NCBI GenBank assembly: GCA_004376375.1
Contig: SOJX01000076.1
Span: forward strand, 1-64,000
Source of the DNA: Planctomycetota bacterium
Lineage (GTDB): Bacteria > Planctomycetota > E44-bin39
Reading direction: 5' to 3'
DNA length: 64,000 nucleotides
Every line of letters begins with the position of its first letter. Position 1 is the stretch's first letter. The notes below the pieces were generated by a model. That model had not been told where the DNA came from and ran no database searches. It saw only the letters and a list, made by a program, of their open reading frames with translations. Positions 1-64,000 of the stretch are shown piece after piece. The position numbers and the translations under genes were made by a program.

Positions 1-177
1 ACCGCCGCCGCCGGTGCCGCCACCGCCACCGCCGCCGCCCCCGCCACCGCCGCCTGCTCCGCCGCCGCCTGCGCCTGGTGCGTAGGTGGTGCTTGACTTG
101 CCGCTGCTGCAGCCGGGCACGGCAAAAGCAAGGCCAACAATCAATGCGATGGTGAGGCAGATAATATAGCGCTTCAT
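1..177 (-). CDS. Lipoprotein N-terminus, cut by window edge
   Basis: Only the first 59 codons are present; the rest lies beyond base 1. The ATG is at 177-175. The protein starts MKRYIICLTIAL, has a hydrophobic signal segment, and a lipobox ending VPGC near residue 23. A polar patch (SSGKSSTTYAPG) and then an almost pure glycine linker follow. The first 26 residues nearly match those of the next gene (238-1002), so the signal peptide and linker were duplicated. It is the most distal visible gene of the operon read leftward from the sigma54-like promoter near 2300. The exported domain is outside the window, so its function is unknown. Confidence 0.75.
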   Translation of the reverse strand, partial: MKRYIICLTIALIVGLAFAVPGCSSGKSSTTYAPGAGGGGAGGGGGGGGGGGGGTGGGG

Positions 178-237
178 TCTCTTTCCCTCCTGTTACGGAT
201 ATAAGAAAAGTTTTCGTGCAACAAATTCATTCCTTGA

Positions 238-1002
238 TTAAGGGCCGAGCATGATAACCCACCACCAGTCCTCGCCGGTCTGGGCCAGGCCGACGCCCAT
301 CTTGGTCAACCTCGGCGCGGCTCCGCCGGGATCGTGATAACAGAAATCTATCCGGAACCTTCCGTTACTGACGTTGAACGGAAAAATCACGCTTTCCTTA
401 TGCTCCAATCCCTCATCATACTTGGCTTCCGCCCAGTCGCTGGGTTTCTCCAGGGCGGAATAGGTATATTTCGAAGTACTCTCACCGTCCAGGTAGAACG
501 CCCTTAAAGGAGGGTTCCAGGTGCGCGAACTCCCCTTGGGCGAGCCGCCGGACGCGAGCCTTTCAGCCTCGGCCTGGGCCTCACCGGCAAGCGCATCGCT
601 CCAATCAAAAGTAATTGGCCAGGTCCGCTCGCCACTCGGCGAAGTGGCGTGCGGCACATAGAGTTCGCGGTTGTAGTTGAGGGTATCGAAAGCATCCTGT
701 GGGTCCACCCATATGTGATAGCCCTTAGACCAGTTGTTCGGCTCTTCATTGATGCGTTGCGTTGGACGACCGCCACCGTCACCGGTGCCGCCCGTACCCG
801 TTCCGCCGGTGCCGCCCGTTCCGCCGGTGCCGCCAGTGCCGCCCGTACCCGTTCCGCCGGTTCCGCCACCGCCGGTGCCGCCCCCGCCGCCGCCGGACGA
901 TGAACCGCCGCTGCCGGATTTTTTACCGCTGCTGCAGCCGGGCACGGCAAAAGCAAGGCCAATAACCAATGCGATGGTGAGACAAATAATATAGCGCTTC
1001 AT
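238..1002 (-). CDS. Lipoprotein, divergent CAP/SCP-like domain
   Basis: 254 residues. Signal peptide with lipobox VPGC (Cys 23), then a Gly/Thr/Ser linker to about residue 78, then a soluble domain. The domain has features of the CAP superfamily: an early helix after a Tyr-Asn-x-Glu start, an aspartate-tryptophan-serine motif in place of the usual xW, and a terminal GVG...WWWV strand that commonly closes CAP folds. The canonical CAP histidines are not evident, so catalytic or metal function is doubtful. Its ATG overlaps the TGA of the upstream STAS gene (ATGA), showing translational coupling. Predicted to be anchored in the membrane or outer membrane by its N-terminal Cys. The CAP assignment is moderate; a search against Pfam CAP would decide. 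Confidence 0.6.
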   Translation of the reverse strand: MKRYIICLTIALVIGLAFAVPGCSSGKKSGSGGSSSGGGGGGTGGGGTGGTGTGGTGGTGGTGGTGGTGTGGTGDGGGRPTQRINEEPNNWSKGYHIWVDPQDAFDTLNYNRELYVPHATSPSGERTWPITFDWSDALAGEAQAEAERLASGGSPKGSSRTWNPPLRAFYLDGESTSKYTYSALEKPSDWAEAKYDEGLEHKESVIFPFNVSNGRFRIDFCYHDPGGAAPRLTKMGVGLAQTGEDWWWVIMLGP

Positions 1003-1349
1003 GCTCTCTCCCTCCTGCCAGATGGTTGGAGTTGATCAGCCTTTTTCCCCGAAATCGTTGACTGTGCGATGTATAAAAGCTCATCTTCGCTAACGCCCCT
1101 GATCGGCGGGGCAATGTCGACGTTCAGGTTTCCGTTCTGTTTCCGAATCCAATCGAGCATTGCGATACCGAGCGAATCGAGGGAAGTCGTTTCCCTCAGG
1201 TCAAGCATGATTCCGCGCCTGCCCTGCTCAGCAGCAATTTTCAGAAGCGCCAACCCTTCCCTTGCGGAATGGCCGGTAAGCTTTCCCGATACCCGCATTT
1301 GAAGCCTGCCGTCTTCCATGCATGCTATTGAGAATGATGTCCGCATCAA
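999..1349 (-). CDS. STAS-domain protein (anti-anti-sigma-like), module 1
   Basis: 116 residues, cytosolic, a single STAS domain. Residues 50-66 carry the hallmark strand-turn-helix DLRETTSLDSLGIAMLD, in which the Ser after Asp is the residue phosphorylated by kinases in SpoIIAA/RsbV-type proteins. It is very like the STAS protein at 35085-35387 (shared TSFSIA start and DLRETTSLDSLG core). It sits between two lipoprotein genes and overlaps the next one by ATGA. Two ATG codons stand at the start, so 1346 is equally possible. I infer that it relays or gates signalling with the kinase-bearing activator of its module; no partner anti-sigma gene is visible. Confidence 0.8.
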   Translation of the reverse strand: MMRTSFSIACMEDGRLQMRVSGKLTGHSAREGLALLKIAAEQGRRGIMLDLRETTSLDSLGIAMLDWIRKQNGNLNVDIAPPIRGVSEDELLYIAQSTISGKKADQLQPSGRRERA

Positions 1350-1371
1350 TAAACCTCCTGATCCTGTTATT

Positions 1372-2223
1372 TTATTGCCTGCTTTTTCCGTCGAAAAACT
1401 TAAGTGCCTCCAGATACATCGTCATACTGCCGTGCGTCTCGGCACCGGGACCGCTGTAGGGCGCGTCATCCGGAAGCCTGTAGCCGGCGTCCCTCATGCC
1501 GTCCACAATCTGCTGCGCGGCGGCAAAAGCCCCTCCCGGTCCAACATTGCCCCACGGGGCAAATCCAAGCTCGGAAGCAGTCTTTGTCGGGGTGCCGCCG
1601 TGCGTAATGCTGTCCGCCCAGTAGGCTGCGAAATATTCCGGCCTCAGGTCGAAACCCAACGACAGGCCCGCGCCGGTTCCTGCCGATTCGCTGAGCAGGT
1701 AGGTCTTGTCGTTATCAATATTGTAGTTTTCTCTTACGTAATCCAGAACGTTAGCGGCGTCCTGGGCCGAGCTGGATCTGCCGTCAAGCGTTGCAAAAAT
1801 GAAGCGTTCGATACCTGCCATCCCACGCATGTTCCGAAGGTTCTGCGTCTGCTGAACGACGCCTTCGACTCCACTGATAGCAATCATGAGCTCGTTCGGA
1901 ACCGCATCGTTATATGTGGTGGGCACAAGCATATGACATGGAGAACCGTTTGCGCTAATTGGGTCAAACCCTTCATCCGGTGATTTTCCGCCCGAGCCTT
2001 CTGAAGAACCGCCAAGCGGGATGTGAGACAGGCCGACATTACCGCCACCGCCGGTCCCAGTACCACCGGTTCCGCCGCCGCCTGTGCCAGTGCCCCCGCC
2101 ACCGCCAGAACCTCCTGAACTAGAACTGCTGCTACCAGATTTTTTACCACTACTGCAACCTGGGATGGCGAAAATCAGGCTGAACGTGATTGCTATAGTG
2201 GCAAGGAGGAGGAATCGTTTCAT
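1372..2223 (-). CDS. Lipoprotein alpha/beta-hydrolase (esterase-like)
   Basis: 283 residues. Signal segment, lipobox IPGC, polar KKSG stretch and Ser/Gly/Thr linker to about residue 65. The C-terminal domain matches the feruloyl esterase/PHB depolymerase (LpqC-like) fold: a nucleophile elbow LSESAGTG around residue 180 (Ser in the SxSxG variant of GxSxG), an acidic residue after the following strands, and a late His in ETHGSM. First gene after the sigma54-like promoter at 2290-2307, followed closely by STAS, CAP-like and a further lipoprotein gene. The substrate is unknown; a surface-anchored esterase for plant or microbial polyesters is an inference from the family. Confidence 0.75.
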   Translation of the reverse strand: MKRFLLLATIAITFSLIFAIPGCSSGKKSGSSSSSSGGSGGGGGTGTGGGGTGGTGTGGGGNVGLSHIPLGGSSEGSGGKSPDEGFDPISANGSPCHMLVPTTYNDAVPNELMIAISGVEGVVQQTQNLRNMRGMAGIERFIFATLDGRSSSAQDAANVLDYVRENYNIDNDKTYLLSESAGTGAGLSLGFDLRPEYFAAYWADSITHGGTPTKTASELGFAPWGNVGPGGAFAAAQQIVDGMRDAGYRLPDDAPYSGPGAETHGSMTMYLEALKFFDGKSRQ

Positions 2224-2289
2224 GTCGTCTCCTTTTTCTATAACTGCTGGCGGTTGGATGGATTGTGCTGATTCATATGTATTTAACTA

Positions 2290-2307
2290 ATACAATATAT
2301 GTGCCTA
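2290..2307 (-). promoter_or_regulatory. Sigma54-type -24/-12 promoter, module 1 copy 1
   Basis: Read on the minus strand the site is TTAGGCACATATATTGTATT: GG at -24 (2305-2304), ten bases, then GT at -12 instead of the usual GC, with AGGCAC and TTG matching the consensus TGGCAC-N5-TTGC. It is about 70 bp upstream of the esterase gene and about 100-140 bp downstream of the paired dyads at 2407-2447. An identical element is at 6592-6607. Confidence 0.6.
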
Positions 2308-2406
2308 AATTCTTGCCCATGTTTGTTATTTGAGTAACCTCTTGTGTTTGCAGGGATTATGCGGAAGAGAAATTCTGACACCAGCGGTTATTAGGGAGTT
2401 ATGAGG

Positions 2407-2447
2407 TGTGCTGATAGCACAAAAGGCAAGATTGTGCTCACAGCACA
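2407..2447. promoter_or_regulatory. Paired dyad enhancer sites (UAS), module 1 copy 1
   Basis: Two perfect 6-3-6 inverted repeats: TGTGCT-GAT-AGCACA at 2407-2421 and TGTGCT-CAC-AGCACA at 2433-2447, centres 26 bp apart. This is the expected form of activator binding sites upstream of a sigma54 promoter. The same pair with the same spacing stands at 6709-6749, just past the stop codon of the activator gene. Confidence 0.75.
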
Positions 2448-2452
2448 CTATT

Positions 2453-2476
2453 TTATGTTCTGGGGATATTCCACTT
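2453..2476 (-). pseudogene. Remnant of activator gene 3' end (KWNIPRT stop)
   Basis: On the minus strand 2476-2453 reads AAG TGG AAT ATC CCC AGA ACA TAA, that is KWNIPRT and stop. This is exactly the C-terminus of the activator at 6755-12091. The match breaks off just upstream, so a copy of the end of that gene was carried along with the duplicated enhancer-promoter block. Confidence 0.7.
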
Positions 2477-2536
2477 TACAGAAGGCTAGAGCTAAGTGCA
2501 TAACCAGATACCCGGAATTTCAAATGTTATGGTGTG

Positions 2537-3727
2537 CTACTTTTTCCTCAAAATCATGCCGGCCACGCCGCAGGCCCAGACGTGGCCCGCGTCGACCGCG
2601 CTTACCGAGCTCAGGCCGTGTGAAACACCGGAGTCCTGGGCCGTCCACGTCGCGCCGCCGTCGGTCGTTCCGAGGATCGTACCGTCCGCGCCCACGCACC
2701 AGCCAGTGTTCGCGTCGATGAAATCGATTCCCCAGAGCATCACGCTGACGCCGCTTTCCTGCCTGGTCCAGGTCGCGCCGCCGTCGGTCGTGTGGATGAT
2801 TACGCCGTCGTCCCCGCAGGCCCACACGTTGTTGGCATCTGCCGCTTCCACGCAGATGAGCATGCCGGTCCCGGACGGCCGTTGCTGTCTGCTCCATCCC
2901 GAATCGGCGTCCGCCATGTGCCATATCTCGCCGCCGACCACCCAGCCGTCGTACCTTGTGGCGAAAGTGATATCGTAAAGCGACGCCCAGCTGACGCGGA
3001 GGCTGCCTACGTCAAACCCGCCGTTGATGACTATGATGTCGCTGTCCGGATGGCCCGGGCTGCCTACCGTGCAGATGCGCGCGGTCTGGCCGTCGAACGC
3101 GTAGATGCCCCATTCCTGGAAGTTGGTCGCGGTAAGAACGCAGGTCCACGTGGTGCCGCCGCTTGTCGTGACGAAGCACGGCGTCAGGTCCAGGTCGCGG
3201 CACGGCCCGAAGCTGGTTACCCATGCCGTGTTCGCATCGACGGCGCACACGTCGAGTAAATGCGCCGGGCCGGGATTGGTATACCTGCTCCCAAGGATGT
3301 GGGCGCTGGCCTCGTGGTGCGGCCTGACGCTCGACTCGAGGTTTCCGAACTGGTCGACCCATGAGTCGCCGCCGTTTTTCGTGCAGATAATCGTCTCGTT
3401 CGCGCCGACCGCCCAGCCCACCGTGGCGCTGCCGAAACCTATTCCGTAAAGGTCTTGAGTGGTGCCGGAAGCGACCTGCTCCCACTCGTCCGCCGAAGGC
3501 AGAGGATCTGTGCCGGTACCGGTGCCTGTGTCCGTACCGGTGCCTGTGTCCGTACCGGTGCCTGTGTCCGCGCCTGTGCCTGTGCCTGTGCCCATACCTG
3601 AACCCGCAGACGGAGGAAGGAATATAGCTTTGCTTTTCTTCTTCTCACCGCACCCGATAGAGTAAATACTCAGGGCAGACACAATGACGGCCATTACGAG
3701 CAGGTTAAATGCTGGACGCGGATTCAA
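2537..3727 (-). CDS. Lipoprotein with YCF48/BNR-type beta-propeller repeats
   Basis: About 396 residues. The frame opens at 3739, but the TTG at 3727-3725 is preceded by GGAGG at good spacing and is preferred. Signal segment ends in lipobox SIGC; a Gly-Thr-Asp linker follows. From about residue 85 there are repeated units of the form W..V.SGT...LYGIGF....GWAVG..E.I..T.NGG.SW, seen at least five times, with three clear TTDGG.TW motifs near the end. This is the YCF48/photosystem II stability factor-like propeller, related to BNR repeats, usually a binding scaffold. It ends in ILRKK, so it looks complete. Last gene of the operon read from 6600. Likely a surface-anchored ligand-binding propeller; ligand unknown. 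Confidence 0.8.
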   Translation of the reverse strand: MNPRPAFNLLVMAVIVSALSIYSIGCGEKKKSKAIFLPPSAGSGMGTGTGTGADTGTGTDTGTGTDTGTGTGTDPLPSADEWEQVASGTTQDLYGIGFGSATVGWAVGANETIICTKNGGDSWVDQFGNLESSVRPHHEASAHILGSRYTNPGPAHLLDVCAVDANTAWVTSFGPCRDLDLTPCFVTTSGGTTWTCVLTATNFQEWGIYAFDGQTARICTVGSPGHPDSDIIVINGGFDVGSLRVSWASLYDITFATRYDGWVVGGEIWHMADADSGWSRQQRPSGTGMLICVEAADANNVWACGDDGVIIHTTDGGATWTRQESGVSVMLWGIDFIDANTGWCVGADGTILGTTDGGATWTAQDSGVSHGLSSVSAVDAGHVWACGVAGMILRKK

Positions 3728-3762
3728 TGCAACCTCCAATGCAAAAAAGCGGTAACCGTTAT

Positions 3763-3918
3763 TCAGGTTGAATATTTACTTATTCCCGTACCGGTTCCTG
3801 TACCGGCGCCGGTTGTGACTTTTTTCTTTCCGCCGCCGCTGCTGCAACTGGCTGCAAAGACAAGGCTGAAGACGATAAGAATCAAAAAGAGAAGAAGATG
3901 CCTGTGTAGGCTGCGCAA
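3763..3918 (-). pseudogene. Truncated lipoprotein: signal, lipobox and linker only
   Basis: A 51-residue frame starting at a TTG (3918-3916) with GGAGGT a few bases upstream. It reads MRSLHRHLLLFLILIV, then lipobox FAASC, then SSGGGKKK, then a short (GT)n linker, and stops at TGA (3765-3763) just where an exported domain should begin. The SSGGGKKK block and the signal segment match the next gene upstream (4012-4824). I read it as a decayed paralogue that lost its functional domain in the linker; a tiny functional lipopeptide cannot be excluded. Confidence 0.6.
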
Positions 3919-4011
3919 GCCCTTACCTCCTCACGTGATTATCCATGTGCAATTCCGCCGTAATGAATTATGTTCCATTTTGACTGGCGTCAAAAGTCAA
4001 AAGCATTCCCG

Positions 4012-4824
4012 CTACGGCCGGTTCGCCGGGTTGGTCGTCCATGTCCAGGCGTCGTTTGCATCGCTGATGTTGAGGTCGTGCCCGCCGCCGGGGATTTCCT
4101 TGAAGTTGACGTTATGACCCTCGTCTTTGACTTGCTGCACCTGCTGGCGTATCTTTGCGATGCCGCCGAAAGTCGAGTCCGCGTCGCCGAATACCCAGTA
4201 GATGGGAAGCAGGCCGGATGCGTTCGGCATGGGTGGCGTATGCCGGGGGCCGGCCGAGAAAGCCATTATCCCCGCCCAGCCGTTCTGGCCGATTCCGGCA
4301 TGGAACGCGGTCTGCCCGCCGGCGGAGAACCCGTTCACGTAGCACGCGTTGAGGTCGATATTGTAGAGCGCGGCGACTTCCGTGCGGACGCCGGGCGCGT
4401 GCGCCGAGTCCGTTCCCGAACCGTTGTGTGGAGGAGCGACGACGATGAAACCGTGCGAGTCGGAAACAGGTTCCCACGTGGGCATCATGTTGCTGGGCGC
4501 GCCGCCGGCGCCGTGCCAGGTAATTAAGAGGGGAACGCAACTGGATTCTTCATAGGAGGAAGGCACGTAAACAATGCAGTCTCTGCCGCCAAGATTTTGA
4601 GTGCTTTTACCGGCCGGCCCGCCGGAACCGCCGCTGGGGTCCGTCGTGCCGGTACCGGTTCCCGTGCCGGTACTGGTTCCCGTTCCCGTGCCGGTACCGG
4701 TTCCTGAACCGGTGCCGTTTGTGGCTTTTTTCTTTCCGCCGCCGCTGCTGCAGCCGGCGGAGAAAACCAGACCGAAAGCTATTACGATTGATATGACGAG
4801 AAAATACCGGTGCAGGTTGTACAT
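4012..4824 (-). CDS. Lipoprotein esterase, PHB depolymerase/LpqC-like
   Basis: 270 residues from the ATG at 4824-4822; the frame opens at a GTG at 4839. Signal segment, lipobox SAGC, SSGGGKKK, then a (GT)n linker to about residue 55. Hydrolase landmarks: oxyanion motif TWHGAGG, nucleophile elbow NGFSAGGQ (GxSxG), a late Asp in VFGDADSTFGG, and a catalytic His in PGGGHDL. This pattern is typical of polyhydroxybutyrate depolymerase and feruloyl esterase families. It lies between metalloprotease genes and the YCF48 gene in one leftward operon. Strongly similar in layout to 29535-30335, which suggests transfer of cargo between modules. Confidence 0.8.
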   Translation of the reverse strand: MYNLHRYFLVISIVIAFGLVFSAGCSSGGGKKKATNGTGSGTGTGTGTGTSTGTGTGTGTTDPSGGSGGPAGKSTQNLGGRDCIVYVPSSYEESSCVPLLITWHGAGGAPSNMMPTWEPVSDSHGFIVVAPPHNGSGTDSAHAPGVRTEVAALYNIDLNACYVNGFSAGGQTAFHAGIGQNGWAGIMAFSAGPRHTPPMPNASGLLPIYWVFGDADSTFGGIAKIRQQVQQVKDEGHNVNFKEIPGGGHDLNISDANDAWTWTTNPANRP

Positions 4825-4858
4825 ACGCTTTTCCCCCACATGCTTACCGTTCCGCCTT

Positions 4859-5590
4859 TTATTGGATTGTCACGTTGCATGCAGGTACCGTACCGCCGGG
4901 GCCGGGGTGCGTCCACCCCGCATGCGATGACAGTATACGGGTCCAGCACTGCTGGGATGCGACGCAGTTTTCAGGGTCGCACCACTTGGATAAACCTTCT
5001 TCTCCGCCTGCTCCACTACGCCCCATAATACAGATGCCTGCAGCCCCGTTTACACAATTGTATTCTTCGCCGTGAAAAGGCCCGACCCAGGCGTGTCCGA
5101 GCTCGTGCAGGAAGCCGTGCATTATGAGTTTACCCGATGACAGGGTTATTTGCCAGCCGCCGGCCCCGGACGAGCAGGATGCGAGTGGGCTACCCAGAGG
5201 GCCTTTAATACTCTTTACTATTACATCGCCGCTTAAACTGTTGTTTACGAGGGTCTGGTTGCGAAGGTATCCCTGGCCCTCGGTTCCATTCCAGAAGCCG
5301 CCGGCAAAAGTTTTTATCCTGTTGGCCATAAATTCCATATCAGCCTGAGACGCATTTTCTCTCACACCCCAGGTCAAATCAAGCGCATCGGCATCCCCCG
5401 GATTGCCGCCGCCACCCCCGCCACCCCCGCCACCGGTTCCGCCACCACCTGGAGTGCCGGTTGGTGCAGCAACGCCGCGAGAGGGTTTATCTTTCTTGGA
5501 ACAACCTGTAAGCGGCAGTGTCATCGCCACGGCAAGAAAAAGAATCAGAAGTCCGGATTTCACGAGAATAACTGGAAATTTATGTTTCAT
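4859..5590 (-). CDS. Lipoprotein zinc metalloprotease, HExxH...EEY family (paralogue 1)
   Basis: 243 residues. Starts MKHKFPVILVKSGLLILFLAVAM, lipobox LTGC, then KKDKPSR and a Gly/Pro linker, then a domain beginning GNPGDADALDLTWG. The active site is HELGHAWVGPF followed by GEEYNC; an HExxH with a downstream acid-Tyr resembles the HExxH...DEY layout of M64-type peptidases, so the Glu of EEY may be the third zinc ligand (inference). It then has CIMG, KWCDPENC and a final QQCW, with several conserved cysteines suggesting disulfides. Four close paralogues lie in the window (5670, 31006, 32723, 33515) and one distant one (34296). Confidence 0.75.
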   Translation of the reverse strand: MKHKFPVILVKSGLLILFLAVAMTLPLTGCSKKDKPSRGVAAPTGTPGGGGTGGGGGGGGGGNPGDADALDLTWGVRENASQADMEFMANRIKTFAGGFWNGTEGQGYLRNQTLVNNSLSGDVIVKSIKGPLGSPLASCSSGAGGWQITLSSGKLIMHGFLHELGHAWVGPFHGEEYNCVNGAAGICIMGRSGAGGEEGLSKWCDPENCVASQQCWTRILSSHAGWTHPGPGGTVPACNVTIQ

Positions 5591-5669
5591 AACGCTCCGG
5601 TTTCCGGTGCTTATCTACAAAGCGTTGTGAATAATACCAGATTCAGGCGGTTGCTATCCGTTCCGCCTT

Positions 5670-6419
5670 TTATTCGATTGTCACGTTGCATGCAGGTTGC
5701 GAGCCGCCGGGGCCGGGGTGCGCCCAGTTATGCGAAGCCTGCATCTTGTTCCAGCACTGCTGGGATGCGACGCAGTTTTCAGGGTCGCACCACTTGGATA
5801 AACCTTCTGCTCCTCCTCTCCCCATGGCTGCTCCCTGGATACAGACGCCTGAAGCTGCGTCCTGGCAATTGTATTCTTCGCTTGAGAAAGGTCCGACCCA
5901 GGCGTGTCCGAACTCGTGCAGCCAGACTTGCGATTCGAAAGTGCCTGTGGCCAGGGTTATCGTCCAGCCGCCGCCCCCGAAGGAGCACATTCCAGCCGGA
6001 TTACTTTGTGGCCCTTTAATCCCCCCCTGTATTATAGTCTTGGCGTCTGAGCTGTTATTTTTCAGCGTCTGATTGCGCAAATACCCCTGACCCTCTGTAC
6101 CGGTCCATAAGCCGTTGGCATAGGTTTTTATCCTGTCAGCCATATATTCCAAGTCAGCCTGAGATTCATCGATTGGGCTCGCCCAGGTCAGGTCATGCGC
6201 AGTGGCGTCACCCGGGTTTCCGCCGCTGCCGGTTCCAGTGCCGGTTCCAGTGCCGGTGCCGGTACCACCATTACCGCCACCACCGCCGCCGCCACCGCCA
6301 TCGCTGCGAGAGGATTTATGTTTTTTAGAGCAACCTGTAAGCGGCAGCATCATCGCCACGGCAAGAAAAAGAATCAGAAGTCCGGATTTCACGAGAATAA
6401 CTGGAAATTTATGTTTCAT
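5670..6419 (-). CDS. Lipoprotein zinc metalloprotease (paralogue 2)
   Basis: 249 residues. Signal segment nearly identical to paralogue 1, lipobox LTGC, SKKHKSSRS, then a Gly and (GT)n linker. Domain landmarks: GNPGDATAHDLTW, WLHEFGHAWVGPF, SEEYNC, CIQGAAMG, EGLSKWCDPENC and QQCW. In place of the tight CIMG turn this copy has a slightly longer CIQGAAMGRGG. It is the first full gene after the promoter at 6592-6607 and its ATG overlaps the TGA of a short leader gene (6416-6535), so it is probably translated by coupling. Predicted surface peptidase; substrate unknown. Confidence 0.75.
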   Translation of the reverse strand: MKHKFPVILVKSGLLILFLAVAMMLPLTGCSKKHKSSRSDGGGGGGGGGNGGTGTGTGTGTGTGSGGNPGDATAHDLTWASPIDESQADLEYMADRIKTYANGLWTGTEGQGYLRNQTLKNNSSDAKTIIQGGIKGPQSNPAGMCSFGGGGWTITLATGTFESQVWLHEFGHAWVGPFSSEEYNCQDAASGVCIQGAAMGRGGAEGLSKWCDPENCVASQQCWNKMQASHNWAHPGPGGSQPACNVTIE

Positions 6420-6535
6420 AACTCTCTCCCTTCCAGGCCGGATTTGTGACGATCACTGCAACTTGGAATAGCGAAGATCAGGCTGAACGTGATTGGGATT
6501 GGGATGGTGACAAAAAGGTTAATATGTCTCTTCAT
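6416..6535 (-). pseudogene. Truncated lipoprotein leader coupled to metalloprotease gene
   Basis: A 39-codon frame: MKRHINLFVTIPIPITFSLI, lipobox IPSC, a short polar stretch, then TGA (6418-6416) that overlaps the ATG of 5670-6419 as ATGA. Its signal segment (TFSLIFAIP) matches that of the esterase at 1372-2223, which stands after the other copy of the same promoter block. It is therefore the 5' end of a duplicated lipoprotein gene whose body was replaced by the metalloprotease. It may still serve as a translated leader. Confidence 0.65.
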
Positions 6536-6591
6536 TTTCACTAACTGCTTTTGATTGAAGAGATTATACTGATTCATATATATTTAACTAA

Positions 6592-6607
6592 TACAATATA
6601 TGTGCCT
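6592..6607 (-). promoter_or_regulatory. Sigma54-type -24/-12 promoter, module 1 copy 2
   Basis: Minus-strand element identical to that at 2290-2307: GG at 6606-6605, ten bases, GT at 6594-6593. It lies about 58 bp upstream of the leader ATG at 6535 and about 103-143 bp downstream of the paired dyads. Confidence 0.6.
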
Positions 6608-6708
6608 AAATTCCTGCCCGGGTTTGTTATTTAAGTAACTTCTTGTGTCTGCAGGGATTATGCGGAAGAAAAATTCTGATACTGGTGGTTATTAGGGAAT
6701 TATGAGGG

Positions 6709-6749
6709 TGTGCTGACAGCGCAAAGAGCAGGATTGTGCTCACGGCACA
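6709..6749. promoter_or_regulatory. Paired dyad enhancer sites (UAS), module 1 copy 2
   Basis: TGTGCT-GAC-AGCGCA at 6709-6723 and TGTGCT-CAC-GGCACA at 6735-6749, each with one mismatch to the 6-3-6 dyad. Centres are 26 bp apart as in copy 1. The pair begins six bases after the stop codon of the activator gene. Confidence 0.7.
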
Positions 6750-6754
6750 CTGAT

Positions 6755-9700
6755 TTACGTTCTTGGAATATTCCACTTTTTTCGTTTCAACCAGATGTAT
6801 TTTCGGCTCACACCCAGTTTGTCGGCGAGCTGGGATTCACTGTATCGATCCTGGTTTGCCAGGATGAATTCTTTCATGTATTGGTCAAGTGAAAGCTCGC
6901 GTGAAAGGCCTGTATCCGGTTCCGGTTTGTGTTCCTGGTCGCTCATTATTTCCTGTATATCGCTGACGGTAATGGCGTCACCTGCTCTCACGAGCGCCTG
7001 TTGAATTATATTGCGCAATTGTCTTATGTTGCCGGGATAATTGTAATCGTGCAATCTTGCAAGGGCTTCGGATTCGAGTGATTTCACCGGCACTTTCAGC
7101 TCTTCTGCAAACTCCTTGAGAAAGTGTTCGGCAAGAAGTGCAATATCTTCCAGCCTTTCACGGAGCGGAGGCAGGTCGATGCGGACCACGTTCAGCCTGT
7201 AAAAAAGGTCTTCGCGGAAAAGGCCCTGTTCAACGAGCTGTTCCAGCGGTGTATTGGCCGAACAGACCAGGCGAATGTCAACGGGAACAGGCATTGCGGC
7301 GCCGATCTGCCGTACTTCACGTTCCTCAATAACACGCAGGAGCCTTACCTGCATCTCGAGCGGCGTCGAGCCTATTTCATCCAGAAAGAGCGTACCGCTG
7401 TCCGCCGATTCAATAAGTCCTATCTTGTCAGAGTCGGCACCGGTAAACGAGCCTTTAATATGGCCGAAGAGTTCACTTTCAAGCAATGACTCCGTCATCG
7501 CGCCGCAATTGATTGATACAAAAGGTCCGGCGTTTCGACTGCCGTTGTAATGAAGCGCTTTGGCGACCAGCTCTTTTCCCGTTCCGGTTTCGCCGTATAT
7601 ATATACCGTCAGGTCGGTATCGGTAACGGAGTCCAGAATGCGGAACAGATCGCGCATGGGTTTTGAGCGCCCGACAATATTCATGTAACCGTACCGCGTG
7701 CGTATCTCTTCCTCCAGAGAGCGCATTTTTATATCACGCTTTTCCTGCTCAACTGCGCGAGTGATGATGGGTGCGACGCGCCCGGCAAACGCCTCGACGA
7801 AAATAAGGTCGGACCTGGTAAATGCAAATTCGAGCGAGGTGGAGTCGAGGTAGACCACACCGATTGTGCGATTTTCCATAACAATCGGCACGCAAAGCAC
7901 GGAATGCAGGCGGAGGTCCATTACGCTTCTGGCATTGCGCAGGGACTCATCCAGTGAAATATCTTTTACGAATCGCGACTTGCCGGTACGAATTACCTCC
8001 TTTACCATTGTGTGGCTTGCTTCGTATTCCGGCGACATGATTTCTTCGTCAAGGATGTTTCGCGCCGCCAGGTGTCTGAAATTATTATTCGCATCGACAA
8101 GAATAATAAAACCGCGCTCGGCGCTGGTGAAATCGAGGACCATCGCCAGGGCAAGGTTCAGGAGGCTCTTCACGTCGAGGTCGGTCGTTGCCAGGCGGGT
8201 AATCATGCCGAGAAGTGCAAGTCCCTGCCGGGGGACGAGGCTTTCATCAACGCCTGCGACTTTGAGTATCTCTTTTTTCAATGCAAGGTCTTCTTCGGAA
8301 GAGCCGGCCATCATCCCTATCGGGCGCTGCTCTTTCAGCCACTTGTCGACATCATCCAGAGGGCTGAAGAAAGGAGACTGTCGGAGGCTTTGCCTGTCGT
8401 ATCCTTCCGGCAGCGTGGAGGCAATATCTTCAAAAGCTTTTTCAGCTTCAGCGAAGTGCCTGGCGGTAAGTTCGACGTCATTTTTCGCAAGGCCGTGGAG
8501 CGCCAGGGTCAACGCAGCTTCAAAGATGCGGGCTGTATTTTCCGCCTGGCGGGCGGTTTTTAAAGCCTTGTTTGCATACTGTAGAGTTTTATCCGTATTT
8601 CCGGTCTTCGTTCCCCAACGCGCCCACAGGATATCAGCCTCAATCCTATTTGGAACGTTGAGCGGTATGCTTTCCAGTTCAGCAAGGGTTTTTTCAGCAG
8701 CCTCGACCTTCCCTGTTTCGATAAGCACTTCGGCCTTTGCCAGTCCAATGTATCCTTCGGTCCGCCCGCGGACCTTCAGTTTTTCAGCCTTCTGTATCAG
8801 CCCTCTGGCGCGTTTAATTTCCCCCATGAATGTAGCTAGCCGTACCCGGTCCGTAAGCGCAGTGACAAACCTGGTCGGGTTGTCGGATTCAACGAGTGCG
8901 CATGCTTCGTCCAAATCTTTTACGGCAGCATCAATATCGCCGCATAGAGTTGAGAAAACTTCGGCACGAGCTATAAGAACAAAAGCTTCCATGTCTCTGG
9001 CTTTTGAATTTCTTGCAGTTTCCAGCGCTCTATTCAGGTTATCAAGCGCGAGGCCGGCGTTTCCCAAGACTTTATACGCACCCCCGCGGGACAACAGCGC
9101 GTTCTGTCGGAGAAGAGGGCTGTCCATGCTTTCAGCAAGCTCAGCCACCTCTTCGTAGAAAGAGAGCGCTTCCCTTGTCCGGCCGCAGTCAAAGTGAACA
9201 CTGCCAATGGAAATGAGGGCAATTCCGTAGCTGATTCGGTCCCCCAGGATCTGAAACAGTTGTTTTGCGGAAGTATATGCATCAAGCGCCTTATCATTTT
9301 CGTTGAGATCCAGAAAGACGTTGGCGGCATTTGACCTGACATAAGCAACGCTGCGCAATCTCCCTATCTCTTCGTTTCTTTTCAGGGCGATTTGATAGTG
9401 GTGCAGCGCTTTTTCATGTTTTCCCTTGTACCAGTAAGAAATGCCCAAAATGTTGTGGAGTTCGGCGAAGTAGATTTTTGTGGTTTTTCGCTTCAGCATA
9501 CGACGCGCGTGCCTGGCAGCGTCGCTGAACTTTCCGCGGCGATAATGGAGGCCTGTAATATAGTAGTCAAGCAGATTAATCTCGTCTATTCTGGAACGTT
9601 GGGACGCGAATATCCGGCGGGCTTCCGTCCAGCAGTCGCCGGCTTTTTGCAGATCGCCCATGTGCTCGGCAATCCGCCCCTTTTGAGTAAGAATTTCGGC

Positions 9701-12091
9701 ATGAAGCCGGTTCCTGCCTTTTGCGCCAATCTGCTTTTCAATCGTTTCAAGGAATCGCTGGGCCTCTTCTAATGCACCGGGGCTTATGGAAATGCTGATT
9801 TTCGCGGCCAGGACCTTAATCGCCAGTTCGGGAAACTGCCACAATGAATCATGGTCGGCTACGCGCAGGCACTCCTGTATCTTTTCCACATTCGCACCCG
9901 TACGGTGGTAAATCCTCATCAACCTGTGGAGGGATCTGTACCATTCTTCAGTATGGGAAGGCAGATTTCTACGCAACGCCTCATAGAGACGAACGGCACT
10001 CGACTGTGCCATTACCTGTTCGGCATGCTCCGCCGCTTCCCAGAGAAGCGGTATGAGAGTATCAGCCTCGATACCGGCCTTTTCAGCCTGAAGAGCGCGC
10101 TCAATGACGTCTGCGCCTGTTTTTACATAGTATTCATATATATTCGCATACAAGCTGCGTCGGCGGTCTTCCGGAATCGAATTCAGCGCCAGCTCGGCCA
10201 TTTTAGCGCTTCTGAAAAAGTACCTGCTTTTTTCATCCAAAACCAGGATCGTACTGGCCGTAAGATGCTCAATCGAAGCGGCACACGCCTCGGCCGGGAT
10301 CCCAGCCGCAACCAGCACAAGCTCGAAGTTTCCCGGCCGCGCTATGCAGGCAATCGCCTCGACAACCGCGCGCTCATCTTCTGACAGCTTTTCCAATCGA
10401 TGCCTGAGGACTTCCTCGCCGGCCCCCGGCAGCTCTGTCGTGGGCAATATCACGCTTGTTCGCCATTCCCCGGTCTCGTAAAAGAGAGCGCCGGAATCGA
10501 AAAGCTGCTGGATTGTCTGCATAAGGATAAGGGGATTACCGCCGGATGCGCTGATAACTCTGGCGGCAACCTGATCCGGCAGTCCGGTGCCGCCCAGCAT
10601 TGATGAAATCAGTTTTCTGAATGCGTCATCGGAAAACGGAGCGAGCGGCATGCGCGCTGCAATCTCGAGGTTAATCATACGGTCAATAAGCTCAATTGTT
10701 CTGTGAGTCTCTTCTATTTCCGTGTTGCAGCAGCAAAGCACAAGCAAAGGCACCCGTTTTTCATCTTCATTCTTAAGTCTCGTAAGACGGGCAAGATGCT
10801 CGAGGAGGGCCAGAGTATCGTCGTCGGCTTCTTCCATGTCGTCGATCACCAGAAGCAAAGGCTGTTGCTTTGCGGCCTCAAGAAAGAGGAGCGCGGACTC
10901 ATGCATGATCCTGCCGGGCTCGTCGAAATCAGCAGACTCTGTTTTTCCTGTCAGGATTTCAACGACAGAGGAGAACCGTTTAATGATTTTCCTGGGTATA
11001 ACCGTGGTAATTTTTCGCACAGCGTCGGCGAAAGGACCGAAGGGCCGGCTTTTTGATATTGTGCTCCTTGTATGAAGGAGCATAATGCCGCCCAACTGCG
11101 CATAATGGCCGACCTCCCGCATGAGGCGGCTTTTGCCTATGCCTGTTTCTCCGGTAATGAACCAGACCGCAGGGTCCCTGACGTCAGTCTCGGGTGAGTC
11201 GATCAGCGATTGAAGTTTATTCAGCTCTTCATCCCGGCCGACGAACCCGCCGCTCAGCAGATAGGCCCTGGCAGTTTCAATCGTTTCTTCTTCAAGCGAA
11301 ATATTCATCGCCTGGGAAAGCGCGCGATTGACTTCGTTGGCCGTGTAATAACGCGATGCGGGGTCACGCTCGAGAAGGCGGAGAACAATCTGCTCCAGTT
11401 CGACCGGGACGTTCTCGTCAAACTTCCGCGGCGGCTCGGGTTCGGCTGATGCCTGCAACCGCAAAGCTTCAATGGCAGAATCGCGTTCAAACGGTCTCTT
11501 GCCTGTAAGGGCTTCGTAGAGAACGACGCCCAGCGAGTAAAGGTCAGAGCGCGGGTCGCCGAGCTCGCCGCGAACAACCTCGGGCGCAGCATAACCGATC
11601 GTGCCACGCATGGCGCCAGAAACCGGCGTCTCAGTCGTCGCCAGGCCAAAATCTATCAGTCTGGCGATGCCTTCCCTATTAATAATGACATTACCCGGTT
11701 TCACATCGTAGTGGATTACGCCGCGTGAATGGATGTGCTGAAGCGCGCGAAGAACCTGTGCGAAAAGACGAGACTTGTCCGCGTAGTCCAGCTTCCTGCA
11801 GGACTCGACTATGTTCCTGCCTTCAATATATTCTGAGGTGTAAAACCAGAAGCCGGACTCCTCATCGAAGCCAAAGTCATAAACTTGCGCGATGTTGGGA
11901 TGTTTGAGCTTGGTAAGTATGGTGAACTCATGCCGCATCAGCTCGAGATGCCGCGTGCCCGGTGCCTCAAGCAACTTAAGCGCAAGTATCTCACCATGTT
12001 CAAGCTCGTCCTTTACAAGATAAACCTTCCCCGCTGCTCCCTCGCCGAGAAGCTTCTCAACTTCATAACGATTTGCGATGACTTTGGACAA
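6755..12091 (-). CDS. Ser/Thr kinase-ATPase-TPR-GAF-sigma54 activator (module 1)
   Basis: About 1778 residues. The frame opens at 12127, but the TTG at 12091-12089 follows GAGG and aligns with the start of the paralogue at 40986. Domains: protein kinase 1-280 (GEGAAGKVYLV, ALK lysine, HYDVKPGN, DFG), so catalytically intact; AAA ATPase about 300-650 (GETGIGKS Walker A); TPR-like helices about 700-1270; GAF about 1320-1470; sigma54 AAA+ about 1490-1730 (GETGTGKE, GSFTGA); Fis-type HTH at the end (LGVSRKYIWLKRKKW). The loop that contacts sigma54 reads GSFTGA, not GAFTGA. It most likely senses a signal by kinase and GAF domains, binds TGTGCT-N3-AGCACA and drives the adjacent lipoprotein operons. 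Confidence 0.9.
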   Translation of the reverse strand: MSKVIANRYEVEKLLGEGAAGKVYLVKDELEHGEILALKLLEAPGTRHLELMRHEFTILTKLKHPNIAQVYDFGFDEESGFWFYTSEYIEGRNIVESCRKLDYADKSRLFAQVLRALQHIHSRGVIHYDVKPGNVIINREGIARLIDFGLATTETPVSGAMRGTIGYAAPEVVRGELGDPRSDLYSLGVVLYEALTGKRPFERDSAIEALRLQASAEPEPPRKFDENVPVELEQIVLRLLERDPASRYYTANEVNRALSQAMNISLEEETIETARAYLLSGGFVGRDEELNKLQSLIDSPETDVRDPAVWFITGETGIGKSRLMREVGHYAQLGGIMLLHTRSTISKSRPFGPFADAVRKITTVIPRKIIKRFSSVVEILTGKTESADFDEPGRIMHESALLFLEAAKQQPLLLVIDDMEEADDDTLALLEHLARLTRLKNEDEKRVPLLVLCCCNTEIEETHRTIELIDRMINLEIAARMPLAPFSDDAFRKLISSMLGGTGLPDQVAARVISASGGNPLILMQTIQQLFDSGALFYETGEWRTSVILPTTELPGAGEEVLRHRLEKLSEDERAVVEAIACIARPGNFELVLVAAGIPAEACAASIEHLTASTILVLDEKSRYFFRSAKMAELALNSIPEDRRRSLYANIYEYYVKTGADVIERALQAEKAGIEADTLIPLLWEAAEHAEQVMAQSSAVRLYEALRRNLPSHTEEWYRSLHRLMRIYHRTGANVEKIQECLRVADHDSLWQFPELAIKVLAAKISISISPGALEEAQRFLETIEKQIGAKGRNRLHAEILTQKGRIAEHMGDLQKAGDCWTEARRIFASQRSRIDEINLLDYYITGLHYRRGKFSDAARHARRMLKRKTTKIYFAELHNILGISYWYKGKHEKALHHYQIALKRNEEIGRLRSVAYVRSNAANVFLDLNENDKALDAYTSAKQLFQILGDRISYGIALISIGSVHFDCGRTREALSFYEEVAELAESMDSPLLRQNALLSRGGAYKVLGNAGLALDNLNRALETARNSKARDMEAFVLIARAEVFSTLCGDIDAAVKDLDEACALVESDNPTRFVTALTDRVRLATFMGEIKRARGLIQKAEKLKVRGRTEGYIGLAKAEVLIETGKVEAAEKTLAELESIPLNVPNRIEADILWARWGTKTGNTDKTLQYANKALKTARQAENTARIFEAALTLALHGLAKNDVELTARHFAEAEKAFEDIASTLPEGYDRQSLRQSPFFSPLDDVDKWLKEQRPIGMMAGSSEEDLALKKEILKVAGVDESLVPRQGLALLGMITRLATTDLDVKSLLNLALAMVLDFTSAERGFIILVDANNNFRHLAARNILDEEIMSPEYEASHTMVKEVIRTGKSRFVKDISLDESLRNARSVMDLRLHSVLCVPIVMENRTIGVVYLDSTSLEFAFTRSDLIFVEAFAGRVAPIITRAVEQEKRDIKMRSLEEEIRTRYGYMNIVGRSKPMRDLFRILDSVTDTDLTVYIYGETGTGKELVAKALHYNGSRNAGPFVSINCGAMTESLLESELFGHIKGSFTGADSDKIGLIESADSGTLFLDEIGSTPLEMQVRLLRVIEEREVRQIGAAMPVPVDIRLVCSANTPLEQLVEQGLFREDLFYRLNVVRIDLPPLRERLEDIALLAEHFLKEFAEELKVPVKSLESEALARLHDYNYPGNIRQLRNIIQQALVRAGDAITVSDIQEIMSDQEHKPEPDTGLSRELSLDQYMKEFILANQDRYSESQLADKLGVSRKYIWLKRKKWNIPRT

Positions 12092-12126
12092 AGTTACCTC
12101 GCAGGTTCCACGGCAAAGTACTACCA

Positions 12127-12214
12127 ATCATAACCGGATTCAAGCTAAAAAGTTCCAAGCCATTGGTGATATATCGTTTCCGCGCAGATGTGTTTCCGTA
12201 AGCAGTTGATTCTC
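12127..12214. repeat. Conserved upstream block shared by two activator genes, copy 1
   Basis: About 80 bp differ at very few positions from 41032-41109. The identity stops sharply at TTGATTCTC, where an integrase fragment begins in this copy. Confidence 0.8.
12128..12156 (-). promoter_or_regulatory. Candidate ECF-type promoter of the module 1 activator
   Basis: Minus strand: GGAACTT (12156-12150), 15 bases, GTTATGA (12134-12128), close to the ECF-type consensus GGAACTT-N15/16-GTC. The same sequence stands before the module 4 activator. A start site here would lie upstream of the TTG start chosen at 12091. Inferred from sequence only. Confidence 0.35.
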
Positions 12215-12215
12215 C

Positions 12216-12410
12216 AGGCACACTTTCGCGATGAGGTTGAACAAAGCCGGCGTGGACCTAAAGACCATGCAGGCGCTGATGCGGCACTCGTCGCCCGTCC
12301 TGACTCTGGGAGTGTATCGCCCACGAAAAACCGGGGACATGTACTTGTTACGTGTCCCCGGTTTTATTGCAGCTTTTTGCAGGAACATGCAGAAAGCTGT
12401 TTCTTTTTAA
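12216..12410 (+). pseudogene. Tyrosine recombinase (phage-type integrase) C-terminal fragment
   Basis: The + frame reads RHTFAMRLNKAGVDLKTMQ, then ALMRHSSPVLTLGVYRP, and continues to TAA at 12408-12410. This holds the catalytic Arg-His-Thr block, the second His (RHSS) and the Tyr (GVY) of tyrosine recombinases. There is no start codon and the N-terminal two thirds are missing: the fragment begins exactly where the conserved activator upstream block ends. It is a dead remnant of a mobile element. Confidence 0.75.
12326..12365 (-). terminator. Strong hairpin terminator
   Basis: Stem AAAACCGGGGACATGTA (12327-12343) pairs with 12349-12365 over 17 positions with one G-T wobble, loop CTTGT. On the minus strand it is followed by five T, so it can end the leftward transcript of the 12784-18285 operon. 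It also overlaps the integrase fragment. Confidence 0.7.
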
Positions 12411-12608
12411 CTCCCGCCCGTATGACAAATCCAGTCAATTAATGCTGTTTCACTGCATCGAGATGCACCCGGCTGCAGCCAGATGAAACTAAACCTGGCA
12501 AGTTCGTGGCAAGTGAACGCCAAGAGACTTATTGATACACTGTTATGGTTGATATAAAATGAAGGGTTTTATGATCGATAGTTATGACTCCAAGTACGTA
12601 ATGTATCT

Positions 12609-12791
12609 TTACGCGGCCTTTTTGTCTGCTTTCTTGGCTTCAATTTTCTGTTCGCGCCCGCGTTTTTTCCGGAACTTGTCAAGGTTCTTTTCCGATTTCC
12701 TGACAAGCTTCTTAAGGAGCGCTGCCAGCGTTTCCGGTTTGATTTTGTAGTTCGTAAGTCTGTAGATTACAGCGCTTCTGGAATCAGTTTT
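12609..12791 (-). other. Open frame without start codon, after esterase gene
   Basis: Within the 370-base gap between the terminator and the esterase gene, the minus strand holds an open frame of about 60 codons ending at TAA 12611-12609: SAVIYRLTNYKIKPETLAAL, then a Lys/Arg-rich tail. No ATG, GTG or TTG start is present, and it overlaps the end of the esterase gene. It may be a decayed gene end or chance. Nothing else was seen in this gap. Confidence 0.25.
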
Positions 12792-13629
12792 TCAGATTAA
12801 AGCCCTTCACCCACTGCCAGGCGGCTGCGCGGGCGTGCCACTTTGCTTCTTCAATCCTGTGACCGCAGCCGTTGTATACTTCGCAGTGTGCGGTGTAGCC
12901 CATAGCTTTCATGTTCTCCGCTTCGGTCACTACCCCGGGATAAAATCCGGTGCCGGTGTCCTGGTCGCCCACCGCGTAGTAATATTTTGCGCCGCCTGGA
13001 CGCTCCGGTGGTATTGCAACGCCCCCGCCTGAGCCTGGAAACGTCATCACTGCCGCGACAAAGTTCTGGTTACTGTTCGTAATCCCGATAGCGATGTTTC
13101 CACCCGCGCTCCATCCTGCAAGATAGTAGCGTGCCTTGTCGACGTTGTATTCGGCCTCGAGCTTCTGGTACGCGTGCTGCAGCCTGGCCACGAGGAGGTC
13201 GAAGTTGTTGTAGTTGTTCAAATCCACGATAATGACCGCGTCGGCGTCGGCAACGGCCTTCCACTCGAAAATCTTCTCGTTGAACAGGAAGACGACGGGA
13301 GAGGCAAAGCTTTCCGAGTAAGAGACAGGGATGTAGACGTAGTAGGAGCCGGATGTGTCCCAGGTTCCTTCTTTGCCCGGGGCGATGTTCCCGCCGGAAC
13401 CGAAAGAGGGGTCGACGTTGACGTTACCGGCACCGGTTCCTCCGCCCGTTCCGGTCCCCGTTCCCGTTCCGCTTCCGTTTGGTCCGCTGTCCGTTCCGGT
13501 ACCTGTTCCACCGGTCGCCGTGGGAGCCGTGCCCAGGGAAGTATTGCTGCCGTTTTTGCCTCCACATCCGTACGATCCCGTAATAAGGAAGGTAATAATA
13601 ACAAGTATAATCAGCGCTTTATTATTCAT
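12784..13629 (-). CDS. Lipoprotein alpha/beta-hydrolase (esterase-like)
   Basis: 281 residues. Short signal, lipobox SYGC, then GGKNGSNTS and a (GT)n linker to about residue 75. The hydrolase domain has the nucleophile elbow LAGWSAGGNI (GxSxG) near residue 170, an acidic residue in GDQDTGTGFY, and a His in NGCGHRIEEA. Closest in layout to phospholipase/carboxylesterase and LpqC-like families. It is the last gene of the module 2 operon, ahead of the hairpin at 12326. Predicted to be exposed on the cell envelope; substrate unknown. Confidence 0.75.
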   Translation of the reverse strand: MNNKALIILVIITFLITGSYGCGGKNGSNTSLGTAPTATGGTGTGTDSGPNGSGTGTGTGTGGGTGAGNVNVDPSFGSGGNIAPGKEGTWDTSGSYYVYIPVSYSESFASPVVFLFNEKIFEWKAVADADAVIIVDLNNYNNFDLLVARLQHAYQKLEAEYNVDKARYYLAGWSAGGNIAIGITNSNQNFVAAVMTFPGSGGGVAIPPERPGGAKYYYAVGDQDTGTGFYPGVVTEAENMKAMGYTAHCEVYNGCGHRIEEAKWHARAAAWQWVKGFNLKN

Positions 13630-13657
13630 GAATATCCTCCTTGTATGTTATTGCCAA

Positions 13658-15436
13658 TCACTTGGATCCGCGAGGGCCTTTGTATTCCGTATCCCTTATC
13701 CAGCGCTTGAATTCCTTTTCAACCTCAGATATTTTCCTGCACAGAACCTTCTCCATATCTCCAGTGGATGAGGGATCAACTTTGCGGCCGTTCACGTCCC
13801 TGAGGTATTTGAGAAATCCTTTCCTGTAGGGCGATTTTTTATGAGTCAGGAAGAATATAAACCCGCCGCATTCGTTGTAGCAGAGCATCCGCTTACTGTT
13901 GAAATGTTTGACCCAGTCGGCGATCAATTCCGCAAGCGGTATTAATTCATTCTTTCGCAGTGATTCTTTCAGGTACCAGAACCGGGTGTTATGGTTGAAT
14001 TCATTTTCAATTTCGAAGTTGACGGCCAGACCTTCATCGAACCAGGCCTGCATGAGCGGGACCTTATCGAGCACGAAAGTCCAGAAGAACTGGTGTGCTC
14101 CCTCATGACCGAGGTTGGCAAGAGTGCCTGAGTAATCATCATTGCCCAGCCACCGGCTCACGACCGGCCGCCCTTCGACTGCGAACTCGAAGTACCCGAA
14201 AGTCCGGTCTACCCGGCAGCCGGTACCCCTCGTCATCCCTGCGAATTTCTTGAGCTTTTCATGCTCCTTGAAGACTATCAGGTTCAGTTTCTCCTTGCGT
14301 TTCGGCTTTATTTCATAGAAGTCACGGTAGCGTTTGTGCATTCGCTCCATCTTCGTAAGGGCTTTCCTGACGAATTTGCTACCCATGTTCGAGACGATGC
14401 GGTAGCGCCTGCTTGTCTTTACCTTCATGCCGGGAGCTGCCCGTTTTGCGATTGAGACAGCATCCCGTTTGCCTTTTTTCTCGAGCTTCAACGTCTTCTG
14501 GATTTGTCCTTTGCCCTGGCGGCCGAAAACGAGTTTTACGCGGTTTCCAGGCTTTTTTCTCTCAAGCGCCATTTTCAGGTCGGATATATCAGAAACCTTC
14601 TTTCCGTCAACACTAGTGATAACATCTCCAACCTTCAGGCCGGCCTTGTGCGCGGGGCTGTCTTCGATTACCTGCGTGACTTTAAGGCCATCCTGACCGG
14701 GACTCAGCATCACACCGAGCCAGATTTTATCTTCATTTTCCGCCGGTTCAGATGGATGAAGATTTGCCTGCCAGTCAACAGAGCCCGCACACAGGTTCGG
14801 AGGTGGTGGAGTATGGCCGCCGGGAAAAGTCTTTACTTCCGTTTTGTATCCCCTGGCTTTCATTACATCTGCCTGGGACTGCACGGCTGAAGGACTGTCG
14901 TGGGTTCCGACTATATAGTAGATGGAGATTTCCCTGCGCAGGTTGAAGTTGTACCCCATCCAGTTTCCGGTCGCCATCGGTATCACGCCGGCGAAATGCT
15001 CCGAGTATTTCTGCGCCATCGTGAACGCCATCGTTCCGCCGCCGGAGAAGCCGGTTGAGAAACATTTTCCATCGTCAACGGAAAACCTTTCGTGCGTGTC
15101 TTTCCACATCGCCTCGATAGCGGTGGCGATTGGACCGCCCGGGCCGTTACGCGCGTTGTTCGAGCCCACTGCAATCCAGCCGTTGCGTTCACAGGCAGCC
15201 TTGAAAAGACCTAGAATCGACGCTCCGTGTCCACTAGGGCTGAAGCAATACAGGATGGGCCATTTCTTCTTTGGCGTATATTTACGGGGCAGGTAACACA
15301 CGTAACTCTGGCTGTTGTCATGTTTGCACTTAAGTACCGCAGCCTTTCCCGGTGCAGGATTTCCCTGGGCCGATACCGTCGTACATTTGCACAGAAAAAG
15401 CGCCAGAATACATGCTATCGAAATCATCCTCGGCAT
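13658..15436 (-). CDS. Secreted esterase-PDZ-gluzincin peptidase fusion
   Basis: 592 residues from the ATG at 15436-15434, which has GGAGGA upstream; the frame is open farther but low in coding sense. Signal peptide ends VSAQ (signal peptidase I type); unlike its neighbours it has no Gly/Thr linker. Domain 1 (about 30-250): esterase with TGFSGGGT nucleophile elbow and a late His (FPGGH). Domain 2 (about 275-350): PDZ (WLGVMLSPGQ, SPAHKAGLKVGDVI). Domain 3 (about 380-590): gluzincin-like peptidase with GHEGAHQ and WFDEGLAVNFE, where the Glu is the probable third zinc ligand, as in DUF1570-type proteins. Three enzyme or binding domains on one chain are unusual. Probably a periplasmic or secreted degradative enzyme. 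Confidence 0.8.
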   Translation of the reverse strand: MPRMISIACILALFLCKCTTVSAQGNPAPGKAAVLKCKHDNSQSYVCYLPRKYTPKKKWPILYCFSPSGHGASILGLFKAACERNGWIAVGSNNARNGPGGPIATAIEAMWKDTHERFSVDDGKCFSTGFSGGGTMAFTMAQKYSEHFAGVIPMATGNWMGYNFNLRREISIYYIVGTHDSPSAVQSQADVMKARGYKTEVKTFPGGHTPPPPNLCAGSVDWQANLHPSEPAENEDKIWLGVMLSPGQDGLKVTQVIEDSPAHKAGLKVGDVITSVDGKKVSDISDLKMALERKKPGNRVKLVFGRQGKGQIQKTLKLEKKGKRDAVSIAKRAAPGMKVKTSRRYRIVSNMGSKFVRKALTKMERMHKRYRDFYEIKPKRKEKLNLIVFKEHEKLKKFAGMTRGTGCRVDRTFGYFEFAVEGRPVVSRWLGNDDYSGTLANLGHEGAHQFFWTFVLDKVPLMQAWFDEGLAVNFEIENEFNHNTRFWYLKESLRKNELIPLAELIADWVKHFNSKRMLCYNECGGFIFFLTHKKSPYRKGFLKYLRDVNGRKVDPSSTGDMEKVLCRKISEVEKEFKRWIRDTEYKGPRGSK

Positions 15437-15557
15437 TGCAGGAATCCTCCTTCTGGACTCGAAGCGGCTGGCCGCCACCAGCCGCTTCGCAGTCGGGGGA
15501 GAGAAAAGGGATATCGCTACATTACCTGATTCACTATATAGTTCGTGCCGCTGCCAA

Positions 15558-16115
15558 TCAAGGATCTTTGCTGAACGGGCACATGGGTCCGCCTCCAGAG
15601 CCCGACCCTCCGCCAGAGCTACCGCCTCCGGAGCCACCGCCTGAACCGCCACCTGAAGTTCCGGGTGTGTAATCCGCAACCTGAACTGTCATATAGCAGG
15701 TCAGGCCAGCGGAATCTTTGGCACAAAGCTTGTCCGTGCAACCTCCGTAAGGACCAGCCGTGTAAGAGCCGACGCCGGTGTCAGGATCAAAAGAGCCCTG
15801 AGGCTCGCCCCCGCCATAACTCTGAATATCGCTGGCATCCTCATACCCGAACTGATACGGAGGGGTTCCGCCTACCACCTGAAAACTCACCGTATAGTTT
15901 TTAAGAGTGCTGGTCGAAGGAGGTTCAAAGCTGAAGCCGCCGGATCCTCCCCCAGAGCCAGACGGTGTTCCCGTCATACCTGACGGGTCTCCTGCCGAGG
16001 CGCCTAAGGTACTGGCGTTATCTTTCGACTTTTTGCTGCAGCCCAGAGTACACAATCCCACCATGGCGCACAGAAGAAGAATTCCGAGTATGCCGGTCCA
16101 CCGAAAACGTCTCAT
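15558..16115 (-). CDS. Lipoprotein with Ig-like fold and C-terminal Gly/Ser tail
   Basis: 185 residues from the ATG at 16115-16113, preceded by GGAGG. Signal segment, lipobox TLGC, SKKSKDNAS and a Gly/Ser linker. The middle (about 75-155) reads like a putative Ig-like or PKD-type beta domain: the phrase VSFQVVGGTPPYQFGY is typical of such repeats, followed by two or three cysteines. A second long Gly/Ser linker and a short PMCPFSKDP end follow. The C-terminal linker suggests a missing or very short second domain. Likely a surface spacer or binding protein; no enzyme motif is visible. Confidence 0.65.
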   Translation of the reverse strand: MRRFRWTGILGILLLCAMVGLCTLGCSKKSKDNASTLGASAGDPSGMTGTPSGSGGGSGGFSFEPPSTSTLKNYTVSFQVVGGTPPYQFGYEDASDIQSYGGGEPQGSFDPDTGVGSYTAGPYGGCTDKLCAKDSAGLTCYMTVQVADYTPGTSGGGSGGGSGGGSSGGGSGSGGGPMCPFSKDP

Positions 16116-16154
16116 ATTCAATCCTCCTAACACGAGTTGAGTTTCCGAGTTCAC

Positions 16155-16196
16155 TTAATCTGCCAGGTCGACGACCCAGGCTTCATGGTGGTCGAT
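16155..16196 (-). other. In-frame tail after TGA: CAP terminal strand
   Basis: After the TGA the same frame continues IDHHEAWVVDLAD and ends at TAA (16157-16155). The motif WVVDL is the normal last beta-strand of a CAP domain and is shared with the tail at 16863-16907. The TGA is followed by A. Confidence 0.65.
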
Positions 16197-16796
16197 TCAC
16201 GAGTAGTGAGCTTCACCTCCACCGATGCCGACCCGGTTGAATACAGGATTTGTAAGTATGGTTTTATCCAACTCACCGTAAACTTCGGTATTAATAAAAA
16301 GTATCATGCCGTCATAGTGCATGCCTGTCTCACCGCATTGGCTGAAGCTGACGCCGCCTGCCCTGAGCCGGTTTTCCGGTGTGCCGTTAAGGTTCGGACT
16401 GTATTGTCGATTCTGTGCACAAACATACGCATAATCAGTGGCGACACCTTCAATACGCAAATCATAGCTCAACAGATGCACACCTGACGATTGACGCAAG
16501 TTGTTTATCTTATCAAATAAGTCCTGCCTCTCGCGGTCCGTTGGAATGTCGCCGCCTCCGCCACCGGTGCCGTTACCACCGCCGGTACCAGAGCTTCCTC
16601 CACCGGGTGTAGAACCGCCGCCACCGGGAGTAGTGCCGCCGCCGGTATTAGTGCCGCCGGTGCCTCCGGCTCCCGAGCCACTTGTCGCGGGGATGTCGCT
16701 TTTGCTTGATTTACCACTCTTACCGCATCCTGCGATCGTTGCGAATGATAGTACTGCGGCAATTGCAATCAGTATGGTAAGCCTGCTGTGTTTCAT
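16197..16796 (-). CDS. Lipoprotein, divergent CAP/SCP domain, ends at internal TGA
   Basis: 199 residues up to the TGA at 16199-16197. Signal, lipobox IAGC, GKSGKSSKS, Gly/Thr/Pro linker to about residue 85, then a CAP-like domain: RQDLFDKINNLRQSSGVHLL, a Tyr-Asp replacing the usual xW, VATDYAYVCAQ, QCGETG (compare CGEN) and NPVFNRVGIG. The usual CAP His and HR motifs are absent. The final strand of the CAP fold is missing before the TGA, but it is found in frame just after it (16196-16158). The adjacent gene has the same feature. Either the gene is truncated by a nonsense codon or the TGA is read through. Confidence 0.7.
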   Translation of the reverse strand: MKHSRLTILIAIAAVLSFATIAGCGKSGKSSKSDIPATSGSGAGGTGGTNTGGGTTPGGGGSTPGGGSSGTGGGNGTGGGGGDIPTDRERQDLFDKINNLRQSSGVHLLSYDLRIEGVATDYAYVCAQNRQYSPNLNGTPENRLRAGGVSFSQCGETGMHYDGMILFINTEVYGELDKTILTNPVFNRVGIGGGEAHYS

Positions 16797-16862
16797 CGTT
16801 TTCTAACCTTTCCAGGTTGTTAGTTTCTTTATTGAACGCCTTACACGAGGCGCCACCGCTTC

Positions 16863-16907
16863 CTAGTCGCAGAGGTCTACGACCCAGAAGTCGGTATCGG
16901 CGCCGTT
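16863..16907 (-). other. In-frame tail after TGA: CAP terminal strand
   Basis: After the TGA (16910-16908) the frame continues NGADTDFWVVDLCD and ends at TAG (16865-16863). Shares WVVDL-x-D with the tail of the next gene; the TGA lies 8 residues before the Trp here and 7 there. Confidence 0.65.
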
Positions 16908-17549
16908 TCACCCCCCGAAATGTTCGAAGTAGTGCCCGACACCTGCCCGTGTGAAAGCCGGATTGTTGAGCTTGCTGTGGTCAAGGTTTGCGTAGGCCTG
17001 CTGCGCAGTTGCCACTTCCGGGGGCATATACACGGGGTCACCGATTACCCCTGTTTCATCGCACTTCACAAAGGTAACACCGCCTTCTTCCAGGCGTTGC
17101 CGCGGATTCTTGCCGTCGGCAGTAGGCGAATATGGTGAGCTCGAGCCTTTGCTGCCGATCCAGTTGGCCAGCCATCTGCAGTATGCTTCGGCCACTGATG
17201 CTATCTGCGGGTCCCATGTTAAGGGGTCAACCCCTTTGTTCATACGCCCTTCGTTAATCAACTGAAACAACTCACCTGCTTTTCCGGCCGGGCCGCCACC
17301 GCCCCCGGTACCGCCACCGGTTTGTGTTCCACTGCCCGTGGAACCGCCACCGGTCCCTCCACCCCCAGTGCTGGTGCCACCTCCATTGCCTCCGCTGCCA
17401 GTACCGCCGCCTGCACTTCCTCCGCCCCCACCCCCATAATTCGGTATAGAATCACGGCTGGATTTATGCTTTTTGCTGCAGCCCGGCATCCAAACGACCA
17501 GGCCAATGATAATTGCGGTCAGAACCAGTAATCCTTTTTTGCCAGTCAT
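16908..17549 (-). CDS. Lipoprotein, divergent CAP/SCP domain, ends at internal TGA
   Basis: 213 residues up to the TGA at 16910-16908. Signal, lipobox MPGC, SKKHKSSRDSIP, Gly/Thr linker to about residue 92. Then a CAP-like domain: KAGELFQLINEGRMNKGVDPL with the WDP motif, SVAEAYCRWLA, KCDETG and NPAFTRAGVG. It is a paralogue of 16197-16796; both share CxETG in place of CGEN and lack the CAP HR motif. As in that gene, the last strand (FWVVDL) lies in frame behind the TGA. Signal peptide is nearly the same as in 17611-18285, another sign of reuse of the export cassette. Confidence 0.7.
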   Translation of the reverse strand: MTGKKGLLVLTAIIIGLVVWMPGCSKKHKSSRDSIPNYGGGGGGSAGGGTGSGGNGGGTSTGGGGTGGGSTGSGTQTGGGTGGGGGPAGKAGELFQLINEGRMNKGVDPLTWDPQIASVAEAYCRWLANWIGSKGSSSPYSPTADGKNPRQRLEEGGVTFVKCDETGVIGDPVYMPPEVATAQQAYANLDHSKLNNPAFTRAGVGHYFEHFGG

Positions 17550-17610
17550 GGTTACTGCTCCTTTATTTATAATGACAATCGAATGACACCGTTTTATACC
17601 CGTTCATTTC

Positions 17611-18285
17611 CTAGCGTAATGAAGCCCAGAATACAGCCACGCCGGAAGCACCTATTCCGACTCCGTGGTATTTGAGAGTCGAATTCAGTATTGCCGCGCG
17701 ATGTGTGGAACTGTTTTTCCATGCAGTTAAAGCGCCTGACGCTCCACCACCGTATCCGCATTCGTAGAGAGAACCCGGCAAACCAAGGAACTGACCTCGC
17801 TGCGTGCAGAAACTGTAGTTACTCGGATTGCTTTTTGCACCATGCCCAAAATAGCCCTGTTGTTCGCAGTCGTACGCGTGGCTTCGCTCTGCATCAGCGA
17901 TTTCATCCGACCAGATGAGAGCTGGCAGACCATTCTGCTGACGGTACTCATTAATGGCCTGGGCAACCATCTGTTCGTCCGCTGTACCGCCGGGAATCCT
18001 CGGAGCTTCGGGGTTTTCCGCAAGGCCAATCTGCGTATTACCAGGTACCGTGTCGCCGGTACCAGTGCCGCCGCCTGTGCCGCTACCTGTACCGGTGCCG
18101 GGCGAACCGCCGGGAATGTTCCCACTGCCGGTACCTGTTCCGCCCGGAACGGTGCCTCCGGTGCCTCCAGTGCTTCCGCCGCTAGCCGGGATAGAATTAC
18201 GGCTGGATTTGTGGCTTTTGCTGCAGCCTGGCATCCAAATGATCAGGCCGACAACAATAATTATGGCAAGAACATAGTTTTTCAT
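17611..18285 (-). CDS. Lipoprotein, CAP/SCP domain
   Basis: 224 residues. Signal, lipobox MPGC, SKSHKSSRNSIP, then a Gly/Thr/Pro linker to about residue 85. Canonical CAP layout: VAQAINEYRQQNGLPALIWSD, AERSHAYDCEQQGYFGH (first His), YECGYGGG (CGEN position), AWKNSSTHRAAIL (second His) and GVGIG...VFW at the end. Unlike the two genes downstream it keeps both histidines and ends without an internal TGA. First gene after the sigma54-type promoter at 18413. CAP proteins bind sterols or lipids, or act as allergen-type secreted proteins; the role here is unknown. Confidence 0.8.
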   Translation of the reverse strand: MKNYVLAIIIVVGLIIWMPGCSKSHKSSRNSIPASGGSTGGTGGTVPGGTGTGSGNIPGGSPGTGTGSGTGGGTGTGDTVPGNTQIGLAENPEAPRIPGGTADEQMVAQAINEYRQQNGLPALIWSDEIADAERSHAYDCEQQGYFGHGAKSNPSNYSFCTQRGQFLGLPGSLYECGYGGGASGALTAWKNSSTHRAAILNSTLKYHGVGIGASGVAVFWASLR

Positions 18286-18412
18286 CTCTCTCCCTCATAG
18301 GATGGAATGCTAGTAATAGTTGAATATCAGTATGTATCCACTTCTTTCCATGGCGAACCTCCGTGAGAAACCGTATACTTCCTTCAACATGTCAAACATT
18401 ATATACATGTAT

Positions 18413-18428
18413 AGCGAAAGGCATGCCA
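18413..18428 (-). promoter_or_regulatory. Sigma54-type promoter for the module 2 lipoprotein operon
   Basis: Minus strand TGGCATGCCTTTCGCTA: GG (18427-18426), ten bases, GC (18415-18414). A strong match to TGGCAC-N5-TTGC. The same 16 bases recur before the STAS gene at 19025. Its activator dyad is about 120 bp upstream. Confidence 0.7.
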
Positions 18429-18546
18429 TGCGGCCGGGGAAACGGCCTGTGTCGCCTGTAACTCATTGCCGGTAAAGCTGTTGTGGAAGAGAGGCTGGGG
18501 CGGGAACGTCATTGACAGCTGAATTATTGCCATTTTTCAGAATACG

Positions 18547-18563
18547 ATTCCGATTTCTGGAAT
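18547..18563. promoter_or_regulatory. Dyad enhancer site (UAS), module 2, lipoprotein promoter
   Basis: ATTCCGATTTCTGGAAT: arms ATTCC and GGAAT, 7-base centre. Sixteen of 17 bases match the site at 19158-19174. It lies 120 bp from the GG of the promoter at 18413-18428; the second pair has a spacing of 119 bp. Confidence 0.7.
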
Positions 18564-18697
18564 GGCATGAGACTCTATCGGTCTGGTTTTGTATTGCTTC
18601 ATGTTTTCGCAGAATTTGAACATGTAACATTCCAGGCTGTGTTTGTGTAATTAACAGTTAAGGATGGTTACGAACAATAATGCGCGTACAATTTTAA

Positions 18698-18982
18698 TCA
18701 GGAACAATTTCTAAGGTTATTCTCATCCTGTAGAGCACATGCCCGGTTTATCTCACCATTTTTCCGTCTAATCCAGTCGAGGACCTCGCCGCCAAGAGAA
18801 TCCAATGAATGCAAATCGGCCAGGTCCACCTGCACCTTCCATCTGCCCGAATCAACGACAGTCCGCACAATGTCCCGAACTTTTCTTGCAGATGAACCGG
18901 AAAGATTGCCGGCAATGCCGATGGAAATCCTCCCATCGCGCAGGAAAGAGATAGAGAAAGATGTTTTGGCGCATTCATTCAT
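18698..18982 (-). CDS. STAS-domain protein, module 2
   Basis: 94 residues from the ATG at 18982-18980 (MNECAKTSFSISF), which has GGAAG upstream and lies just behind the promoter at 19025. An earlier in-frame ATG would fall inside that promoter. Single STAS domain; core VDLADLHSLDSLGGEVLDW with the presumed phosphoserine in SLDSLG. The C-terminal part is shorter than in the module 1 and 4 homologues and ends NLRNCS. It lies between the activator and the lipoprotein operon, with its own sigma54-type promoter. Confidence 0.75.
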   Translation of the reverse strand: MNECAKTSFSISFLRDGRISIGIAGNLSGSSARKVRDIVRTVVDSGRWKVQVDLADLHSLDSLGGEVLDWIRRKNGEINRACALQDENNLRNCS

Positions 18983-19024
18983 AGCATGCTTCCATAGAGG
19001 CATTTCCGTAATAAATAACGGTAT

Positions 19025-19040
19025 AGCGAAAGGCATGCCG
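19025..19040 (-). promoter_or_regulatory. Sigma54-type promoter for the module 2 STAS gene
   Basis: Minus strand CGGCATGCCTTTCGCTA: GG (19039-19038), ten bases, GC (19027-19026). Identical from GG through the -12 region to the promoter at 18413. A start about 12 bp downstream gives a 5' leader of some 30 bases before the STAS ATG. Confidence 0.7.
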
Positions 19041-19157
19041 GATTGCGAGTGAAGCTCTGAGGTTGCCTGTTTCTTCTTGAACGTCAGAGTGTTACGAGAA
19101 AAAGGCTGATTCCATGGCAGGTCTGGCAGGCAATATTTATGCCTGAATGTAGAAATG

Positions 19158-19174
19158 ATTCCGGTTTCTGGAAT
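19158..19174. promoter_or_regulatory. Dyad enhancer site (UAS), module 2, STAS promoter
   Basis: ATTCCGGTTTCTGGAAT, five bases beyond the activator stop codon. A further half-site ATTCCG lies at 19184-19189 inside the end of the activator gene. Confidence 0.7.
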
Positions 19175-19178
19175 GAAA

Positions 19179-21614
19179 TCAGGATTCCGTTCGTTTGATA
19201 CCGTAGCGTTTCATTTTTTCGTAGAGAGTGGAGCGGGCGATTCCGAGCAGCCTGGCCGTCTCCCGTGTATCAAACTCCGTTTTCTGCAATACGTCATGTA
19301 TCACTTTTCTTTCAATTTCTTCGAGGGTTTCGGTCGATGCGGGCGCTCTGGGATTGATGATATCATCCTTTACCATATGCTTTTCTATTTTACCTTTTGA
19401 TATCGCCGTCAATCGCAGCAACTCATTCCTTAATTCACGAACGTTGCCGGGCCAATCATACTGCTCGAGAGAATCGAGGGCGTCTTTTTCCAGGTCTTTC
19501 GACCGTCCGGATTGCCCGAGAAAATGCTCAACCAGAGCAGGCACATCTTCCCTGCGTTCTCTCAGGGGAGGAATGTTGATTGGAATAACGCTTATGCGGT
19601 AGAAAAGGTCTTCCCTGAATGCGCCGCGCCTGACCTCATCTTCCAGGTCTTTATTTGTGGCAAAAATCAGACGCACGTCCGCGGAAACCGGTTTTGTCGC
19701 TCCCAGCGGCCGGACGCTGCTTTCCTCCAGAACGCGGAGCAGTTTTACCTGCATCTCCAACGGCATTTCACCTATCTCATCAAGAAATAACGTACCTTTG
19801 TCAGCTGCAAGAAAAAGTCCGTCTCTGTCTTCGTTTGCACCGGTAAATGCGCCCCTGGCGTATCCGAACAGCTCACTTTCCATAAGCGAGGACGGAATGG
19901 CAATGCAACTGACGGGAACGAAACGACCCTTGCGGCCGCTGGTTTTGTGGATACGGCGGGCAAGCATTTCCTTTCCTACGCCGGTCTCACCGGTAAGGAG
20001 GACAGGCATATCCGTACCCGCCACCTTTTTTATCATCCCCATCACATTATTAATAACGTTGCTGCGGAACACGAACTCAGATTCTACTCCGGAAGCAGGG
20101 GGTAACCCCGTCGGTTCGGCAGGTTCCAATCTTGCCTTATCCCTGACATCCTCCAACGCGGCGATAGCATCGTCGACTGATGTGAGCTGGAGAGTCTTTT
20201 CCATTTCCAGCTCGAGGACCAGTTTGGCTATGCCCTTTACCGTGGGACTGTTATGGTATAAAGTCCGGTACTTCTCAGGCAGCGCATCGGCAGCAGTGCG
20301 AATCTGGGCATACAGGTCTTCAAGTATTCTCGAAGCCTGATCAAGTTTCCCTCCTGTTACCAGAAAGTCAGCCTGATGATATCCGGCCTTCATGTAATGA
20401 CAAAACCACCCCCGCTTCAGCGGCTTGAGAAACCTGTTCAGCTTCTTTGCAGCAGAATCTTCAAATTTCTTGCGTGCCGTAAGCAATAACACTTCCGTCA
20501 AGGCGCAATTGCTCTTCAAAAGGACATCATCCGTTCCCGTTGCAATAGAGGTTACCCTTTGCAGGATATTTCTTGCCTCCGAAAGCTTCAGGAGATTTAT
20601 TCCGGCTTCGGCCTCGTACAATAGAATTCTTGCTTCAACAAGGAAATGTCCGGAGGAGGCAAACTGTTTTCTGGCTTCGCGGGTATAATGGAGCGCGGCA
20701 ACAAAGTCTCCTTCTGAAAGCCGCACCCGTGCAAGAAGTCCCTGGTAGGTGGCAATACCGCGATTCCATTTCAACCGGCGGGAGACGGTAAGCCCTTCTT
20801 CCGCATACTGCCTGGCCCGGTCGAATGCCCCGAGTTCTATCAGCACTATCGTTAAGGAAATGTATGCCCGTGCGAGCTCAAGCCCTCCGAGAGCGCCTGC
20901 CTCCAGGGCGGCTTTCTCCATGTAGTCAAGGCAATCACCGTATTTGCCCATCTGTGCATGGAGCGAGCCCAGGAGCCACATGCAATCCGTGCGAACAGTT
21001 TTAGGTCCGAGGCCGGTAATTATGGAGAGAGCATTATTTGCATCATCGATTGCTTCACGGACATTACCGAGTCTCGATCTGAGCATGGCCGTGTTCAGAA
21101 GAGCATAGGCATGGTTCCTGCTTGCGGAAAGGGTCTGATAGATACTTATTGCTTTATTCCATTGCGGGATAGCCTTCTTGTACTCTCCCCGCATGTCTGC
21201 TATCTGGGCCAGGTCGGAAATGTTTCTGGCGAGGATATTGCCGGATAAGCGCTGTTTCCTGCACACGCTCAGCGACTGATTAAAGAACTTGACCGCCGAC
21301 GATTTGTTTCCTTTCAGTATGTAGCAATCACCGATATAATTAAGAGTGGAGGCAAGCGTTTCATGATTTCGAGTCTTCTCCGCCGTCTTTTTTGCCGTTT
21401 GTAGGTTCTCAAGCGCCTTTTTCCACTTTCCCTCGTCAACGTAGGACTTACCGACGAGGAGCTGCAGTTCAGCGCGAATGGCTTCCGTTACTTTCTGCCG
21501 CAGGAAACGCCTGAGCATGCGCCGGGCCTGTGCGTATTCACCCGCAGTGAACAGATGTTCCGATTCCTGCTCGATCTGACTGATGAACTCTCGCGGGTCA
21601 GGTTTCACGGGCAT
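19179..21614 (-). CDS. TPR-sigma54 activator without kinase (module 2)
   Basis: About 811 residues from the ATG at 21614-21612 (MPVKPDPREF); the frame stays open to 21788, so the start is uncertain. The first 500 residues are TPR-like helices (repeats such as ALENLQTAKKTAEKTRN, GNKSSAVKFFNQSLS). Then the sigma54 AAA+ domain (GETGVGKE, GAFTGA, GTLFLDEIGEMP, RLIFATN) and a Fis-type HTH (TARLLGIARSTLYEKMKRYGI). There is no kinase or GAF domain, unlike the other three activators, so its input must come through the TPR region or another protein. Transcribed away from the kinase-type activator at 21951. Probable binder of ATTCC-N7-GGAAT. Confidence 0.85.
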   Translation of the reverse strand: MPVKPDPREFISQIEQESEHLFTAGEYAQARRMLRRFLRQKVTEAIRAELQLLVGKSYVDEGKWKKALENLQTAKKTAEKTRNHETLASTLNYIGDCYILKGNKSSAVKFFNQSLSVCRKQRLSGNILARNISDLAQIADMRGEYKKAIPQWNKAISIYQTLSASRNHAYALLNTAMLRSRLGNVREAIDDANNALSIITGLGPKTVRTDCMWLLGSLHAQMGKYGDCLDYMEKAALEAGALGGLELARAYISLTIVLIELGAFDRARQYAEEGLTVSRRLKWNRGIATYQGLLARVRLSEGDFVAALHYTREARKQFASSGHFLVEARILLYEAEAGINLLKLSEARNILQRVTSIATGTDDVLLKSNCALTEVLLLTARKKFEDSAAKKLNRFLKPLKRGWFCHYMKAGYHQADFLVTGGKLDQASRILEDLYAQIRTAADALPEKYRTLYHNSPTVKGIAKLVLELEMEKTLQLTSVDDAIAALEDVRDKARLEPAEPTGLPPASGVESEFVFRSNVINNVMGMIKKVAGTDMPVLLTGETGVGKEMLARRIHKTSGRKGRFVPVSCIAIPSSLMESELFGYARGAFTGANEDRDGLFLAADKGTLFLDEIGEMPLEMQVKLLRVLEESSVRPLGATKPVSADVRLIFATNKDLEDEVRRGAFREDLFYRISVIPINIPPLRERREDVPALVEHFLGQSGRSKDLEKDALDSLEQYDWPGNVRELRNELLRLTAISKGKIEKHMVKDDIINPRAPASTETLEEIERKVIHDVLQKTEFDTRETARLLGIARSTLYEKMKRYGIKRTES

Positions 21615-21795
21615 GTCCCTACTGCAATCGTACTGCGGGACCATGTACTGAACAGGCCTTTGGGCTCCAGGTTCCGCCGATGGCGCAAGTATATGAAACC
21701 ATTCAAAAGATGTAAACAAACATTTATACGGCATTATCGGGATTGCGTTATAAGGGATATCCACAACCCGTAAGAATGATTTCCACAAGAAACCC

Positions 21796-21824
21796 TTGAC
21801 GCTGAATATATTTTCCTGTTAAAC
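21796..21824 (+). promoter_or_regulatory. Candidate sigma70 promoter of the module 3 activator
   Basis: TTGACG (21796-21801), 17 bases, TTAAAC (21819-21824). Good -35, weak -10. It lies in the 160-335 bp between the divergent activator genes and points at 21951. Confidence 0.35.
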
Positions 21825-21950
21825 TTTCCGACGTGTGGCTTTTTCCGAGTTGTCACTCGGGAACATCCCCGGCAAAAAGATTCGTACTGCCTTCAACAAA
21901 TGCCACACCTTGCGGGTACACTGCAGTAGCTTCATACAGAGACAGAAGCA

Positions 21951-24900
21951 ATGAAACCTGAGCTTATCCAGAAAAGATACCGGGTGCTGAGGACTCTGGG
22001 TAAGGGCGGGATGGGCGAAGTGTTCCTTGTCGAGGACAAGCTGAAGAAAGACAGAAGAGTCGCCCTTAAAACAATAAAGCCGGACGCTCCTGACATTGAT
22101 GAATTTGTAGACCACTTCAAAGCGGAGTTCGACTCCCTGCGAAAACTCTCACATCCCAATCTCGCAAAGGTATACGATTTCGGATACGACTCGGAAAAAG
22201 GGCAATACTTCTTTTCATCCGAATACCTTGAAGGAACCGATCTGCTGAACGCTTCGAAAACACTGTCGCCTGACCAGCTGTACGAGATACTCGTCCAGGT
22301 ATGCAGAGCCCTCGAGTATATCCATTCGCATGGAATTATCCACTATGACATCAAGCCGCAACACATCCTGGTGGAGACCAGGGCGAATAAACTGGTCTCA
22401 AGAATAGTCGATTTCGGCCTTGCAGCGGAGGTGCAGACAAAATCAGGCCTTCCCATTCGCGGGACCATTGCCTATCTTGCCCCCGAAGTGGCGAAGCGTG
22501 ACCTGGTCGACGGTCGTGCGGATTTATACTCATTGGGGGCTACCCTTTATCACGTCCTTTCCGGAAAGACGCCTTTCGGGGGAAAGAGCCCGATTTCGAC
22601 ACTCCGGCATCATATAGAGAAGCTACCGGAATTCCCCTCGAACATGAATAAAAGTATACCCTCGCCGCTGAGGCAGATTACTCTGAAGCTGCTTGCCAAG
22701 GAACCGTCTGAGCGCTACCAGAATGCCAATGAAGTTATTGCGGCAATCAACAAGCTCGCAAACAAGAATTTCGAATTGGAGACGACCGACACCAGGAAGA
22801 GTTACATTCTGTCGCCGAAGTTCGTAGGCAGGGAACGGGAACTGAAAAAACTTGTTGAAAGATTTGCAGAACTGAAAGCCGGAAACCTCGAAAAGTTCTT
22901 TATTGTGATTGCGGGAGAAGAAGGAACCGGTAAAAGCCGGTTGCTGAGAGAGTTCAAATACCATGTTCAATTATCCGGTACGCCATGCTTTACGGGAGAA
23001 ACGGCGACTGGCCTTAACTTTCTCAGGGATATCCTGCGCCAGACAGTTTCCTATTTCGGGGCGGAGAATCCTGTTGTAAGCAAGTACGCGCCGTATCTTT
23101 CAAGATTTGTGCCGGAAGTAGCCAGGGGCCGAAAAGCCAAGGCACTGGCCGCATTAGATGCTCGGGAAGACAAGATTCGCGTCTTTGACAACCTGGCCCG
23201 ATTTATTCTGGCCGTTTCAGAGGTCGAGAAGTTCACTCTCCTGATTGAAGACATTGACTCCATCGACAGTTTTTTCCGCGAGTTTCTCGAGTATCTGCTG
23301 CGCACTGCCGCCTTGTCCAGCGAGTCCAGGAAAGCTATCGGCATGCTCCTTTGCGCTACCTGCGTCGACTTAAAGGAACCGTTCCCGCGTGAGTTGACGA
23401 AGAAGCATTCAGAGCAAATCGCAATAAGAGATTTTTCAATAGATGAAACCGAAGCGTTGATAGATTCGATGCTCCGGCTTGGAGAACAGAAAGCTCCGTT
23501 TGCCCAGAAAGTTTTTTCAGTGACCGGCGGCAACCCTCTTTTCGTCGAAGAGGTTATGAAAAACCTTATGGAAGAAGGCCTGGTCGTCAAACAGGAGGGG
23601 ATATGGCTGGTCGAAACAGAAAAAGCCGTTTTCCCAAATACTCTCTCTTCTACGCTTTCAAGACGGCTTTCCCGCCATTCGCGCCAGGCGCTCAATGTTT
23701 TACATGCATTGGCTGCGCTCAACCGCACGGTCCCAATACGCATTTTATCCCAGGTCGTGGAAGCAAAGGACATATCCACCGACATTGCCGGGTTGCGTAA
23801 AAGCCAGATGATTATACGGCGGCGAAATGGATACGAGTTGAGCCAGCCGTACCTTGGCCAGATGCTTCTTTCAAAGATGAGTCGAAAAACACTGAAACTC
23901 CTGCATAACAGGATTGGCAATTCAATTGAGAAAGCCCATGCCTCCGGTATTGATGAACACATTGAGGAGATTGCCTACCATTACCTTCGCGGTTCCGAGA
24001 AGAAGAAGGCCATTGAGTTTGGAGCGCTGGCTGCAGAAGAGCTTAGAAAATCGTATGCAAACGAAGCTGTAATAGACTGTTACAGGCGGATGCTGTTATT
24101 CCTCGATAAAGATGAAAGCAAAAAGAAGTTTGAAATCTCAATGAAGCTTGGAGAGATGTTTGAACTAATCGGCCAATATGAAAAAGCAAGAAGCACCTAC
24201 ATGCCGCTGCTCAGGCTGAAAAGCCCGGGCAAACTTCAACAGGCGGAAACTTATAAGAAGATCGCGGATATCCTGTTTCTAACCGGGCAATACGACAAAG
24301 CGCTTCAAACCTGCAATAAAGCCCTGACTAACCTGGAAAAACTGAAAAAATCCACCCGCGTTCTCGCTGATATATACAACCTGATTGGTAATATTGATGA
24401 AAGAAAAAAAAACATGGTGGATGCGGAGGTGAATCTTCGCAAAGGCTTGAAGATAAGAGAAAAAATCGGTGACAGCGTCGCCATTGCTGATTCGCTGAAC
24501 AACCTGGGGCTACTTTACACCCGCATAGGCGACCAAACCAAAGCAACGCGGTGTTACCAGGAATCCTTGGACCTGTACAAAAGAATCGGCGATGAAGGAA
24601 GGATTGGTACTTCGCTTTTGAACCTGGGGATTCTATTTGAGCGCGAAGGGCGATACGCCAAGGCGGCAAAACACTTTGCGAGAAGCCTGGCCATCCAGAA
24701 AAAAGTGGGAGACAAATGGCGGGTAATGATCTCAATGATCAACCTGGGGTGCGTTTACATCCCAATGGGAGATTATATACTCGCTTTGGATTGCCTTGAA
24801 GAAGGCTTGAAGGAATCAAGAGAAATAGACAGCTCGTTTGGCGTTGTACACTGTCTGGCCAACATTGGCCGGGCATACCTGGAGATCGGGGATCTTGACA

Positions 24901-27116
24901 AGGCAATCGAATGCATCAATAATGTTGTGGAGTATTCAAAAGAAGGATTGCCGGTTCCCGTTGAGGGCCAGGCCAGCCTTGACCTTGGGACCACCTGTCT
25001 GCGGCGCGGTCGATTGGAAGAGGCGGAAAATCATTTGCTTGCCGCTCTTGAAAAATCAGACGAAGCTGAGGACCGGCGACTCAATGTGGAAACTTTACTT
25101 AAACTTGCAGACATGCACCATGTAAAAAATTCCCCCGATAAATGTCGGGAAGTGTGTGAAAAAGCGCTTGGCAAAGCCACGAAAATTGGCGCGTTGGATC
25201 TCCAGGCATGGGCGAATCTGGCCCTGGGAAAATGTTATGAGGTGGAAACGAAGCTGCAACAAGCCAAAACTCTTTTGGAAAATTCCCTGAAGACAGGTCG
25301 AAAACTGAGGCTGCCGGACCTCATCCAGAACGCATCATATGAACTCGCCGGGGTATATCGCCAATTGGGCAAGGCAAAGAAATCCCGTGAACTAAATGAA
25401 ATGGCAATAAATAGCGTGCAAAAAGTTGCCGGGAAACTGGATGGGCAGCTCAAGGCTGCATACTTGTCCGCCCCGATCCGTAACGCTATAATAGAGGGGA
25501 CCATACAAGGCAAGTTGCCTTCGAAGATTGAGACGGCTTTACCCTCGGTCAGCAAAGAGAAAAAAAAGGAAAGTTTCGTGACGAAAAAAAAGCGGCCGAA
25601 AGAAGCGGGAATTGAAGCCGATGCCCTGACACGCGACGGCATAATGCTTTTAGGCATGGTAAACCGCATAATAAATGCCGGTTTAGATCCCGACAAGATG
25701 CTCAATATTGCACTTGGAACGCTGATAGATATAACTCAGGCTGAACGCGGCTTCATAATTCTGATTGACGAGCAGGGCCGTTTCAGCCACCGGGTCGCAC
25801 GCAATATCCAGGACGAAGAAATTATTTCGGCTGATTTCAGCCGCAATATTGTTGAGCGGGTTATCAAGACCGGACGCTCGCAACTCATTGACGACGCATC
25901 AGGGAAAAAACAGTTCCAACAGTTCCAGAGCGTAATAAAGTTGAATCTGCGCTCCGTCATGTGCGTTCCTGTAAAAAAGGATTCCAGCGTTATCGGTGTT
26001 ATATACCTTGATAACACGTCACTGACGAAACAGTTCGGCGAGAATGACAGGACACTGGTTGAAGCTTTTGCACAAAAGATCGCTGCCCCTCTCCGGATAT
26101 CGCTGGAACATGAAAAACAAGCGCGAATAATCGAGCAGCTACAGGGCCAGTTGCAGACAAAATATCAGTACGAGAACATAGTGGGCAAAAGTAAGCCGAT
26201 GCAGGATGTCTTCGAAGTACTGGACCGGGTCACTCCAACCGACCTTAACATTTATATATATGGCGACACCGGTACGGGCAAGGAGCTTGTCGCCAAGGCT
26301 ATTCATTATAACGGCCCAAGGAAAGAGAAACCGTTCATATCCGTAAACTGCGGCGCAATACCCGAACCGCTGCTGGAAAGCGAACTCTTCGGTTACGTCA
26401 AAGGCGCATTCACGGGTGCGGACAAAGACAAGAAAGGCCTGTTTGAGGTTGCCAACGGGGGGACTCTCTTTCTGGACGAAATCGGCAATATGTCCGAGGC
26501 AATGCAGCAGAAAATGCTCCGCGTTCTGCAGGAAAAAGAACTAAGACCAATCGGCAGCGATGAGCTGATCAAGCTCGATGTCCGTATTATTTCGGCAACC
26601 AATCGCGACCTCATGGAGCTTGTAGAAAGTAAAGAATTTCGTGAAGACCTCTACTATCGCCTGAGAGTCGCCGAAATTTACCTGCCACCCCTGCGTGAGC
26701 GCCGGGAAGACATATCATTGCTGATTGATTATTTCCTCGAAAAGTACAAGAAGGAAAAAGAAATAAAGAAAGAACTCGAGCCTGCGGCAATTGATTTGCT
26801 GTTGAATTACGACTGGCCCGGAAATGTTCGTGAACTTGAAAACATGATGCAAACGCTCAATCTGGTTGAAGGGTCAAAAATAACTCATGAATCGGTACTG
26901 GCAAATCTTCCGGTTCAGGCCGAAACAGTATTTTCCCCGGACAGGCTCAAGCGGGATAACCTAATGCCTCTTGAAGAGCTGGAGCGGGATTACATAATAA
27001 AGGTTCTCCAAATTGTTGATGGTAATAAAAGCGAGGCAGCCAGAATTCTGGGTATTGACAGAGACACACTTAGAAGGAAATTAAAGAAGTATACCGCCTC
27101 TGAGCCACTGCCGTAA
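21951..27116 (+). CDS. Ser/Thr kinase-ATPase-TPR-GAF-sigma54 activator (module 3)
   Basis: 1721 residues. Kinase 1-275 (GKGGMGEVFLV, ALK lysine, HYDIKPQH with the catalytic Asp, DFG), AAA ATPase about 290-600 (GEEGTGKS), long TPR region about 680-1190 with clear units such as LNNLGLLYTRIGDQTKA and LLNLGILFEREGRYAKA, GAF about 1240-1390 (ERGFIILIDEQG), sigma54 AAA+ about 1405-1640 (GDTGTGKE, GAFTGA, DEIGNM), Fis-type HTH (AARILGIDRDTLRRKLKKY). All core motifs are intact. Its TAA lies inside the first of two TGCCGTA dyads that precede the lipoprotein operon it presumably controls. Same architecture as 6755 and 35644 but clearly more distant from them than they are from each other. Confidence 0.92.
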   Translation: MKPELIQKRYRVLRTLGKGGMGEVFLVEDKLKKDRRVALKTIKPDAPDIDEFVDHFKAEFDSLRKLSHPNLAKVYDFGYDSEKGQYFFSSEYLEGTDLLNASKTLSPDQLYEILVQVCRALEYIHSHGIIHYDIKPQHILVETRANKLVSRIVDFGLAAEVQTKSGLPIRGTIAYLAPEVAKRDLVDGRADLYSLGATLYHVLSGKTPFGGKSPISTLRHHIEKLPEFPSNMNKSIPSPLRQITLKLLAKEPSERYQNANEVIAAINKLANKNFELETTDTRKSYILSPKFVGRERELKKLVERFAELKAGNLEKFFIVIAGEEGTGKSRLLREFKYHVQLSGTPCFTGETATGLNFLRDILRQTVSYFGAENPVVSKYAPYLSRFVPEVARGRKAKALAALDAREDKIRVFDNLARFILAVSEVEKFTLLIEDIDSIDSFFREFLEYLLRTAALSSESRKAIGMLLCATCVDLKEPFPRELTKKHSEQIAIRDFSIDETEALIDSMLRLGEQKAPFAQKVFSVTGGNPLFVEEVMKNLMEEGLVVKQEGIWLVETEKAVFPNTLSSTLSRRLSRHSRQALNVLHALAALNRTVPIRILSQVVEAKDISTDIAGLRKSQMIIRRRNGYELSQPYLGQMLLSKMSRKTLKLLHNRIGNSIEKAHASGIDEHIEEIAYHYLRGSEKKKAIEFGALAAEELRKSYANEAVIDCYRRMLLFLDKDESKKKFEISMKLGEMFELIGQYEKARSTYMPLLRLKSPGKLQQAETYKKIADILFLTGQYDKALQTCNKALTNLEKLKKSTRVLADIYNLIGNIDERKKNMVDAEVNLRKGLKIREKIGDSVAIADSLNNLGLLYTRIGDQTKATRCYQESLDLYKRIGDEGRIGTSLLNLGILFEREGRYAKAAKHFARSLAIQKKVGDKWRVMISMINLGCVYIPMGDYILALDCLEEGLKESREIDSSFGVVHCLANIGRAYLEIGDLDKAIECINNVVEYSKEGLPVPVEGQASLDLGTTCLRRGRLEEAENHLLAALEKSDEAEDRRLNVETLLKLADMHHVKNSPDKCREVCEKALGKATKIGALDLQAWANLALGKCYEVETKLQQAKTLLENSLKTGRKLRLPDLIQNASYELAGVYRQLGKAKKSRELNEMAINSVQKVAGKLDGQLKAAYLSAPIRNAIIEGTIQGKLPSKIETALPSVSKEKKKESFVTKKKRPKEAGIEADALTRDGIMLLGMVNRIINAGLDPDKMLNIALGTLIDITQAERGFIILIDEQGRFSHRVARNIQDEEIISADFSRNIVERVIKTGRSQLIDDASGKKQFQQFQSVIKLNLRSVMCVPVKKDSSVIGVIYLDNTSLTKQFGENDRTLVEAFAQKIAAPLRISLEHEKQARIIEQLQGQLQTKYQYENIVGKSKPMQDVFEVLDRVTPTDLNIYIYGDTGTGKELVAKAIHYNGPRKEKPFISVNCGAIPEPLLESELFGYVKGAFTGADKDKKGLFEVANGGTLFLDEIGNMSEAMQQKMLRVLQEKELRPIGSDELIKLDVRIISATNRDLMELVESKEFREDLYYRLRVAEIYLPPLRERREDISLLIDYFLEKYKKEKEIKKELEPAAIDLLLNYDWPGNVRELENMMQTLNLVEGSKITHESVLANLPVQAETVFSPDRLKRDNLMPLEELERDYIIKVLQIVDGNKSEAARILGIDRDTLRRKLKKYTASEPLP

Positions 27117-27144
27117 ATTACGCCAGTTGCCGTAAAATACGGCA
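27109..27144. promoter_or_regulatory. Paired dyad enhancer sites (UAS), module 3
   Basis: TGCCGTA-AAT-TACGCCA (27109-27125, one mismatch) and TGCCGTA-AAA-TACGGCA (27128-27144, perfect 7-3-7), centres 19 bp apart. The first contains the activator stop codon. Confidence 0.7.
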
Positions 27145-27240
27145 CTCTTATGTGTTTCCTCAAAGGAGCCGCTCCGGGCTTCTCTTTCATAACTCCATCA
27201 AGAACAATAGGTTACACCTGCACGTCAAATATCCTTTCCT

Positions 27241-27257
27241 TAGGTATAACACTTGCT
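27241..27257 (+). promoter_or_regulatory. Sigma54-type promoter, module 3 operon
   Basis: AGGTATAACACTTGCT: GG (27243-27244), ten bases, GC (27255-27256), with the full TTGCT -12 element. It is about 100 bp downstream of the nearer dyad and about 45 bp upstream of the first ATG. Confidence 0.65.
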
Positions 27258-27301
27258 TTATGTAATGCCAGTTGAAATGAACGGTGAAAGGAGAATAAGC
27301 A

Positions 27302-28132
27302 ATGTTTGAACGTAACTGCAGGCTTCGCCTCGTGATGGTGGTTTTCGCAGTTCTCTCTTTAACTCTTCTCAATATATCGGGTGCCGGCTGCGGTAGCGGA
27401 CATAAATCAAGCCGTGGCAATGTACCGGTAAGTACCGGTACCGGCAGCAACACCGGTACCGGCAGCGGGACCGGTACCGGAACCGGTAGCGGCACAGGTG
27501 GCTCAAGCGGTTCCGGAGGGCCGAAGGGTGTAAACTCCATCGCGAACGGCTACAGTTACGCGCCTGATTCCTACGTTGACGGCGGTAATCCATACCCCCT
27601 CATATTTATTCTGCACGGGCTTGGAGATAATCCGAAAAACCTGCTCCTGATGTGGAGTTCGGTCGCGAAAGAGCATGGTTACCTCCTCTGCAGTCTTGCG
27701 GCAAGCGACACGGGAAGTATCGGCGGCTACAATAACGATCCCGGCTCAGTGGATGAGCAGAACATGCTGGCGATGCTCGAGCACATGAAAAGCAATTACA
27801 ACGTGCGGCTCGACAAAATTACATTATTCGGCTTTTCAAACGGAGGCTATTACAGCTGTACGATTGTGTTCAGATTCGCGAAGAACCCGTTTGACGCCTG
27901 GATAGTGTGTTCCGCGTACTCTCTGGGATTTGCACAACCGTCTGCGACGAAGATTCCTGCATACCTGATGTGGGGAAGTAAAGAACAGAGCGCGCCCAAA
28001 TGCCAGAAATTTGCAGACGAGCTCGAAGCAGACGGATGGGACGTTACTACGCGGATTCACTCGAATGGGCATACAGTACCGCAAAGCGAACTGCCCGCAA
28101 TGGCTGACTGGCTTGACGGCAAGATACCGTAA
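27302..28132 (+). CDS. Lipoprotein esterase, LpqC/PHB depolymerase-like
   Basis: 276 residues. Signal, lipobox GAGC, GSGHKSSRG, (GT)n linker to about residue 70. Hydrolase landmarks: oxyanion motif ILHGLGD, nucleophile elbow LFGFSNGGYY (GxSxG) near 180, and a His in SNGHTVPQ near the end. First gene behind the module 3 promoter, followed by CAP and STAS genes. A GAAAGGAG ribosome site stands upstream of the ATG. Probable surface-anchored carboxylesterase; substrate unknown. Confidence 0.8.
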   Translation: MFERNCRLRLVMVVFAVLSLTLLNISGAGCGSGHKSSRGNVPVSTGTGSNTGTGSGTGTGTGSGTGGSSGSGGPKGVNSIANGYSYAPDSYVDGGNPYPLIFILHGLGDNPKNLLLMWSSVAKEHGYLLCSLAASDTGSIGGYNNDPGSVDEQNMLAMLEHMKSNYNVRLDKITLFGFSNGGYYSCTIVFRFAKNPFDAWIVCSAYSLGFAQPSATKIPAYLMWGSKEQSAPKCQKFADELEADGWDVTTRIHSNGHTVPQSELPAMADWLDGKIP

Positions 28133-28184
28133 GAAGTACTCGATTTACTTATCCGTTTCCAACGCGCAATAGAAAGGAAATGAA

Positions 28185-28883
28185 ATGCTGACACGAAACC
28201 ATATCGTTCACCTGTTCATAATTCTTATATCGATTACTTCTCTGGCGGTGGTTACCGGATGTGGAAAAAGCGGTTCCAGCAGCAGAAGCGGCACGCCATC
28301 CTACGGCGGTACCGGCACCGGCGGTACCGGCACCGGCGGTACCGGCACCGGCGGTACCGGCACCGGCGGTACGGGAGGCAACGGAACCGGAAGCGGTACC
28401 GGAAGCGGGACCGGAAGCGGGACCGGAAGCGGGACCGGAAGCGGTACAAGCGGTACGGGTAGTGGAACCGGTGGCGGCGGATATGCAGGTAACGAAGCTG
28501 AATTGTATTGCCTGGAATTAACAAATGCGGAGAGGCAAAAGGAAGGGGTTCAGCCTCTGGAATGGGAACCCTACGTCGCGGAGATAGCGAAATGGTTCGC
28601 GCAGGACAAGAACGATAACGACCCCCAGCATATGCAGAAGCATTATGACAGCCTTGGCAGGCTCCTTAATGTAAGGTTTGCCGATTTCGGTTTCACAAAC
28701 TACCAGACCTGCGGCGAAAACATCGACTGGGGAGTCGGCTCGGGCACTGCCGGCGCGGAAAAAGCCATGAGCGAATGGATGGCAAGTTCCGGTCATAGAA
28801 TGAACATACTGAAGGCCGAATACACGCACATAGGAATCGGCGAGGTCAACGGGCACTGGGTCCAGGATTTCATCAAAAGATAA
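28185..28883 (+). CDS. Lipoprotein, canonical CAP/SCP domain
   Basis: 232 residues. Signal, lipobox [14 protein letters not shown], then a very repetitive Gly/Thr and Gly/Ser linker to about residue 103. CAP landmarks: [55 protein letters not shown] and [14 protein letters not shown]. Both catalytic-type His residues and the GEN motif are intact, which makes it the most typical CAP protein here. The linker is coded by perfect tandem DNA repeats. Second gene of the module 3 operon. Confidence 0.85.
28304..28460. repeat. Tandem repeats coding the Gly/Thr-Ser linker
   Basis: A 15-bp unit GGCGGTACCGGCACC is repeated about four times, followed by a 12-bp unit of the type GGAAGCGGGACC repeated four or five times. 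The units are multiples of three, so gain or loss changes linker length without breaking the frame. Confidence 0.8.
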
Positions 28884-28900
28884 ATCAGGAGATAGAAACA

Positions 28901-29320
28901 ATGATGCTGAGAATTACCATGGTAAATAAATGTACGGCAGTCGCACAGATAGAAGGCAGCCTTTGCGGCTCTTTCGCCCGCAGGGTTGCAGATCTGTTCG
29001 ATTCCTGTTTGATGCGGGGAATAAAGGCATTGGTAATCGATATGGAAAACTGTTTTTCAATCGACAGCCTGGGGATGGATTTACTCAGGAAGCTCTCTTT
29101 TCTGGAACTGAGACTTGTGAATATGAACTGGTCTACAAGAGAGTCGTGTCGGGCGGAAATGCCGGAATGGTCCAGGATTGATGGCATTGGGACGATGGCG
29201 GATGTACTGAAATCACTTAATACGATAATAACCACCCAGGATCAGATCATCCTGTACGATTTCAGGGGATGCCACTCTGATGGCCATAACGAACTGACCG
29301 GCATTATGGTTCACGCATAA
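28901..29320 (+). CDS. STAS-domain protein, module 3
   Basis: 139 residues. The core IDMENCFSIDSLGMDLLRKL carries the presumed phosphoserine; SIDSLG is shared with the other three STAS proteins of the window. It has an extra C-terminal stretch of about 45 residues not seen in them. The ATG follows a CAGGAG ribosome site, 17 bases after the CAP gene, so the two are cotranscribed. It is the most divergent of the four. Confidence 0.7.
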   Translation: MMLRITMVNKCTAVAQIEGSLCGSFARRVADLFDSCLMRGIKALVIDMENCFSIDSLGMDLLRKLSFLELRLVNMNWSTRESCRAEMPEWSRIDGIGTMADVLKSLNTIITTQDQIILYDFRGCHSDGHNELTGIMVHA

Positions 29321-29330
29321 AAATATATAA

Positions 29331-29513
29331 GGGCAAAATCTATGGACGGCTCCCGGCAAGGTTAAGAAAAACGGAGTAACGGTAAAGGACATAGGCACCC
29401 GGAGCCTTGGCAAAGAGCTGCTGGAAGAGGTCATTGTCATAGACCGCATGAATAACAAATGGATAGGAACACCCGTTCACGGCGGCGGATTATACAGGTA
29501 TACAGGAGAGTAG
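29331..29513 (+). pseudogene. Gene fragment without start codon
   Basis: An open frame of 60 codons ending at TAG (29511-29513): GQNLWTAPGKVKKNGVTVKD, then a region with WIGTPVHGGGLYRY before the end. Sense is protein-like, but the first start codon is an ATG only 21 codons from the end, with no ribosome site. It lies between the STAS and the next lipoprotein gene. Probably the tail of a lost gene; family not recognised. Confidence 0.45.
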
Positions 29514-29534
29514 CGCCACAAAGGAGAAAACGAA

Positions 29535-30335
29535 ATGTCGACTCGAAAATTCCGTTATAACCTGTTCGTTACGCTTGCAGTTATTATCTCTCTTGTAGTG
29601 GTCCTCGGATGCGGCGGCAGCGGGTCCAGCGGTAGAAGCAGCACCCCGGCCTATGGTACAGGCACTGGCAGCGGTACGGGCAGCGGTACCGGCAGCGGAA
29701 CCGGCAACAGCGGCGGTACCGGCTCCGGAGGCTCCGGCGGGCAACCCGGCTCCTCGACACAGACCCTGGGTGGGGCAAGCTGTTCCGTCTTCGTTCCGGG
29801 CAGCTACAGTGAGTCCACGTCAACTCCGCTTGTCATAGCCTGTCACGGCTCGGGCGGCAAGCCTGCCGACATGACGCACTTCTGGCAACCGGTTGCGGAA
29901 AGCCATGGTTTCATACTTATCGCGCCGTCGGGTACGAGCGCTAACGCTGAAAACATACGGGAAGATGCTAAAGGGCTTTACAACATCGCAATCAAGATGT
30001 GCTATGTCGGCGGTTTTTCACAGGGCGGTATTGATTCGGGATCGCGCGCGCTAAGCTCTGATAATGAAAAGAAATGGGCCGCCATCTTCATGCTCTCGTC
30101 CGGATTCAATCCCGCTCCCAGCGCCTGTTTCCAGAACGCGGCATGGAAGATCCCCGTTTATTTCTCCTGCGGGACGTCCGACAGTACGTTCTTTTCCGTC
30201 GTCCAGAGCGAGCACGGCTATGCCGAGCAAGCCGGACACCCCGCGAAGCTGTGCACGCCCAACGGCGGGCACCAGCTCAGCATCCACGACTACGAAGACT
30301 GCTGGACATGGATATCGGGTCATTCTTCGCCTTGA
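29535..30335 (+). CDS. Lipoprotein esterase, PHB depolymerase/LpqC-like
   Basis: 266 residues. AAGGAG upstream of the ATG. Signal, lipobox VLGC, GGSGSSGRSS, Gly/Thr linker to about residue 75. Domain begins STQTLGGASCSVFVPGSYSE, nearly the same opening as the esterase at 4012-4824 (STQNLGGRDCIVYVPSSYEE). Landmarks: ACHGSGG, GGFSQGGIDS (GxSxG), SCGTSDSTFF and a His in NGGHQLSIHD. Both copies end in a W.W phrase. This pair is good evidence that modules 1 and 3 share cargo genes. Confidence 0.8.
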   Translation: MSTRKFRYNLFVTLAVIISLVVVLGCGGSGSSGRSSTPAYGTGTGSGTGSGTGSGTGNSGGTGSGGSGGQPGSSTQTLGGASCSVFVPGSYSESTSTPLVIACHGSGGKPADMTHFWQPVAESHGFILIAPSGTSANAENIREDAKGLYNIAIKMCYVGGFSQGGIDSGSRALSSDNEKKWAAIFMLSSGFNPAPSACFQNAAWKIPVYFSCGTSDSTFFSVVQSEHGYAEQAGHPAKLCTPNGGHQLSIHDYEDCWTWISGHSSP

Positions 30336-30351
30336 TAAGGAAGGAAACACC

Positions 30352-30858
30352 ATGAAACCATTTCTTACAATGTTGCTGATATTCACGGTTGTATTCTGCA
30401 CGCATTGCGGCAGCAGCAAGTCGAGCGACGTCACGGTCCCGGGAACGGGCGCCGGAACTGGAACCGGCACGGGCACAGGCACGTCAACGGGCAACCCGGG
30501 TGACCTGGACCAGTATTGTCCCGTTTCCTACCTGTGGTTTCGTGGTACCACCGCGGACGGTATTGATATCCAGGCCGGCGGTAATTACGTGACCAACCAC
30601 GTGGAAGGAACGATTGACAACGCTTCAGGCGTTCTTTCTGACGACCAGAGGATAGAGCTCGCCAACCGACTGGCGGCCGCAAACATTACCTCTGAAGAAC
30701 ACTACGGAACCGAGGACATGTCAAACATGACCCGTATCACCGTCGGTAGTAGCGGCACGATAGGAGTGATAATGTTCGGAGACAACCCCCCGGCGCCCGC
30801 GGAATGTCTGGCATTACGCGATTACCTGAAGAGTCTATATCAACAATATAAACCGTGA
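30352..30858 (+). CDS. Lipoprotein of unknown function
   Basis: 168 residues from the ATG at 30352-30354, with AAGGAA upstream; an open frame upstream of it overlaps the esterase and is not coding. Signal, lipobox THCG region with Cys 20, GSSKSSD, (GT)n linker to about residue 47. The remaining 120 residues have no motif I know; they contain an N-terminal Cys-Pro, a Gly-rich beta-like part and a helix ending CLALRDYLKSLYQQYKP. Last gene of the module 3 operon, followed by a terminator. Confidence 0.7.
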   Translation: MKPFLTMLLIFTVVFCTHCGSSKSSDVTVPGTGAGTGTGTGTGTSTGNPGDLDQYCPVSYLWFRGTTADGIDIQAGGNYVTNHVEGTIDNASGVLSDDQRIELANRLAAANITSEEHYGTEDMSNMTRITVGSSGTIGVIMFGDNPPAPAECLALRDYLKSLYQQYKP

Positions 30859-30953
30859 AGAATCCTATATGCGGTACAGGTTAGTTTGCCGTTCCGCCCA
30901 CCCGAAGAGGAGGTGGAATAAGCTTTCGTTATCGCCTGGAGTACCAATACTTA

Positions 30954-30985
30954 AAGCGGCTGCTGTGAAGTAAGCCGCTTTTTTT
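30954..30985 (+). terminator. Terminator between converging operons
   Basis: AAGCGGCT (30954-30961) pairs with AGCCGCTT (30973-30980), followed by T. It separates the rightward module 3 operon from the leftward module 4 operon and may work both ways. Confidence 0.7.
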
Positions 30986-31005
30986 GCAGGTATAAGGCAG
31001 TTGTA

Positions 31006-31743
31006 TTATTGAATCGTCACGTTGCACGCGGGCGTTGCGCCGCCCGGGCCGGGGTGGGCCCATCCATGCGTCTCCTGTATTTTGTTCCAGCACTTCTGGC
31101 TCGCGACGCAGTTTGAGGGGTCGCACCACTTAAGGAGACCTTCGCTGCCGATTGCTGCCGTCGACTGGCAGCAGACGCCTGCACTCGTGTTCCTGCAACT
31201 GTATTCCTCGCTGTGAAAAGGCCCGACCCAGCCGTGTCCGAGTTCATGCATGAAGAGCTGTGCGGGAAGCTTGCCGCTTGACAGGTATATCTGCCAGCCT
31301 GTACTCAAGATGTCGCAGTATGCTGGCGGGTTGCCGAAGGGGCCGTCAACCGCCCTTATTATAATCTTGCCCTCTGAGCCGCCGTTTACCAGCGTCTGAT
31401 TGCGAAGATACCCCTGGCCCTCCGTCCCCTGCCAGAGGAAGCTGTTGAACTCTTTTATCCTTTCCGCCATCCATTCTATGTCAGCTTGCGACGCCTTTTG
31501 TTTAACAGCCCAGGTCAGGTCAAGCGCTTCAGCATCTCCGGGATTGCCGCCGGTTCCGGTTCCGGTCCCGGTCCCGGTGCCGGTCCCGGTTCCATTTCCG
31601 GTTCCGGTTCCGGTTGACGGAACAGAATTGCGGGAGGACTTATGATCCTTGGAGCAACCGGCAAGCGGCAGTATCATCGTCACGGCAAGAAAGAGAATAA
31701 GAAGTCCGAATTTCGCAGGTATAAACGGTAATTTGTGTTTCAT
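31006..31743 (-). CDS. Lipoprotein zinc metalloprotease (paralogue 3)
   Basis: 245 residues from the ATG at 31743-31741 (MKHKLPF), which matches the starts of its paralogues; the frame is open to 31842. Lipobox LAGC, SKDHKSSRNS, (GT)n linker, GNPGDAEALDLTW. Active site MHELGHGWVGPF with SEEYSC, then CCQ in place of the C-x-M-G turn of paralogues 1 and 2, then GLLKWCDPSNC and QKCW. The change at the presumed Met-turn may alter the zinc site (inference). Last gene of the module 4 operon. Confidence 0.75.
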   Translation of the reverse strand: MKHKLPFIPAKFGLLILFLAVTMILPLAGCSKDHKSSRNSVPSTGTGTGNGTGTGTGTGTGTGTGGNPGDAEALDLTWAVKQKASQADIEWMAERIKEFNSFLWQGTEGQGYLRNQTLVNGGSEGKIIIRAVDGPFGNPPAYCDILSTGWQIYLSSGKLPAQLFMHELGHGWVGPFHSEEYSCRNTSAGVCCQSTAAIGSEGLLKWCDPSNCVASQKCWNKIQETHGWAHPGPGGATPACNVTIQ

Positions 31744-31853
31744 AATCCTCTCTCCCTTTGTGTCTCGACTGGAGCAGGGCATGAACGCATCCGTCGGCAA
31801 AATCCCGTTCTTCGCCGGGTTTTTCTTTCGGTTGTGCAACAACGCTTATATGG

Positions 31854-32621
31854 TTATGGGCCCACCACATTTGATTCGGTCAGTTTCAGCAGGAAATTCG
31901 GCTCTTCATACTGAATCATGCCGCCCCCTGGCGCGTAGTATTGTATGATTGTGAAATCATTACCGTCGATATTGCGGTCTTCCTGAATGGCAAGGCAGGA
32001 ATCGCTGATTTCGTCGCCGCTCTGGAAGGTTACGCTTCCCACCGCCATGAGCTGGAACGTGCTCGAGTAGTTTAATGTCGAGTCATCGTACGGGTTATAG
32101 ACTGTCCCGCTGTCGGTCCATTGCTGCCCGACCTGCATTGATGCGAGGCCGAAACGCAACGGCGGATTGAATGTAATGATCTTGCCCTGCTCGTTACATG
32201 CGCCGAATCCCAGCCAGAGGAGGTCGCCCGTGTCGGTCGTATAATAGTCCATCCACAAATAGTGCGAGGAGTTATCCGTAGACACCATCCATGTATTGTA
32301 ACCGAAAATCGTCATGGAACCGTTGCAGAGACTCCTGAAGGCATCGCCATCGTTGGATTGAAATTTCCAATAGTTGCCGGCTGCGAAGTTCAGGTAATCC
32401 TTTATATCGTATGTGTCGGTATTTGTGCCACCGCCGGTGCCGCCGCCACCGCCACCACCACCGGTGCCGCCACCGCCACCACCGCTGCCGCTGCCGCTGC
32501 CGGTGCCGGTAGCTGTCGGGCCGTATACAACCGTATCTCCGCCCCCGCTGCTGCAGTTCACGGAAAAAAACGCGAGCCCCAGGATTATTGCCCCGAAGAC
32601 AAAAACAACGTTCATTTTCAT
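31854..32621 (-). CDS. Lipoprotein of unknown function, beta-rich
   Basis: 255 residues from the ATG at 32621-32619, preceded by GGGGAG. Signal, lipobox SVNC, SSGGGD, Gly-rich linker to about residue 70. The domain opens with YLNFAAGNYWKFQSNDG, a phrase like the xPLxxGNxWxY opening of beta-rich extracellular domains often met in lipoproteins of Bacteroidota and Deltaproteobacteria. It later has LRFGLASMQVGQQWTDSG. No catalytic motif is seen. It sits between two metalloprotease genes in the module 4 operon. Confidence 0.65.
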   Translation of the reverse strand: MKMNVVFVFGAIILGLAFFSVNCSSGGGDTVVYGPTATGTGSGSGSGGGGGGTGGGGGGGGTGGGTNTDTYDIKDYLNFAAGNYWKFQSNDGDAFRSLCNGSMTIFGYNTWMVSTDNSSHYLWMDYYTTDTGDLLWLGFGACNEQGKIITFNPPLRFGLASMQVGQQWTDSGTVYNPYDDSTLNYSSTFQLMAVGSVTFQSGDEISDSCLAIQEDRNIDGNDFTIIQYYAPGGGMIQYEEPNFLLKLTESNVVGP

Positions 32622-32722
32622 TTTTCTCTCCCCTTGCATCATGTTTCCTGTCTATCTACTCTCCCCTTTGAAGCGTCTTATCAGCAGGCATACCGCAACC
32701 AGCGGCATAGGACAAACAAGCG

Positions 32723-33469
32723 TTATTGAATCGTCACGTTGCACGTAGGCGTTGTGCCGCCCGGGCCTGGGTGCACCCATCCGTGCGTCTGCTGCATTTT
32801 ATTCCAGCACCGCTGGCTCGCGACGCAGTTTTCAGGGTCGCACCACTTAAGGAGACCTTCACTTTCTTCTCTATCCAGCGCTCCCTGGCAGCAGATGCCT
32901 GCGCTCTTGTTCCTGCAGCTGTATTCCTCGACGAGAAAAGGTCCGACCCAGGCATGTCCGAACTCGTGCATGAAGACTTGTGCGGGAACTTTGCCGCTTG
33001 ATAACTGTATCTCCCAATCGTCCCCGGGCCAGGTCAACCCCGGCTTGCTGCCTACGGGACCGTCCGCAGTGCCCACTATAATCTGGCCGTCTGAACTGCC
33101 GTTTTTAAGCGTCTGATCGCGAAGATACGCCTGGCCCTCCGTCCCCTGCCAGAGGAAGTTGTTGAACTCTTTTATCCTTCCAGCCATCCATTCTATGCTG
33201 GCCTGCGACGCCTCCTGTTTAACAGCCCAGACTATGTCAATCGCATCGGCTTCTCCGGGGTTTCCACCGCCGCCGGTTCCGGTTCCACTACCGGTTCCGG
33301 TTCCGCTGCCGGTTCCGGTTCCGTTTCCGGTTCCGCCAGGTGGTGGAGCAGCGGCGCGAGATGACTTATGGTTTTTGGAGCAACCGGTAAGTGGCAGTGT
33401 CATTGCCACGGCAAGAAAAAGAACCAGAAGTCCGAATTCCGCGAGCATAAACGGAAATTTGTGCTTCAT
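32723..33469 (-). CDS. Lipoprotein zinc metalloprotease (paralogue 4)
   Basis: 248 residues. MKHKFPFMLAEFGLLVLFLA, lipobox LTGC, SKNHKSSRA, (GT)n linker, GNPGEADAIDIVW. Active site MHEFGHAWVGPF then VEEYSC, CCQGAL, GLLKWCDPENC and QRCW. Closest to paralogue 3, sharing the CCQ variant and the WQGTEGQ phrase in the middle. Near-identical ends (CNVTIQ) in all close copies indicate recent duplication or gene conversion. Confidence 0.75.
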   Translation of the reverse strand: MKHKFPFMLAEFGLLVLFLAVAMTLPLTGCSKNHKSSRAAAPPPGGTGNGTGTGSGTGTGSGTGTGGGGNPGEADAIDIVWAVKQEASQASIEWMAGRIKEFNNFLWQGTEGQAYLRDQTLKNGSSDGQIIVGTADGPVGSKPGLTWPGDDWEIQLSSGKVPAQVFMHEFGHAWVGPFLVEEYSCRNKSAGICCQGALDREESEGLLKWCDPENCVASQRCWNKMQQTHGWVHPGPGGTTPTCNVTIQ

Positions 33470-33514
33470 AATCCTCTCTCCTTTTGTGTTTTCCTGCCTG
33501 TAATACCGATATCT

Positions 33515-34255
33515 TTATTGAATCGTCACGTTGCATGAAGGCGCTGTGCCGCCGGGGCCGGGATGCGCCCAACCGTGAGTCTCCTGTATTTTGTTCCAGC
33601 ACTGCTGGCTTGCGACGCAGTTTTCAGGGTCGCACCATTTGCATAAACCTTCTTCGCCGCCTGTTCCGGCGGCTCCCATGACACAGACGCCTGAACCCGG
33701 GTCCATGCAGTTGTATTCTTCGCTGCGGAAAGGCCCAACCCAGGCGTGGCCGAACTCGTGCAGGAAGACCTGCGAAGGGAGCGTGCCTGTGGTCAGGGTT
33801 ATCTGCCAGCCGCCGCTCCCACCGGTCATCCATCCAACCGGGTTGCTCTTGGGGCCTTTAATCGACTTTATTATTACCTGGGCGTCTGAAGTGTTATTTT
33901 TCAGCGTCTGCTCGCGAAGATACGCCTGACCCTCTGTTCCGGTCCACAAGCCGTTGGCATAGGCTTTTATCCTGTCAGCCATATACTCCAGGTCAGCCTG
34001 TGACTCATCCCTTGCCGCAGCCCAGGTCAAATCAAGCGCCTCGGCATCTCCGGGGTTTCCGCCGCCGTTTGAGCCTCCGCCGCCGGTTCCGGTGCTGGTT
34101 CCGCCACCGTTGCCTGGAGTGCCGGTGGGTACGACCGCGTTGCGGGAAGACTTGTGTTTCTTGGAGCAGCCGGCAAGCGGCAGCGATATCGCCACGGCAA
34201 GAAGGAGAATCAGAAGTCCGAATTTCGCAGGCAGAATTGGTTTTTTTTGTTTCAT
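33515..34255 (-). CDS. Lipoprotein zinc metalloprotease (paralogue 5)
   Basis: 246 residues. MKQKKPILPAKFGLLILLLA, lipobox LAGC, SKKHKSSRN, Gly/Thr linker, GNPGDAEALDLTW. Active site LHEFGHAWVGPF then SEEYNC, CVMG, GLCKWCDPENC and QQCW. It keeps the C-x-M-G turn and in the middle (DRIKAYANGLWTGTEGQ) is closest to paralogue 2 from module 1, so this family has moved between modules. Confidence 0.75.
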   Translation of the reverse strand: MKQKKPILPAKFGLLILLLAVAISLPLAGCSKKHKSSRNAVVPTGTPGNGGGTSTGTGGGGSNGGGNPGDAEALDLTWAAARDESQADLEYMADRIKAYANGLWTGTEGQAYLREQTLKNNTSDAQVIIKSIKGPKSNPVGWMTGGSGGWQITLTTGTLPSQVFLHEFGHAWVGPFRSEEYNCMDPGSGVCVMGAAGTGGEEGLCKWCDPENCVASQQCWNKIQETHGWAHPGPGGTAPSCNVTIQ

Positions 34256-34295
34256 AATTCTCTCTCCTTTTTGTGTCTCTGGATTGAATACAGGG

Positions 34296-35060
34296 TTACG
34301 GTTCTATTACTGCCTCAATCGCAGGTCCGGCGCCGGTTGCGGGGTAATCACCGTCCGTATGCGTCATCGAAGTCGAGGACCGAAGAGCGCTCCAGCAGGA
34401 AGGAAAACTGAACGCCGAGGTGTTGTGGTTCGCATCGTCGCAGTATTGCATCTTTCCGCCCGCGGAACCGATGCTCATGACGCAGGGGCAGCCGGCACCA
34501 CCGCCGTACTCTTCCCCGCGGACGCCGCCGGCAAGAGCCAGTTCCTTGTGGCCGTGCTCGTGCGCGAAAGTAAAACTATCCACAAGCCCGCCGCACGTGA
34601 TGTAATAGCCGTCCGCGCCGCCCATGGAGGTCTTTGCATATATGCCTCCAAGCATGCCCGATGAAACGTATTCAACCGGAGTCGCGACATGGCATTCGCC
34701 TCTGGAGCCGTTGTTTTTAAGGGTGACGCGTTTTATATACTGCTGGCCGTGGGCGATTTTATAGAGCCCGTCCGAAAGTTTCTGGATGTTGGATTTTATC
34801 GCTTCAAGCTCGGCGGTTGAAGCGCTGCCGCCCGTGATGACCCAGACGTATACGTACTCATTTTCAACGCCGGTTCCTGTCCCCGAGCCTGTGCCGGTTC
34901 CCGTTCCCGTTCCGGTTCCTGTTCCGCCAGTCGATGGAGAAGCGGCGCGGGATGACTTATGGTTTTCAGAGCAACCTGCGAAAAAAGCCAGAGTCAGCAG
35001 CGCGGCAGTCAGAAAAATCAGGCCCTTTTTCCCGCATTTGAATGAGCGCTTATCCGACAT
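34296..35060 (-). CDS. Lipoprotein zinc metalloprotease, divergent member
   Basis: 254 residues. Signal, lipobox FAGC, SENHKSSRA, (GT)n linker. The domain is a distant relative of the five paralogues: AELEAIKSNIQKLSDGLYKI parallels their helix, then FAHEHGHKELALAGG, GEEY, CPCVMS and QYCDDANHN, with SCW near the end. The order HExxH, EEY, C-x-M, C-D is conserved although the rest is not, which supports these residues as the functional core. First lipoprotein after the module 4 STAS gene. Confidence 0.7.
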   Translation of the reverse strand: MSDKRSFKCGKKGLIFLTAALLTLAFFAGCSENHKSSRAASPSTGGTGTGTGTGTGTGSGTGTGVENEYVYVWVITGGSASTAELEAIKSNIQKLSDGLYKIAHGQQYIKRVTLKNNGSRGECHVATPVEYVSSGMLGGIYAKTSMGGADGYYITCGGLVDSFTFAHEHGHKELALAGGVRGEEYGGGAGCPCVMSIGSAGGKMQYCDDANHNTSAFSFPSCWSALRSSTSMTHTDGDYPATGAGPAIEAVIEP

Positions 35061-35084
35061 TTTTCCTTCCTCCAGATATTCCCG

Positions 35085-35387
35085 TCAGCTTCTATTTCCC
35101 GCCTGTGCGATGAGATCGAGTTCCTCTTCGCTCATTCCCAGAACCGGCGGAAGGATGTTAACGTTGAGGTTGCCGTTCCGGCTGCGAATCCAGTCGAAAA
35201 TCCCGATACCGAGCGAATCGAGGGAAGTGGTTTCGCGGAGGTCAAGCAGGATATCTTTCCCTCCCTGCTCGGCGACAGTCTTCAGAAGCGCCAGCCCTTC
35301 CCTGGCCGCGTGACCGGTGAGCTTTCCTGCAATCCGCATCTGCAACTGGCCGCCGTCCGCAAAGGCGATTGAAAATGACGTTCTCAT
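35085..35387 (-). CDS. STAS-domain protein, module 4
   Basis: 100 residues, single STAS domain, with core DLRETTSLDSLGIGIFDW. Closely similar over its full length to the module 1 protein (999-1349). GGGAGG precedes the ATG. It is the first gene of the module 4 operon, downstream of the candidate sigma54 promoter at 35438. Presumed phosphorylation target at the Ser of LDSLG; which kinase acts on it is not shown, but the activator next door carries an intact kinase domain. Confidence 0.8.
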   Translation of the reverse strand: MRTSFSIAFADGGQLQMRIAGKLTGHAAREGLALLKTVAEQGGKDILLDLRETTSLDSLGIGIFDWIRSRNGNLNVNILPPVLGMSEEELDLIAQAGNRS

Positions 35388-35437
35388 TATTTCCTCCCAT
35401 TGCCCGTACTGTATTTTGAAATGGAGATTTGCATTTT

Positions 35438-35453
35438 TGCCTTGAATGTCCCT
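35438..35453 (-). promoter_or_regulatory. Candidate sigma54-type promoter, module 4
   Basis: Minus strand AGGGACATTCAAGGCAA: GG (35452-35451), ten bases, GC (35440-35439). Weaker in the -12 part than in the other modules, but the only GG-N10-GC in the gap in the right orientation. Confidence 0.45.
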
Positions 35454-35597
35454 GGTTTTTCAATTTCAACTACATTGATATATATCAAATAGCGTACCCA
35501 TAGACTCGCTCAGGGGAGGGAATGGCACAACTGCTTTACTTGCAATGCGTTATGGTGAGAAAGACATAGCGAGGCCTGGAAATGGCAGGAAGGCTAC

Positions 35598-35642
35598 GTT
35601 TCGTATTGAAACATATTTGGGCTCAAGGTGTATTATTGAAAC
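35598..35642. promoter_or_regulatory. Paired dyad-like enhancer sites (UAS), module 4
   Basis: GTTTC-GTATT-GAAAC (35598-35612, perfect arms) and the related GTGTATTATTGAAAC (35628-35642, 12 of 15 identical), 30 bp apart. The second ends two bases before the activator stop codon region, as in the other modules. Confidence 0.5.
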
Positions 35643-35643
35643 G

Positions 35644-38600
35644 TTATTTTGACCTGGGTATGTTCCATTCTTTTCTTCTCAGCCAAAGAGTCTTACGGCC
35701 TATTCCGAGTTTTTTGGCAAGTTCAGCTTCACTGTAGCGGTGTTCGTGCAAAAGGATGAATTCTTTTGCATATTCATCCAGGGATAATTCCCGCGCAAGC
35801 GCTCCTTCTTGAGGTACTTGATCCAGCTCGAGGCTGCTCAACGTGTTCTCTATGTCCGTATTCGTTATTCGTTTTCCCGATGCTATAAAGGCCTGTTGCA
35901 GGATGTTGCGCAGCTGGCGAACATTTCCGGGGAAGTCACGGGCATGCAACATGCCAAGCGCATCGCCGTCAATCGGTTTCTCTTCGGTTTTCATATCGTT
36001 CGCAAATTCCTTCAGGAAGTGCCGGACAAGAATGGGAATATCTTCTCTCCGTTCGCGGAGCGGTGGCAGTGCGATCCGGACTACATTGATCCTGTAGAAA
36101 AGGTCCTCGCGGAAAAGGCCCTTTTCGACAAGCTGCTCAAGGGGGATATTGGTGGAACATACGAGCCGAATATCGACCGGCGTGGATATCGGCGCGCCGA
36201 TTTTTCGAACTTCGCGCTCCTCGATTACGCGCAATAACTTCGCCTGCATCGCAGGCGGCATCGAGCCCACTTCATCCAGAAACAGCGTGCCGCCGCCGGC
36301 GGATTCGATGAGGCCCGCCTTGTCGGAAACCGCGCCCGTAAAGGCGCCCTTGACATGCCCGAAAAGCTCGCTCTCGAGCAGCGACTCGGTTATGGCGGCG
36401 CAGTTTATTGAGACAAACGGGGCGTCTTTGCGGTTGCCGTTGTAATGGAGCGCCTTCGCCACCAGTTCTTTTCCCGTCCCGGTTTCGCCGTAAACAAGGA
36501 CGGTCAGGTTGTTATCCGTGACCGAATCCAGAATGCGGAAAACTTCCTTCATCGGTTTCGAGCGCCCGATGATGTTCGAGTAAGCGTAGCGGGTCCGAAC
36601 TTCTTTTTCCAGGGAGCGCAGCCTGAAGTGGAGCTGCTCTTCACTGATAGCGTGCATGATTATGGGCGCTATTCGCTCGGCGAATGCACCTATGAGAGCA
36701 ACGTCGGTTTCGGTGAACGTGCGTGCAAGCGACGTCGAGTCGAGATAAACCACTCCGATCGTGCGCTTGTCACTTATAATCGGAACGCAGAATACCGAGT
36801 GCAATCCAAGGTCCACGACGCTTTGTGCATTACGCAAGGATTCGTTTAGAGCGATGTCAGAAACAAGCTTCGACTGGCCCGTGCGTATCACTTCTATGAC
36901 CATGGTGTGGCTGGTCTGGTATTCGGGCGAAGTGATCTCTTCGTCCCGGATGTTGCGAGCCGCAAGATGTTTCAGCTTGCCGTCTTCGTCGACAAGAATG
37001 ATGAAACCTCGCTCAGCCTGCGTGAGGTCAAGCGCCATTCCAAGGGCAAGGTTGAGAATCTTCTGCACGTCAAGCTCAGCGGCGGAGAGGCGTGCTATCA
37101 TGTTGAGTAGCGCCAGTCCTTCACGCTCAAGGAGGCGCTCGTCCATGCCTGAGATTTCGGGCATCTCCCGCTCCAGGCGATGATTCTCTTCAGAGGGGGC
37201 GGGTTTCCGGCGTTTCGATTCCTGTCCTTTCAGGTACGCGTCAGTCTCATCCAGGGCGCGGTGGAAGGGGGATGAACGCAGGCTCTCCCTGTCATATTCT
37301 TCAGGCAGTTCCGAGGCAATCCTGTCAAACGCTTCTTTTGCATCGGTGAGATACCGGAGCGAAAGCTCGTTGTTCTTCGTCGCCGCGGCGCACAGCGCCG
37401 AAATCAGGGAGGTTTCAAACGTGAGGACCACGTCCTCCGCCTGGCGCGCGCTTTTCAGGGCATCGGTAGCGTCCTGAAGGGCTTTCGGCGCGTCGCCTGT
37501 TTTCATTCCGTACCTTGCCTGAAGGATTTTAACTTGTATACGGTCAAAGAAGTTTAAACTCTCGCCGTCGAGCTTCTTAAAAATTTTCTGCACTGACGCA
37601 ACTTTATCAACGCCGGCCAGCATTTCCACCTCAATCAGATCAACGGTCCATAGTACGGAGCCGCCGACGTCCAATTCCTGCACCTGCTGCATGAGGCTCA
37701 GGGCTTCGTCGGTTTTGCCTTTCAGCTTCGAGATTCTGGCCAACTGGATAAGCACTTTACCCAGTCTTGCCGGATTATCAGGTTTCGCAAGCTCACGGGC
37801 TTTGGCCAGGTCATTTTCCGCCGCATCGAAATCGCCGCATAGGAAAGCCAGTAGAATTGCTCTCTGGCAAAGGGCGGCGGCTTCCAGGTCCCCGGTGTTT
37901 GCGTCCCTTGCCAGTTGAAGCGTCTTGTCGGCATCGGCAAGAGCAGCCCGGGTTTTGCCGAGAACGCCATATATCGCCGCGCGCGAAAGGGTAGCCGTTA
38001 TTTCAACAAACGCGCTTGAAGTCTTCTCTGCCACTTCAAGCGCTTGTTCAACAGATGACAACGCTTCTCTGGTCCGCCCCAACAAGAAATGGGCGTCACC
38101 CAAATTTGAAAGTGTGATACCGCAGCTAATTTCGTCTCCGGCAACCTGAAACAGGCGTTTCGCTTCGGTGAATGCATCGAGAGCCTTGCCGTATTCTCCC
38201 CGATCTCCTAAAGCGCTGCCGATGTTGGCCTGTATTATACCGGCGTCCAGCAAACGGCCGGCTTTTTTGCATTCCCGCGCCGCAAGGCGGAGATGATCGA
38301 CAGCTTTTCCATGTTTCCCGGCCTTGGCGTAGACGATCCCGAGCACGTTGTGCAGGCTGGCATAGAGCCGCTCGGCGGATTTGCGTTTCAGCATAAGGCG
38401 GGTGCGCTTGCCGGCATCCGTATGTTTTCCGCTTTGGAAATCAAGAGTGACAATAAGGTAATCAAGATGGTTAACTCGTTCGGTATCCCTGCGAGATGCG
38501 TAAATGCGGCGCGCTTCAACCCAGAGCTCGCGCGTCTTTTGCAGCTCGCCCTTGTGTCGCACTATCCGTCCAAGTTCAACACTCACCCCCGCGCGTAAAT

Positions 38601-40986
38601 GTGCGGATACTCCGGTCCGGCGGGAAAAGTTTTCCTCCAGCTTTTCCACGAGCCGCTCCGCCTCGCCTACCGTGCCGGTCTTCAAGTGAGCCGAAACAGC
38701 GTATGACATAATATCAATCGCAAATTGAGGGTATTGCCACAGCGATTCGTGGTCAGCGGCCTTGACGCAGTCAAACACTTTCTGAAGTTCCCCGGTCCGA
38801 AGGTATATTGCCGCCAGTCCTCGCTGTACTTTATACCATTCTTCCGAATGAGGGGCCTGGTGCCTGCGCAGAGTCTCATACAGATGTATGGTGGTTGAAA
38901 TTGACGAACTCGGTCCGATTCGCTTAGCCGCTTCCCAGAGCAACGGCAGGAGCTTATCCCGTTCAAGTTCAGCCATTTCCGCCTGTAGCGCGCATTCTAC
39001 TGCGTCGCCGTTTTCTTTTTCCAGGTGCGAAAAGATTTGCCTGTGTATAACCAGGCGACGTTCGGGATTGATTTCTCTTATGGCGACGTCATTCATACTT
39101 CCACTGACGAAAGCATAGTTACCTTCTTCATCAGAAACCAGTAAACGGCAGGACACCAGTTGCTCAATCGCCCCTGCACACACAGCGGCTTGAATTCCGG
39201 CCGCATCGCTCAGCAGTCCAAAATCGGCGGGGCGCGATATACATGCGAGGGCCTCAACGATGGCGCGTTCATTGTCAGATAAGCTCCCTATTCTTTGCCT
39301 GAGCGCTTCTCCGCCGGCGCGCGGGAGTTGAAGTTCAGCCAACGCGGTCGTTGCCCGCCATTTGCCCATTTCATAGAACAGATGCTTCGACTCAAAGAGT
39401 TGCTGGAGGGTATGTTCAATAATAAGGGGGTTGCCTCCGGCCGCGCCGAGTACTGTTTGAGCTATATCTTCAGGCAGTTCCACCCCGCCCAACATGGCAG
39501 AAAGCAATTTCGTTGATGCTTTTCCTGAAAGCGGTGAAAGAGGAATCCGCCCGGCAAGCCCGCGTTCTGCCAGACGATCAATGAGGCCAATCGCTGTCTT
39601 TGCCGATTCCACTTCCGTGTTACACCCACACATTATAAGCAGGGCAACGGGCTTATCCTCCTGCTGCTTCAACCAGAGCAACTGGGCAAGGTGCTCGAGA
39701 AGCGCCAGAGTGTCTTCGTCCGCTTGCTCAGCATCGTCAATCGAAATCAGTATCGGATGCTCTCTTGCGGCCTCAATAAACAGGAGCACCGTTTCGTGAA
39801 TAATTCTGCCGCGTGAGTCGGCTTCTGTATCCCGTGTTTTGACTCTCAGAGTTTCGACGGTCGCAGTATATTTTTCCAATACGTCTTTTGGAAGCGCAGC
39901 GGCAATGTTACGGACGGCATCGGAAAAAGGCCCGGACTGCTGACCATGGGATGGTGCACACCTGTTCCGGATCAGCATAACCCCGTTCAACTGCGCATAG
40001 TAACCAATTTCTCGAAGAAAGCGGCTCTTGCCGATACCTGTTTCGCCCGTGACAAACCATATGGGCGATTCTTTGAAATCATCCTTCAGTGTATCAATGA
40101 GCGATTGGAAACGCTTGAGCTCCTCGTCGCGCCCGACAAACCCGCCGCTCAACAGGTACGCCATCGCGGTCTCAGTCGTCTCTTCTTCAAGGGAGATATT
40201 CATCGCCAGAGAAAGCGCCCTGTTGACTTCGTTGGCGGTGTAGTATCGCAGGTCGGGTCTGCGTTCCAGCAGGCGCAGGACAATTTGTTCCAGTTCTACC
40301 GGCACTTCTTTCTCAGACTTCCTCAACGGTTCAGGCTCAGTTGTCGCCTGCATCTGAAGCACTTCAAGCACCGAGTCATCTTCAAACGGACGTTTGCCCG
40401 CGAGAACTTCATAATAGACAACGCCCAGTGAATAAAGATCGGACCGCGGATCACCAAGCTCGCCGCGAACGACTTCCGGAGCCGCATAGCCGATCGTCCC
40501 ACGCATAGCGCCCGATGCGGGTGTCTCCGTGGTTGCAAGACCGAAGTCGATCAGCTTTGCGTTGCCTTCTTTATTAATAATGATATTACTCGGCTTCACA
40601 TCGTAGTGGATTATGCCACGTGAATGGATGTGCTGGAGTGCGCGGAAAGTCTGAGCGAACATACGGGACCTGTCTGAAGAACCCAGGCTCTTACATGCCT
40701 TTATAATATCTTCGCCCTCGATGTATTCGGTAGTGTAAAACCAGAACCCGGATTTCTCGTCCAGGCCGAAATCAAAAACTCGTGCAATATTGGGATGTTT
40801 TATCTTGGTAAGTATCGAAAACTCGTGCTTCATCAATTCGAGATGCCGTGTTCCTGAAGCTTCGAGCAGTTTCAGTGCAAACTTTTTATCGTCTTCAAGT
40901 TTATCCTTTACAAGATAAACCTTCCCCGCTGCTCCCTCGCCGAGAAGCTTTTCAACTTTATAACGACTTGCGACAACCTTTGGCAA
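35644..40986 (-). CDS. Ser/Thr kinase-ATPase-TPR-GAF-sigma54 activator (module 4)
   Basis: About 1780 residues. Starts at TTG 40986 after GAGG (a GTG two codons earlier is possible). Kinase 1-280 (GEGAAGKVYLV, ALK, HYDVKPSN, DFG), AAA ATPase about 300-640 (GETGIGKS), TPR region, GAF about 1310-1460 (ERGFIILVDEDG), sigma54 AAA+ about 1485-1720 (GETGTGKE, GAFTGA, DEVGSM), Fis-type HTH (LAKKLGIGRKTLWLRRKEW). A close paralogue of 6755-12091 along its whole length, including the upstream block; the sigma54 contact loop is the normal GAFTGA here. Expected to control the leftward operon 35387-31006. Confidence 0.92.
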   Translation of the reverse strand: MPKVVASRYKVEKLLGEGAAGKVYLVKDKLEDDKKFALKLLEASGTRHLELMKHEFSILTKIKHPNIARVFDFGLDEKSGFWFYTTEYIEGEDIIKACKSLGSSDRSRMFAQTFRALQHIHSRGIIHYDVKPSNIIINKEGNAKLIDFGLATTETPASGAMRGTIGYAAPEVVRGELGDPRSDLYSLGVVYYEVLAGKRPFEDDSVLEVLQMQATTEPEPLRKSEKEVPVELEQIVLRLLERRPDLRYYTANEVNRALSLAMNISLEEETTETAMAYLLSGGFVGRDEELKRFQSLIDTLKDDFKESPIWFVTGETGIGKSRFLREIGYYAQLNGVMLIRNRCAPSHGQQSGPFSDAVRNIAAALPKDVLEKYTATVETLRVKTRDTEADSRGRIIHETVLLFIEAAREHPILISIDDAEQADEDTLALLEHLAQLLWLKQQEDKPVALLIMCGCNTEVESAKTAIGLIDRLAERGLAGRIPLSPLSGKASTKLLSAMLGGVELPEDIAQTVLGAAGGNPLIIEHTLQQLFESKHLFYEMGKWRATTALAELQLPRAGGEALRQRIGSLSDNERAIVEALACISRPADFGLLSDAAGIQAAVCAGAIEQLVSCRLLVSDEEGNYAFVSGSMNDVAIREINPERRLVIHRQIFSHLEKENGDAVECALQAEMAELERDKLLPLLWEAAKRIGPSSSISTTIHLYETLRRHQAPHSEEWYKVQRGLAAIYLRTGELQKVFDCVKAADHESLWQYPQFAIDIMSYAVSAHLKTGTVGEAERLVEKLEENFSRRTGVSAHLRAGVSVELGRIVRHKGELQKTRELWVEARRIYASRRDTERVNHLDYLIVTLDFQSGKHTDAGKRTRLMLKRKSAERLYASLHNVLGIVYAKAGKHGKAVDHLRLAARECKKAGRLLDAGIIQANIGSALGDRGEYGKALDAFTEAKRLFQVAGDEISCGITLSNLGDAHFLLGRTREALSSVEQALEVAEKTSSAFVEITATLSRAAIYGVLGKTRAALADADKTLQLARDANTGDLEAAALCQRAILLAFLCGDFDAAENDLAKARELAKPDNPARLGKVLIQLARISKLKGKTDEALSLMQQVQELDVGGSVLWTVDLIEVEMLAGVDKVASVQKIFKKLDGESLNFFDRIQVKILQARYGMKTGDAPKALQDATDALKSARQAEDVVLTFETSLISALCAAATKNNELSLRYLTDAKEAFDRIASELPEEYDRESLRSSPFHRALDETDAYLKGQESKRRKPAPSEENHRLEREMPEISGMDERLLEREGLALLNMIARLSAAELDVQKILNLALGMALDLTQAERGFIILVDEDGKLKHLAARNIRDEEITSPEYQTSHTMVIEVIRTGQSKLVSDIALNESLRNAQSVVDLGLHSVFCVPIISDKRTIGVVYLDSTSLARTFTETDVALIGAFAERIAPIIMHAISEEQLHFRLRSLEKEVRTRYAYSNIIGRSKPMKEVFRILDSVTDNNLTVLVYGETGTGKELVAKALHYNGNRKDAPFVSINCAAITESLLESELFGHVKGAFTGAVSDKAGLIESAGGGTLFLDEVGSMPPAMQAKLLRVIEEREVRKIGAPISTPVDIRLVCSTNIPLEQLVEKGLFREDLFYRINVVRIALPPLRERREDIPILVRHFLKEFANDMKTEEKPIDGDALGMLHARDFPGNVRQLRNILQQAFIASGKRITNTDIENTLSSLELDQVPQEGALARELSLDEYAKEFILLHEHRYSEAELAKKLGIGRKTLWLRRKEWNIPRSK

Positions 40987-41031
40987 AGTCACCTCGCAGA
41001 CTTTTAAGCAAGTTACTCTCTATCATAACCG

Positions 41032-41109
41032 GATTCAAGCTAAAAAGTTCCAAGCCATCGGTGATATATCGTTTCCGCGCAGATGTGTTTCCGTAAGCAG
41101 TTGATTCTC
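41032..41109. repeat. Conserved upstream block shared by two activator genes, copy 2
   Basis: Counterpart of 12127-12214. It contains GGAACTT (41051-41045), 15 bases, GTTATGA (41039-41033) on the minus strand, the same candidate ECF-type promoter. Confidence 0.75.
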
Positions 41110-41251
41110 TAATACAGCTTACTTCTAAACATTGTTCTTTAAATACATCTAAGAAATTATGACAAATGGAACTTTCTGCACTCGTAAGTTTTCGATAAGA
41201 AGGAAATCTCAAAGTGCATAACTCCTTCAATCATAATTAGTTAATTACCTA

Positions 41252-41304
41252 AGAGCTGCCGCTTCCCAAGCTGGGGGTCACTGGTTCGAGCCCGGTATCG
41301 CCCA
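41252..41304 (+). tRNA. tRNA-like 3' fragment (not a functional tRNA)
   Basis: The T arm is perfect: ACTGG, loop TTCGAGC, CCGGT (41280-41296), then ATCGCCC and A as the 3' acceptor strand. Upstream an anticodon-like loop TTCCCAA would give CCC, but its stem GCCGC/GCTGG has two mismatches. No matching GGGCGAT 5' acceptor strand or D arm is present. It is therefore a 3' tRNA scar, possibly an attachment site. Confidence 0.5.
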
Positions 41305-41343
41305 CGGATATAACCGGTGACATGCATGGTGTTTTCTGCAGGG

Positions 41344-41368
41344 AAAACCGGCGCGTGTTCCCGGTTTT
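41344..41368. terminator. Hairpin, possible terminator
   Basis: AAAACCGG (41344-41351) and CCGGTTTT (41361-41368), loop of nine. It follows the tRNA-like fragment much as the stronger hairpin at 12326 overlaps the integrase fragment. Confidence 0.4.
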
Positions 41369-41435
41369 GCGCATATGCGTTCTTTTTTGATATCCTTGTT
41401 GCCTTTCTCCTTCGCATGTTGTATAGTTCAGCAAC

Positions 41436-41603
41436 ATGGGCCCATCCGACGACTATCAAGGCCGGAAAGATTATTTCGAGACTCCGCTCTGGCATTCCGT
41501 ATGCGATAAGCTGTCTACTTTGGCCAGCTACGTCATTCTTCTGCTTATTTGCGCCATCGGAGCGTTTCTGGCGATTGCAGCCGCACTCGCCGCCGAGTTT
41601 TAA
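41436..41603 (+). CDS. Small predicted membrane protein, 55 residues
   Basis: ATG at 41436, TAA at 41601-41603. Reads MGPSDDYQGRKDYFETPLWH, then a helix SVCDKLSTLASYVILLLICAI and AAALAAEF. One transmembrane segment, charged N-terminus, plausible codon use. No strong ribosome site is seen, so it is tentative. No family recognised. It stands alone between the tRNA-like scar and the repeats. Confidence 0.4.
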   Translation: MGPSDDYQGRKDYFETPLWHSVCDKLSTLASYVILLLICAIGAFLAIAAALAAEF

Positions 41604-41684
41604 TCTCCCAGGCACTCAAATCGCGGCAACTCGTCTCTTTTCTTTTACTTGTTCCCTTGTTTCCTTGTTTCCTTATTTATTAAC

Positions 41685-41713
41685 GCGCAGCAAGCTGCGC
41701 CGCTAAATATATT
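41685..41713. repeat. Short palindromic repeat unit
   Basis: GCGCAGC-AA-GCTGCGC followed by CGCTAAATATATT. The tail TAAATATATT next to a GC-rich palindrome recurs, inverted, in the element at 50483-50611. Confidence 0.55.
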
Positions 41714-41731
41714 ATTAATTTATTCCTTCTT

Positions 41732-41811
41732 AACTTCAACACTTCAGCACTTCAACACTTCAACACTTCAACACTTCAACACTTCAACACTTCAACACTT
41801 CAGCACTTCAA
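41732..41811. repeat. 9-bp tandem repeat array
   Basis: About nine copies of AACACTTCA, some with AGCACTTCA, directly downstream of and just overlapping the stop codon of the gene at 41808-45128. No spacers, so not CRISPR. Confidence 0.85.
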
Positions 41812-44800
41812 AGCTTGAACCGCTTTTCAACCATCTGCTCGAGCTTTTTCAGAAGAGGCTCTTTCTTTTCGGCGGGCGCGGCCTCGATCGCCTCCTTCAG
41901 CAGGGAAACCGCTTCTTCCTCCCGTCCGTTTACGTACAGCAGGGTCGCGTGCGTATCCATGCCCGTAAAATCTTTTTTCAGTTTTACGGCCTCGCCGGAA
42001 TACGAAAGCGCTTTTTCGAGGTCTTTGCCCGAGGAAATCGATTTCTGCGCAAGCATTATCAGCACTTTGAAGAGCTGGTCCTCGCAATATGCTTTTAGAT
42101 GCTCGTTTTCCAGGCCTTCCCTGAGAGTCGGCAGCGCTTCCTCATGCTTCCATCTCCGGCGAAATTCCAGAATCCGGTCTTTAAGTTCACAAGCCTCGGC
42201 CCGGGCGTTGAAATCTATCGACTCCCTGTTGTCTTTCCACCACTTCGCCCATTCTTCTTTTGTTTTGCATTTACCGCCTTTCATGACCTCGAGGATGGGC
42301 GTTATTCTCGATTTCACCATTGTCCCGTTCTTCCAGCCGGCGAGTTCGATAAGACCGTCGATCCCCGCGGGGTCCCTGTATTTCAACACAAGCGCTCTTG
42401 CGGCTGCAAGTCGGACGAAAGGCATTTTGTCTTCAAGCGCCTTTTTGAAAACGCCGATAGAACCTTCGTCTCCGATTTTACCCAGCGACTCGGCCGCGAA
42501 ACTTCTTACCGCTTCATCGGGATCGTTCAGGACGGCTTTTGACAACGCTTCCACGGTCGCCTTTCCCGGCAGATCAACGAGGGCCCTGGCGATATTCCTG
42601 CGGATTCCAGCGTGCGGCGACTGCGAAAGGTTTCTTACGAGCTCGCCGAGCGCTTCCGCCGCCTTGCCTTTCCCAAGGCAGTAAGCAGCGTAGCTTCTGA
42701 CGTCGTCGGAAGGGCTGCTCTTCAGCTTCCCCACGAGCAGGGGGCCGATGTTCTCGAGCGGAATTTCAAACAGCCTTATCGCCCACAGCGCGATAAGGTT
42801 GCAGACCTCATCCCCGGTTTCCAGAAGCGTCCGGATGACTTTTATCTCGTTTTCGGGGGAAATCTTTTCAACGAATACCGTGGTCACGAAATCCTTCAAA
42901 GACAGTTTCGAAAAGGCATGGCTGGAGCCGCAGATCTTTTTGAGGGCCTCGATTGCCTTTTCGCCGTCGTTTTCGAGCAGATCTGTCAGCTCGCCGATGC
43001 CTGTAATGCGCTCGAGGGTGGAATACGAATTAATCCCTTTACGGCCGGCGACGGCAGTCTCGAATACTTTCCGCGGCTTCTGCTGGTTCTCCGGAGGTCC
43101 GATTTCAGTATCAATAGCTTCCCCGTACCGGTACTGTTTCCATTCGGTATTGTCAGCGGCAAATCCGGTTTTGTACTTATCCGTGCCCTGAAAGTCGAAA
43201 AAGAACGAACTGGAAGGGATGTGCGGCCCGTAAGGCGGGCGGGCGTAGCCGAGCGTATTACGCTCCGACAGGTAGGAATCATTTCCCGAAACGTCGGCGA
43301 AGACCGCGACTCCGAGCGGTTTGACGGCATGGCCTATGCATCCCACGCCTGCGTATGTGTCGTCGCCCCCCAGTTCCAGCATGATGCCGGAGGAAAGGTC
43401 CAGGGTCGCGCCCAGCGAGTGGTCTTTTATTTTATATGTGTCGTTACCTTCCCGGTCGATGAAAACCGCTGCTCCGAGATGGCAGCCGGAGCCCCCGACG
43501 TAATCGGCGCCGGTGTAGGTGTCGTTGCCTCCGCTTTCCACCGCCATTCCGAGGGCCAGCAAATAACTTCCCCCCCAGGCAAACGTTCCGCAGTTGTAGA
43601 AATCGTTCCCGGCCTGCTCGGAGAGGAATCCGATTCCTCCGTAAACGGTGTATCCTTTATCATAAGGATACACGCGCATTCCGGTGGCCGCGCCGCACAC
43701 GCCGCCGGAATCGACGTCGGTATAGAACCCGTATTTCCCGCCGGCCGAGTACCTGTCGTCTCCTCCTTCTTCGATAAGCGACGCTACGCCGCAGGTCGAC
43801 GCAAACCCCTGTCCGAACGTCGCCACGCGGTACTCGTCGTTGCCCGAGCGGTCGTTCAGAACGCCGTACCCGTAGAGCGCGTATCCCTGAAGCCCGAGGT
43901 TGCCCGAGTACGAGTCATTCCCGGCCTCGTCCATCAGAAGGCCGAACCCGAGCAGGCCTGCCCCCTGCGCATGGTTATTTGCCTTGTAGACGTCGTCGCC
44001 CGACAGGTCCGCGAGGATGCCGACGCCGCAGTAACCCGCGCCCTGGCAGGCGTCGCCGCCTTCGTACCGGTCGTTGCCGGAGATATCAATCACTACAGCG
44101 GCGTTTATGCTCCCCGGCACGCTGCCGCCCGCATTGTTCAGATACCTGTCGTTCCCTCCGATGTCCAGTGTTACGGCGCAGTCTTTTTTGTACTCGGTAT
44201 CGCCCCGGTTGCCGATTACGATCCGGCCGATTGACGTTTTTCTGTCGACAATAAATTGTGCCTTCGGGCTGATATTAATATCAGCCTTTTTCAGGATTCG
44301 CAGGGATTCGTCCGCGCCCGCGGCCAGGACCTGCGCGGCGAAAATAAAGTGGGAGAAATCAATCTTCCGCGCCAGCCGCCAGACTTCGACGCACTCCTTC
44401 ATTTCACTAACCGTGTAGCAGCGGAACGTCGGCTCCCCGTTTCTTATGGGCAGAAAATACTGCGGCATCAACAGGGAAAGAGTCTTCCTTTCCTCATCCG
44501 AAAGCCCTGCGAATGCCTTATCAATCCTTACTGATGCGATTGCGGTCGCGCGGACAAGAACGATGAAAGCGCCCTTAAGATTGCCCGGCATACCTGGGTT
44601 TTCAAACTCGGAAAGAAACTCCAGTACATCAGCGGGGATATCTTTGTCCGACCTGATGGCTTTAAGCAACTCGGAGACGTTTGGCTGTCCGCCTTCTGCC
44701 TGGTTTGCCATTTCGTCCGCAAGGCAGAACATCCCGTAGAGCGACCCGCCGGCCTGCCTTGCCCGGCCGTCGGTCCGAAGCGCGATATCAGGCAGGAGCA

Positions 44801-45128
44801 GCGGGTCAAGCAGGCCCGTCAAAACGAGCGGCATGTGCCCGATTGCAAGGTAGCCCGTCCCCATGAAGAAAGGCTGATCCATAAGCCCGGCCCGGGCGCG
44901 TTTCACCCACTTCGGCGATTTGACCTGCCTGCCGCTCCCCGCCACCATGTTCAGGATTCTGTCCCGTATCATGTCCGACCAGAGCAAGTCCGTGTCCGAA
45001 ACCTCGGCGGCAGCGGCCGGCTTTTCACCGGTAACAGGATTATTCTGACCGCCTGTTTCTGGAAAAAAGCAGCCGGCAACGGATGCGGACAGGATCAACA
45101 CAAACGCCAGGTATATTCTGGTTGCCAT
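41808..45128 (-). CDS. Large lipoprotein with GNDxY beta repeats, HEAT repeats and TPR
   Basis: 1106 residues from the ATG at 45128-45126, behind GGAGG; the open frame continues to 45266. Signal with lipobox VAGC. About residues 325-690 carry some nine repeats of roughly 33 residues with the phrase D-x-x-GNDxY and QGxGxxGxGxLxD, predicted to stack as a beta solenoid or similar. Residues about 760-960 have HEAT-like repeats (DDVRSYAAYCLGKGKAAEAL, DEAVRSFAAESLGKIGDEGS). A TPR-like end (ALSYSGEAVKLKKDF) closes it. A non-enzymatic surface scaffold is likely. Divergently transcribed from the ankyrin gene, sharing a 217-bp promoter region. Confidence 0.75.
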   Translation of the reverse strand: MATRIYLAFVLILSASVAGCFFPETGGQNNPVTGEKPAAAAEVSDTDLLWSDMIRDRILNMVAGSGRQVKSPKWVKRARAGLMDQPFFMGTGYLAIGHMPLVLTGLLDPLLLPDIALRTDGRARQAGGSLYGMFCLADEMANQAEGGQPNVSELLKAIRSDKDIPADVLEFLSEFENPGMPGNLKGAFIVLVRATAIASVRIDKAFAGLSDEERKTLSLLMPQYFLPIRNGEPTFRCYTVSEMKECVEVWRLARKIDFSHFIFAAQVLAAGADESLRILKKADINISPKAQFIVDRKTSIGRIVIGNRGDTEYKKDCAVTLDIGGNDRYLNNAGGSVPGSINAAVVIDISGNDRYEGGDACQGAGYCGVGILADLSGDDVYKANNHAQGAGLLGFGLLMDEAGNDSYSGNLGLQGYALYGYGVLNDRSGNDEYRVATFGQGFASTCGVASLIEEGGDDRYSAGGKYGFYTDVDSGGVCGAATGMRVYPYDKGYTVYGGIGFLSEQAGNDFYNCGTFAWGGSYLLALGMAVESGGNDTYTGADYVGGSGCHLGAAVFIDREGNDTYKIKDHSLGATLDLSSGIMLELGGDDTYAGVGCIGHAVKPLGVAVFADVSGNDSYLSERNTLGYARPPYGPHIPSSSFFFDFQGTDKYKTGFAADNTEWKQYRYGEAIDTEIGPPENQQKPRKVFETAVAGRKGINSYSTLERITGIGELTDLLENDGEKAIEALKKICGSSHAFSKLSLKDFVTTVFVEKISPENEIKVIRTLLETGDEVCNLIALWAIRLFEIPLENIGPLLVGKLKSSPSDDVRSYAAYCLGKGKAAEALGELVRNLSQSPHAGIRRNIARALVDLPGKATVEALSKAVLNDPDEAVRSFAAESLGKIGDEGSIGVFKKALEDKMPFVRLAAARALVLKYRDPAGIDGLIELAGWKNGTMVKSRITPILEVMKGGKCKTKEEWAKWWKDNRESIDFNARAEACELKDRILEFRRRWKHEEALPTLREGLENEHLKAYCEDQLFKVLIMLAQKSISSGKDLEKALSYSGEAVKLKKDFTGMDTHATLLYVNGREEEAVSLLKEAIEAAPAEKKEPLLKKLEQMVEKRFKL

Positions 45129-45345
45129 GAGGCCCTCCGGAAAAACCCGAAAAACAGACAGACATCTTTCCATGTTAACCATGTTTGCCGGATTATCCAT
45201 AAAATACCGTTTCGATTTCGTCATCATTGCCCGCGCCGGGCTGATAAGTGCATCTGTATTTCCCACGTTGAAACAATGCCGGATTTCCTTGAATATTTTT
45301 CCTCCCGGTCGTCTAAAAACAAAGCGGACAACCGGAGGGAAGTAA

Positions 45346-47793
45346 ATGTCGGAAAAAAGGCTGCCCCTTATTTCAGGGATATGCGTTATCCTCCTGTTCC
45401 TTTCACTGATGGCCTACTTCTACGGCGAAGGGCCTGTTAAGGTAAGGTATTACGGCAGTTATCTTTCCGCGGAGGACCCGGGCAAACAGGCGCATGGAAT
45501 TGATCGCCTTTTCAGGCTGGGCACCAGGGGAAAGGACTGGGTGAGAAAAAACCTCCACCTGCCGGAAAGGGACCTTGAACTGGTTATGAAATACTGGGAA
45601 AAGGCCGCGGAAACCCCGCCGGGAAAGGGTGAGGAAACGCCGCTGCACGTCGCCGCGAAGGGAAACTGCCCGTACGCAATCGAACTCTTTATCGCAAAAG
45701 GCGCCGATGTTGAAGCGAGGGACCGCAAAGGAAATACGCCCGTGTTTATTGCGGCGCGCTTCGGCTCAATCTCCTCTATAAGAATGCTCCACAGGTATGG
45801 CGCGGACCTCGATTCCAGGCAGAAGGGCTGGCCCGGCACCACATTGTACGCCGCGATAAACAGGAAGTATTCCGGCTGGCATGGCGCTTTTGACGGTTTC
45901 AAAAAGAACAGGATTGAAACGGTAAAAACACTTCTTGAACTCGGCGCGGATATGACAATACTCTCCCATCACCGATGGACAGCTTTCCATTGGGCCGCTT
46001 ACACCGGGGACGTGGAAGCCGGCAAGCTGCTTCTGGAATACGGTGCAAATATCAGCTCTGTTGACGAGCAGGGGGAAACGCCACTTTACACGGCTGCAGG
46101 ATATAACGAATACAAGTTCGTCTCATTCCTGATAGAAAACGGCACAGACGTTAACGCAAGGGCGAATGACGGCTCAACGCCTCTCTTCGGGGCTGTGGAG
46201 TCCGGCTGTAATTTTCAATACGAAACCACCCTTATACTCCTGAACACCGGTGCAGAAGTAAACGTTTGCGACAATAACGGAATTACCCCTCTCCACCGCG
46301 CCGCGAAAAACAAGGCGAAAATCGTATCGCTTCTCCTTTCCCACGGCGCTAATGCAAGTGTTGTAAGCAAAGACGGCTCGACTCCGCTGCATTATGCGGC
46401 CCGCGGCCGTGAGAATCCGGGGCCCGCTCTGATCGGAGCGGGTGTGGAAGTCGATGCAAAGGACAAGGGTAATTGTACCGCCCTTTTAATCGCTGCAGGA
46501 ACAGGTAACGTCGAACTTGTCAGAACTCTTATTGACCGCGGGGCGGATATGAACGTAAAAAACAAACTTAAATTCGCACCAATACACCTCGCCATAAAGG
46601 GAAACAAATCGGAAATGGTAAAGCTGCTTATTAAAAAGGGAGCGGATGTGAATTCGAAAGCCTACAACGATCTCACTCCTCTTCATAAAGCTGCAATACA
46701 TGGCCATGCAGAGATTATAAAAATCCTGTTGGAGAACAGTGCAAATGTTAATGCAAAAACAATATGGGGTGCAACCTCTCTTCACCTGGCGGTGGAGAGA
46801 AGAAATTATGAGGCCGTATCACCTCTTCTGGATGCAGGGGCGGATATAAACGCCAAAAATGAAAAGGGAAATACCCCATTGCATATCGCAGCGGAAACAG
46901 GAGACTCCGACTTGACAGAATTACTGATTTCCAGAGGCGCGGATATGAGGGCAGAGGCAAAATACGGTGAAACGCCTGTTAATGCTGCTACCAGAAAAGG
47001 GAACCTGGAAGTTGTTAAATATTTCCTGGAGAAAGGCATTTCGGTCAACGAGAAAAACAGGGACGGATTCACGCCGCTCTTCGCCGCCGTGTGGAGCAAG
47101 AACGCTTCGATTGTGGAATTCATGCTCGAACGCGGAGCCGATCCCAATACCGGATCCAGCCTGGGTGCTACACCGCTCCACTGCGCCGCGCTTAGTGGCA
47201 ACCTTGAAATACTTAAGAAACTTATTTCAAAAGGCGGAGACATAAGTGCAAAAGGCTGGTCTGGTCGAACTCTGCTGCACCATGCAGCACAGAACGGATT
47301 TAATGAAATAACTGAATTGCTCCTTAAAGAGGGTATGGATATAAACCTTAAAGATAGAGACGGACTCTCCCCGCTTAACTTTGCCGCAAGTCAGATGCGC
47401 TATTCCCTCGTTGAGCTTCTTGCAGGGAAGGGCGCCGACGTTACGGCGGCCAATAAGTATGGTAGAACGCCGTTGCATCGGATTGCAGCACATGGTCACC
47501 TTCCCACAGCAAAGCTCCTGGTTTTGAAAGGTGCGAAAGTGGATTCAAAAACCAGGGACAACGTTACCCCTCTCCAGCTCGCGGTATCGAATAATCACCC
47601 TGAAACGGCGGAATTCCTGCTGGAAAACGGCGCTGACGCCAACATCATCAATTCAGGCGGAAGAACAGCTCTCGATATCGCGCGGCTCAAGAAGCTCGAC
47701 GCACTCGCCGGAATCCTCCGCACCCGCGGCGGAAAAACCGCGAAAGAACTGGCGGAAAACCGGGCAACAGGAAAAAGTAAAGTACCGGAATAA
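45346..47793 (+). CDS. Membrane-anchored ankyrin-repeat protein
   Basis: 815 residues. GGAGG stands upstream of the ATG. One N-terminal membrane segment (LPLISGICVILLFLSLMAYF), a linker of about 80 residues, then close to twenty ankyrin repeats of about 33 residues from residue 95 to 790 (TPLHVAAKGN, FIAKGADVEARD and so on), with the TPLHxAA and GADxN signatures regular throughout. The C-terminus is a short charged tail. With a single N-terminal anchor the repeats are probably outside the cytoplasmic membrane. A binding scaffold; ankyrin proteins of this size are often found in host-associated or predatory lineages, but that is not shown here. Confidence 0.9.
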   Translation: MSEKRLPLISGICVILLFLSLMAYFYGEGPVKVRYYGSYLSAEDPGKQAHGIDRLFRLGTRGKDWVRKNLHLPERDLELVMKYWEKAAETPPGKGEETPLHVAAKGNCPYAIELFIAKGADVEARDRKGNTPVFIAARFGSISSIRMLHRYGADLDSRQKGWPGTTLYAAINRKYSGWHGAFDGFKKNRIETVKTLLELGADMTILSHHRWTAFHWAAYTGDVEAGKLLLEYGANISSVDEQGETPLYTAAGYNEYKFVSFLIENGTDVNARANDGSTPLFGAVESGCNFQYETTLILLNTGAEVNVCDNNGITPLHRAAKNKAKIVSLLLSHGANASVVSKDGSTPLHYAARGRENPGPALIGAGVEVDAKDKGNCTALLIAAGTGNVELVRTLIDRGADMNVKNKLKFAPIHLAIKGNKSEMVKLLIKKGADVNSKAYNDLTPLHKAAIHGHAEIIKILLENSANVNAKTIWGATSLHLAVERRNYEAVSPLLDAGADINAKNEKGNTPLHIAAETGDSDLTELLISRGADMRAEAKYGETPVNAATRKGNLEVVKYFLEKGISVNEKNRDGFTPLFAAVWSKNASIVEFMLERGADPNTGSSLGATPLHCAALSGNLEILKKLISKGGDISAKGWSGRTLLHHAAQNGFNEITELLLKEGMDINLKDRDGLSPLNFAASQMRYSLVELLAGKGADVTAANKYGRTPLHRIAAHGHLPTAKLLVLKGAKVDSKTRDNVTPLQLAVSNNHPETAEFLLENGADANIINSGGRTALDIARLKKLDALAGILRTRGGKTAKELAENRATGKSKVPE

Positions 47794-47920
47794 GGATTTT
47801 CGACCGGATTCGAAACCGGAACGGAAACCTGAAATGCGGCGTGCTTCCTCCCGTCATTGGCCTAACCGACGACGAGCTTGCATGCATTATCCCGGCTACC
47901 ACATAAAATAACACGAATCA

Positions 47921-47964
47921 AAAAACAGCTTTCCGCTGGAAAATGCGGAAAGCTGTTTTTTTTT
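47921..47964 (+). terminator. Rho-independent terminator
   Basis: AAAACAGCTTTCCGC (47922-47936) and GCGGAAAGCTGTTTT (47945-47959), a perfect 15-bp stem, then further T to 47964. Ends the ankyrin gene transcript. Confidence 0.9.
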
Positions 47965-47973
47965 ATCCGGCAA

Positions 47974-48002
47974 TTGACAATCACAGAACAATAAATTATA
48001 CT
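47974..48002 (+). promoter_or_regulatory. Sigma70 promoter of the MarR-ABC operon
   Basis: TTGACA (47974-47979), 17 bases, TATACT (47997-48002). A near-consensus promoter placed 45 bp before the MarR ATG. Confidence 0.8.
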
Positions 48003-48013
48003 ACACATATTGA

Positions 48014-48031
48014 TAGTACATATATGAACTA
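48014..48031. promoter_or_regulatory. Probable MarR operator
   Basis: TAGTACATATATGAACTA, an 18-bp palindrome with one mismatched pair, just after the -10 box and covering the likely start site. Fits autorepression by the MarR protein. Confidence 0.6.
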
Positions 48032-48047
48032 ATTAAAGGAATGTGCC

Positions 48048-48548
48048 ATGGATGCTTCCGCGGATAACGACCTGGATTACGTCCAGTCTGCAATGGGCTC
48101 AAACCTTGACACCGTATTGGTTTATAACATCCTGAAAACTCACAGCTACTTGAGCCCCTTCATCGGCAAAGACCTGCGCCGCCACCGCCTGACGGCCGCC
48201 CAGCTCAACACTCTCCTTTTACTCGGGTCGGCCGGGGGCGAGGGCCTGATGATGGGCGAGATCGGAAAAAAGCTGGTCGTGACCAAATCGAACGTCACCG
48301 GGCTTATCGACCGTCTGGAGCGTCAGGGTTTTGCCGAGCGTGTTCTTCAGGATCATGACCGCCGCGCGATAACGGTGAAGCTCAGCGCAAAAGGCAAAAA
48401 GCTCCTCGACCGGGCGATCCCGCACCACGCCGAACTGCATTCTGAACTGACCGACAGCCTGAGCGCGAAGGAAAAGGAAACACTTATCCGATTGCTGAGC
48501 AAACTGCGCCGCGAGCTGCGCAAACGCCGCAGGGAGATGAAAAAATGA
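48048..48548 (+). CDS. MarR-family transcriptional regulator
   Basis: 166 residues. A winged helix-turn-helix core with the family phrase VVTKSNVTGLIDRLERQGFAER and the wing DHDRRAITVKLSAKGKKLLD (about residues 85-125). Typical length for MarR. It overlaps the ABC gene by ATGA and stands behind a strong promoter with a palindrome over the start site, so it most likely represses its own operon and lets go on binding a small toxic compound that the exporter removes. Confidence 0.9.
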   Translation: MDASADNDLDYVQSAMGSNLDTVLVYNILKTHSYLSPFIGKDLRRHRLTAAQLNTLLLLGSAGGEGLMMGEIGKKLVVTKSNVTGLIDRLERQGFAERVLQDHDRRAITVKLSAKGKKLLDRAIPHHAELHSELTDSLSAKEKETLIRLLSKLRRELRKRRREMKK

Positions 48549-50464
48549 GCCGCTGGAAAGGACCGATGAGTACGGCCGGAGGCGTGACACGAACCTACGG
48601 CCTTCGAAGGCATTTCACGAAACCCGGAATCGAGGGGGAGGCGCCGAAGATAAGACTCCCAATTCTCAAACGGATAGTCCGTTACTTCACGCCTTACTGG
48701 TCGCAGTTCACCGTCATCCTGTTCTGCATCGCCCTGGCCGCCGGGCTCAACGTTCTTCCGCCTTTCTGCGTCGCCATGATTCTCGACAAAGCGATCCCGG
48801 GCGGCGACATGAATCTGCTGGCTCTTCTTGCCGGGGCGATGGTTGCCCTTGCGGTTATCTCGGGATTCATGGGGGTGCTCCAGCACACGCTCACGGCCCG
48901 GGCCGGCCAGAGCATAATGTTCGACCTGAGGACCGAGCTTTACCGGCACCTCCAGCGCATGTCGCTTTTCTTTTATACGGCGACCCGGTCAGGGCAGATC
49001 GTTTCACGGATCAACAACGACGTCAACGCCGTCCAGGGCGTGGCAACAACTACTATCATCACTATAGCGAGCAACCTTGCGACCCTTGCCGCTACTTCCA
49101 TCGCGCTGTTTTCGATGAACTGGAAGCTGGCGCTGATGGCAATCGTGGTCGTGCCGGCGTTCTACATTCCCGCGAAAATCGTCGGCAGGATCAGACGGCG
49201 CCTGTCGCTGGAGACCCAGGAACGGCAGGCGTCGCTTCTGGCATTCATGAACGAGCGGCTGCACGTCGGCGGCGCGCTGCTGGCGAGTATTTTCGGTCAG
49301 AAGGAAGCGGACGCAGGCGAGTTTTCCGAGAAGAGCGCGGACATCCGCGACCTGAACGTGAAACAGGCGACCGTCGGGCGCTGGCTTTTCATGATACTCA
49401 GCGTCTTCAGCGCGATCGGCCCCGCGCTTATTTTCTGGTACGGCGGTTACCAGGTCATTCAGAAGGAGCTTACTCTCGGGCTGCTGGTCGCGTTCATTGC
49501 GCTTCTTACGCTTCTTTACCGGCCCCTGATGCAGCTCGTCTCGGTCTACGTCGATATCCAGGCCTCGGTCGCGGTCTTCCAGCGCATCTTCGAATACCTC
49601 GACATGGAGCCGGAGATTCAGGACCAGCCTGAAGCGAAAGAAATGGAAAACGCCCGCGGTCATATCGTTTTCGAGAATGTCGGGTTCGCTTATCCGGCGC
49701 GACCGGTTGTTAGCGGCGAGGAAAACAGGGACAGGCGGAACGGGCAGGGCAACGGTGACTCAGAACCGTTTGCACTCCGGAATATAAGCTTCGAGATCAA
49801 GCCGGGCGAGCAGGTCGCGCTTGTCGGCCCCAGCGGCGCGGGAAAAACCACGATTACCTACCTTCTTCCCCGTTTATATGATCCCGATGACGGGCGAATC
49901 CTCATCGACGAACACGATATCCGCCACCTCGCGCAGGAGAACCTCAGGCGGCATATCGGAATGGTAACGCAGGAAACTTTTCTCTTCCACGCCAGCCTGC
50001 GGGAAAACCTGCTCTACGCCAAACCGGACGCAAATGAAGGTGAAATAACGGAAGCGTGCCGAGTCGCCAATATCCACGACTTTATCGCGGCCCTCCCCGA
50101 GGGGTACGATACCGTCGTGGGCGAGCGGGGGTTCCGCCTCTCGGGCGGCGAGAAACAGCGCGTTTCCATCGCAAGGGCACTCCTCAAAAACCCGTCCATG
50201 CTGATACTGGACGAGGCAACAAGCAGCCTCGACGCAACCTCAGAGTTCCTGATTCAGACCGCGCTCGAAAAGCTGATAAAAAACCGCACATCGCTTATAA
50301 TCGCACACAGGCTTTCGACCATTCTCAGTTCCGATAAGATAGTAGTCCTGAGCGAAGGGCGGCTGGTCGATATCGGCAGCCATGACGAACTTCTCAAGCG
50401 CGGCGGTCTCTATTCAGAGCTCTTCGAGCAGCAGTTCAGCAGAGTGCTTTCGCTTGAACGGTAA
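48545..50464 (+). CDS. ABC exporter, fused permease and ATPase (MsbA/MDR type)
   Basis: 639 residues. Membrane domain about 45-345 with six helices (ILFCIALAAGLNVLPPFCVA, ALMAIVVVPAFYIPAKIVG and others). Nucleotide-binding domain about 370-620: Walker A GPSGAGKT, Q-loop VTQET, signature LSGGEKQR, Walker B MLILDEATSSLD, H-loop IIAHRLST. A short unusual insert (SGEENRDRRNGQGNGD) lies at the start of the ATPase domain. Works as a dimer. With the MarR gene it forms a drug or lipid export operon. Confidence 0.9.
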   Translation: MSRWKGPMSTAGGVTRTYGLRRHFTKPGIEGEAPKIRLPILKRIVRYFTPYWSQFTVILFCIALAAGLNVLPPFCVAMILDKAIPGGDMNLLALLAGAMVALAVISGFMGVLQHTLTARAGQSIMFDLRTELYRHLQRMSLFFYTATRSGQIVSRINNDVNAVQGVATTTIITIASNLATLAATSIALFSMNWKLALMAIVVVPAFYIPAKIVGRIRRRLSLETQERQASLLAFMNERLHVGGALLASIFGQKEADAGEFSEKSADIRDLNVKQATVGRWLFMILSVFSAIGPALIFWYGGYQVIQKELTLGLLVAFIALLTLLYRPLMQLVSVYVDIQASVAVFQRIFEYLDMEPEIQDQPEAKEMENARGHIVFENVGFAYPARPVVSGEENRDRRNGQGNGDSEPFALRNISFEIKPGEQVALVGPSGAGKTTITYLLPRLYDPDDGRILIDEHDIRHLAQENLRRHIGMVTQETFLFHASLRENLLYAKPDANEGEITEACRVANIHDFIAALPEGYDTVVGERGFRLSGGEKQRVSIARALLKNPSMLILDEATSSLDATSEFLIQTALEKLIKNRTSLIIAHRLSTILSSDKIVVLSEGRLVDIGSHDELLKRGGLYSELFEQQFSRVLSLER

Positions 50465-50482
50465 ATTTATCAGCTGGCACTA

Positions 50483-50611
50483 CATGACAATTGAAACTGA
50501 GGGTAAATATATTTAGCGGCGCCGCTTGCGGCGCGTTAAAAAAAATACAACGGCGGGCAAGCCCGCCCGCTAAATGTATTCAATCTAATACCCATAAAAT
50601 TAATTGTCATG
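50483..50611. repeat. MITE-like inverted-repeat element, 129 bp
   Basis: Terminal inverted repeats CATGACAATT (50483-50492) and AATTGTCATG (50602-50611) are perfect. Inside are two GC-rich hairpins (GCGCCGC-TT-GCGGCGC and GGCGGGC-AA-GCCCGCC), flanked by ATTTAGCGG and its inverted form. Non-coding. The rest of the gap to 50757 shows no clear feature. Confidence 0.65.
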
Positions 50612-50757
50612 AACTGCTAGCAGCCATGGAGTAATATCCGTATAGAAAATAGAGAAATATCCGAACGGGCCGGGTCCCTGCAGTACTGAAAAATTTTTAT
50701 TTTCACGGGATAGATTGCCCCCCCACCGGCCGTTAAGGGGTAGAAACAGGTAAGACG

Positions 50758-52314
50758 ATGACGAAAGCGGATAACTGGCAACTCGTTCGGTCCCTGCGGC
50801 GCGGGGACAGGACTGCCCTGGATATCGCGTTTGGCGACCACGGCACGATGGTCTACAACGCCTGTCTGCGGATACTCGGCAGGGCGGCTGCGGCGGAGGA
50901 CGCCACCCAGACCGTATTCGTCGTGCTCATGCGCAAGGCCGGAAAGCTCCCGCGTTCGACGGTTCTCGCGGCGTGGCTGTACAAAACGGCGGTATACGCC
51001 TGCCATGAGATAAGGCGGGCCGAGAAGCGCCGCGAGTACCACGAGAGGAAATCAAACGAAATGAGAGACAGGATAGTGAGTAAAGAGGAGGATAACACCT
51101 GGAAAGAAATCAAACCCGAGCTTGATAACGCCGTGTCCGAGCTTCCGGATCGTTTCCGCGAAGTCGTCGTTCTTACCTGTCTGGACGGCCATTCAAAGGC
51201 CGAGACCGCGGAAATCCTCGGCGTGCCGCTTGGGACCGTGAACAGCCGGTTCGCAAGGGCGATGGACAAGCTGAGGAATATTCTCAGGAAACGAAACCTT
51301 GTTCTTTCCACTTCGGTGCTTGTGACTCTTCTGGCGACCCGGACGGCCGAGGCCGCGGCACCTGCCGCGATTATGACGGCCGTCGCAGCGTCCGGGGCCG
51401 GAGGGGCCGCCGTCGCCGGAGCGGCTGGAACTTCGATAGCAAAAATTGTGGAGGGAACCATGAGCCTTGTATTCTGGACAAAAGCCAAAGTCACCGCAGC
51501 GGTTGTTATTGCGCTCGTCGCCGGGTCGGCGGTAAGCGTCCCCGTTGCATCTCATTACGCGGCGAAAGCCGCGAAGGCGGAGAATGAAAAAAAGACCGCG
51601 TTACTCGAAAAATGGCTTAGCGATATCGACAGAAGAATCGCGGACGCCGTCGCGGACCGGGACTCGGAAATAAAACCCGGCTCTCCGATTCGGAACCTGC
51701 GTCAGGCGTCGGACTACAAGGATGAGTGGGAAAAAGCCAAAGCGAAAATCGAGGCGCAGGATACGAAACTCGCGATGCTGACGGAAAAGATCGAGAAGCT
51801 CGAAAACAGAAAGGCAACCGGGAGAAATGAAGTAGAGAAGGGAATTATCATAGAGCAGTTTGCCGATAATGGAGTCAATGAAGAAGTGGACGTGGACATG
51901 ACCGAAATCAAGAAAGGCACAAAACGCCTTATCAGGTCCATGGGCAGCTTCGGAGTCGATCACATTGTCAAACGGCTGGAAGAAAAGTGCGACCTCACCC
52001 CCTACCAGGCCGACGACGTGAAGCAGATACTAAAAGACTCCGCGAAGAGACGCACTGAGCTTATCAGCAGGATTATCGAGGCCAGCATGAAAGGCGACGA
52101 AAGCGAGGAGGAAGTCGAAGACCTCAAGAAAGAGCTGCTCGACCTGGGCCCGAAGACGGACGAAGAGCTCGCAGGGGTGCTTACCCCGGAACAGATGGAG
52201 GAATACAAGAAGATGCGCCCGTCTACAAAGATCAACGTCAGCGCAGGCGGCCGCGGCGTAATCATCACGGAAAACGCCAGGACCAATACGAAGGATGACG
52301 AAAAAGACAAATAA
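50758..52314 (+). CDS. ECF sigma factor with membrane segment and Spy/CpxP-like tail
   Basis: 518 residues. Sigma region 2 about 20-90 (EDATQTVFVVLMRKAGKL), region 4 about 120-180 (LPDRFREVVVLTCLDGHSKA, then GVPLGTVNSRFARAMDKL). Then an Ala/Gly-rich hydrophobic stretch, a membrane segment about 240-262 (AVVIALVAGSAVSVPVASHY), a coiled-coil part, and a C-terminal domain with LTPYQADDVKQIL and LTPEQMEEYKKM, as in the Spy/CpxP/Zn-resistance family of envelope stress sensors. The fusion, known from Planctomycetes-like ECF groups, should let an outer signal hold the sigma part at the membrane. No separate anti-sigma gene is present. Confidence 0.85.
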   Translation: MTKADNWQLVRSLRRGDRTALDIAFGDHGTMVYNACLRILGRAAAAEDATQTVFVVLMRKAGKLPRSTVLAAWLYKTAVYACHEIRRAEKRREYHERKSNEMRDRIVSKEEDNTWKEIKPELDNAVSELPDRFREVVVLTCLDGHSKAETAEILGVPLGTVNSRFARAMDKLRNILRKRNLVLSTSVLVTLLATRTAEAAAPAAIMTAVAASGAGGAAVAGAAGTSIAKIVEGTMSLVFWTKAKVTAAVVIALVAGSAVSVPVASHYAAKAAKAENEKKTALLEKWLSDIDRRIADAVADRDSEIKPGSPIRNLRQASDYKDEWEKAKAKIEAQDTKLAMLTEKIEKLENRKATGRNEVEKGIIIEQFADNGVNEEVDVDMTEIKKGTKRLIRSMGSFGVDHIVKRLEEKCDLTPYQADDVKQILKDSAKRRTELISRIIEASMKGDESEEEVEDLKKELLDLGPKTDEELAGVLTPEQMEEYKKMRPSTKINVSAGGRGVIITENARTNTKDDEKDK

Positions 52315-52341
52315 TTCAGAACCGGAGTAAAGCCAAACCGA

Positions 52342-52370
52342 GGGCGGGCGCCAGCCCGCCCTTTTCTTTT
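52342..52370 (+). terminator. Rho-independent terminator
   Basis: GGGCGGGC (52342-52349), loop GCCA, GCCCGCCC (52354-52361), then TTTTCTTTT. Ends the ECF gene. Confidence 0.9.
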
Positions 52371-52535
52371 CTGCCTTCTGCCGGGCTCTCTCATAAAAAT
52401 TGAGATAAGGGTAAAACAGTCGGCGCCGCCGCATGGTGCGCGATACAGTTAGAAATTGACTTTCATTTCCGATAAGGTAAACTATACGCCTTGTCGGCGT
52501 TTTTTACTGAACAAAGCCCTCGTTTCCGTCGAAAA

Positions 52536-53735
52536 ATGAACAAAAACGAACAGTCCAATCCCGGAATATGCGTTGCAATTCCAACGTATAACAACGCCCC
52601 CACCATCGGCAACGTATTAAAAAACATTTCCGAACACACCGCCGACATAATCGTGATAAACGACGGCTCGACCGACAATACCGCGGATTTGCTCTCCGCG
52701 TTCGACGGGCTCGAAATCCTCACTCACGGGAAAAACCGCGGAAAAGGGGAAGCGCTGAAAACCGCTTTCAGTCACGCCGCGGAAAAAGGGTTCACCCACG
52801 TCGTTATCATGGACGCCGATGGCCAGCACCTGGCCGGCGATCTGCCGAAATTCTTCGAGGCGGTAAGGGAAAACCCGGACGCGCTCGTCATCGGCGTGCG
52901 CGACCTCGCGGGCAGGGGGAAAAGGCTGAAAAGCAGGATCCTGCGTGCGAACTCGAACCTCTGGACGTGGGCGCTCACGGGCAGGAGACTGCACGACACC
53001 CAGAGCGGTTTTCGCGCCTACCCTCTCGAGAAAATAAATGCACTCAGGCTCAAGACGAAGAAGTACGATTTCGAGATCGAATCGCTCGTCAAGGCCGCCT
53101 GGGCGGGCGCTCCCGTTATCGAAGTCCCCGTGGGCGTCGAGTACCCGGGGGAAGGCGTTTCCCACTTCAGGCCTTTCAGGGATTTTCTTCTGGTCGCGCA
53201 TCTGAACGCGTGCCTTTTTCTCCAGTGCATTTTCATACCCGCGCCCGCCAGGAAAGTAATGCACCTGAAATCCGAGTTCCGCGGCTCGTTTTTCAAACAC
53301 CTCAAATGGGTCATCGGAAAAGTCATTGCATACGAGACTTCGTCGCCGGTAAGGTTCTCGCTTTCGATGGGGCTGGGCGTGTTTTTCGGGATTCTGCCGA
53401 TCTGGGGTTTCCAGATGGCGGCCGCGGTACTGGCGGCCCACCTCCTGCGGCTGAGCAAAGGCGTGGCGCTTGCGATGAGCAACATCTCGTTCCCGGCCGC
53501 GATACCGTTCATCCTGTACGCCAGCCTCGTAATCGGGCGCTTTGCCTTGTACGGGGACCTGGATTTCACGCTCCATTTCGACGTCGCCGCGCTCAACCGG
53601 GAAATCGTGTTCAGATACTTTTATGAGTACCTCGCCGGTAGCGTGATTTTCGCGGTATGCGCGGGACTGGCGACAGCGGTTGTCACGTTTCTCCTTACGG
53701 CGCTTTTCAGGCTGCTCAGGCCTTCAAAGTCATGA
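52536..53735 (+). CDS. Family 2 glycosyltransferase fused to DUF2062
   Basis: About 399 residues from the ATG at 52536-52538; a TTG at 52491 is an alternative start. GT-A domain about 8-235: CVAIPTYNNAPTIGNVL, INDGSTDNT, KGEALKTAF, MDADGQH (DxD-like metal site), RDLAGRGKR, and the later DTQSGFRAYP. Then a DUF2062 region about 265-395 (GVFFGILPIWGFQMAAAVLA) with membrane helices. This fusion is common next to MMPL-type exporters and acyl-lipid pathways. Its TGA overlaps the ATG of the next gene. It may glycosylate the product of the pathway or its lipid carrier. Confidence 0.85.
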   Translation: MNKNEQSNPGICVAIPTYNNAPTIGNVLKNISEHTADIIVINDGSTDNTADLLSAFDGLEILTHGKNRGKGEALKTAFSHAAEKGFTHVVIMDADGQHLAGDLPKFFEAVRENPDALVIGVRDLAGRGKRLKSRILRANSNLWTWALTGRRLHDTQSGFRAYPLEKINALRLKTKKYDFEIESLVKAAWAGAPVIEVPVGVEYPGEGVSHFRPFRDFLLVAHLNACLFLQCIFIPAPARKVMHLKSEFRGSFFKHLKWVIGKVIAYETSSPVRFSLSMGLGVFFGILPIWGFQMAAAVLAAHLLRLSKGVALAMSNISFPAAIPFILYASLVIGRFALYGDLDFTLHFDVAALNREIVFRYFYEYLAGSVIFAVCAGLATAVVTFLLTALFRLLRPSKS

Positions 53736-56700
53736 AGAAAAACGGTCCGGCAAAATGGGTGGTAATAATCGCCGCGACGGCGCTCTTCGGCCTGTGCGTC
53801 TTTCTCGCCTCGCGGCTGACACTTGACGAAAAAATCACCTCCATGCTTCCCGCCGACGATCCCGTTATCGGGGCCTATCGTTATGTCATAGAAAAGTTCC
53901 ACGCGCTCGATTCCGTATATATCGACGTCGGGCCTGAAAAGGGAACGCAGGCGGGCGAAGAGGCGATAGTAAAAGCCGCGGACGCGCTGTACGGCGAGCT
54001 CGAAAACTCGGCCTTCTTCGCATCCATCCAGTACAGGTTCTCGGGCGAGGAAATGACCGGGCTGCTCGACCTGCTGGATAAGGGAAAACCCCGCCTGCTC
54101 GGACCCGGCGATTACAAAGAAATCGAGAAGCGGATTCAGCCCGGCGAAATCGAGCAAAGGCTTGAAAACGCAAAGAGAACGCTGATCGAGCCCTCGGGCG
54201 CGTTCATGAAAGAAGGGATTCTAAGCGACCCGCTCGGCTTCGGTGAAATCATCCTCCGCAGACTCGAAGGCTTCGCCGGGGAAGGCACCGGCGCCGGAAT
54301 CGTCGACGGGAGGATACGGAGCGCGGACGGAAAACACGTCCTGATTATCGCGTCGCCGAAATTCCCGGCGGCCGATACCGTAAACGGCGAAAAGCTGGTC
54401 CGGTTCCTGGAAGAGGCGCGGAAAAAAGTAATCGCCGCCGTCCCGGGCGCGGGAGTGGCGATATCTTTTGCAGGCGGGCATATAGCCACGCTCGACAACT
54501 CATCCACGATAAAAAGCGACGTCTCCAACACCATGCTCGCCCTGGCCGTCGGGGTGATCATACTCGGCCTTCTGCTGTTCCCGAGGTTCAGTTACATTAT
54601 ACTGGTGTTCCTGCCAGCCGCATTCGGCCTTGCCTTCGCGGGAGCGTTCGCCGGTCTTTTCAGCAGCGGGCTTTCGGCGATAGCGATAGGATGCGGCGCG
54701 ATACTCGCCGGAATCACGGTGGATTATGGAATCCACATCCTCTTCAGGATGGGAAGCTCCGGAGAAAAGGACGCGGAAAGCCCCCGGGCGGCCGTGCGCT
54801 CCGTTATCCTGCCGCTTTCGATGGGGTCGTGCACGACCATCGCGGCCTTCCTTTGCCTGACGCTCTCGCTGCTTCCCGGGCAAAGGCAGATGGGAATATT
54901 CGCCGCCCTTGCGGTCCTCGGCGCCGCGCTTTTTGCCGCGCTCGCGCTGCGATTCTTTATCCCCGCACCGCGCGGAAAAACAAGGCAACCCCTCCTGCCG
55001 CTCGCGGATTATGCGGAAAAATTCCTGAACTGGCGCAAAAGGCACGGCAGGATTCTTCTCGCGGCCGGGCTGCTGCTTCTTGCGGTGTGCGTCTTCGGCG
55101 TGACCCGCGTCAGGTTCGAGGGCGACGTGGAGAAGCTCAACCACCTCAGCGCCGAGCACAGGAAACAGGAAGACCGGATAAAGTCGACCTGGGGCGGTTT
55201 CAGCTCCACGTCCGCCGTCGTAAAGGGGGATTCCCCGGAGGCGGCGCTCTTGGCAAACGAAAGACTCTCGGAAAAGCTCCGGCGTTTTTCCGACGAGGGC
55301 GCGATTACTTCGCTCTCGACCGTTTCAACCGTCCTCAAGTCGGTAAAAACGCAGGACGAAAACCTCGCCCGCTGGAAAAACTTCTGGTCGGGCGGGAAGA
55401 AAGAACTGCTTCGGAAAAGGATCGAGGCTGCGGCCGTAAGAACAGGTTTTTCGAAAACCGCGTTCAACCCGTTCCTGGAAAGCCTGGACGCGGACCCCGG
55501 GGTAATAACGCTCGAGGATTTCAGGGATACGGGGCTTGCCGGCCTCATCGGCAGCATGATGTCCGGCGGCGGGAACGAGAACCTCATAATGACGACGTTC
55601 ACGGTGGCCAACAGGAGCCGGCTGAAGGAAATCCTGTCGGCCGTGCGGGACAGCGTTCACGGAAGCATCGTCATGGACAAGCGGGCTTTCGTCGACCACA
55701 CCGTGATTCTCGTCCGCACGGAATTTTCCAGGCTCGTCTTCTACGCCTGTATCGCGATGTTCGCATGCCTGTACATTTTCCTCAAAAGGCTGGAGCTGGT
55801 CTTTTCCATCGCGCTCCCGATAATAGTCAGCGTCGTCGTCACCCTCGGATTCCTGGGGCTGTTTTCGATTCCGCTCAACCTGTTCAACATCCTTTTCATC
55901 ATCTTCGTGTTCGGCGTCGGCGTGGATTTCAGCATCTTCCTTTTCGGGAACGCGCTTTCGGAGTACCGCGGTTACGGCTCACACGGCGGCTCGACGTTCG
56001 CCTCCGTGGTCACGTGCGCCCTGACGTCAACGTGCGGCTTCGCGGTCCTCTCGTTCGCCTCGCACCCGGCGCTGTTCTCCATCGGGATCACGGGACTTAT
56101 CGGAATGATCTCGAGCCTCGGGGCGTCGGTCCTGATAGTGCCGGCGGTTTCATCGAGGCTTTTCCAGAACAACGGGAAATACACGACCCCGACGCTCTTG
56201 ACCGTCGGCGGCGCGGCCTGGGCTTTAATCTACCTGGGCGTCCTCGCATCGGTATACAATTACTTCCTGCGTTATTTCTGCATGCTGGTCTATTTCAGGA
56301 ATAAAGACAAACGCAGGCGGTTTGCGAGGAAATACATGCACCTCGCGGCCGTCGGGCTTGTAAAATACTTCCCTTACCTCGACTCGAAGGTCAACTACAT
56401 CGACGCCGCGCCCGAAAAGTTCCAAAAACCCGCCGTCATTATCAGCAACCACCTTTCCCCCTTCGACATCATGGTAATACTTTCGCTGCCCGCGGACATG
56501 GTTATGCTGGTGAAAGAATGGGTATGGAAGGCGCCGTTCCTCGGCCGCCTGATAAAAGACGCGGGCTACATACTTACCGAGCCCGACCGCGCGAAGGCCG
56601 TGCTCGAAAAGGCGGAAGCCTCGCTGGCCGAAGGCGTTTCGGTCATGGTTTTTCCCGAGGGCAGGCGCTCGCCCGACGGCACGATGAAGCGTTTCAGGAA

Positions 56701-57589
56701 AGGCGGCTTCGAGCTCGCCGCCAGGACGAAGGCGGATATCCTGCCCGTATTCCTTACCGATACGCAGGCGTGCATCCCGAGGGAGGCCTTCTGGGCGGGG
56801 CACGTCAACAGCGTGACGAGGGTGCTCCCGAGGGTCACGCCGGAAAACTTCGATTATACGCGTGACCCGCGCGAGCTTGCGAAGCACGTGAAAAAGCTCA
56901 TGCTCGAGCACGAGCACGCCGACTGGAGAATCGCCCAGAGCGGCAGGGCTTTCCGGCATAACCTGCTTTTAAGGTACAACTATCTCGGCACCTGGGTCGA
57001 GTCCTACGTGCGGTGGAAGACAAGGCTCGATCCGGTCGTAAGGAACATCGACGGTCTCGTTCCCGAAAACGGAACGGTGCTGGACCTCGGGTGCGGCTAC
57101 GGCCTGCTCTCGAACCTGCTCGCCCACAAGTCGCTCGGCAGGGAAGTCCTCGGCGTGGACTTCGACGCCGGAAAGATCCGCGTCGCGGCAAAGGCCGCGC
57201 TCCCGCGCCCGGGCGCAAGGTTCATTATCAAAAACATTCTCGAATGGGACTACCCCGCGAGCGGCTGCATACTCATGGTAGACGTCCTGCATTACTGGAG
57301 CCGGGAAAACCAGTCGAAGATCATCAAAAAGGCATGCGAAGCGCTCGAGCCCGGAGGCATACTGGCGTTCAGGGAAATCTGCCGCTCAAAGTCTTTTTCC
57401 TGCTTTACCACGGGAATAACCGAACGGCTCGGCCTGGTTCTCGGGATAAACAAAGGCGATAGAATAACGTTCCTCGACCGGGACTTCTACGTTGGCGAAT
57501 TCGAGCGAAACGGGCTCTCGCTCTTCTGTGAAGGCGCGGCCTGCGCGAAGGGCGCCGGCGTCATGCTTGTTTTCAAAAAGGAAGTCTGA
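53732..57589 (+). CDS. MMPL-type exporter fused to PlsC-type acyltransferase and methyltransferase
   Basis: 1285 residues from the ATG at 53732-53734 (ATGA overlap with the previous gene). Part 1, about 1-820: RND/MMPL transporter with two sets of membrane helices (IILGLLLFPRFSYIILVFLP, GAILAGITVDYGIHILFRMG; then ILFIIFVFGVGVDFSIFLFG). Part 2, about 870-1080: lysophospholipid acyltransferase with ISNHLSPFD (HX4D) and FPEGRRSPDG. Part 3, about 1110-1285: SAM methyltransferase with VLDLGCGYG and GVDFD. Triple fusions of this kind are known from aryl-polyene-like clusters. Suggests acylation, methylation and export of a polyketide-like lipid by one protein. Confidence 0.9.
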   Translation: MKKNGPAKWVVIIAATALFGLCVFLASRLTLDEKITSMLPADDPVIGAYRYVIEKFHALDSVYIDVGPEKGTQAGEEAIVKAADALYGELENSAFFASIQYRFSGEEMTGLLDLLDKGKPRLLGPGDYKEIEKRIQPGEIEQRLENAKRTLIEPSGAFMKEGILSDPLGFGEIILRRLEGFAGEGTGAGIVDGRIRSADGKHVLIIASPKFPAADTVNGEKLVRFLEEARKKVIAAVPGAGVAISFAGGHIATLDNSSTIKSDVSNTMLALAVGVIILGLLLFPRFSYIILVFLPAAFGLAFAGAFAGLFSSGLSAIAIGCGAILAGITVDYGIHILFRMGSSGEKDAESPRAAVRSVILPLSMGSCTTIAAFLCLTLSLLPGQRQMGIFAALAVLGAALFAALALRFFIPAPRGKTRQPLLPLADYAEKFLNWRKRHGRILLAAGLLLLAVCVFGVTRVRFEGDVEKLNHLSAEHRKQEDRIKSTWGGFSSTSAVVKGDSPEAALLANERLSEKLRRFSDEGAITSLSTVSTVLKSVKTQDENLARWKNFWSGGKKELLRKRIEAAAVRTGFSKTAFNPFLESLDADPGVITLEDFRDTGLAGLIGSMMSGGGNENLIMTTFTVANRSRLKEILSAVRDSVHGSIVMDKRAFVDHTVILVRTEFSRLVFYACIAMFACLYIFLKRLELVFSIALPIIVSVVVTLGFLGLFSIPLNLFNILFIIFVFGVGVDFSIFLFGNALSEYRGYGSHGGSTFASVVTCALTSTCGFAVLSFASHPALFSIGITGLIGMISSLGASVLIVPAVSSRLFQNNGKYTTPTLLTVGGAAWALIYLGVLASVYNYFLRYFCMLVYFRNKDKRRRFARKYMHLAAVGLVKYFPYLDSKVNYIDAAPEKFQKPAVIISNHLSPFDIMVILSLPADMVMLVKEWVWKAPFLGRLIKDAGYILTEPDRAKAVLEKAEASLAEGVSVMVFPEGRRSPDGTMKRFRKGGFELAARTKADILPVFLTDTQACIPREAFWAGHVNSVTRVLPRVTPENFDYTRDPRELAKHVKKLMLEHEHADWRIAQSGRAFRHNLLLRYNYLGTWVESYVRWKTRLDPVVRNIDGLVPENGTVLDLGCGYGLLSNLLAHKSLGREVLGVDFDAGKIRVAAKAALPRPGARFIIKNILEWDYPASGCILMVDVLHYWSRENQSKIIKKACEALEPGGILAFREICRSKSFSCFTTGITERLGLVLGINKGDRITFLDRDFYVGEFERNGLSLFCEGAACAKGAGVMLVFKKEV

Positions 57590-59079
57590 TGCGCTACGAT
57601 GCAATCGTTATCGGCTCGGGCGTGAGCGGAATGTCCTGTGCCATAATCCTCGCGAAACAGGGGCTGAAAGTACTGGTCGCCGAGCAGTACCCGAGGCCGG
57701 GCGGGCTGATGCAGACGTTTCGCCGCAGCGGCAAGATTTTTCCAACCGGCGTCCACTGCCTCGGGGCCCTGAACGAAAACGAAATCCTGCACAGGTATTT
57801 CAGGTACTTCGGGGTGTTTGCGCGCCTGAAAATCGCGCCGATGTCGGAGGAAGGGTTCGTGGAGTTCTGCTTCCCCGGCTTTTCCTGCATGGTGCCCTAC
57901 CCGCATGAAAAAGCCGTATCGCATCTTCAGGATGTGTTCCCCGGCGAGAAGAAAGCCATCGACACGTTTTTCAGAGACATGAAGAAAACCGTTTCCGGGT
58001 TTCCGTTGTACAACCTCGATAAATCGGAGGAGAAACCGCCTGCCGAATGGCAGATGCAGCCGTTGTCGGACTACATGGAAAAGCTGGGATGTTCCGCCAG
58101 GCTGGCCGCGGTCCTTTCGGGCCTGAACCCCTTCTACGGGATCAAGCCCTCCGAGTGCCCGCTGTTCACCCATTTCCTGGTCCTGGATTCGTTCCTGATA
58201 AGCTCGTGGAGGGTGGACGAGGCCGCGAAATCTCTTTCCGGCGCCTTTGTGGATTCCTTCAAAGAACTCGGAGGCGAAATACGGACGAAAGCCCTGGTGA
58301 CGGAAATCAGGTGCGGCGGAAGGACTGCAAGAGGTATCGAGCTCGAAGGCGGACAGCAGCTCGACGCGGAACTGATTATCTTTACCGGCCATCCCGCCCG
58401 GCTGGCAACACTGTGCACGCCGGGGACGCTGCGCCCCGCGTTCAAGCAGCGGCTGGAAAATTCGGGGAACACTCACGGGGTTTTCGGCGTCGCCCTGAAA
58501 TGGAAAGATAACGAGTGCCCGCTTTCCGGAAGAGAAGTCTTTATCTATGATTCGCTCGATACCGGCAAATTCTACTCCCAGCGACTGCTCGAGGGCGCGG
58601 GCCGTCCCGAGCTGGTTTTCTGCTCCGCATCGCCCGAATGCATCGACGATTCCTATGCGGCCATTGCCCTCACCGGCATGACTGCCGAAGAAACGGCGCG
58701 CCTGAGAGACGCCGGGACCGGCGAGCGCATCGCCGGGTATGACGAGTTGAAAGAAGGAGTTGCAGCACGTATCCTGGATGTTATAATTTCCAGATGGCCC
58801 GGGATGGCTTCCCGGCTGGAAGTTCTCGATTCGTTCACTCCGCTCACCTTTGAGGATTCCACTCTCGCGCCCGGCGGAACGGGATACGGCATCATGAGGA
58901 CGTCCTCGACAATCCGGCATTCCCGTTTTACCGCAAAGACGCGCGTAAAAGGGCTTTTCCTCGCCGGCCAGAGCATAATCCAGCCCGGAATACTCGGCTC
59001 GGTCATAAGCAGCGTGTATGCGTGCGCATCCGCCCTGGGGCATGAGAAGCTTATAGAAAAAATCGTAAGGGAAACCTGA
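57589..59079 (+). CDS. FAD-dependent oxidoreductase, CrtI/phytoene desaturase-like
   Basis: 496 residues. N-terminal Rossmann motif AIVIGSGVSGMSCAIILAKQ with the acidic end AEQYPRPGG, typical of the phytoene desaturase/amine oxidase superfamily, and a C-terminal FAD motif GLFLAGQSIIQPG. Starts at ATG overlapping the previous TGA (TGATG). Members of this type sit in carotenoid, aryl-polyene and resorcinol pathways, where they desaturate or isomerise a chain. No carotenoid genes are here, so a role on an acyl or polyene chain is the better guess. Confidence 0.85.
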   Translation: MRYDAIVIGSGVSGMSCAIILAKQGLKVLVAEQYPRPGGLMQTFRRSGKIFPTGVHCLGALNENEILHRYFRYFGVFARLKIAPMSEEGFVEFCFPGFSCMVPYPHEKAVSHLQDVFPGEKKAIDTFFRDMKKTVSGFPLYNLDKSEEKPPAEWQMQPLSDYMEKLGCSARLAAVLSGLNPFYGIKPSECPLFTHFLVLDSFLISSWRVDEAAKSLSGAFVDSFKELGGEIRTKALVTEIRCGGRTARGIELEGGQQLDAELIIFTGHPARLATLCTPGTLRPAFKQRLENSGNTHGVFGVALKWKDNECPLSGREVFIYDSLDTGKFYSQRLLEGAGRPELVFCSASPECIDDSYAAIALTGMTAEETARLRDAGTGERIAGYDELKEGVAARILDVIISRWPGMASRLEVLDSFTPLTFEDSTLAPGGTGYGIMRTSSTIRHSRFTAKTRVKGLFLAGQSIIQPGILGSVISSVYACASALGHEKLIEKIVRET

Positions 59080-60299
59080 TGAGACGGGTGGTAATCACCG
59101 GACGCGGCATTACGTCTCCCATCGGCAACGACCTCGAATCCGTGGCGAAGGCCCTCGCGGAAGGAATTTCCGGCATCCGCTACATGGAAGAATGGGAAAA
59201 GGTAAAAGGGCTTCGCTCCAGAGTCGCGGGGGTCGTCGACGGTATCGAGCCGAAGTCCATAAAACGCAAGTACCGCCGCACCATGGGCCGGATGGCCGTA
59301 CTCGCCTCGCTTGCCGCAAAAGACGCCGTCGACGACGCCGGCCTCGGCGACGGGGAAATCCACTCGGAGCGGGCGGGCGTGGCAATGGGCTCGACCACCG
59401 GCTCCGGGCAGGTGCTGGAAAAGTTCTTCGGAGACTTCATCTCGACCGGCGGCGTCGAGCAGCAGGAAGGCACGCTGTTCATGAAGGTGATGGGCCATAC
59501 GGTCGCCGCGAACGTGGCCGCCTGCATCGGAACGCGCGGAAGGCTCTATGCCCCGTGCAGCGCCTGCGCCTCGTCCACCCAGGCGATCGGGACGGGATAC
59601 GAATTCATCCGGGGCGGTTTTCAGGACATCATGGTCTGCGGCGGCGGCGAGGACCTGCACCCGATAACGGCCGGCGTCTTCGACATCGTGCACGCGGCCA
59701 GCAACCGGTACAACGACACGCCCGCGAAGACCCCGCGGCCGTTCGACGCCGCGCGCGACGGGCTTGTCGTCGGCGAAGGCGGCGCCGCGTTCGTACTCGA
59801 AGAATACGGCCGCGCGAAAGCGCGCGGTGCAAAAATCCACGCCGAGATACTCGGCTATGCGACCAACTGCGACGGGCGGCACATGACTTTCCCGAGCAGG
59901 GAAGGGATGAGGCTTTCCTTGCGCGAAGCGCTGAAGAGCGCGGAGATTCCGCCGGACTCGGTCGATTATATCAACGCGCACGCAACCGGAACGGAAGTCG
60001 GCGACGTCGCCGAGGCCGAAGCCCTCCGCGACATTTTCGGCGAAAACGCGCCGGTGAGCGCGACAAAGGGATACACCGGGCATACGCTCGCCGCATGCGG
60101 CGCGATGGAAGCGATCTTCTGCCTCATCATGATGGAGAAGGGAATCATTTTCCCAACGCTCAACCTCGAAGAAATCGATCCCGCGTGCAGCGGCATTAAC
60201 CACGTTCAGGAACTTACCGAAGCCGCGCTGAAAACGGTCCTCACCAGCAACTTCGCGTTCGGCGGCGTGAATGCCACGCTCGTGCTCGGGAAGGTGTGA
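59079..60299 (+). CDS. Beta-ketoacyl-ACP synthase (KAS II/FabF-like)
   Basis: 406 residues, normal length. Active-site Cys in PCSACASSTQAIG (about residue 165), His in NAHATGTEVGD (about 305) and His in GYTGHTLAACGAME (about 340): a complete C-H-H triad. The start is MRRVVITGRGITSPIGND. Overlaps both neighbours. In polyene clusters such an enzyme extends the chain, often with a second chain-length partner; none is visible within this window, but the cluster continues beyond base 64000. Confidence 0.9.
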   Translation: MRRVVITGRGITSPIGNDLESVAKALAEGISGIRYMEEWEKVKGLRSRVAGVVDGIEPKSIKRKYRRTMGRMAVLASLAAKDAVDDAGLGDGEIHSERAGVAMGSTTGSGQVLEKFFGDFISTGGVEQQEGTLFMKVMGHTVAANVAACIGTRGRLYAPCSACASSTQAIGTGYEFIRGGFQDIMVCGGGEDLHPITAGVFDIVHAASNRYNDTPAKTPRPFDAARDGLVVGEGGAAFVLEEYGRAKARGAKIHAEILGYATNCDGRHMTFPSREGMRLSLREALKSAEIPPDSVDYINAHATGTEVGDVAEAEALRDIFGENAPVSATKGYTGHTLAACGAMEAIFCLIMMEKGIIFPTLNLEEIDPACSGINHVQELTEAALKTVLTSNFAFGGVNATLVLGKV

Positions 60300-61993
60300 T
60301 GGAAGACGTGAAGCCGGAGCCTTCGAGACCGCGCAGATGGCCGCGGCGCATTCTGAAAGCCGCCGCGGTCCTTGTCGTTCTCCTTATTATATTCCTCGTC
60401 GGGCTCTCGTTTTTTATCGACTGGTACTGCGTCTACACGCCGCCCGCGCTCCCCGAAAACTCCGCTATCCTCTCCATGAAAATCGAGGAGAAAGACGGCG
60501 TCCGGCGGCTCGGGGACTGCACGCTGGAAAAAAGGAACGGCCTGCTCGCCATGTACCTCACCGGCAGGCCCTTCGATATCGGCTATGCGAACGCGAAGCT
60601 GACGGAAAACGAGCTGAGAGGTCTCGAAAAAGAATTCATATCGACAATCAAAAACATGGTGCCCTCGGGAATCAAGCGCTGGCTGCTTCGGAAATACGTT
60701 TACTGGCGGAACCGCGACCTCCCGGATTATATCGACGCGGAATACCTCGACGAAATCCACGGGCTTTCGGTCGCGTATGACGACCCGCTTCCGGAAGTCG
60801 GCCCGCCATATCACAGGCTCGTGAACTACCACGCCGCGCACGACATATCGCACGCGGTGATGGACAATCCGCTCGTGGGATGCACCTCGTTCGCCGCGTG
60901 GGGGAACCACACAGCCGACGGGCACCTGATAGTCGGAAGGAATTTCGACTTCAACGCCGGGCGAAAATTCGACGAAGACAAGATAGTGATGTTCGTAAAA
61001 CCCGAAAACGGGTTCGCCTTCGTCTCGGTGGCGTGGCCCGGAATGATCGGAGTGGTCTCGGGCATAAACGAGAAACTGATTTCCGTCACCGTCAACGCGG
61101 CGCCGCCGGACGGGGAGCGCGAAATCGGAACACCGGTTTCGCTAGTCATACGAAAGATAATGCAGCGCGCAAACTGCATCAAGCACGCGGTAACGATTAT
61201 CAGGAGCAGCGCAGTCTTCGTCTCGGACCTCTACCTCGTCGCCGACGGGAAAACGGGCGAGGCCGTCGTCGTGGAGAAGACGCCGAAAAGGTGCGCCGTG
61301 CGGCGGGCCGCGGGGAACTTCATCATATGCTCGAACCACCGCCTCCAGTTCTCAAACGACGAATCGAACACGAAGATGATGGCCGAAAACACCACCCTCC
61401 CCCGTCACGCGCGGATGGAGGAACTGGTCGCGGAAAACGCGGGGAAAATCACGCCCGCAAAAGCGGTGGAAATCCTCCGCGACAGGAAAATAAAAGGCGT
61501 TGCCGGAGAAGTCCTCGGCCACGCCGCCGCCGTCAACCCTATAATCGCCACCCACTCCGTCGTCATCGACGTTACGGACGGGATTATCTGGGTATCGAAA
61601 AGCCCTCACCAGCTCGGCGCGTTCGTCCCGTTTTCGGTCAAGGACTTCACAAACAGCTCGGCGGGGGAAGTCATCGCGGCCGATCCGATACTGACCGGCG
61701 GCAGCTTTAATAATTATCTGGAATTCAGGAAATGCATTGAAAAAGCTGCCGCCCTGATTGCCGATGGAAAAAAGTCGGATGCAAAGGCCCCGCTTGAGAA
61801 AATCCTGCCTGTCAACCCGAACCATTACCTTCCATACTTCCTGCTTGCCGGAATCGAGCATGAAAACGGTAACCGCGAAAAGGCGAAAGAATACGTAAGA
61901 AAAGCATTCGATTTGAAACCCGCCTACCGAACCGAAAGAGCAAAGCTCGAGCGCCTCGCAAAAATTCTGAAAATCAGGCTTCCAAAAAAGTAG
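60299..61993 (+). CDS. C45-family Ntn hydrolase/acyltransferase with TPR end
   Basis: 564 residues from the ATG at 60299-60301 (TGATG overlap with the ketosynthase stop); a GTG one codon earlier is possible. One membrane segment about 18-40, then the catalytic domain. The phrase NPLVGCTSFAAWGNHTADGH with the Cys around residue 196 is the autocleaved nucleophile of the C45/acyl-CoA:6-APA acyltransferase family, followed by GRNFDF. A TPR-like tail (residues about 480-560, YLPYFLLAGIEHENGNREKA) ends it. May transfer or hydrolyse an acyl group from an ACP-bound or lipid product in the periplasm. Confidence 0.8.
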   Translation: MEDVKPEPSRPRRWPRRILKAAAVLVVLLIIFLVGLSFFIDWYCVYTPPALPENSAILSMKIEEKDGVRRLGDCTLEKRNGLLAMYLTGRPFDIGYANAKLTENELRGLEKEFISTIKNMVPSGIKRWLLRKYVYWRNRDLPDYIDAEYLDEIHGLSVAYDDPLPEVGPPYHRLVNYHAAHDISHAVMDNPLVGCTSFAAWGNHTADGHLIVGRNFDFNAGRKFDEDKIVMFVKPENGFAFVSVAWPGMIGVVSGINEKLISVTVNAAPPDGEREIGTPVSLVIRKIMQRANCIKHAVTIIRSSAVFVSDLYLVADGKTGEAVVVEKTPKRCAVRRAAGNFIICSNHRLQFSNDESNTKMMAENTTLPRHARMEELVAENAGKITPAKAVEILRDRKIKGVAGEVLGHAAAVNPIIATHSVVIDVTDGIIWVSKSPHQLGAFVPFSVKDFTNSSAGEVIAADPILTGGSFNNYLEFRKCIEKAAALIADGKKSDAKAPLEKILPVNPNHYLPYFLLAGIEHENGNREKAKEYVRKAFDLKPAYRTERAKLERLAKILKIRLPKK

Positions 61994-62000
61994 TAACCTA

Positions 62001-62023
62001 ATTAGCCGCGCTTGCGGAACGCG
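62001..62023. other. Weak GC-rich hairpin in 320-base gap
   Basis: ATTAGCCGCGCTTGCGG holds CCGC-GCTT-GCGG and looks like a worn copy of the palindrome units at 41685 and 50505. The rest of 61994-62242 shows no convincing gene; it is visibly richer in A and T than the operon before it. Confidence 0.3.
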
Positions 62024-62242
62024 AACTTCACAACAACCCTCAATCCGCCAATGCGTTATGGAAATTAATATGTATACTGTCTCTGGAATTCGTATACCTA
62101 TAAAATATCCTTGCTATGTCCCCAGAATAGCACACAAAATGCCGATGATAATAACAGGGCCGAAGCAGGAACAATCCCGGTGTCTACAGAACAGGAAAAA
62201 ACAAAGCCTTATAAGATCGGCGTTCAGGCAGCAAAATAAAGG

Positions 62243-62272
62243 TTGACTGCCAGACAGGTAAAATGCTAGAAT
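62243..62272 (+). promoter_or_regulatory. Sigma70 promoter of the AT-rich cassette
   Basis: TTGACT (62243-62248), 18 bases, TAGAAT (62267-62272). A GGAGG site and ATG follow about 35-45 bases later. Confidence 0.6.
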
Positions 62273-62315
62273 GTTTTGCTTATAAGTAGAGCATTACAAA
62301 CCCCGGAGGTGGCTA

Positions 62316-62555
62316 ATGAGCTTGAAAGATGAGCTCGAATACTTCATACAGAACCAAGATGAACTTGTAAAGAAATACAATGGCAAAGTCGTTGTTATTA
62401 AAGACAAACAAGTGGTAGGAAGCTTTGAAAAAGAAGCGCAAGCTTTTATCGAGATGAGTAAGAAATTTAAGCCGGGAACTTTTGCAATTTATAAATGCAT
62501 ATCAGGACCGCAAGCGTACTCCATTACCGTAAACTCAACTCGCCTATTCGCCTAA
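62316..62555 (+). CDS. Small DUF5678-like protein
   Basis: 79 residues. GGAGG stands eight bases before the ATG. The pattern NQDELVKKYNGKVVVIKDKQVVG, SFEKEAQAF and KFKPGTFAIYKC matches the DUF5678 type of small protein, which has no known activity. It ends 11 bases before the retropepsin gene, so the two are one operon. AT-rich compared with the genes on both sides. May act as a partner or substrate of the neighbouring peptidase. Confidence 0.65.
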   Translation: MSLKDELEYFIQNQDELVKKYNGKVVVIKDKQVVGSFEKEAQAFIEMSKKFKPGTFAIYKCISGPQAYSITVNSTRLFA

Positions 62556-62566
62556 TTAGGGGTTAG

Positions 62567-63169
62567 ATGAGTAGAAGTAAGGGACGAAAGACCGGCAGAA
62601 CTCTCGTAAATTTACCGCCACAACGTGCATTTACATCTATTTTGGCGAGTCCTAGAAATCAAATTATAACACCAATAGAAGTATTGCCGTTTTTTGATCC
62701 TGAAACACAATCGCCAAAGGATTATGACTCCGTTAATTGTAGTGCGCTTTGGGATACCGGTGCAACAGGTAGTTGTATAACAAATAATGTTGTCAAACAA
62801 CTTAAACTAGCACCGATTCGAACGGTTAAAGTCACGCATGCTGGCGGCCAAAAAGATTCAAATGTATATCTGGTAAACTTCCATTTGCCGAATCGCGTTG
62901 GCGTAGCTGAAATAAGTGCAGTAGAATATGACGATAATCCGCAGCACGATGTTATTATCGGGATGGACATAATAACACGAGGCTCATTTGCAATATCAAA
63001 TACCGAAGGCAGAACATGTGTTAGCTTCTGTATCCCCCCAATGCCAACCGAAACCGATTTTGTTAAGGATGTAAATGCAACAATAACAAGTTTGATTGGG
63101 CCAAATGACCTTTGTCTCTGTGGTAGTGGCAATAAATTCAAGAAATGTTGCAGAGACAAATACACGTAA
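62567..63169 (+). CDS. Retropepsin-like aspartyl protease with SEC-C motif
   Basis: 200 residues. An active-site ALWDTGATGSCI (DTGAT, the retropepsin and Ddi1-type signature) near residue 64, and the second conserved phrase HDVIIGMDII near 126, as in single-domain aspartyl proteases that work as dimers. The C-terminus is a zinc-binding SEC-C motif (CLCGSGNKFKKCC). GC content is clearly lower than in the flanking operon. Paired with the DUF5678-like gene; such pairs are widely scattered, which fits horizontal transfer. Its target is unknown. Confidence 0.8.
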   Translation: MSRSKGRKTGRTLVNLPPQRAFTSILASPRNQIITPIEVLPFFDPETQSPKDYDSVNCSALWDTGATGSCITNNVVKQLKLAPIRTVKVTHAGGQKDSNVYLVNFHLPNRVGVAEISAVEYDDNPQHDVIIGMDIITRGSFAISNTEGRTCVSFCIPPMPTETDFVKDVNATITSLIGPNDLCLCGSGNKFKKCCRDKYT

Positions 63170-63360
63170 TAAAAAGCAGGCACCTCGGAAGTAGTCTTAA
63201 GCTCCCAAAAATCCCACCTAAACATATTCCGGTCTTTTGTTCATCATTCCCGACGTTCCTCATCATATTATACGGCTACGAATTTTGAAAGAATTTTCTT
63301 CATATTCCAACCGCGCTGTTATAAAATTTATGATTAACCAATTACCGGCCGGGAGCCGAA

Positions 63361-64000
63361 ATGGGAGATGAAAAAAAACAGGTCGCGCTCGTAACCGGCG
63401 GCAGCGGAGGCATCGGCCGCGCAATCGCCGCCGCGCTGGGCGCAAGCGGCAGGCACGTAATCGTCAACTATAACTCGAACGAAACGGCCGCCGCCGAAAC
63501 GGCCGGCCTTGTCGAAAAGGCAGGCGGCACGGCCGAGATCGTGCAGTTCGACGTTACCGACACCGCCGCGACCGAAAAAAAACTGACCGCACTCCTTGAA
63601 AAACACGGCGGCATAGATATATTGATAAACAACGCCGGGACGCACAAGGACATGCTGATGGTCTGGATGGAGCGCCCGGACTGGAACGACGTTATAGACA
63701 CCAGCCTGGGCGGGTTCTATAACGTTACGCGCCTCGTAGTCAAAGAAATGCTCCTCAACCGCTCGGGCAGGATAGTCAACATCTCCTCGACCTCCGGCCA
63801 GGCGGGGATGCCGGGCCAGGTGAATTATTCAGCCGCGAAGGCGGGGCTTATCGGCGCGACGAAGGCGCTTGCCAAGGAAGTCGCGAAGCGGGGCATAACC
63901 GTGAACGCGGTCGCCCCCGGTTTTATCGAGACCGAAATGATCGAGGAGCTTCCGAAGGATGAAATCCTCAAGACCGTCCCCGCCGGAAGGTTCGGGAAAC
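63361..64000 (+). CDS. 3-oxoacyl-ACP reductase, FabG-like SDR (cut by window end)
   Basis: The ATG at 63361 is followed by an open frame to the end of the window (213 codons). Short-chain dehydrogenase landmarks: VALVTGGSGGIGRAIA (NADP-binding GxxxGxG), NNAG, ISS (catalytic Ser), YSAAKAG (YxxxK) and the later PGFIETEM. The last 20-30 residues lie outside. GC-rich like the biosynthetic operon, so it most likely continues that pathway after the AT-rich insertion, as its ketoreductase. Confidence 0.88.
   Translation, partial: MGDEKKQVALVTGGSGGIGRAIAAALGASGRHVIVNYNSNETAAAETAGLVEKAGGTAEIVQFDVTDTAATEKKLTALLEKHGGIDILINNAGTHKDMLMVWMERPDWNDVIDTSLGGFYNVTRLVVKEMLLNRSGRIVNISSTSGQAGMPGQVNYSAAKAGLIGATKALAKEVAKRGITVNAVAPGFIETEMIEELPKDEILKTVPAGRFGK

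Follow-up and report, generated by a model that had tools for sequence, protein, structure and literature searches.

The window, the whole 64,000-nt stretch of Planctomycetota DNA analyzed here (positions 1 to 64,000 of contig SOJX01000076.1), carries two similar putative control regions, copy 1 and copy 2, which read on the minus strand and are both located ahead of secreted lipoprotein genes. Copy 2 lies directly 3´ of a gene for a predicted sigma54 activator, while copy 1 has no activator attached. The features are:

1372-2223, minus strand: secreted lipoprotein gene behind copy 1 and its putative promoter (ORF with a lipobox; no Pfam family)
2241-2478, minus strand: copy 1 enhancer-promoter block (2241-2476 in the initial annotation), without attached activator; 85% identity to copy 2
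~2291-2307, minus strand: sigma54-like -24/-12 promoter of copy 1, AGGCACATATATTGTA (2291-2306) and TAGGCACATATATTG (2293-2307)
2334-2362, minus strand: middle element of copy 1 (alignment and model), common to ~20 other promoters genome-wide
2407-2421, minus strand: dyad 2 of copy 1, putative activator site, TGTGCTATCAGCACA; pattern confined to three blocks
2433-2447, minus strand: dyad 1 of copy 1, putative activator site, TGTGCTGTGAGCACA; pattern confined to three blocks
2453-2476, minus strand: scar, the last eight codons (KWNIPRT-stop) of the activator gene, from translation and comparison with 6755-6778
5670-6419, minus strand: secreted lipoprotein with HEFGH motif, the first full gene behind copy 2 (no Pfam family)
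6416-6535, minus strand: truncated lipoprotein leader ORF of 39 aa, a relic of a copy-1-type signal peptide, MKRHINLFVTIPIPITFSLIFAIPSCSDRHKSGLEGREL
6542-6779, minus strand: copy 2 block (6542-6778 in the initial annotation), directly 3´ of the activator gene
~6592-6608, minus strand: sigma54-like promoter of copy 2 (6592-6607), TAGGCACATATATTG at 6594-6608
6635-6663, minus strand: middle element of copy 2 (alignment and model)
6709-6723, minus strand: putative dyad 2 of copy 2, TGCGCTGTCAGCACA (pattern search; dyad pair P = 0.003)
6735-6749, minus strand: putative dyad 1 of copy 2, TGTGCCGTGAGCACA (dyad pair after the stop, P = 0.003)
6755-12127, minus strand: activator, with Ser/Thr kinase, AAA_16 ATPase, TPR, GAF and sigma54-activator AAA+ domains (Pfam) and a C-terminal helix-turn-helix-like tail
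27182-27260, plus strand: corresponding middle element with promoter, following the activator at 21951-27116 (model E 2e-10, training-set member)
35481-35558, minus strand: middle element and promoter behind a second activator, at 35644-40992 (model E 1e-9, training-set member)

Alignment of copies 1 and 2 gave 210 identical positions in 246 columns, and a whole-genome search with copy 1 recovered copy 2 at 85% identity (E 1.5e-75). The identity spans the last activator codons, the dyads, the middle element, the promoter and the 5´ UTR, bearing out the sharing of dyads, promoter and spacing described in the initial annotation: the dyad spacer is 11 bp in both copies and the promoters agree at 16/16 positions. 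Homology continues past position 2241 into the lipoprotein signal peptide, however (2135-2192 versus 6438-6495, 83%), giving a duplicated unit of ~340 bp, such that the block as first drawn was too small. The proposal that the two operons are under identical control also proved too strong, as the dyads are altered at 1 and 2 of their 15 positions, respectively, and the blocks have diverged by 15%. An assembly duplicate was ruled out, since the copies share just 85% identity and occupy different gene contexts on a single contig.

The scar, the spacers and the signal-peptide relic are almost as alike between copies 1 and 2 as the dyads, and homology running through functional and non-functional parts alike is the mark of a segmental duplication. 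Given the signal-peptide homology and the leader relic behind copy 2, the ancestral unit probably comprised the activator end, enhancer, promoter and lipoprotein start, with the lipoprotein probably retained at copy 1 and the activator at copy 2 after the split. The stop codon of the leader ORF overlaps the start codon of the next lipoprotein gene (ATGA), and the two perhaps are translationally coupled.

A whole-genome search for further orphan copies, the check suggested along with the initial proposal, found exactly one additional block matching copy 1 (C137:2317-2560, 70%, E 1.8e-20). This copy 3 also lacks a neighboring activator, is flanked by two similar lipoprotein genes and carries a scar of its own, starting with AATATCCCCAGAGCGTAA (NIPRA-stop) immediately ahead of the dyads. 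It is identical to copy 1 at 168/244 and to copy 2 at 163/245 positions, and no clear signal-peptide homology to the other copies was found. Its dyads have drifted (TGTGCCGAGAGCGCA and TGTGCTATTGGCGCA) and, judging from their sequences, may no longer work. As copy 3 is the most distant of the three, it either arose in an event predating the separation of copies 1 and 2 or has evolved faster. The end of the contig carrying L018 (C16) and the start of that carrying L061 (C137) resemble Illumina adapters, and the neighboring DNA is similar; C137 thus may continue C16, and the first C137 block may belong to activator L018.

The genome encodes sigma54 (RpoN; PF04552, E 1.2e-57, contig C70). The GG at -24 is present in all three copies, while the -12 element, expected to have GC at 10-bp spacing, is TTGT in copies 1 and 2 and TTGC in copy 3; rhizobial nifH is a known case of a base other than C at -12 (PMC3538637). 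A sequence-only model trained on 12 blocks and covering the middle element and the promoter matches 20 places genome-wide at E < 0.001, of which 12 are the training blocks; most of the further matches precede lipoprotein or STAS genes and come with other dyads. The middle element, roughly TAACTCCTT...AAGnAGTTAC and weakly symmetric, is located ~30 bp ahead of many sigma54-like promoters regardless of the dyads they have, and a common second factor may bind it.

The two 15-bp dyads sit 100-140 bp upstream of the -24 element, in agreement with the ~100-150 bp typical of an upstream activating sequence (UAS). The 41-bp dyad pair, searched for as two TGYGC-N5-GCRCA motifs with 6-14 bp between them, has exactly three occurrences in the 5.68 Mb of the genome, each in one of these blocks. 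Pairs of similar palindromes right after the stop stand out against shuffled sequences (P 0.003-0.007) at L009, L012, L017, L020, L022 and L023, a set made up of the resident activator and five paralogs. Two activators in a second genome of the phylum, G038, also have dyad pairs after the stop (P 0.003). No excess over shuffles was detected after the stops of the linked paralogs L011, L014, L021 and L024.

The sigma54-interaction AAA+ domain of the activator is recognizable (PF00158, E 5.7e-67), with GSFTGA replacing the GAFTGA motif. A C-terminal DNA-binding domain is absent among the 25 Pfam families listed for the protein; HTH_8 was matched in the paralog at 21951-27116. Including this activator, the family numbers ~15 in the genome: 13 full-length members and two or three that are partial or more distant. 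At least ten members share one layout, in which the stop codon is followed by usually private dyads, the shared middle element, a sigma54-like promoter and mostly a secreted-lipoprotein gene, while no block was found behind L010, L013, L015 or L019. One paralog, L016 (C137:51701-57028), has one TAA stop counted within the match.

The minus strand of copy 1 reads AAG TGG AAT ATC CCC AGA ACA TAA, and the 3´ end of the activator gene reads AAG TGG AAT ATT CCA AGA ACG TAA, which confirms the KWNIPRT-stop noted initially in the copy without an activator. Identity in this part at chance level had been named as the argument against a common origin; instead, the two ends agree in 21/24 bases (chance 2e-10 to 8e-9), and this objection fails. 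All three differences are synonymous, an outcome that preserves the peptide in 0.5% of random triple changes (1.3% if transitions are favored). The position is also that of an activator end, with the stop 86 bp from the modeled block in both scars (copies 1 and 3) and 78-90 bp away in eight activator-linked blocks, where stops were found with a regular expression for activator-family ends. Using the same expression and the 78-90 bp range, we found no clear scar among the other unlinked blocks tested. One match, ISRANCL-stop at L076, was rejected because it lies 109 bp before the block, the wrong place; one control match arose too.

Together, these observations suggest a model in which each block would be the control region of a sigma54-dependent operon, with two activator-binding dyads forming the enhancer, the middle element and a -24/-12 promoter. 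With the activator gene directly upstream of its own enhancer, the enhancer would start a few bases past the activator stop. A duplication with its breakpoint in the last activator codons would have copied the enhancer, promoter and lipoprotein start to give copy 1, and an older event would have given the third copy on C137. The activator at 6755-12127 would then act in trans on all three copies, so that a signal sensed through its kinase, TPR and GAF parts would turn on three sets of secreted lipoproteins. We consider it likely that duplication of the activator tail spread the control region in this way and that the one activator serves the three copies. Weighing against the model are the TTGT at -12 in copies 1 and 2, the lack of a C-terminal DNA-binding family among the 25 Pfam families listed for the activator, the drifted dyads of copy 3, the four linked paralogs with no significant dyad pair, and the C7 paralog L010, which has no block of its own and may bind the sites as a second activator. 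Comparison of the sequences makes an origin of the copies at the 3´ end of the activator gene, as first proposed, well supported by the scars and the stop distance; a short copying event and duplication of a whole module followed by loss leave the same traces.

The latter route, in which activator, enhancer, promoter and lipoprotein were duplicated together and the second activator was deleted save for its last codons, appears possible, though clearly the less probable course. Whole activators have been duplicated commonly, as the 13 full-length members attest, one of them (L010, on contig C7) 72% identical to the resident activator, and the synonymous differences would fit a period in which both ends were coding. 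However, neither scar is adjoined by any further activator remnant, a different gene, for a lipoprotein, ends ~60 bp upstream at copy 1, and change on the activator side alone fits the synonymous pattern, given that copies 1 and 3 have ATC CCC in common, against ATT CCA in the present activator. Paralogs L010, L011, L016 and L022 likewise use CCC for this proline; with ATC CCC in both scars, the scars seem to hold the older spelling, the activator having changed synonymously after the copying, as far as these very few sites go. Duplication of the whole module would alter the route of copying and leave the present-day function as it is.

The last-codon DNA might instead be a working part of the control region, such as an extra protein site under selection, and no fossil of a coding sequence. 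The scar is kept at least as well as the rest of the block over the three copies (14/18 columns invariant versus 149/244 overall), and TGGAATATTCCA in copy 2 is a perfect palindrome. This palindrome is not retained in copies 1 and 3, however, the excess over 18 columns is slight, and the motif is missing ahead of the dyads in other unlinked blocks, making a selected site improbable. Equally doubtful is control of the operons by different activators, with L010 having taken over the activator-less copies. In favor of this, neither an activator-type dyad pair nor such a promoter follows L010, but the DNA-binding tail of L010 differs from that of the resident activator (26/45 positions identical, versus 168/199 for the AAA+ part) and the copy 1 dyads are nearer to perfect than those beside the resident activator. 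Among the paralogs, the tails diverge more than the AAA+ parts, in line with private dyads. Finally, chance similarity can be dismissed, as the peptide has just 7 residues but the scar extends an 85% identical block without a gap, matches at 21/24 bases and recurs in the third copy.

Rhizobia have duplicated NifA/sigma54 promoters in the nifH and fixA regions, by which one activator drives two operons, and the copied piece there takes in the promoter and the first part of the target gene. The blocks described here resemble these duplications in that a sigma54 promoter was copied with its UAS, but differ in that the copied piece includes the end of the activator gene. The arrangement is also similar to the enhancer-binding protein (EBP) regulons of Desulfovibrio vulgaris, where an inverted-repeat UAS lies upstream of a -24/-12 promoter, as the inverted repeats do here upstream of a -24/-12-like promoter, and where EBP genes often are co-localized with a target operon and several operons per activator are possible (PMC4641369). 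A UAS with a sigma54 promoter, and activators serving several operons, are therefore well known (PMC4641369). In contrast to the D. vulgaris EBPs, the UAS here starts a few bases past the stop of its own activator in many paralogs, and two unlinked copies hold activator codons. In horizontal regulatory transfer, a control region likewise moves between bacterial genomes without its gene, replacing a promoter (PMC5890482); by comparison, the copying here took place within one genome, from a source that adjoins the regulator gene. A small literature search found no precedent for a codon scar at copied enhancer-promoters or for the many-paralog layout, and nothing specific on kinase/TPR/GAF sigma54 activators. 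What is unusual is the codon fossil, together with the many-paralog system.

Regulons are thought to grow through copied control regions, yet the source and direction of the copying are seldom visible; here, leftover regulator codons point to both, and suggest that a single regulator gained several sets of secreted proteins as targets through copies of its own control region. Many of the ~15 activator paralogs have a private dyad pair next to the gene, and the family also offers a natural series on how regulators and sites diverge without cross-talk. A broader and quite tentative extension is that a cassette of activator tail, enhancer and promoter has spread repeatedly in this genome and recruited secreted-protein operons, that the paralogs diverged with private enhancers, and that retained codons would date and orient each copying.

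Two other unlinked blocks, L067 (C82:58210-58367) and L072 (C32:20113-20270), have a GTTGA-N5-TCAAC dyad pair exclusive to them in the genome, and no activator was seen beside either in the stretches of C82 and C32 that were read. A second pair of unlinked blocks with its own shared dyads is in line with action in trans. Within the window, a family of secreted lipoproteins that share an HE(F/L)GH-type motif is encoded at 4859-5590, 5670-6419, 31006-31842, 32723-33469 and 33515-34255. The two HE(F/L)GH lipoproteins tested gave no Pfam match above cut-off; the motif itself is of a type typical of zinc metallopeptidases.

Follow-up and report, generated by a model that had tools for sequence, protein, structure and literature searches.

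The CAP fold (PF00188; CRISP/antigen 5/PR-1, including the YkwD-like SCP proteins) is widespread and poorly understood, and a common biochemical activity of the superfamily is unsettled. CAP proteins such as Pry1 bind divalent cations via a His/Glu/His/Glu tetrad (PMC4921858). Bacterial selenoproteins of the SelA/SelB/SelC/SelD type combine a UGA codon, a full set of selenocysteine (Sec) machinery in the genome and a SECIS hairpin 16-37 nt after the UGA, for which a bSECIS model has been given (PMC13188914). A group of CAP genes described here, U-CAP, resembles these selenoproteins in all three respects, and in most of its members the hairpin also has the small apical loop of bSECIS systems. 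It differs from other bacterial selenoproteins in that the hairpin is at the extreme C-terminus, often across the true stop codon, in apparently having no Cys orthologues, and in reaching nine copies in one genome. With the CAP superfamily, U-CAPs share the fold, an N-terminal NxxR motif, the cavity Glu and, as predicted, secretion; however, they are without both cavity His residues, the predicted Sec is in the last beta-hairpin loop, and the last strand is encoded after the UGA. CxxC-bearing CAP lipoprotein paralogues (GVGxCxxCxxHWTQNF) are found in the same genome and have the same export type, but they keep both histidines, have neither a UGA nor a hairpin signal, and form a separate clade.

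Two U-CAP genes are adjacent in the window, the whole 64,000-nucleotide stretch analysed (Table 1). U-CAP1 reads ...GIGGGEAHYS-TGA-IDHHEAWVVDLAD-TAA and U-CAP2 reads ...GVGHYFEHFGG-TGA-NGADTDFWVVDLCD-TAG. The sequence-only reading had described two neighbouring CAP lipoproteins, each with an in-frame TGA before its last strand, and the frames are as it gave them; both lie on the minus strand, which it had not stated. Each protein has a lipoprotein-type signal peptide with a lipobox-like Cys at its end, followed by a Gly-rich linker and a domain that belongs to the CAP superfamily by sequence (PF00188 scores of 25.9 bits for U-CAP1 and 27.3 bits for U-CAP2, against a Pfam cut-off of 21.1).

Table 1. 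Features of the U-CAP locus in the window, and SelB-type factors of the source genome (contig:coordinates).
Feature	Position	Strand	Remarks
TPR + sigma54-activator regulator	19179..21788	minus	upstream, same direction; 52% identity to the regulator before the CSMAG_1063 cluster
CAP lipoprotein without Sec	17611..18285	minus	ends FWASLR; 51% identity to its syntenic counterpart in CSMAG_1063
U-CAP2, CAP-domain lipoprotein	16863..17549	minus	228 residues; putative Sec is residue 214
U-CAP2 in-frame TGA	16908..16910	minus	very probably read as Sec
U-CAP2 tail NGADTDFWVVDLCD	16907-16866	minus	14 codons; TAG stop at 16865-16863
U-CAP2 SECIS-like hairpin CUUCUGGGUCGUAGACCUCUGCGACUAGGAAG	16859..16890	minus	spans WVVDLCD codons and the TAG stop
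U-CAP1, CAP-domain lipoprotein	16155..16796	minus	213 residues; putative Sec is residue 200
U-CAP1 in-frame TGA	16197..16199	minus	very probably read as Sec
U-CAP1 tail IDHHEAWVVDLAD	16196-16158	minus	13 codons; TAA stop at 16157-16155
U-CAP1 SECIS-like hairpin GCC-U-GGGUC-GUC-GACCU-GGC	16162..16181	minus	-10.4 kcal/mol
Small Gly-rich lipoprotein	15558..16154	minus	directly downstream of U-CAP1; no Pfam match
Secreted PDZ protein	13658..15679	minus	esterase-like N-terminal part, PDZ domain, region with NLGHEGAHQFF
SelB-type factor L010	C76:88747-90633		
SelB-type factor L009	C156:12904-14784		
SelB-type factor L011	C10:9062-10852		

A CAP scan of the draft source genome (5.7 Mb, 157 contigs) gave 30 matches, each of which was translated on to its TAA or TAG stop, and eight of them carry a single TGA shortly before the final strand. 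A profile of those eight (A1) recovered a ninth copy in the source genome, which has about 31 CAP genes, plus four in the MAG CSMAG_1063 (record DAOVDS01; G038 in member labels) and one in genome G008. On sequence grounds, U-CAP is a CAP subfamily of at least 14 genes in three bacterial genomes and two GTDB classes. CSMAG_1063 and G008 are the sole members of their class in the genome collection; the source genome lies outside that class and has only the phylum in common with them. A search of 392 genomes of the phylum gave no further strong match, no orthologue with a sense codon at the site and no true Cys orthologue. In the contig collection, a scan with the window protein gave no match, and a scan with profile A3 matched CSMAG_1063 only.

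In the alignment of the U-CAPs (A2, 14 rows), TGA is found at one column in 14/14 genes; one Glu and the tail Trp are also invariant. The interrupting codon is never TAA or TAG, whereas the true stops of the same genes are TAG (8), TAA (5) and TGA (1). The difference in TGA use between the two positions is strong (Fisher p 7e-7, uncorrected for relatedness). The view that chance is an improbable cause of two such interruptions is borne out by the recurrence of a TGA plus intact tail in 14 homologous genes of three genomes. In a tree of 40 sequences, all U-CAPs are in one clade (100/100), along with two long-branch members that do not have Sec, a topology compatible with one gain of Sec followed by losses. 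These two divergent sequences, L071 (G038:C267) and L066 (G008:C325), have neither a TGA nor a Cys at the site, and are possible secondary losses of Sec.

The tRNA-Sec of the source genome has a UCA anticodon and scores 72 bits, with agreement from ARAGORN; the genome also carries one selA and three SelB-type factors above the family cut-off, one of them encoded next to selA (Table 1). The two SelB-type factors away from selA have the SelB beta-barrel and winged-helix domains, and the one on C10 lies beside rhodanese and kelch lipoproteins. The selA, selB and selC genes, whose presence the sequence-only reading had proposed as a check, are accompanied by selD, which itself has a TGA at the U of the active-site motif CAGUAGK. 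A known Sec site of this genome thus has UGA independently of the U-CAP genes. A tRNA-Sec and selA are also found in CSMAG_1063 and G008, the best selB match in the latter being a short fragment only. As selA is present in 241/392 genomes of the phylum, its co-occurrence with U-CAP is weak evidence by itself, though consistent. The Rfam tRNA-Sec model also matches a second locus in G008 (L107, G008:C386:5255-5353; 58 bits), which is not called by ARAGORN.

SECIS-like hairpins follow the TGA in both window genes. In U-CAP1 the apical loop GUC is 24 nt past the UGA, a U is bulged out beneath the upper stem, and the hairpin overlaps the AWVVDLA codons. The U-CAP2 hairpin, extended outward, reaches about -37 kcal/mol (z -3.2 in a 77-nt fold). 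The 57-nt stretch that follows the UGA was folded in every member and set against 500 synonymous recodings of that member's tail, a comparison that separates RNA constraint from protein constraint. The U-CAP tails are more stable than their recodings (Stouffer Z -5.9), in contrast to the last 15 codons of 20 non-Sec CAP paralogues of the source genome (Z -0.8), although six members (L042, L078, L069, L047, L050 and L060) are singly not clearly more stable. The bSECIS model is fitted by 13/14 U-CAPs versus 6/20 controls (p 0.0004), L042 being the only failure; in L044, L060, L065 and L078 the hairpin that passes differs from their conserved one. An Rfam search gave no relevant match.

Two hairpin shapes are seen among the U-CAPs, in members ending with IQK and with WVVDL, respectively. 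In the former, the codons for W-x-x-D-x-I-Q-K fold as CUGGAUA...UAUCCAG, and a second helix joins Tyr codons to the codon for Lys and the stop codon. In this shape 2/11 pairs change on both sides, including a C-G to U-A change that accompanies a change of stop from TAG to TAA. WVVDL-ending members have GGGUC-GUN-GACCU, with G-C replaced by A-U in one member. These covariation counts are small, coming from only 5 and 8 sequences in the two shapes. The three SelB-type factors are possibly linked to the two shapes.

The UGA codons of U-CAP1 and U-CAP2 are very probably decoded as Sec, which would make both genes selenoproteins. Among the three options that the sequence-only reading had left side by side, Sec has gained support from the Sec machinery, the Sec-containing SelD, the SECIS-like hairpins after the TGA, and a TGA kept at one column in 14 genes of two classes; readthrough has lost ground to the variable codon context, and a copied nonsense mutation to the orthologues in the other class. 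In the mechanism proposed, the UGA just before the last CAP beta-strand would be read as Sec by tRNA-Sec(UCA) and SelB. SelB would be directed by a SECIS hairpin placed within the conserved-tail codons right after the UGA, and in several members running beyond the true stop codon. Full-length decoding would complete the CAP sandwich with its last strand, placing Sec in the final beta-hairpin loop, and the product would be exported as a lipoprotein.

Programmed stop-codon readthrough, in which a near-cognate tRNA would decode the UGA at a low level to give a mixture of truncated and extended CAP proteins, is improbable. UGA is the leakiest stop codon, it is followed by A in 9 of the 14 genes, and the part of the protein upstream of the TGA makes up a nearly complete CAP domain. 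However, that truncated form would be without the last strand of its sheet, and the next base is G, C or T in the other genes (3, 1 and 1, respectively), so that the readthrough context is not fixed. Generic readthrough is disfavoured because this base varies while a hairpin at SECIS distance is conserved. It also does not account for the exclusion of UAG and UAA from the interrupting position, the dedicated UGA-decoding system in three genomes, or the use of UGA at the Sec site of selD, a second gene of the source genome.

Under another explanation, a nonsense mutation arose once, in an ancestral CAP gene, and was spread by duplication, leaving recent pseudogenes or truncated forms. The adjacency of the U-CAP1 and U-CAP2 paralogues in a genome so rich in CAP genes would fit this, but the conservation of the locus across classes makes it very unlikely. 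The gene order TPR-sigma54 activator, CAP without Sec, U-CAP2, U-CAP1, PDZ protein is common to both classes, the window differing from CSMAG_1063 by the extra small lipoprotein before the PDZ protein. Over its C-terminal 370 aa, the PDZ protein shares 62% identity with the gene that follows the CSMAG_1063 U-CAP pair, U-CAP2 is 72% identical in its domain to its CSMAG_1063 orthologue, and U-CAP1 groups with two CSMAG_1063 genes. Orthologues in this other class retain the TGA and the tail as well as gene order, and the changes that separate their tails are synonymous or, for the most part, mild. The decayed tails that would have spoken against a functional TGA are not seen. A copied nonsense mutation is excluded on the strength of these syntenic orthologues with intact, constrained tails; in addition, each of nine copies would have needed an open, structured tail.

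Sequencing or assembly error at both sites, conceivable in a draft of 157 contigs, is refuted because nine genes, on separate contigs, share this TGA, which recurs in two other, independent assemblies; its probability is negligible. Equally negligible is a variant genetic code with UGA as a sense codon genome-wide: although UGA is open in all 14 genes, 9 of the 33 other ORFs in the window (>=150 aa, greedily chosen, U-CAP pair left out) end in ordinary TGA stops, and none of these 9 has a CAP-like conserved tail when read through. In addition, L069 has a TGA both inside the gene and as its stop, there followed by a terminator-like hairpin, the tail Trp is encoded by TGG, and UGA decoding is explained by tRNA-Sec(UCA). 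The code had been taken as standard from the TGA stops in the window, which is right apart from the Sec recoding.

The AlphaFold model of U-CAP2, with Sec entered as Cys, is an alpha-beta-alpha CAP sandwich (pLDDT 84.3, pTM 0.82). A six-sequence alignment alone had given pLDDT 48, and the good model was obtained on adding three ordinary CAP rows. Residues 130-139, all encoded after the TGA, form the last CAP beta-strand, in line with the earlier suggestion that the tail is the normal end of the fold. The best PDB matches are the bacterial SCP-domain structures 4ifa and 4h0a and BB0689/4d53, and GAPR-1 is also matched.

The cavity differs from that of ordinary CAPs. In a joint alignment, the two cavity His columns have H in 17/18 and 18/18 ordinary CAPs versus 0/14 U-CAPs, whereas the cavity Glu is kept in all 32 proteins. 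Thus, the full His/Glu/His/Glu tetrad is missing from U-CAPs, with both His residues absent and one Glu kept in 14/14. The placement of U-CAP in the CAP fold stands nonetheless, since some accepted CAP proteins, such as SmVAL4, also do not have the tetrad (PMC4921858). Eight of the 18 ordinary paralogues have Cys at the Sec column, but the alignment is gap-rich and uncertain there, and the Cys/Sec correspondence is therefore only suggestive. As judged from these alignments, U-CAPs have lost the metal-site histidines, kept the glutamate and gained a predicted invariant Sec. A Cys two residues before the Glu is present in many U-CAPs; as it is absent from some, a fixed selenenylsulfide partner is unsupported, and an external thiol partner or a binding role is as likely.

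U-CAPs may be envelope redox or soft-ligand-binding proteins with the selenol as the reactive group, and their role is probably in extracytoplasmic redox or ligand chemistry. That they are redox enzymes in particular is conceivable, at somewhat less than even chances. A fuller proposal is more tentative still: U-CAP could be a class of extracytoplasmic selenoenzymes with a rebuilt cavity, in which the His residues are lost and the invariant Sec and kept Glu are reactive, with nine copies under sigma54-type regulators and two SECIS shapes, for which more than one of the three SelB-type factors may be in use.

A CAP/SCP selenoprotein family is absent, by CAP/SCP terms, from two reviews on selenoproteins of prokaryotes, published in 2026 and 2022 (PMC13188914, PMC9312934), no CAP selenoprotein was found in the literature searched, which did not extend to supplementary tables and subscription papers, and no NCBIfam family matches the U-CAP proteins. 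U-CAP appears to be a previously undescribed selenoprotein family and, among CAP domains, a new variant. It would place Sec, in multicopy and exported form, on a fold not tied to it in the literature searched. As U-CAP apparently has no Cys orthologues, searches for Cys/Sec pairs would miss it, and annotation pipelines would call every member truncated. An invariant Sec would be a direct chemical handle on the CAP superfamily, and would mean that the loop of the final beta-hairpin is able to hold a reactive centre.

Regulators recur near U-CAP genes outside the window. In a second CSMAG_1063 cluster, two U-CAPs are accompanied by a sigma54 activator and a transglutaminase-like protein. Several other source-genome U-CAPs lie within islands of secreted Gly-rich lipoproteins, close to large sigma54-type regulators. 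The sigma54-type activator beside many U-CAP copies may control them. In the source-genome islands around L114, L116, L119 and L120, many paralogous Gly-rich secreted lipoproteins are found by giant kinase/TPR/sigma54 regulators, and include CAP-like WWVL proteins, alpha/beta hydrolase-like and protease-like proteins. The G008 member L050 (G008:C336:3470-3841) carries a second in-frame TGA two residues from the first (PUVUGGG), a possible Sec-x-Sec motif.
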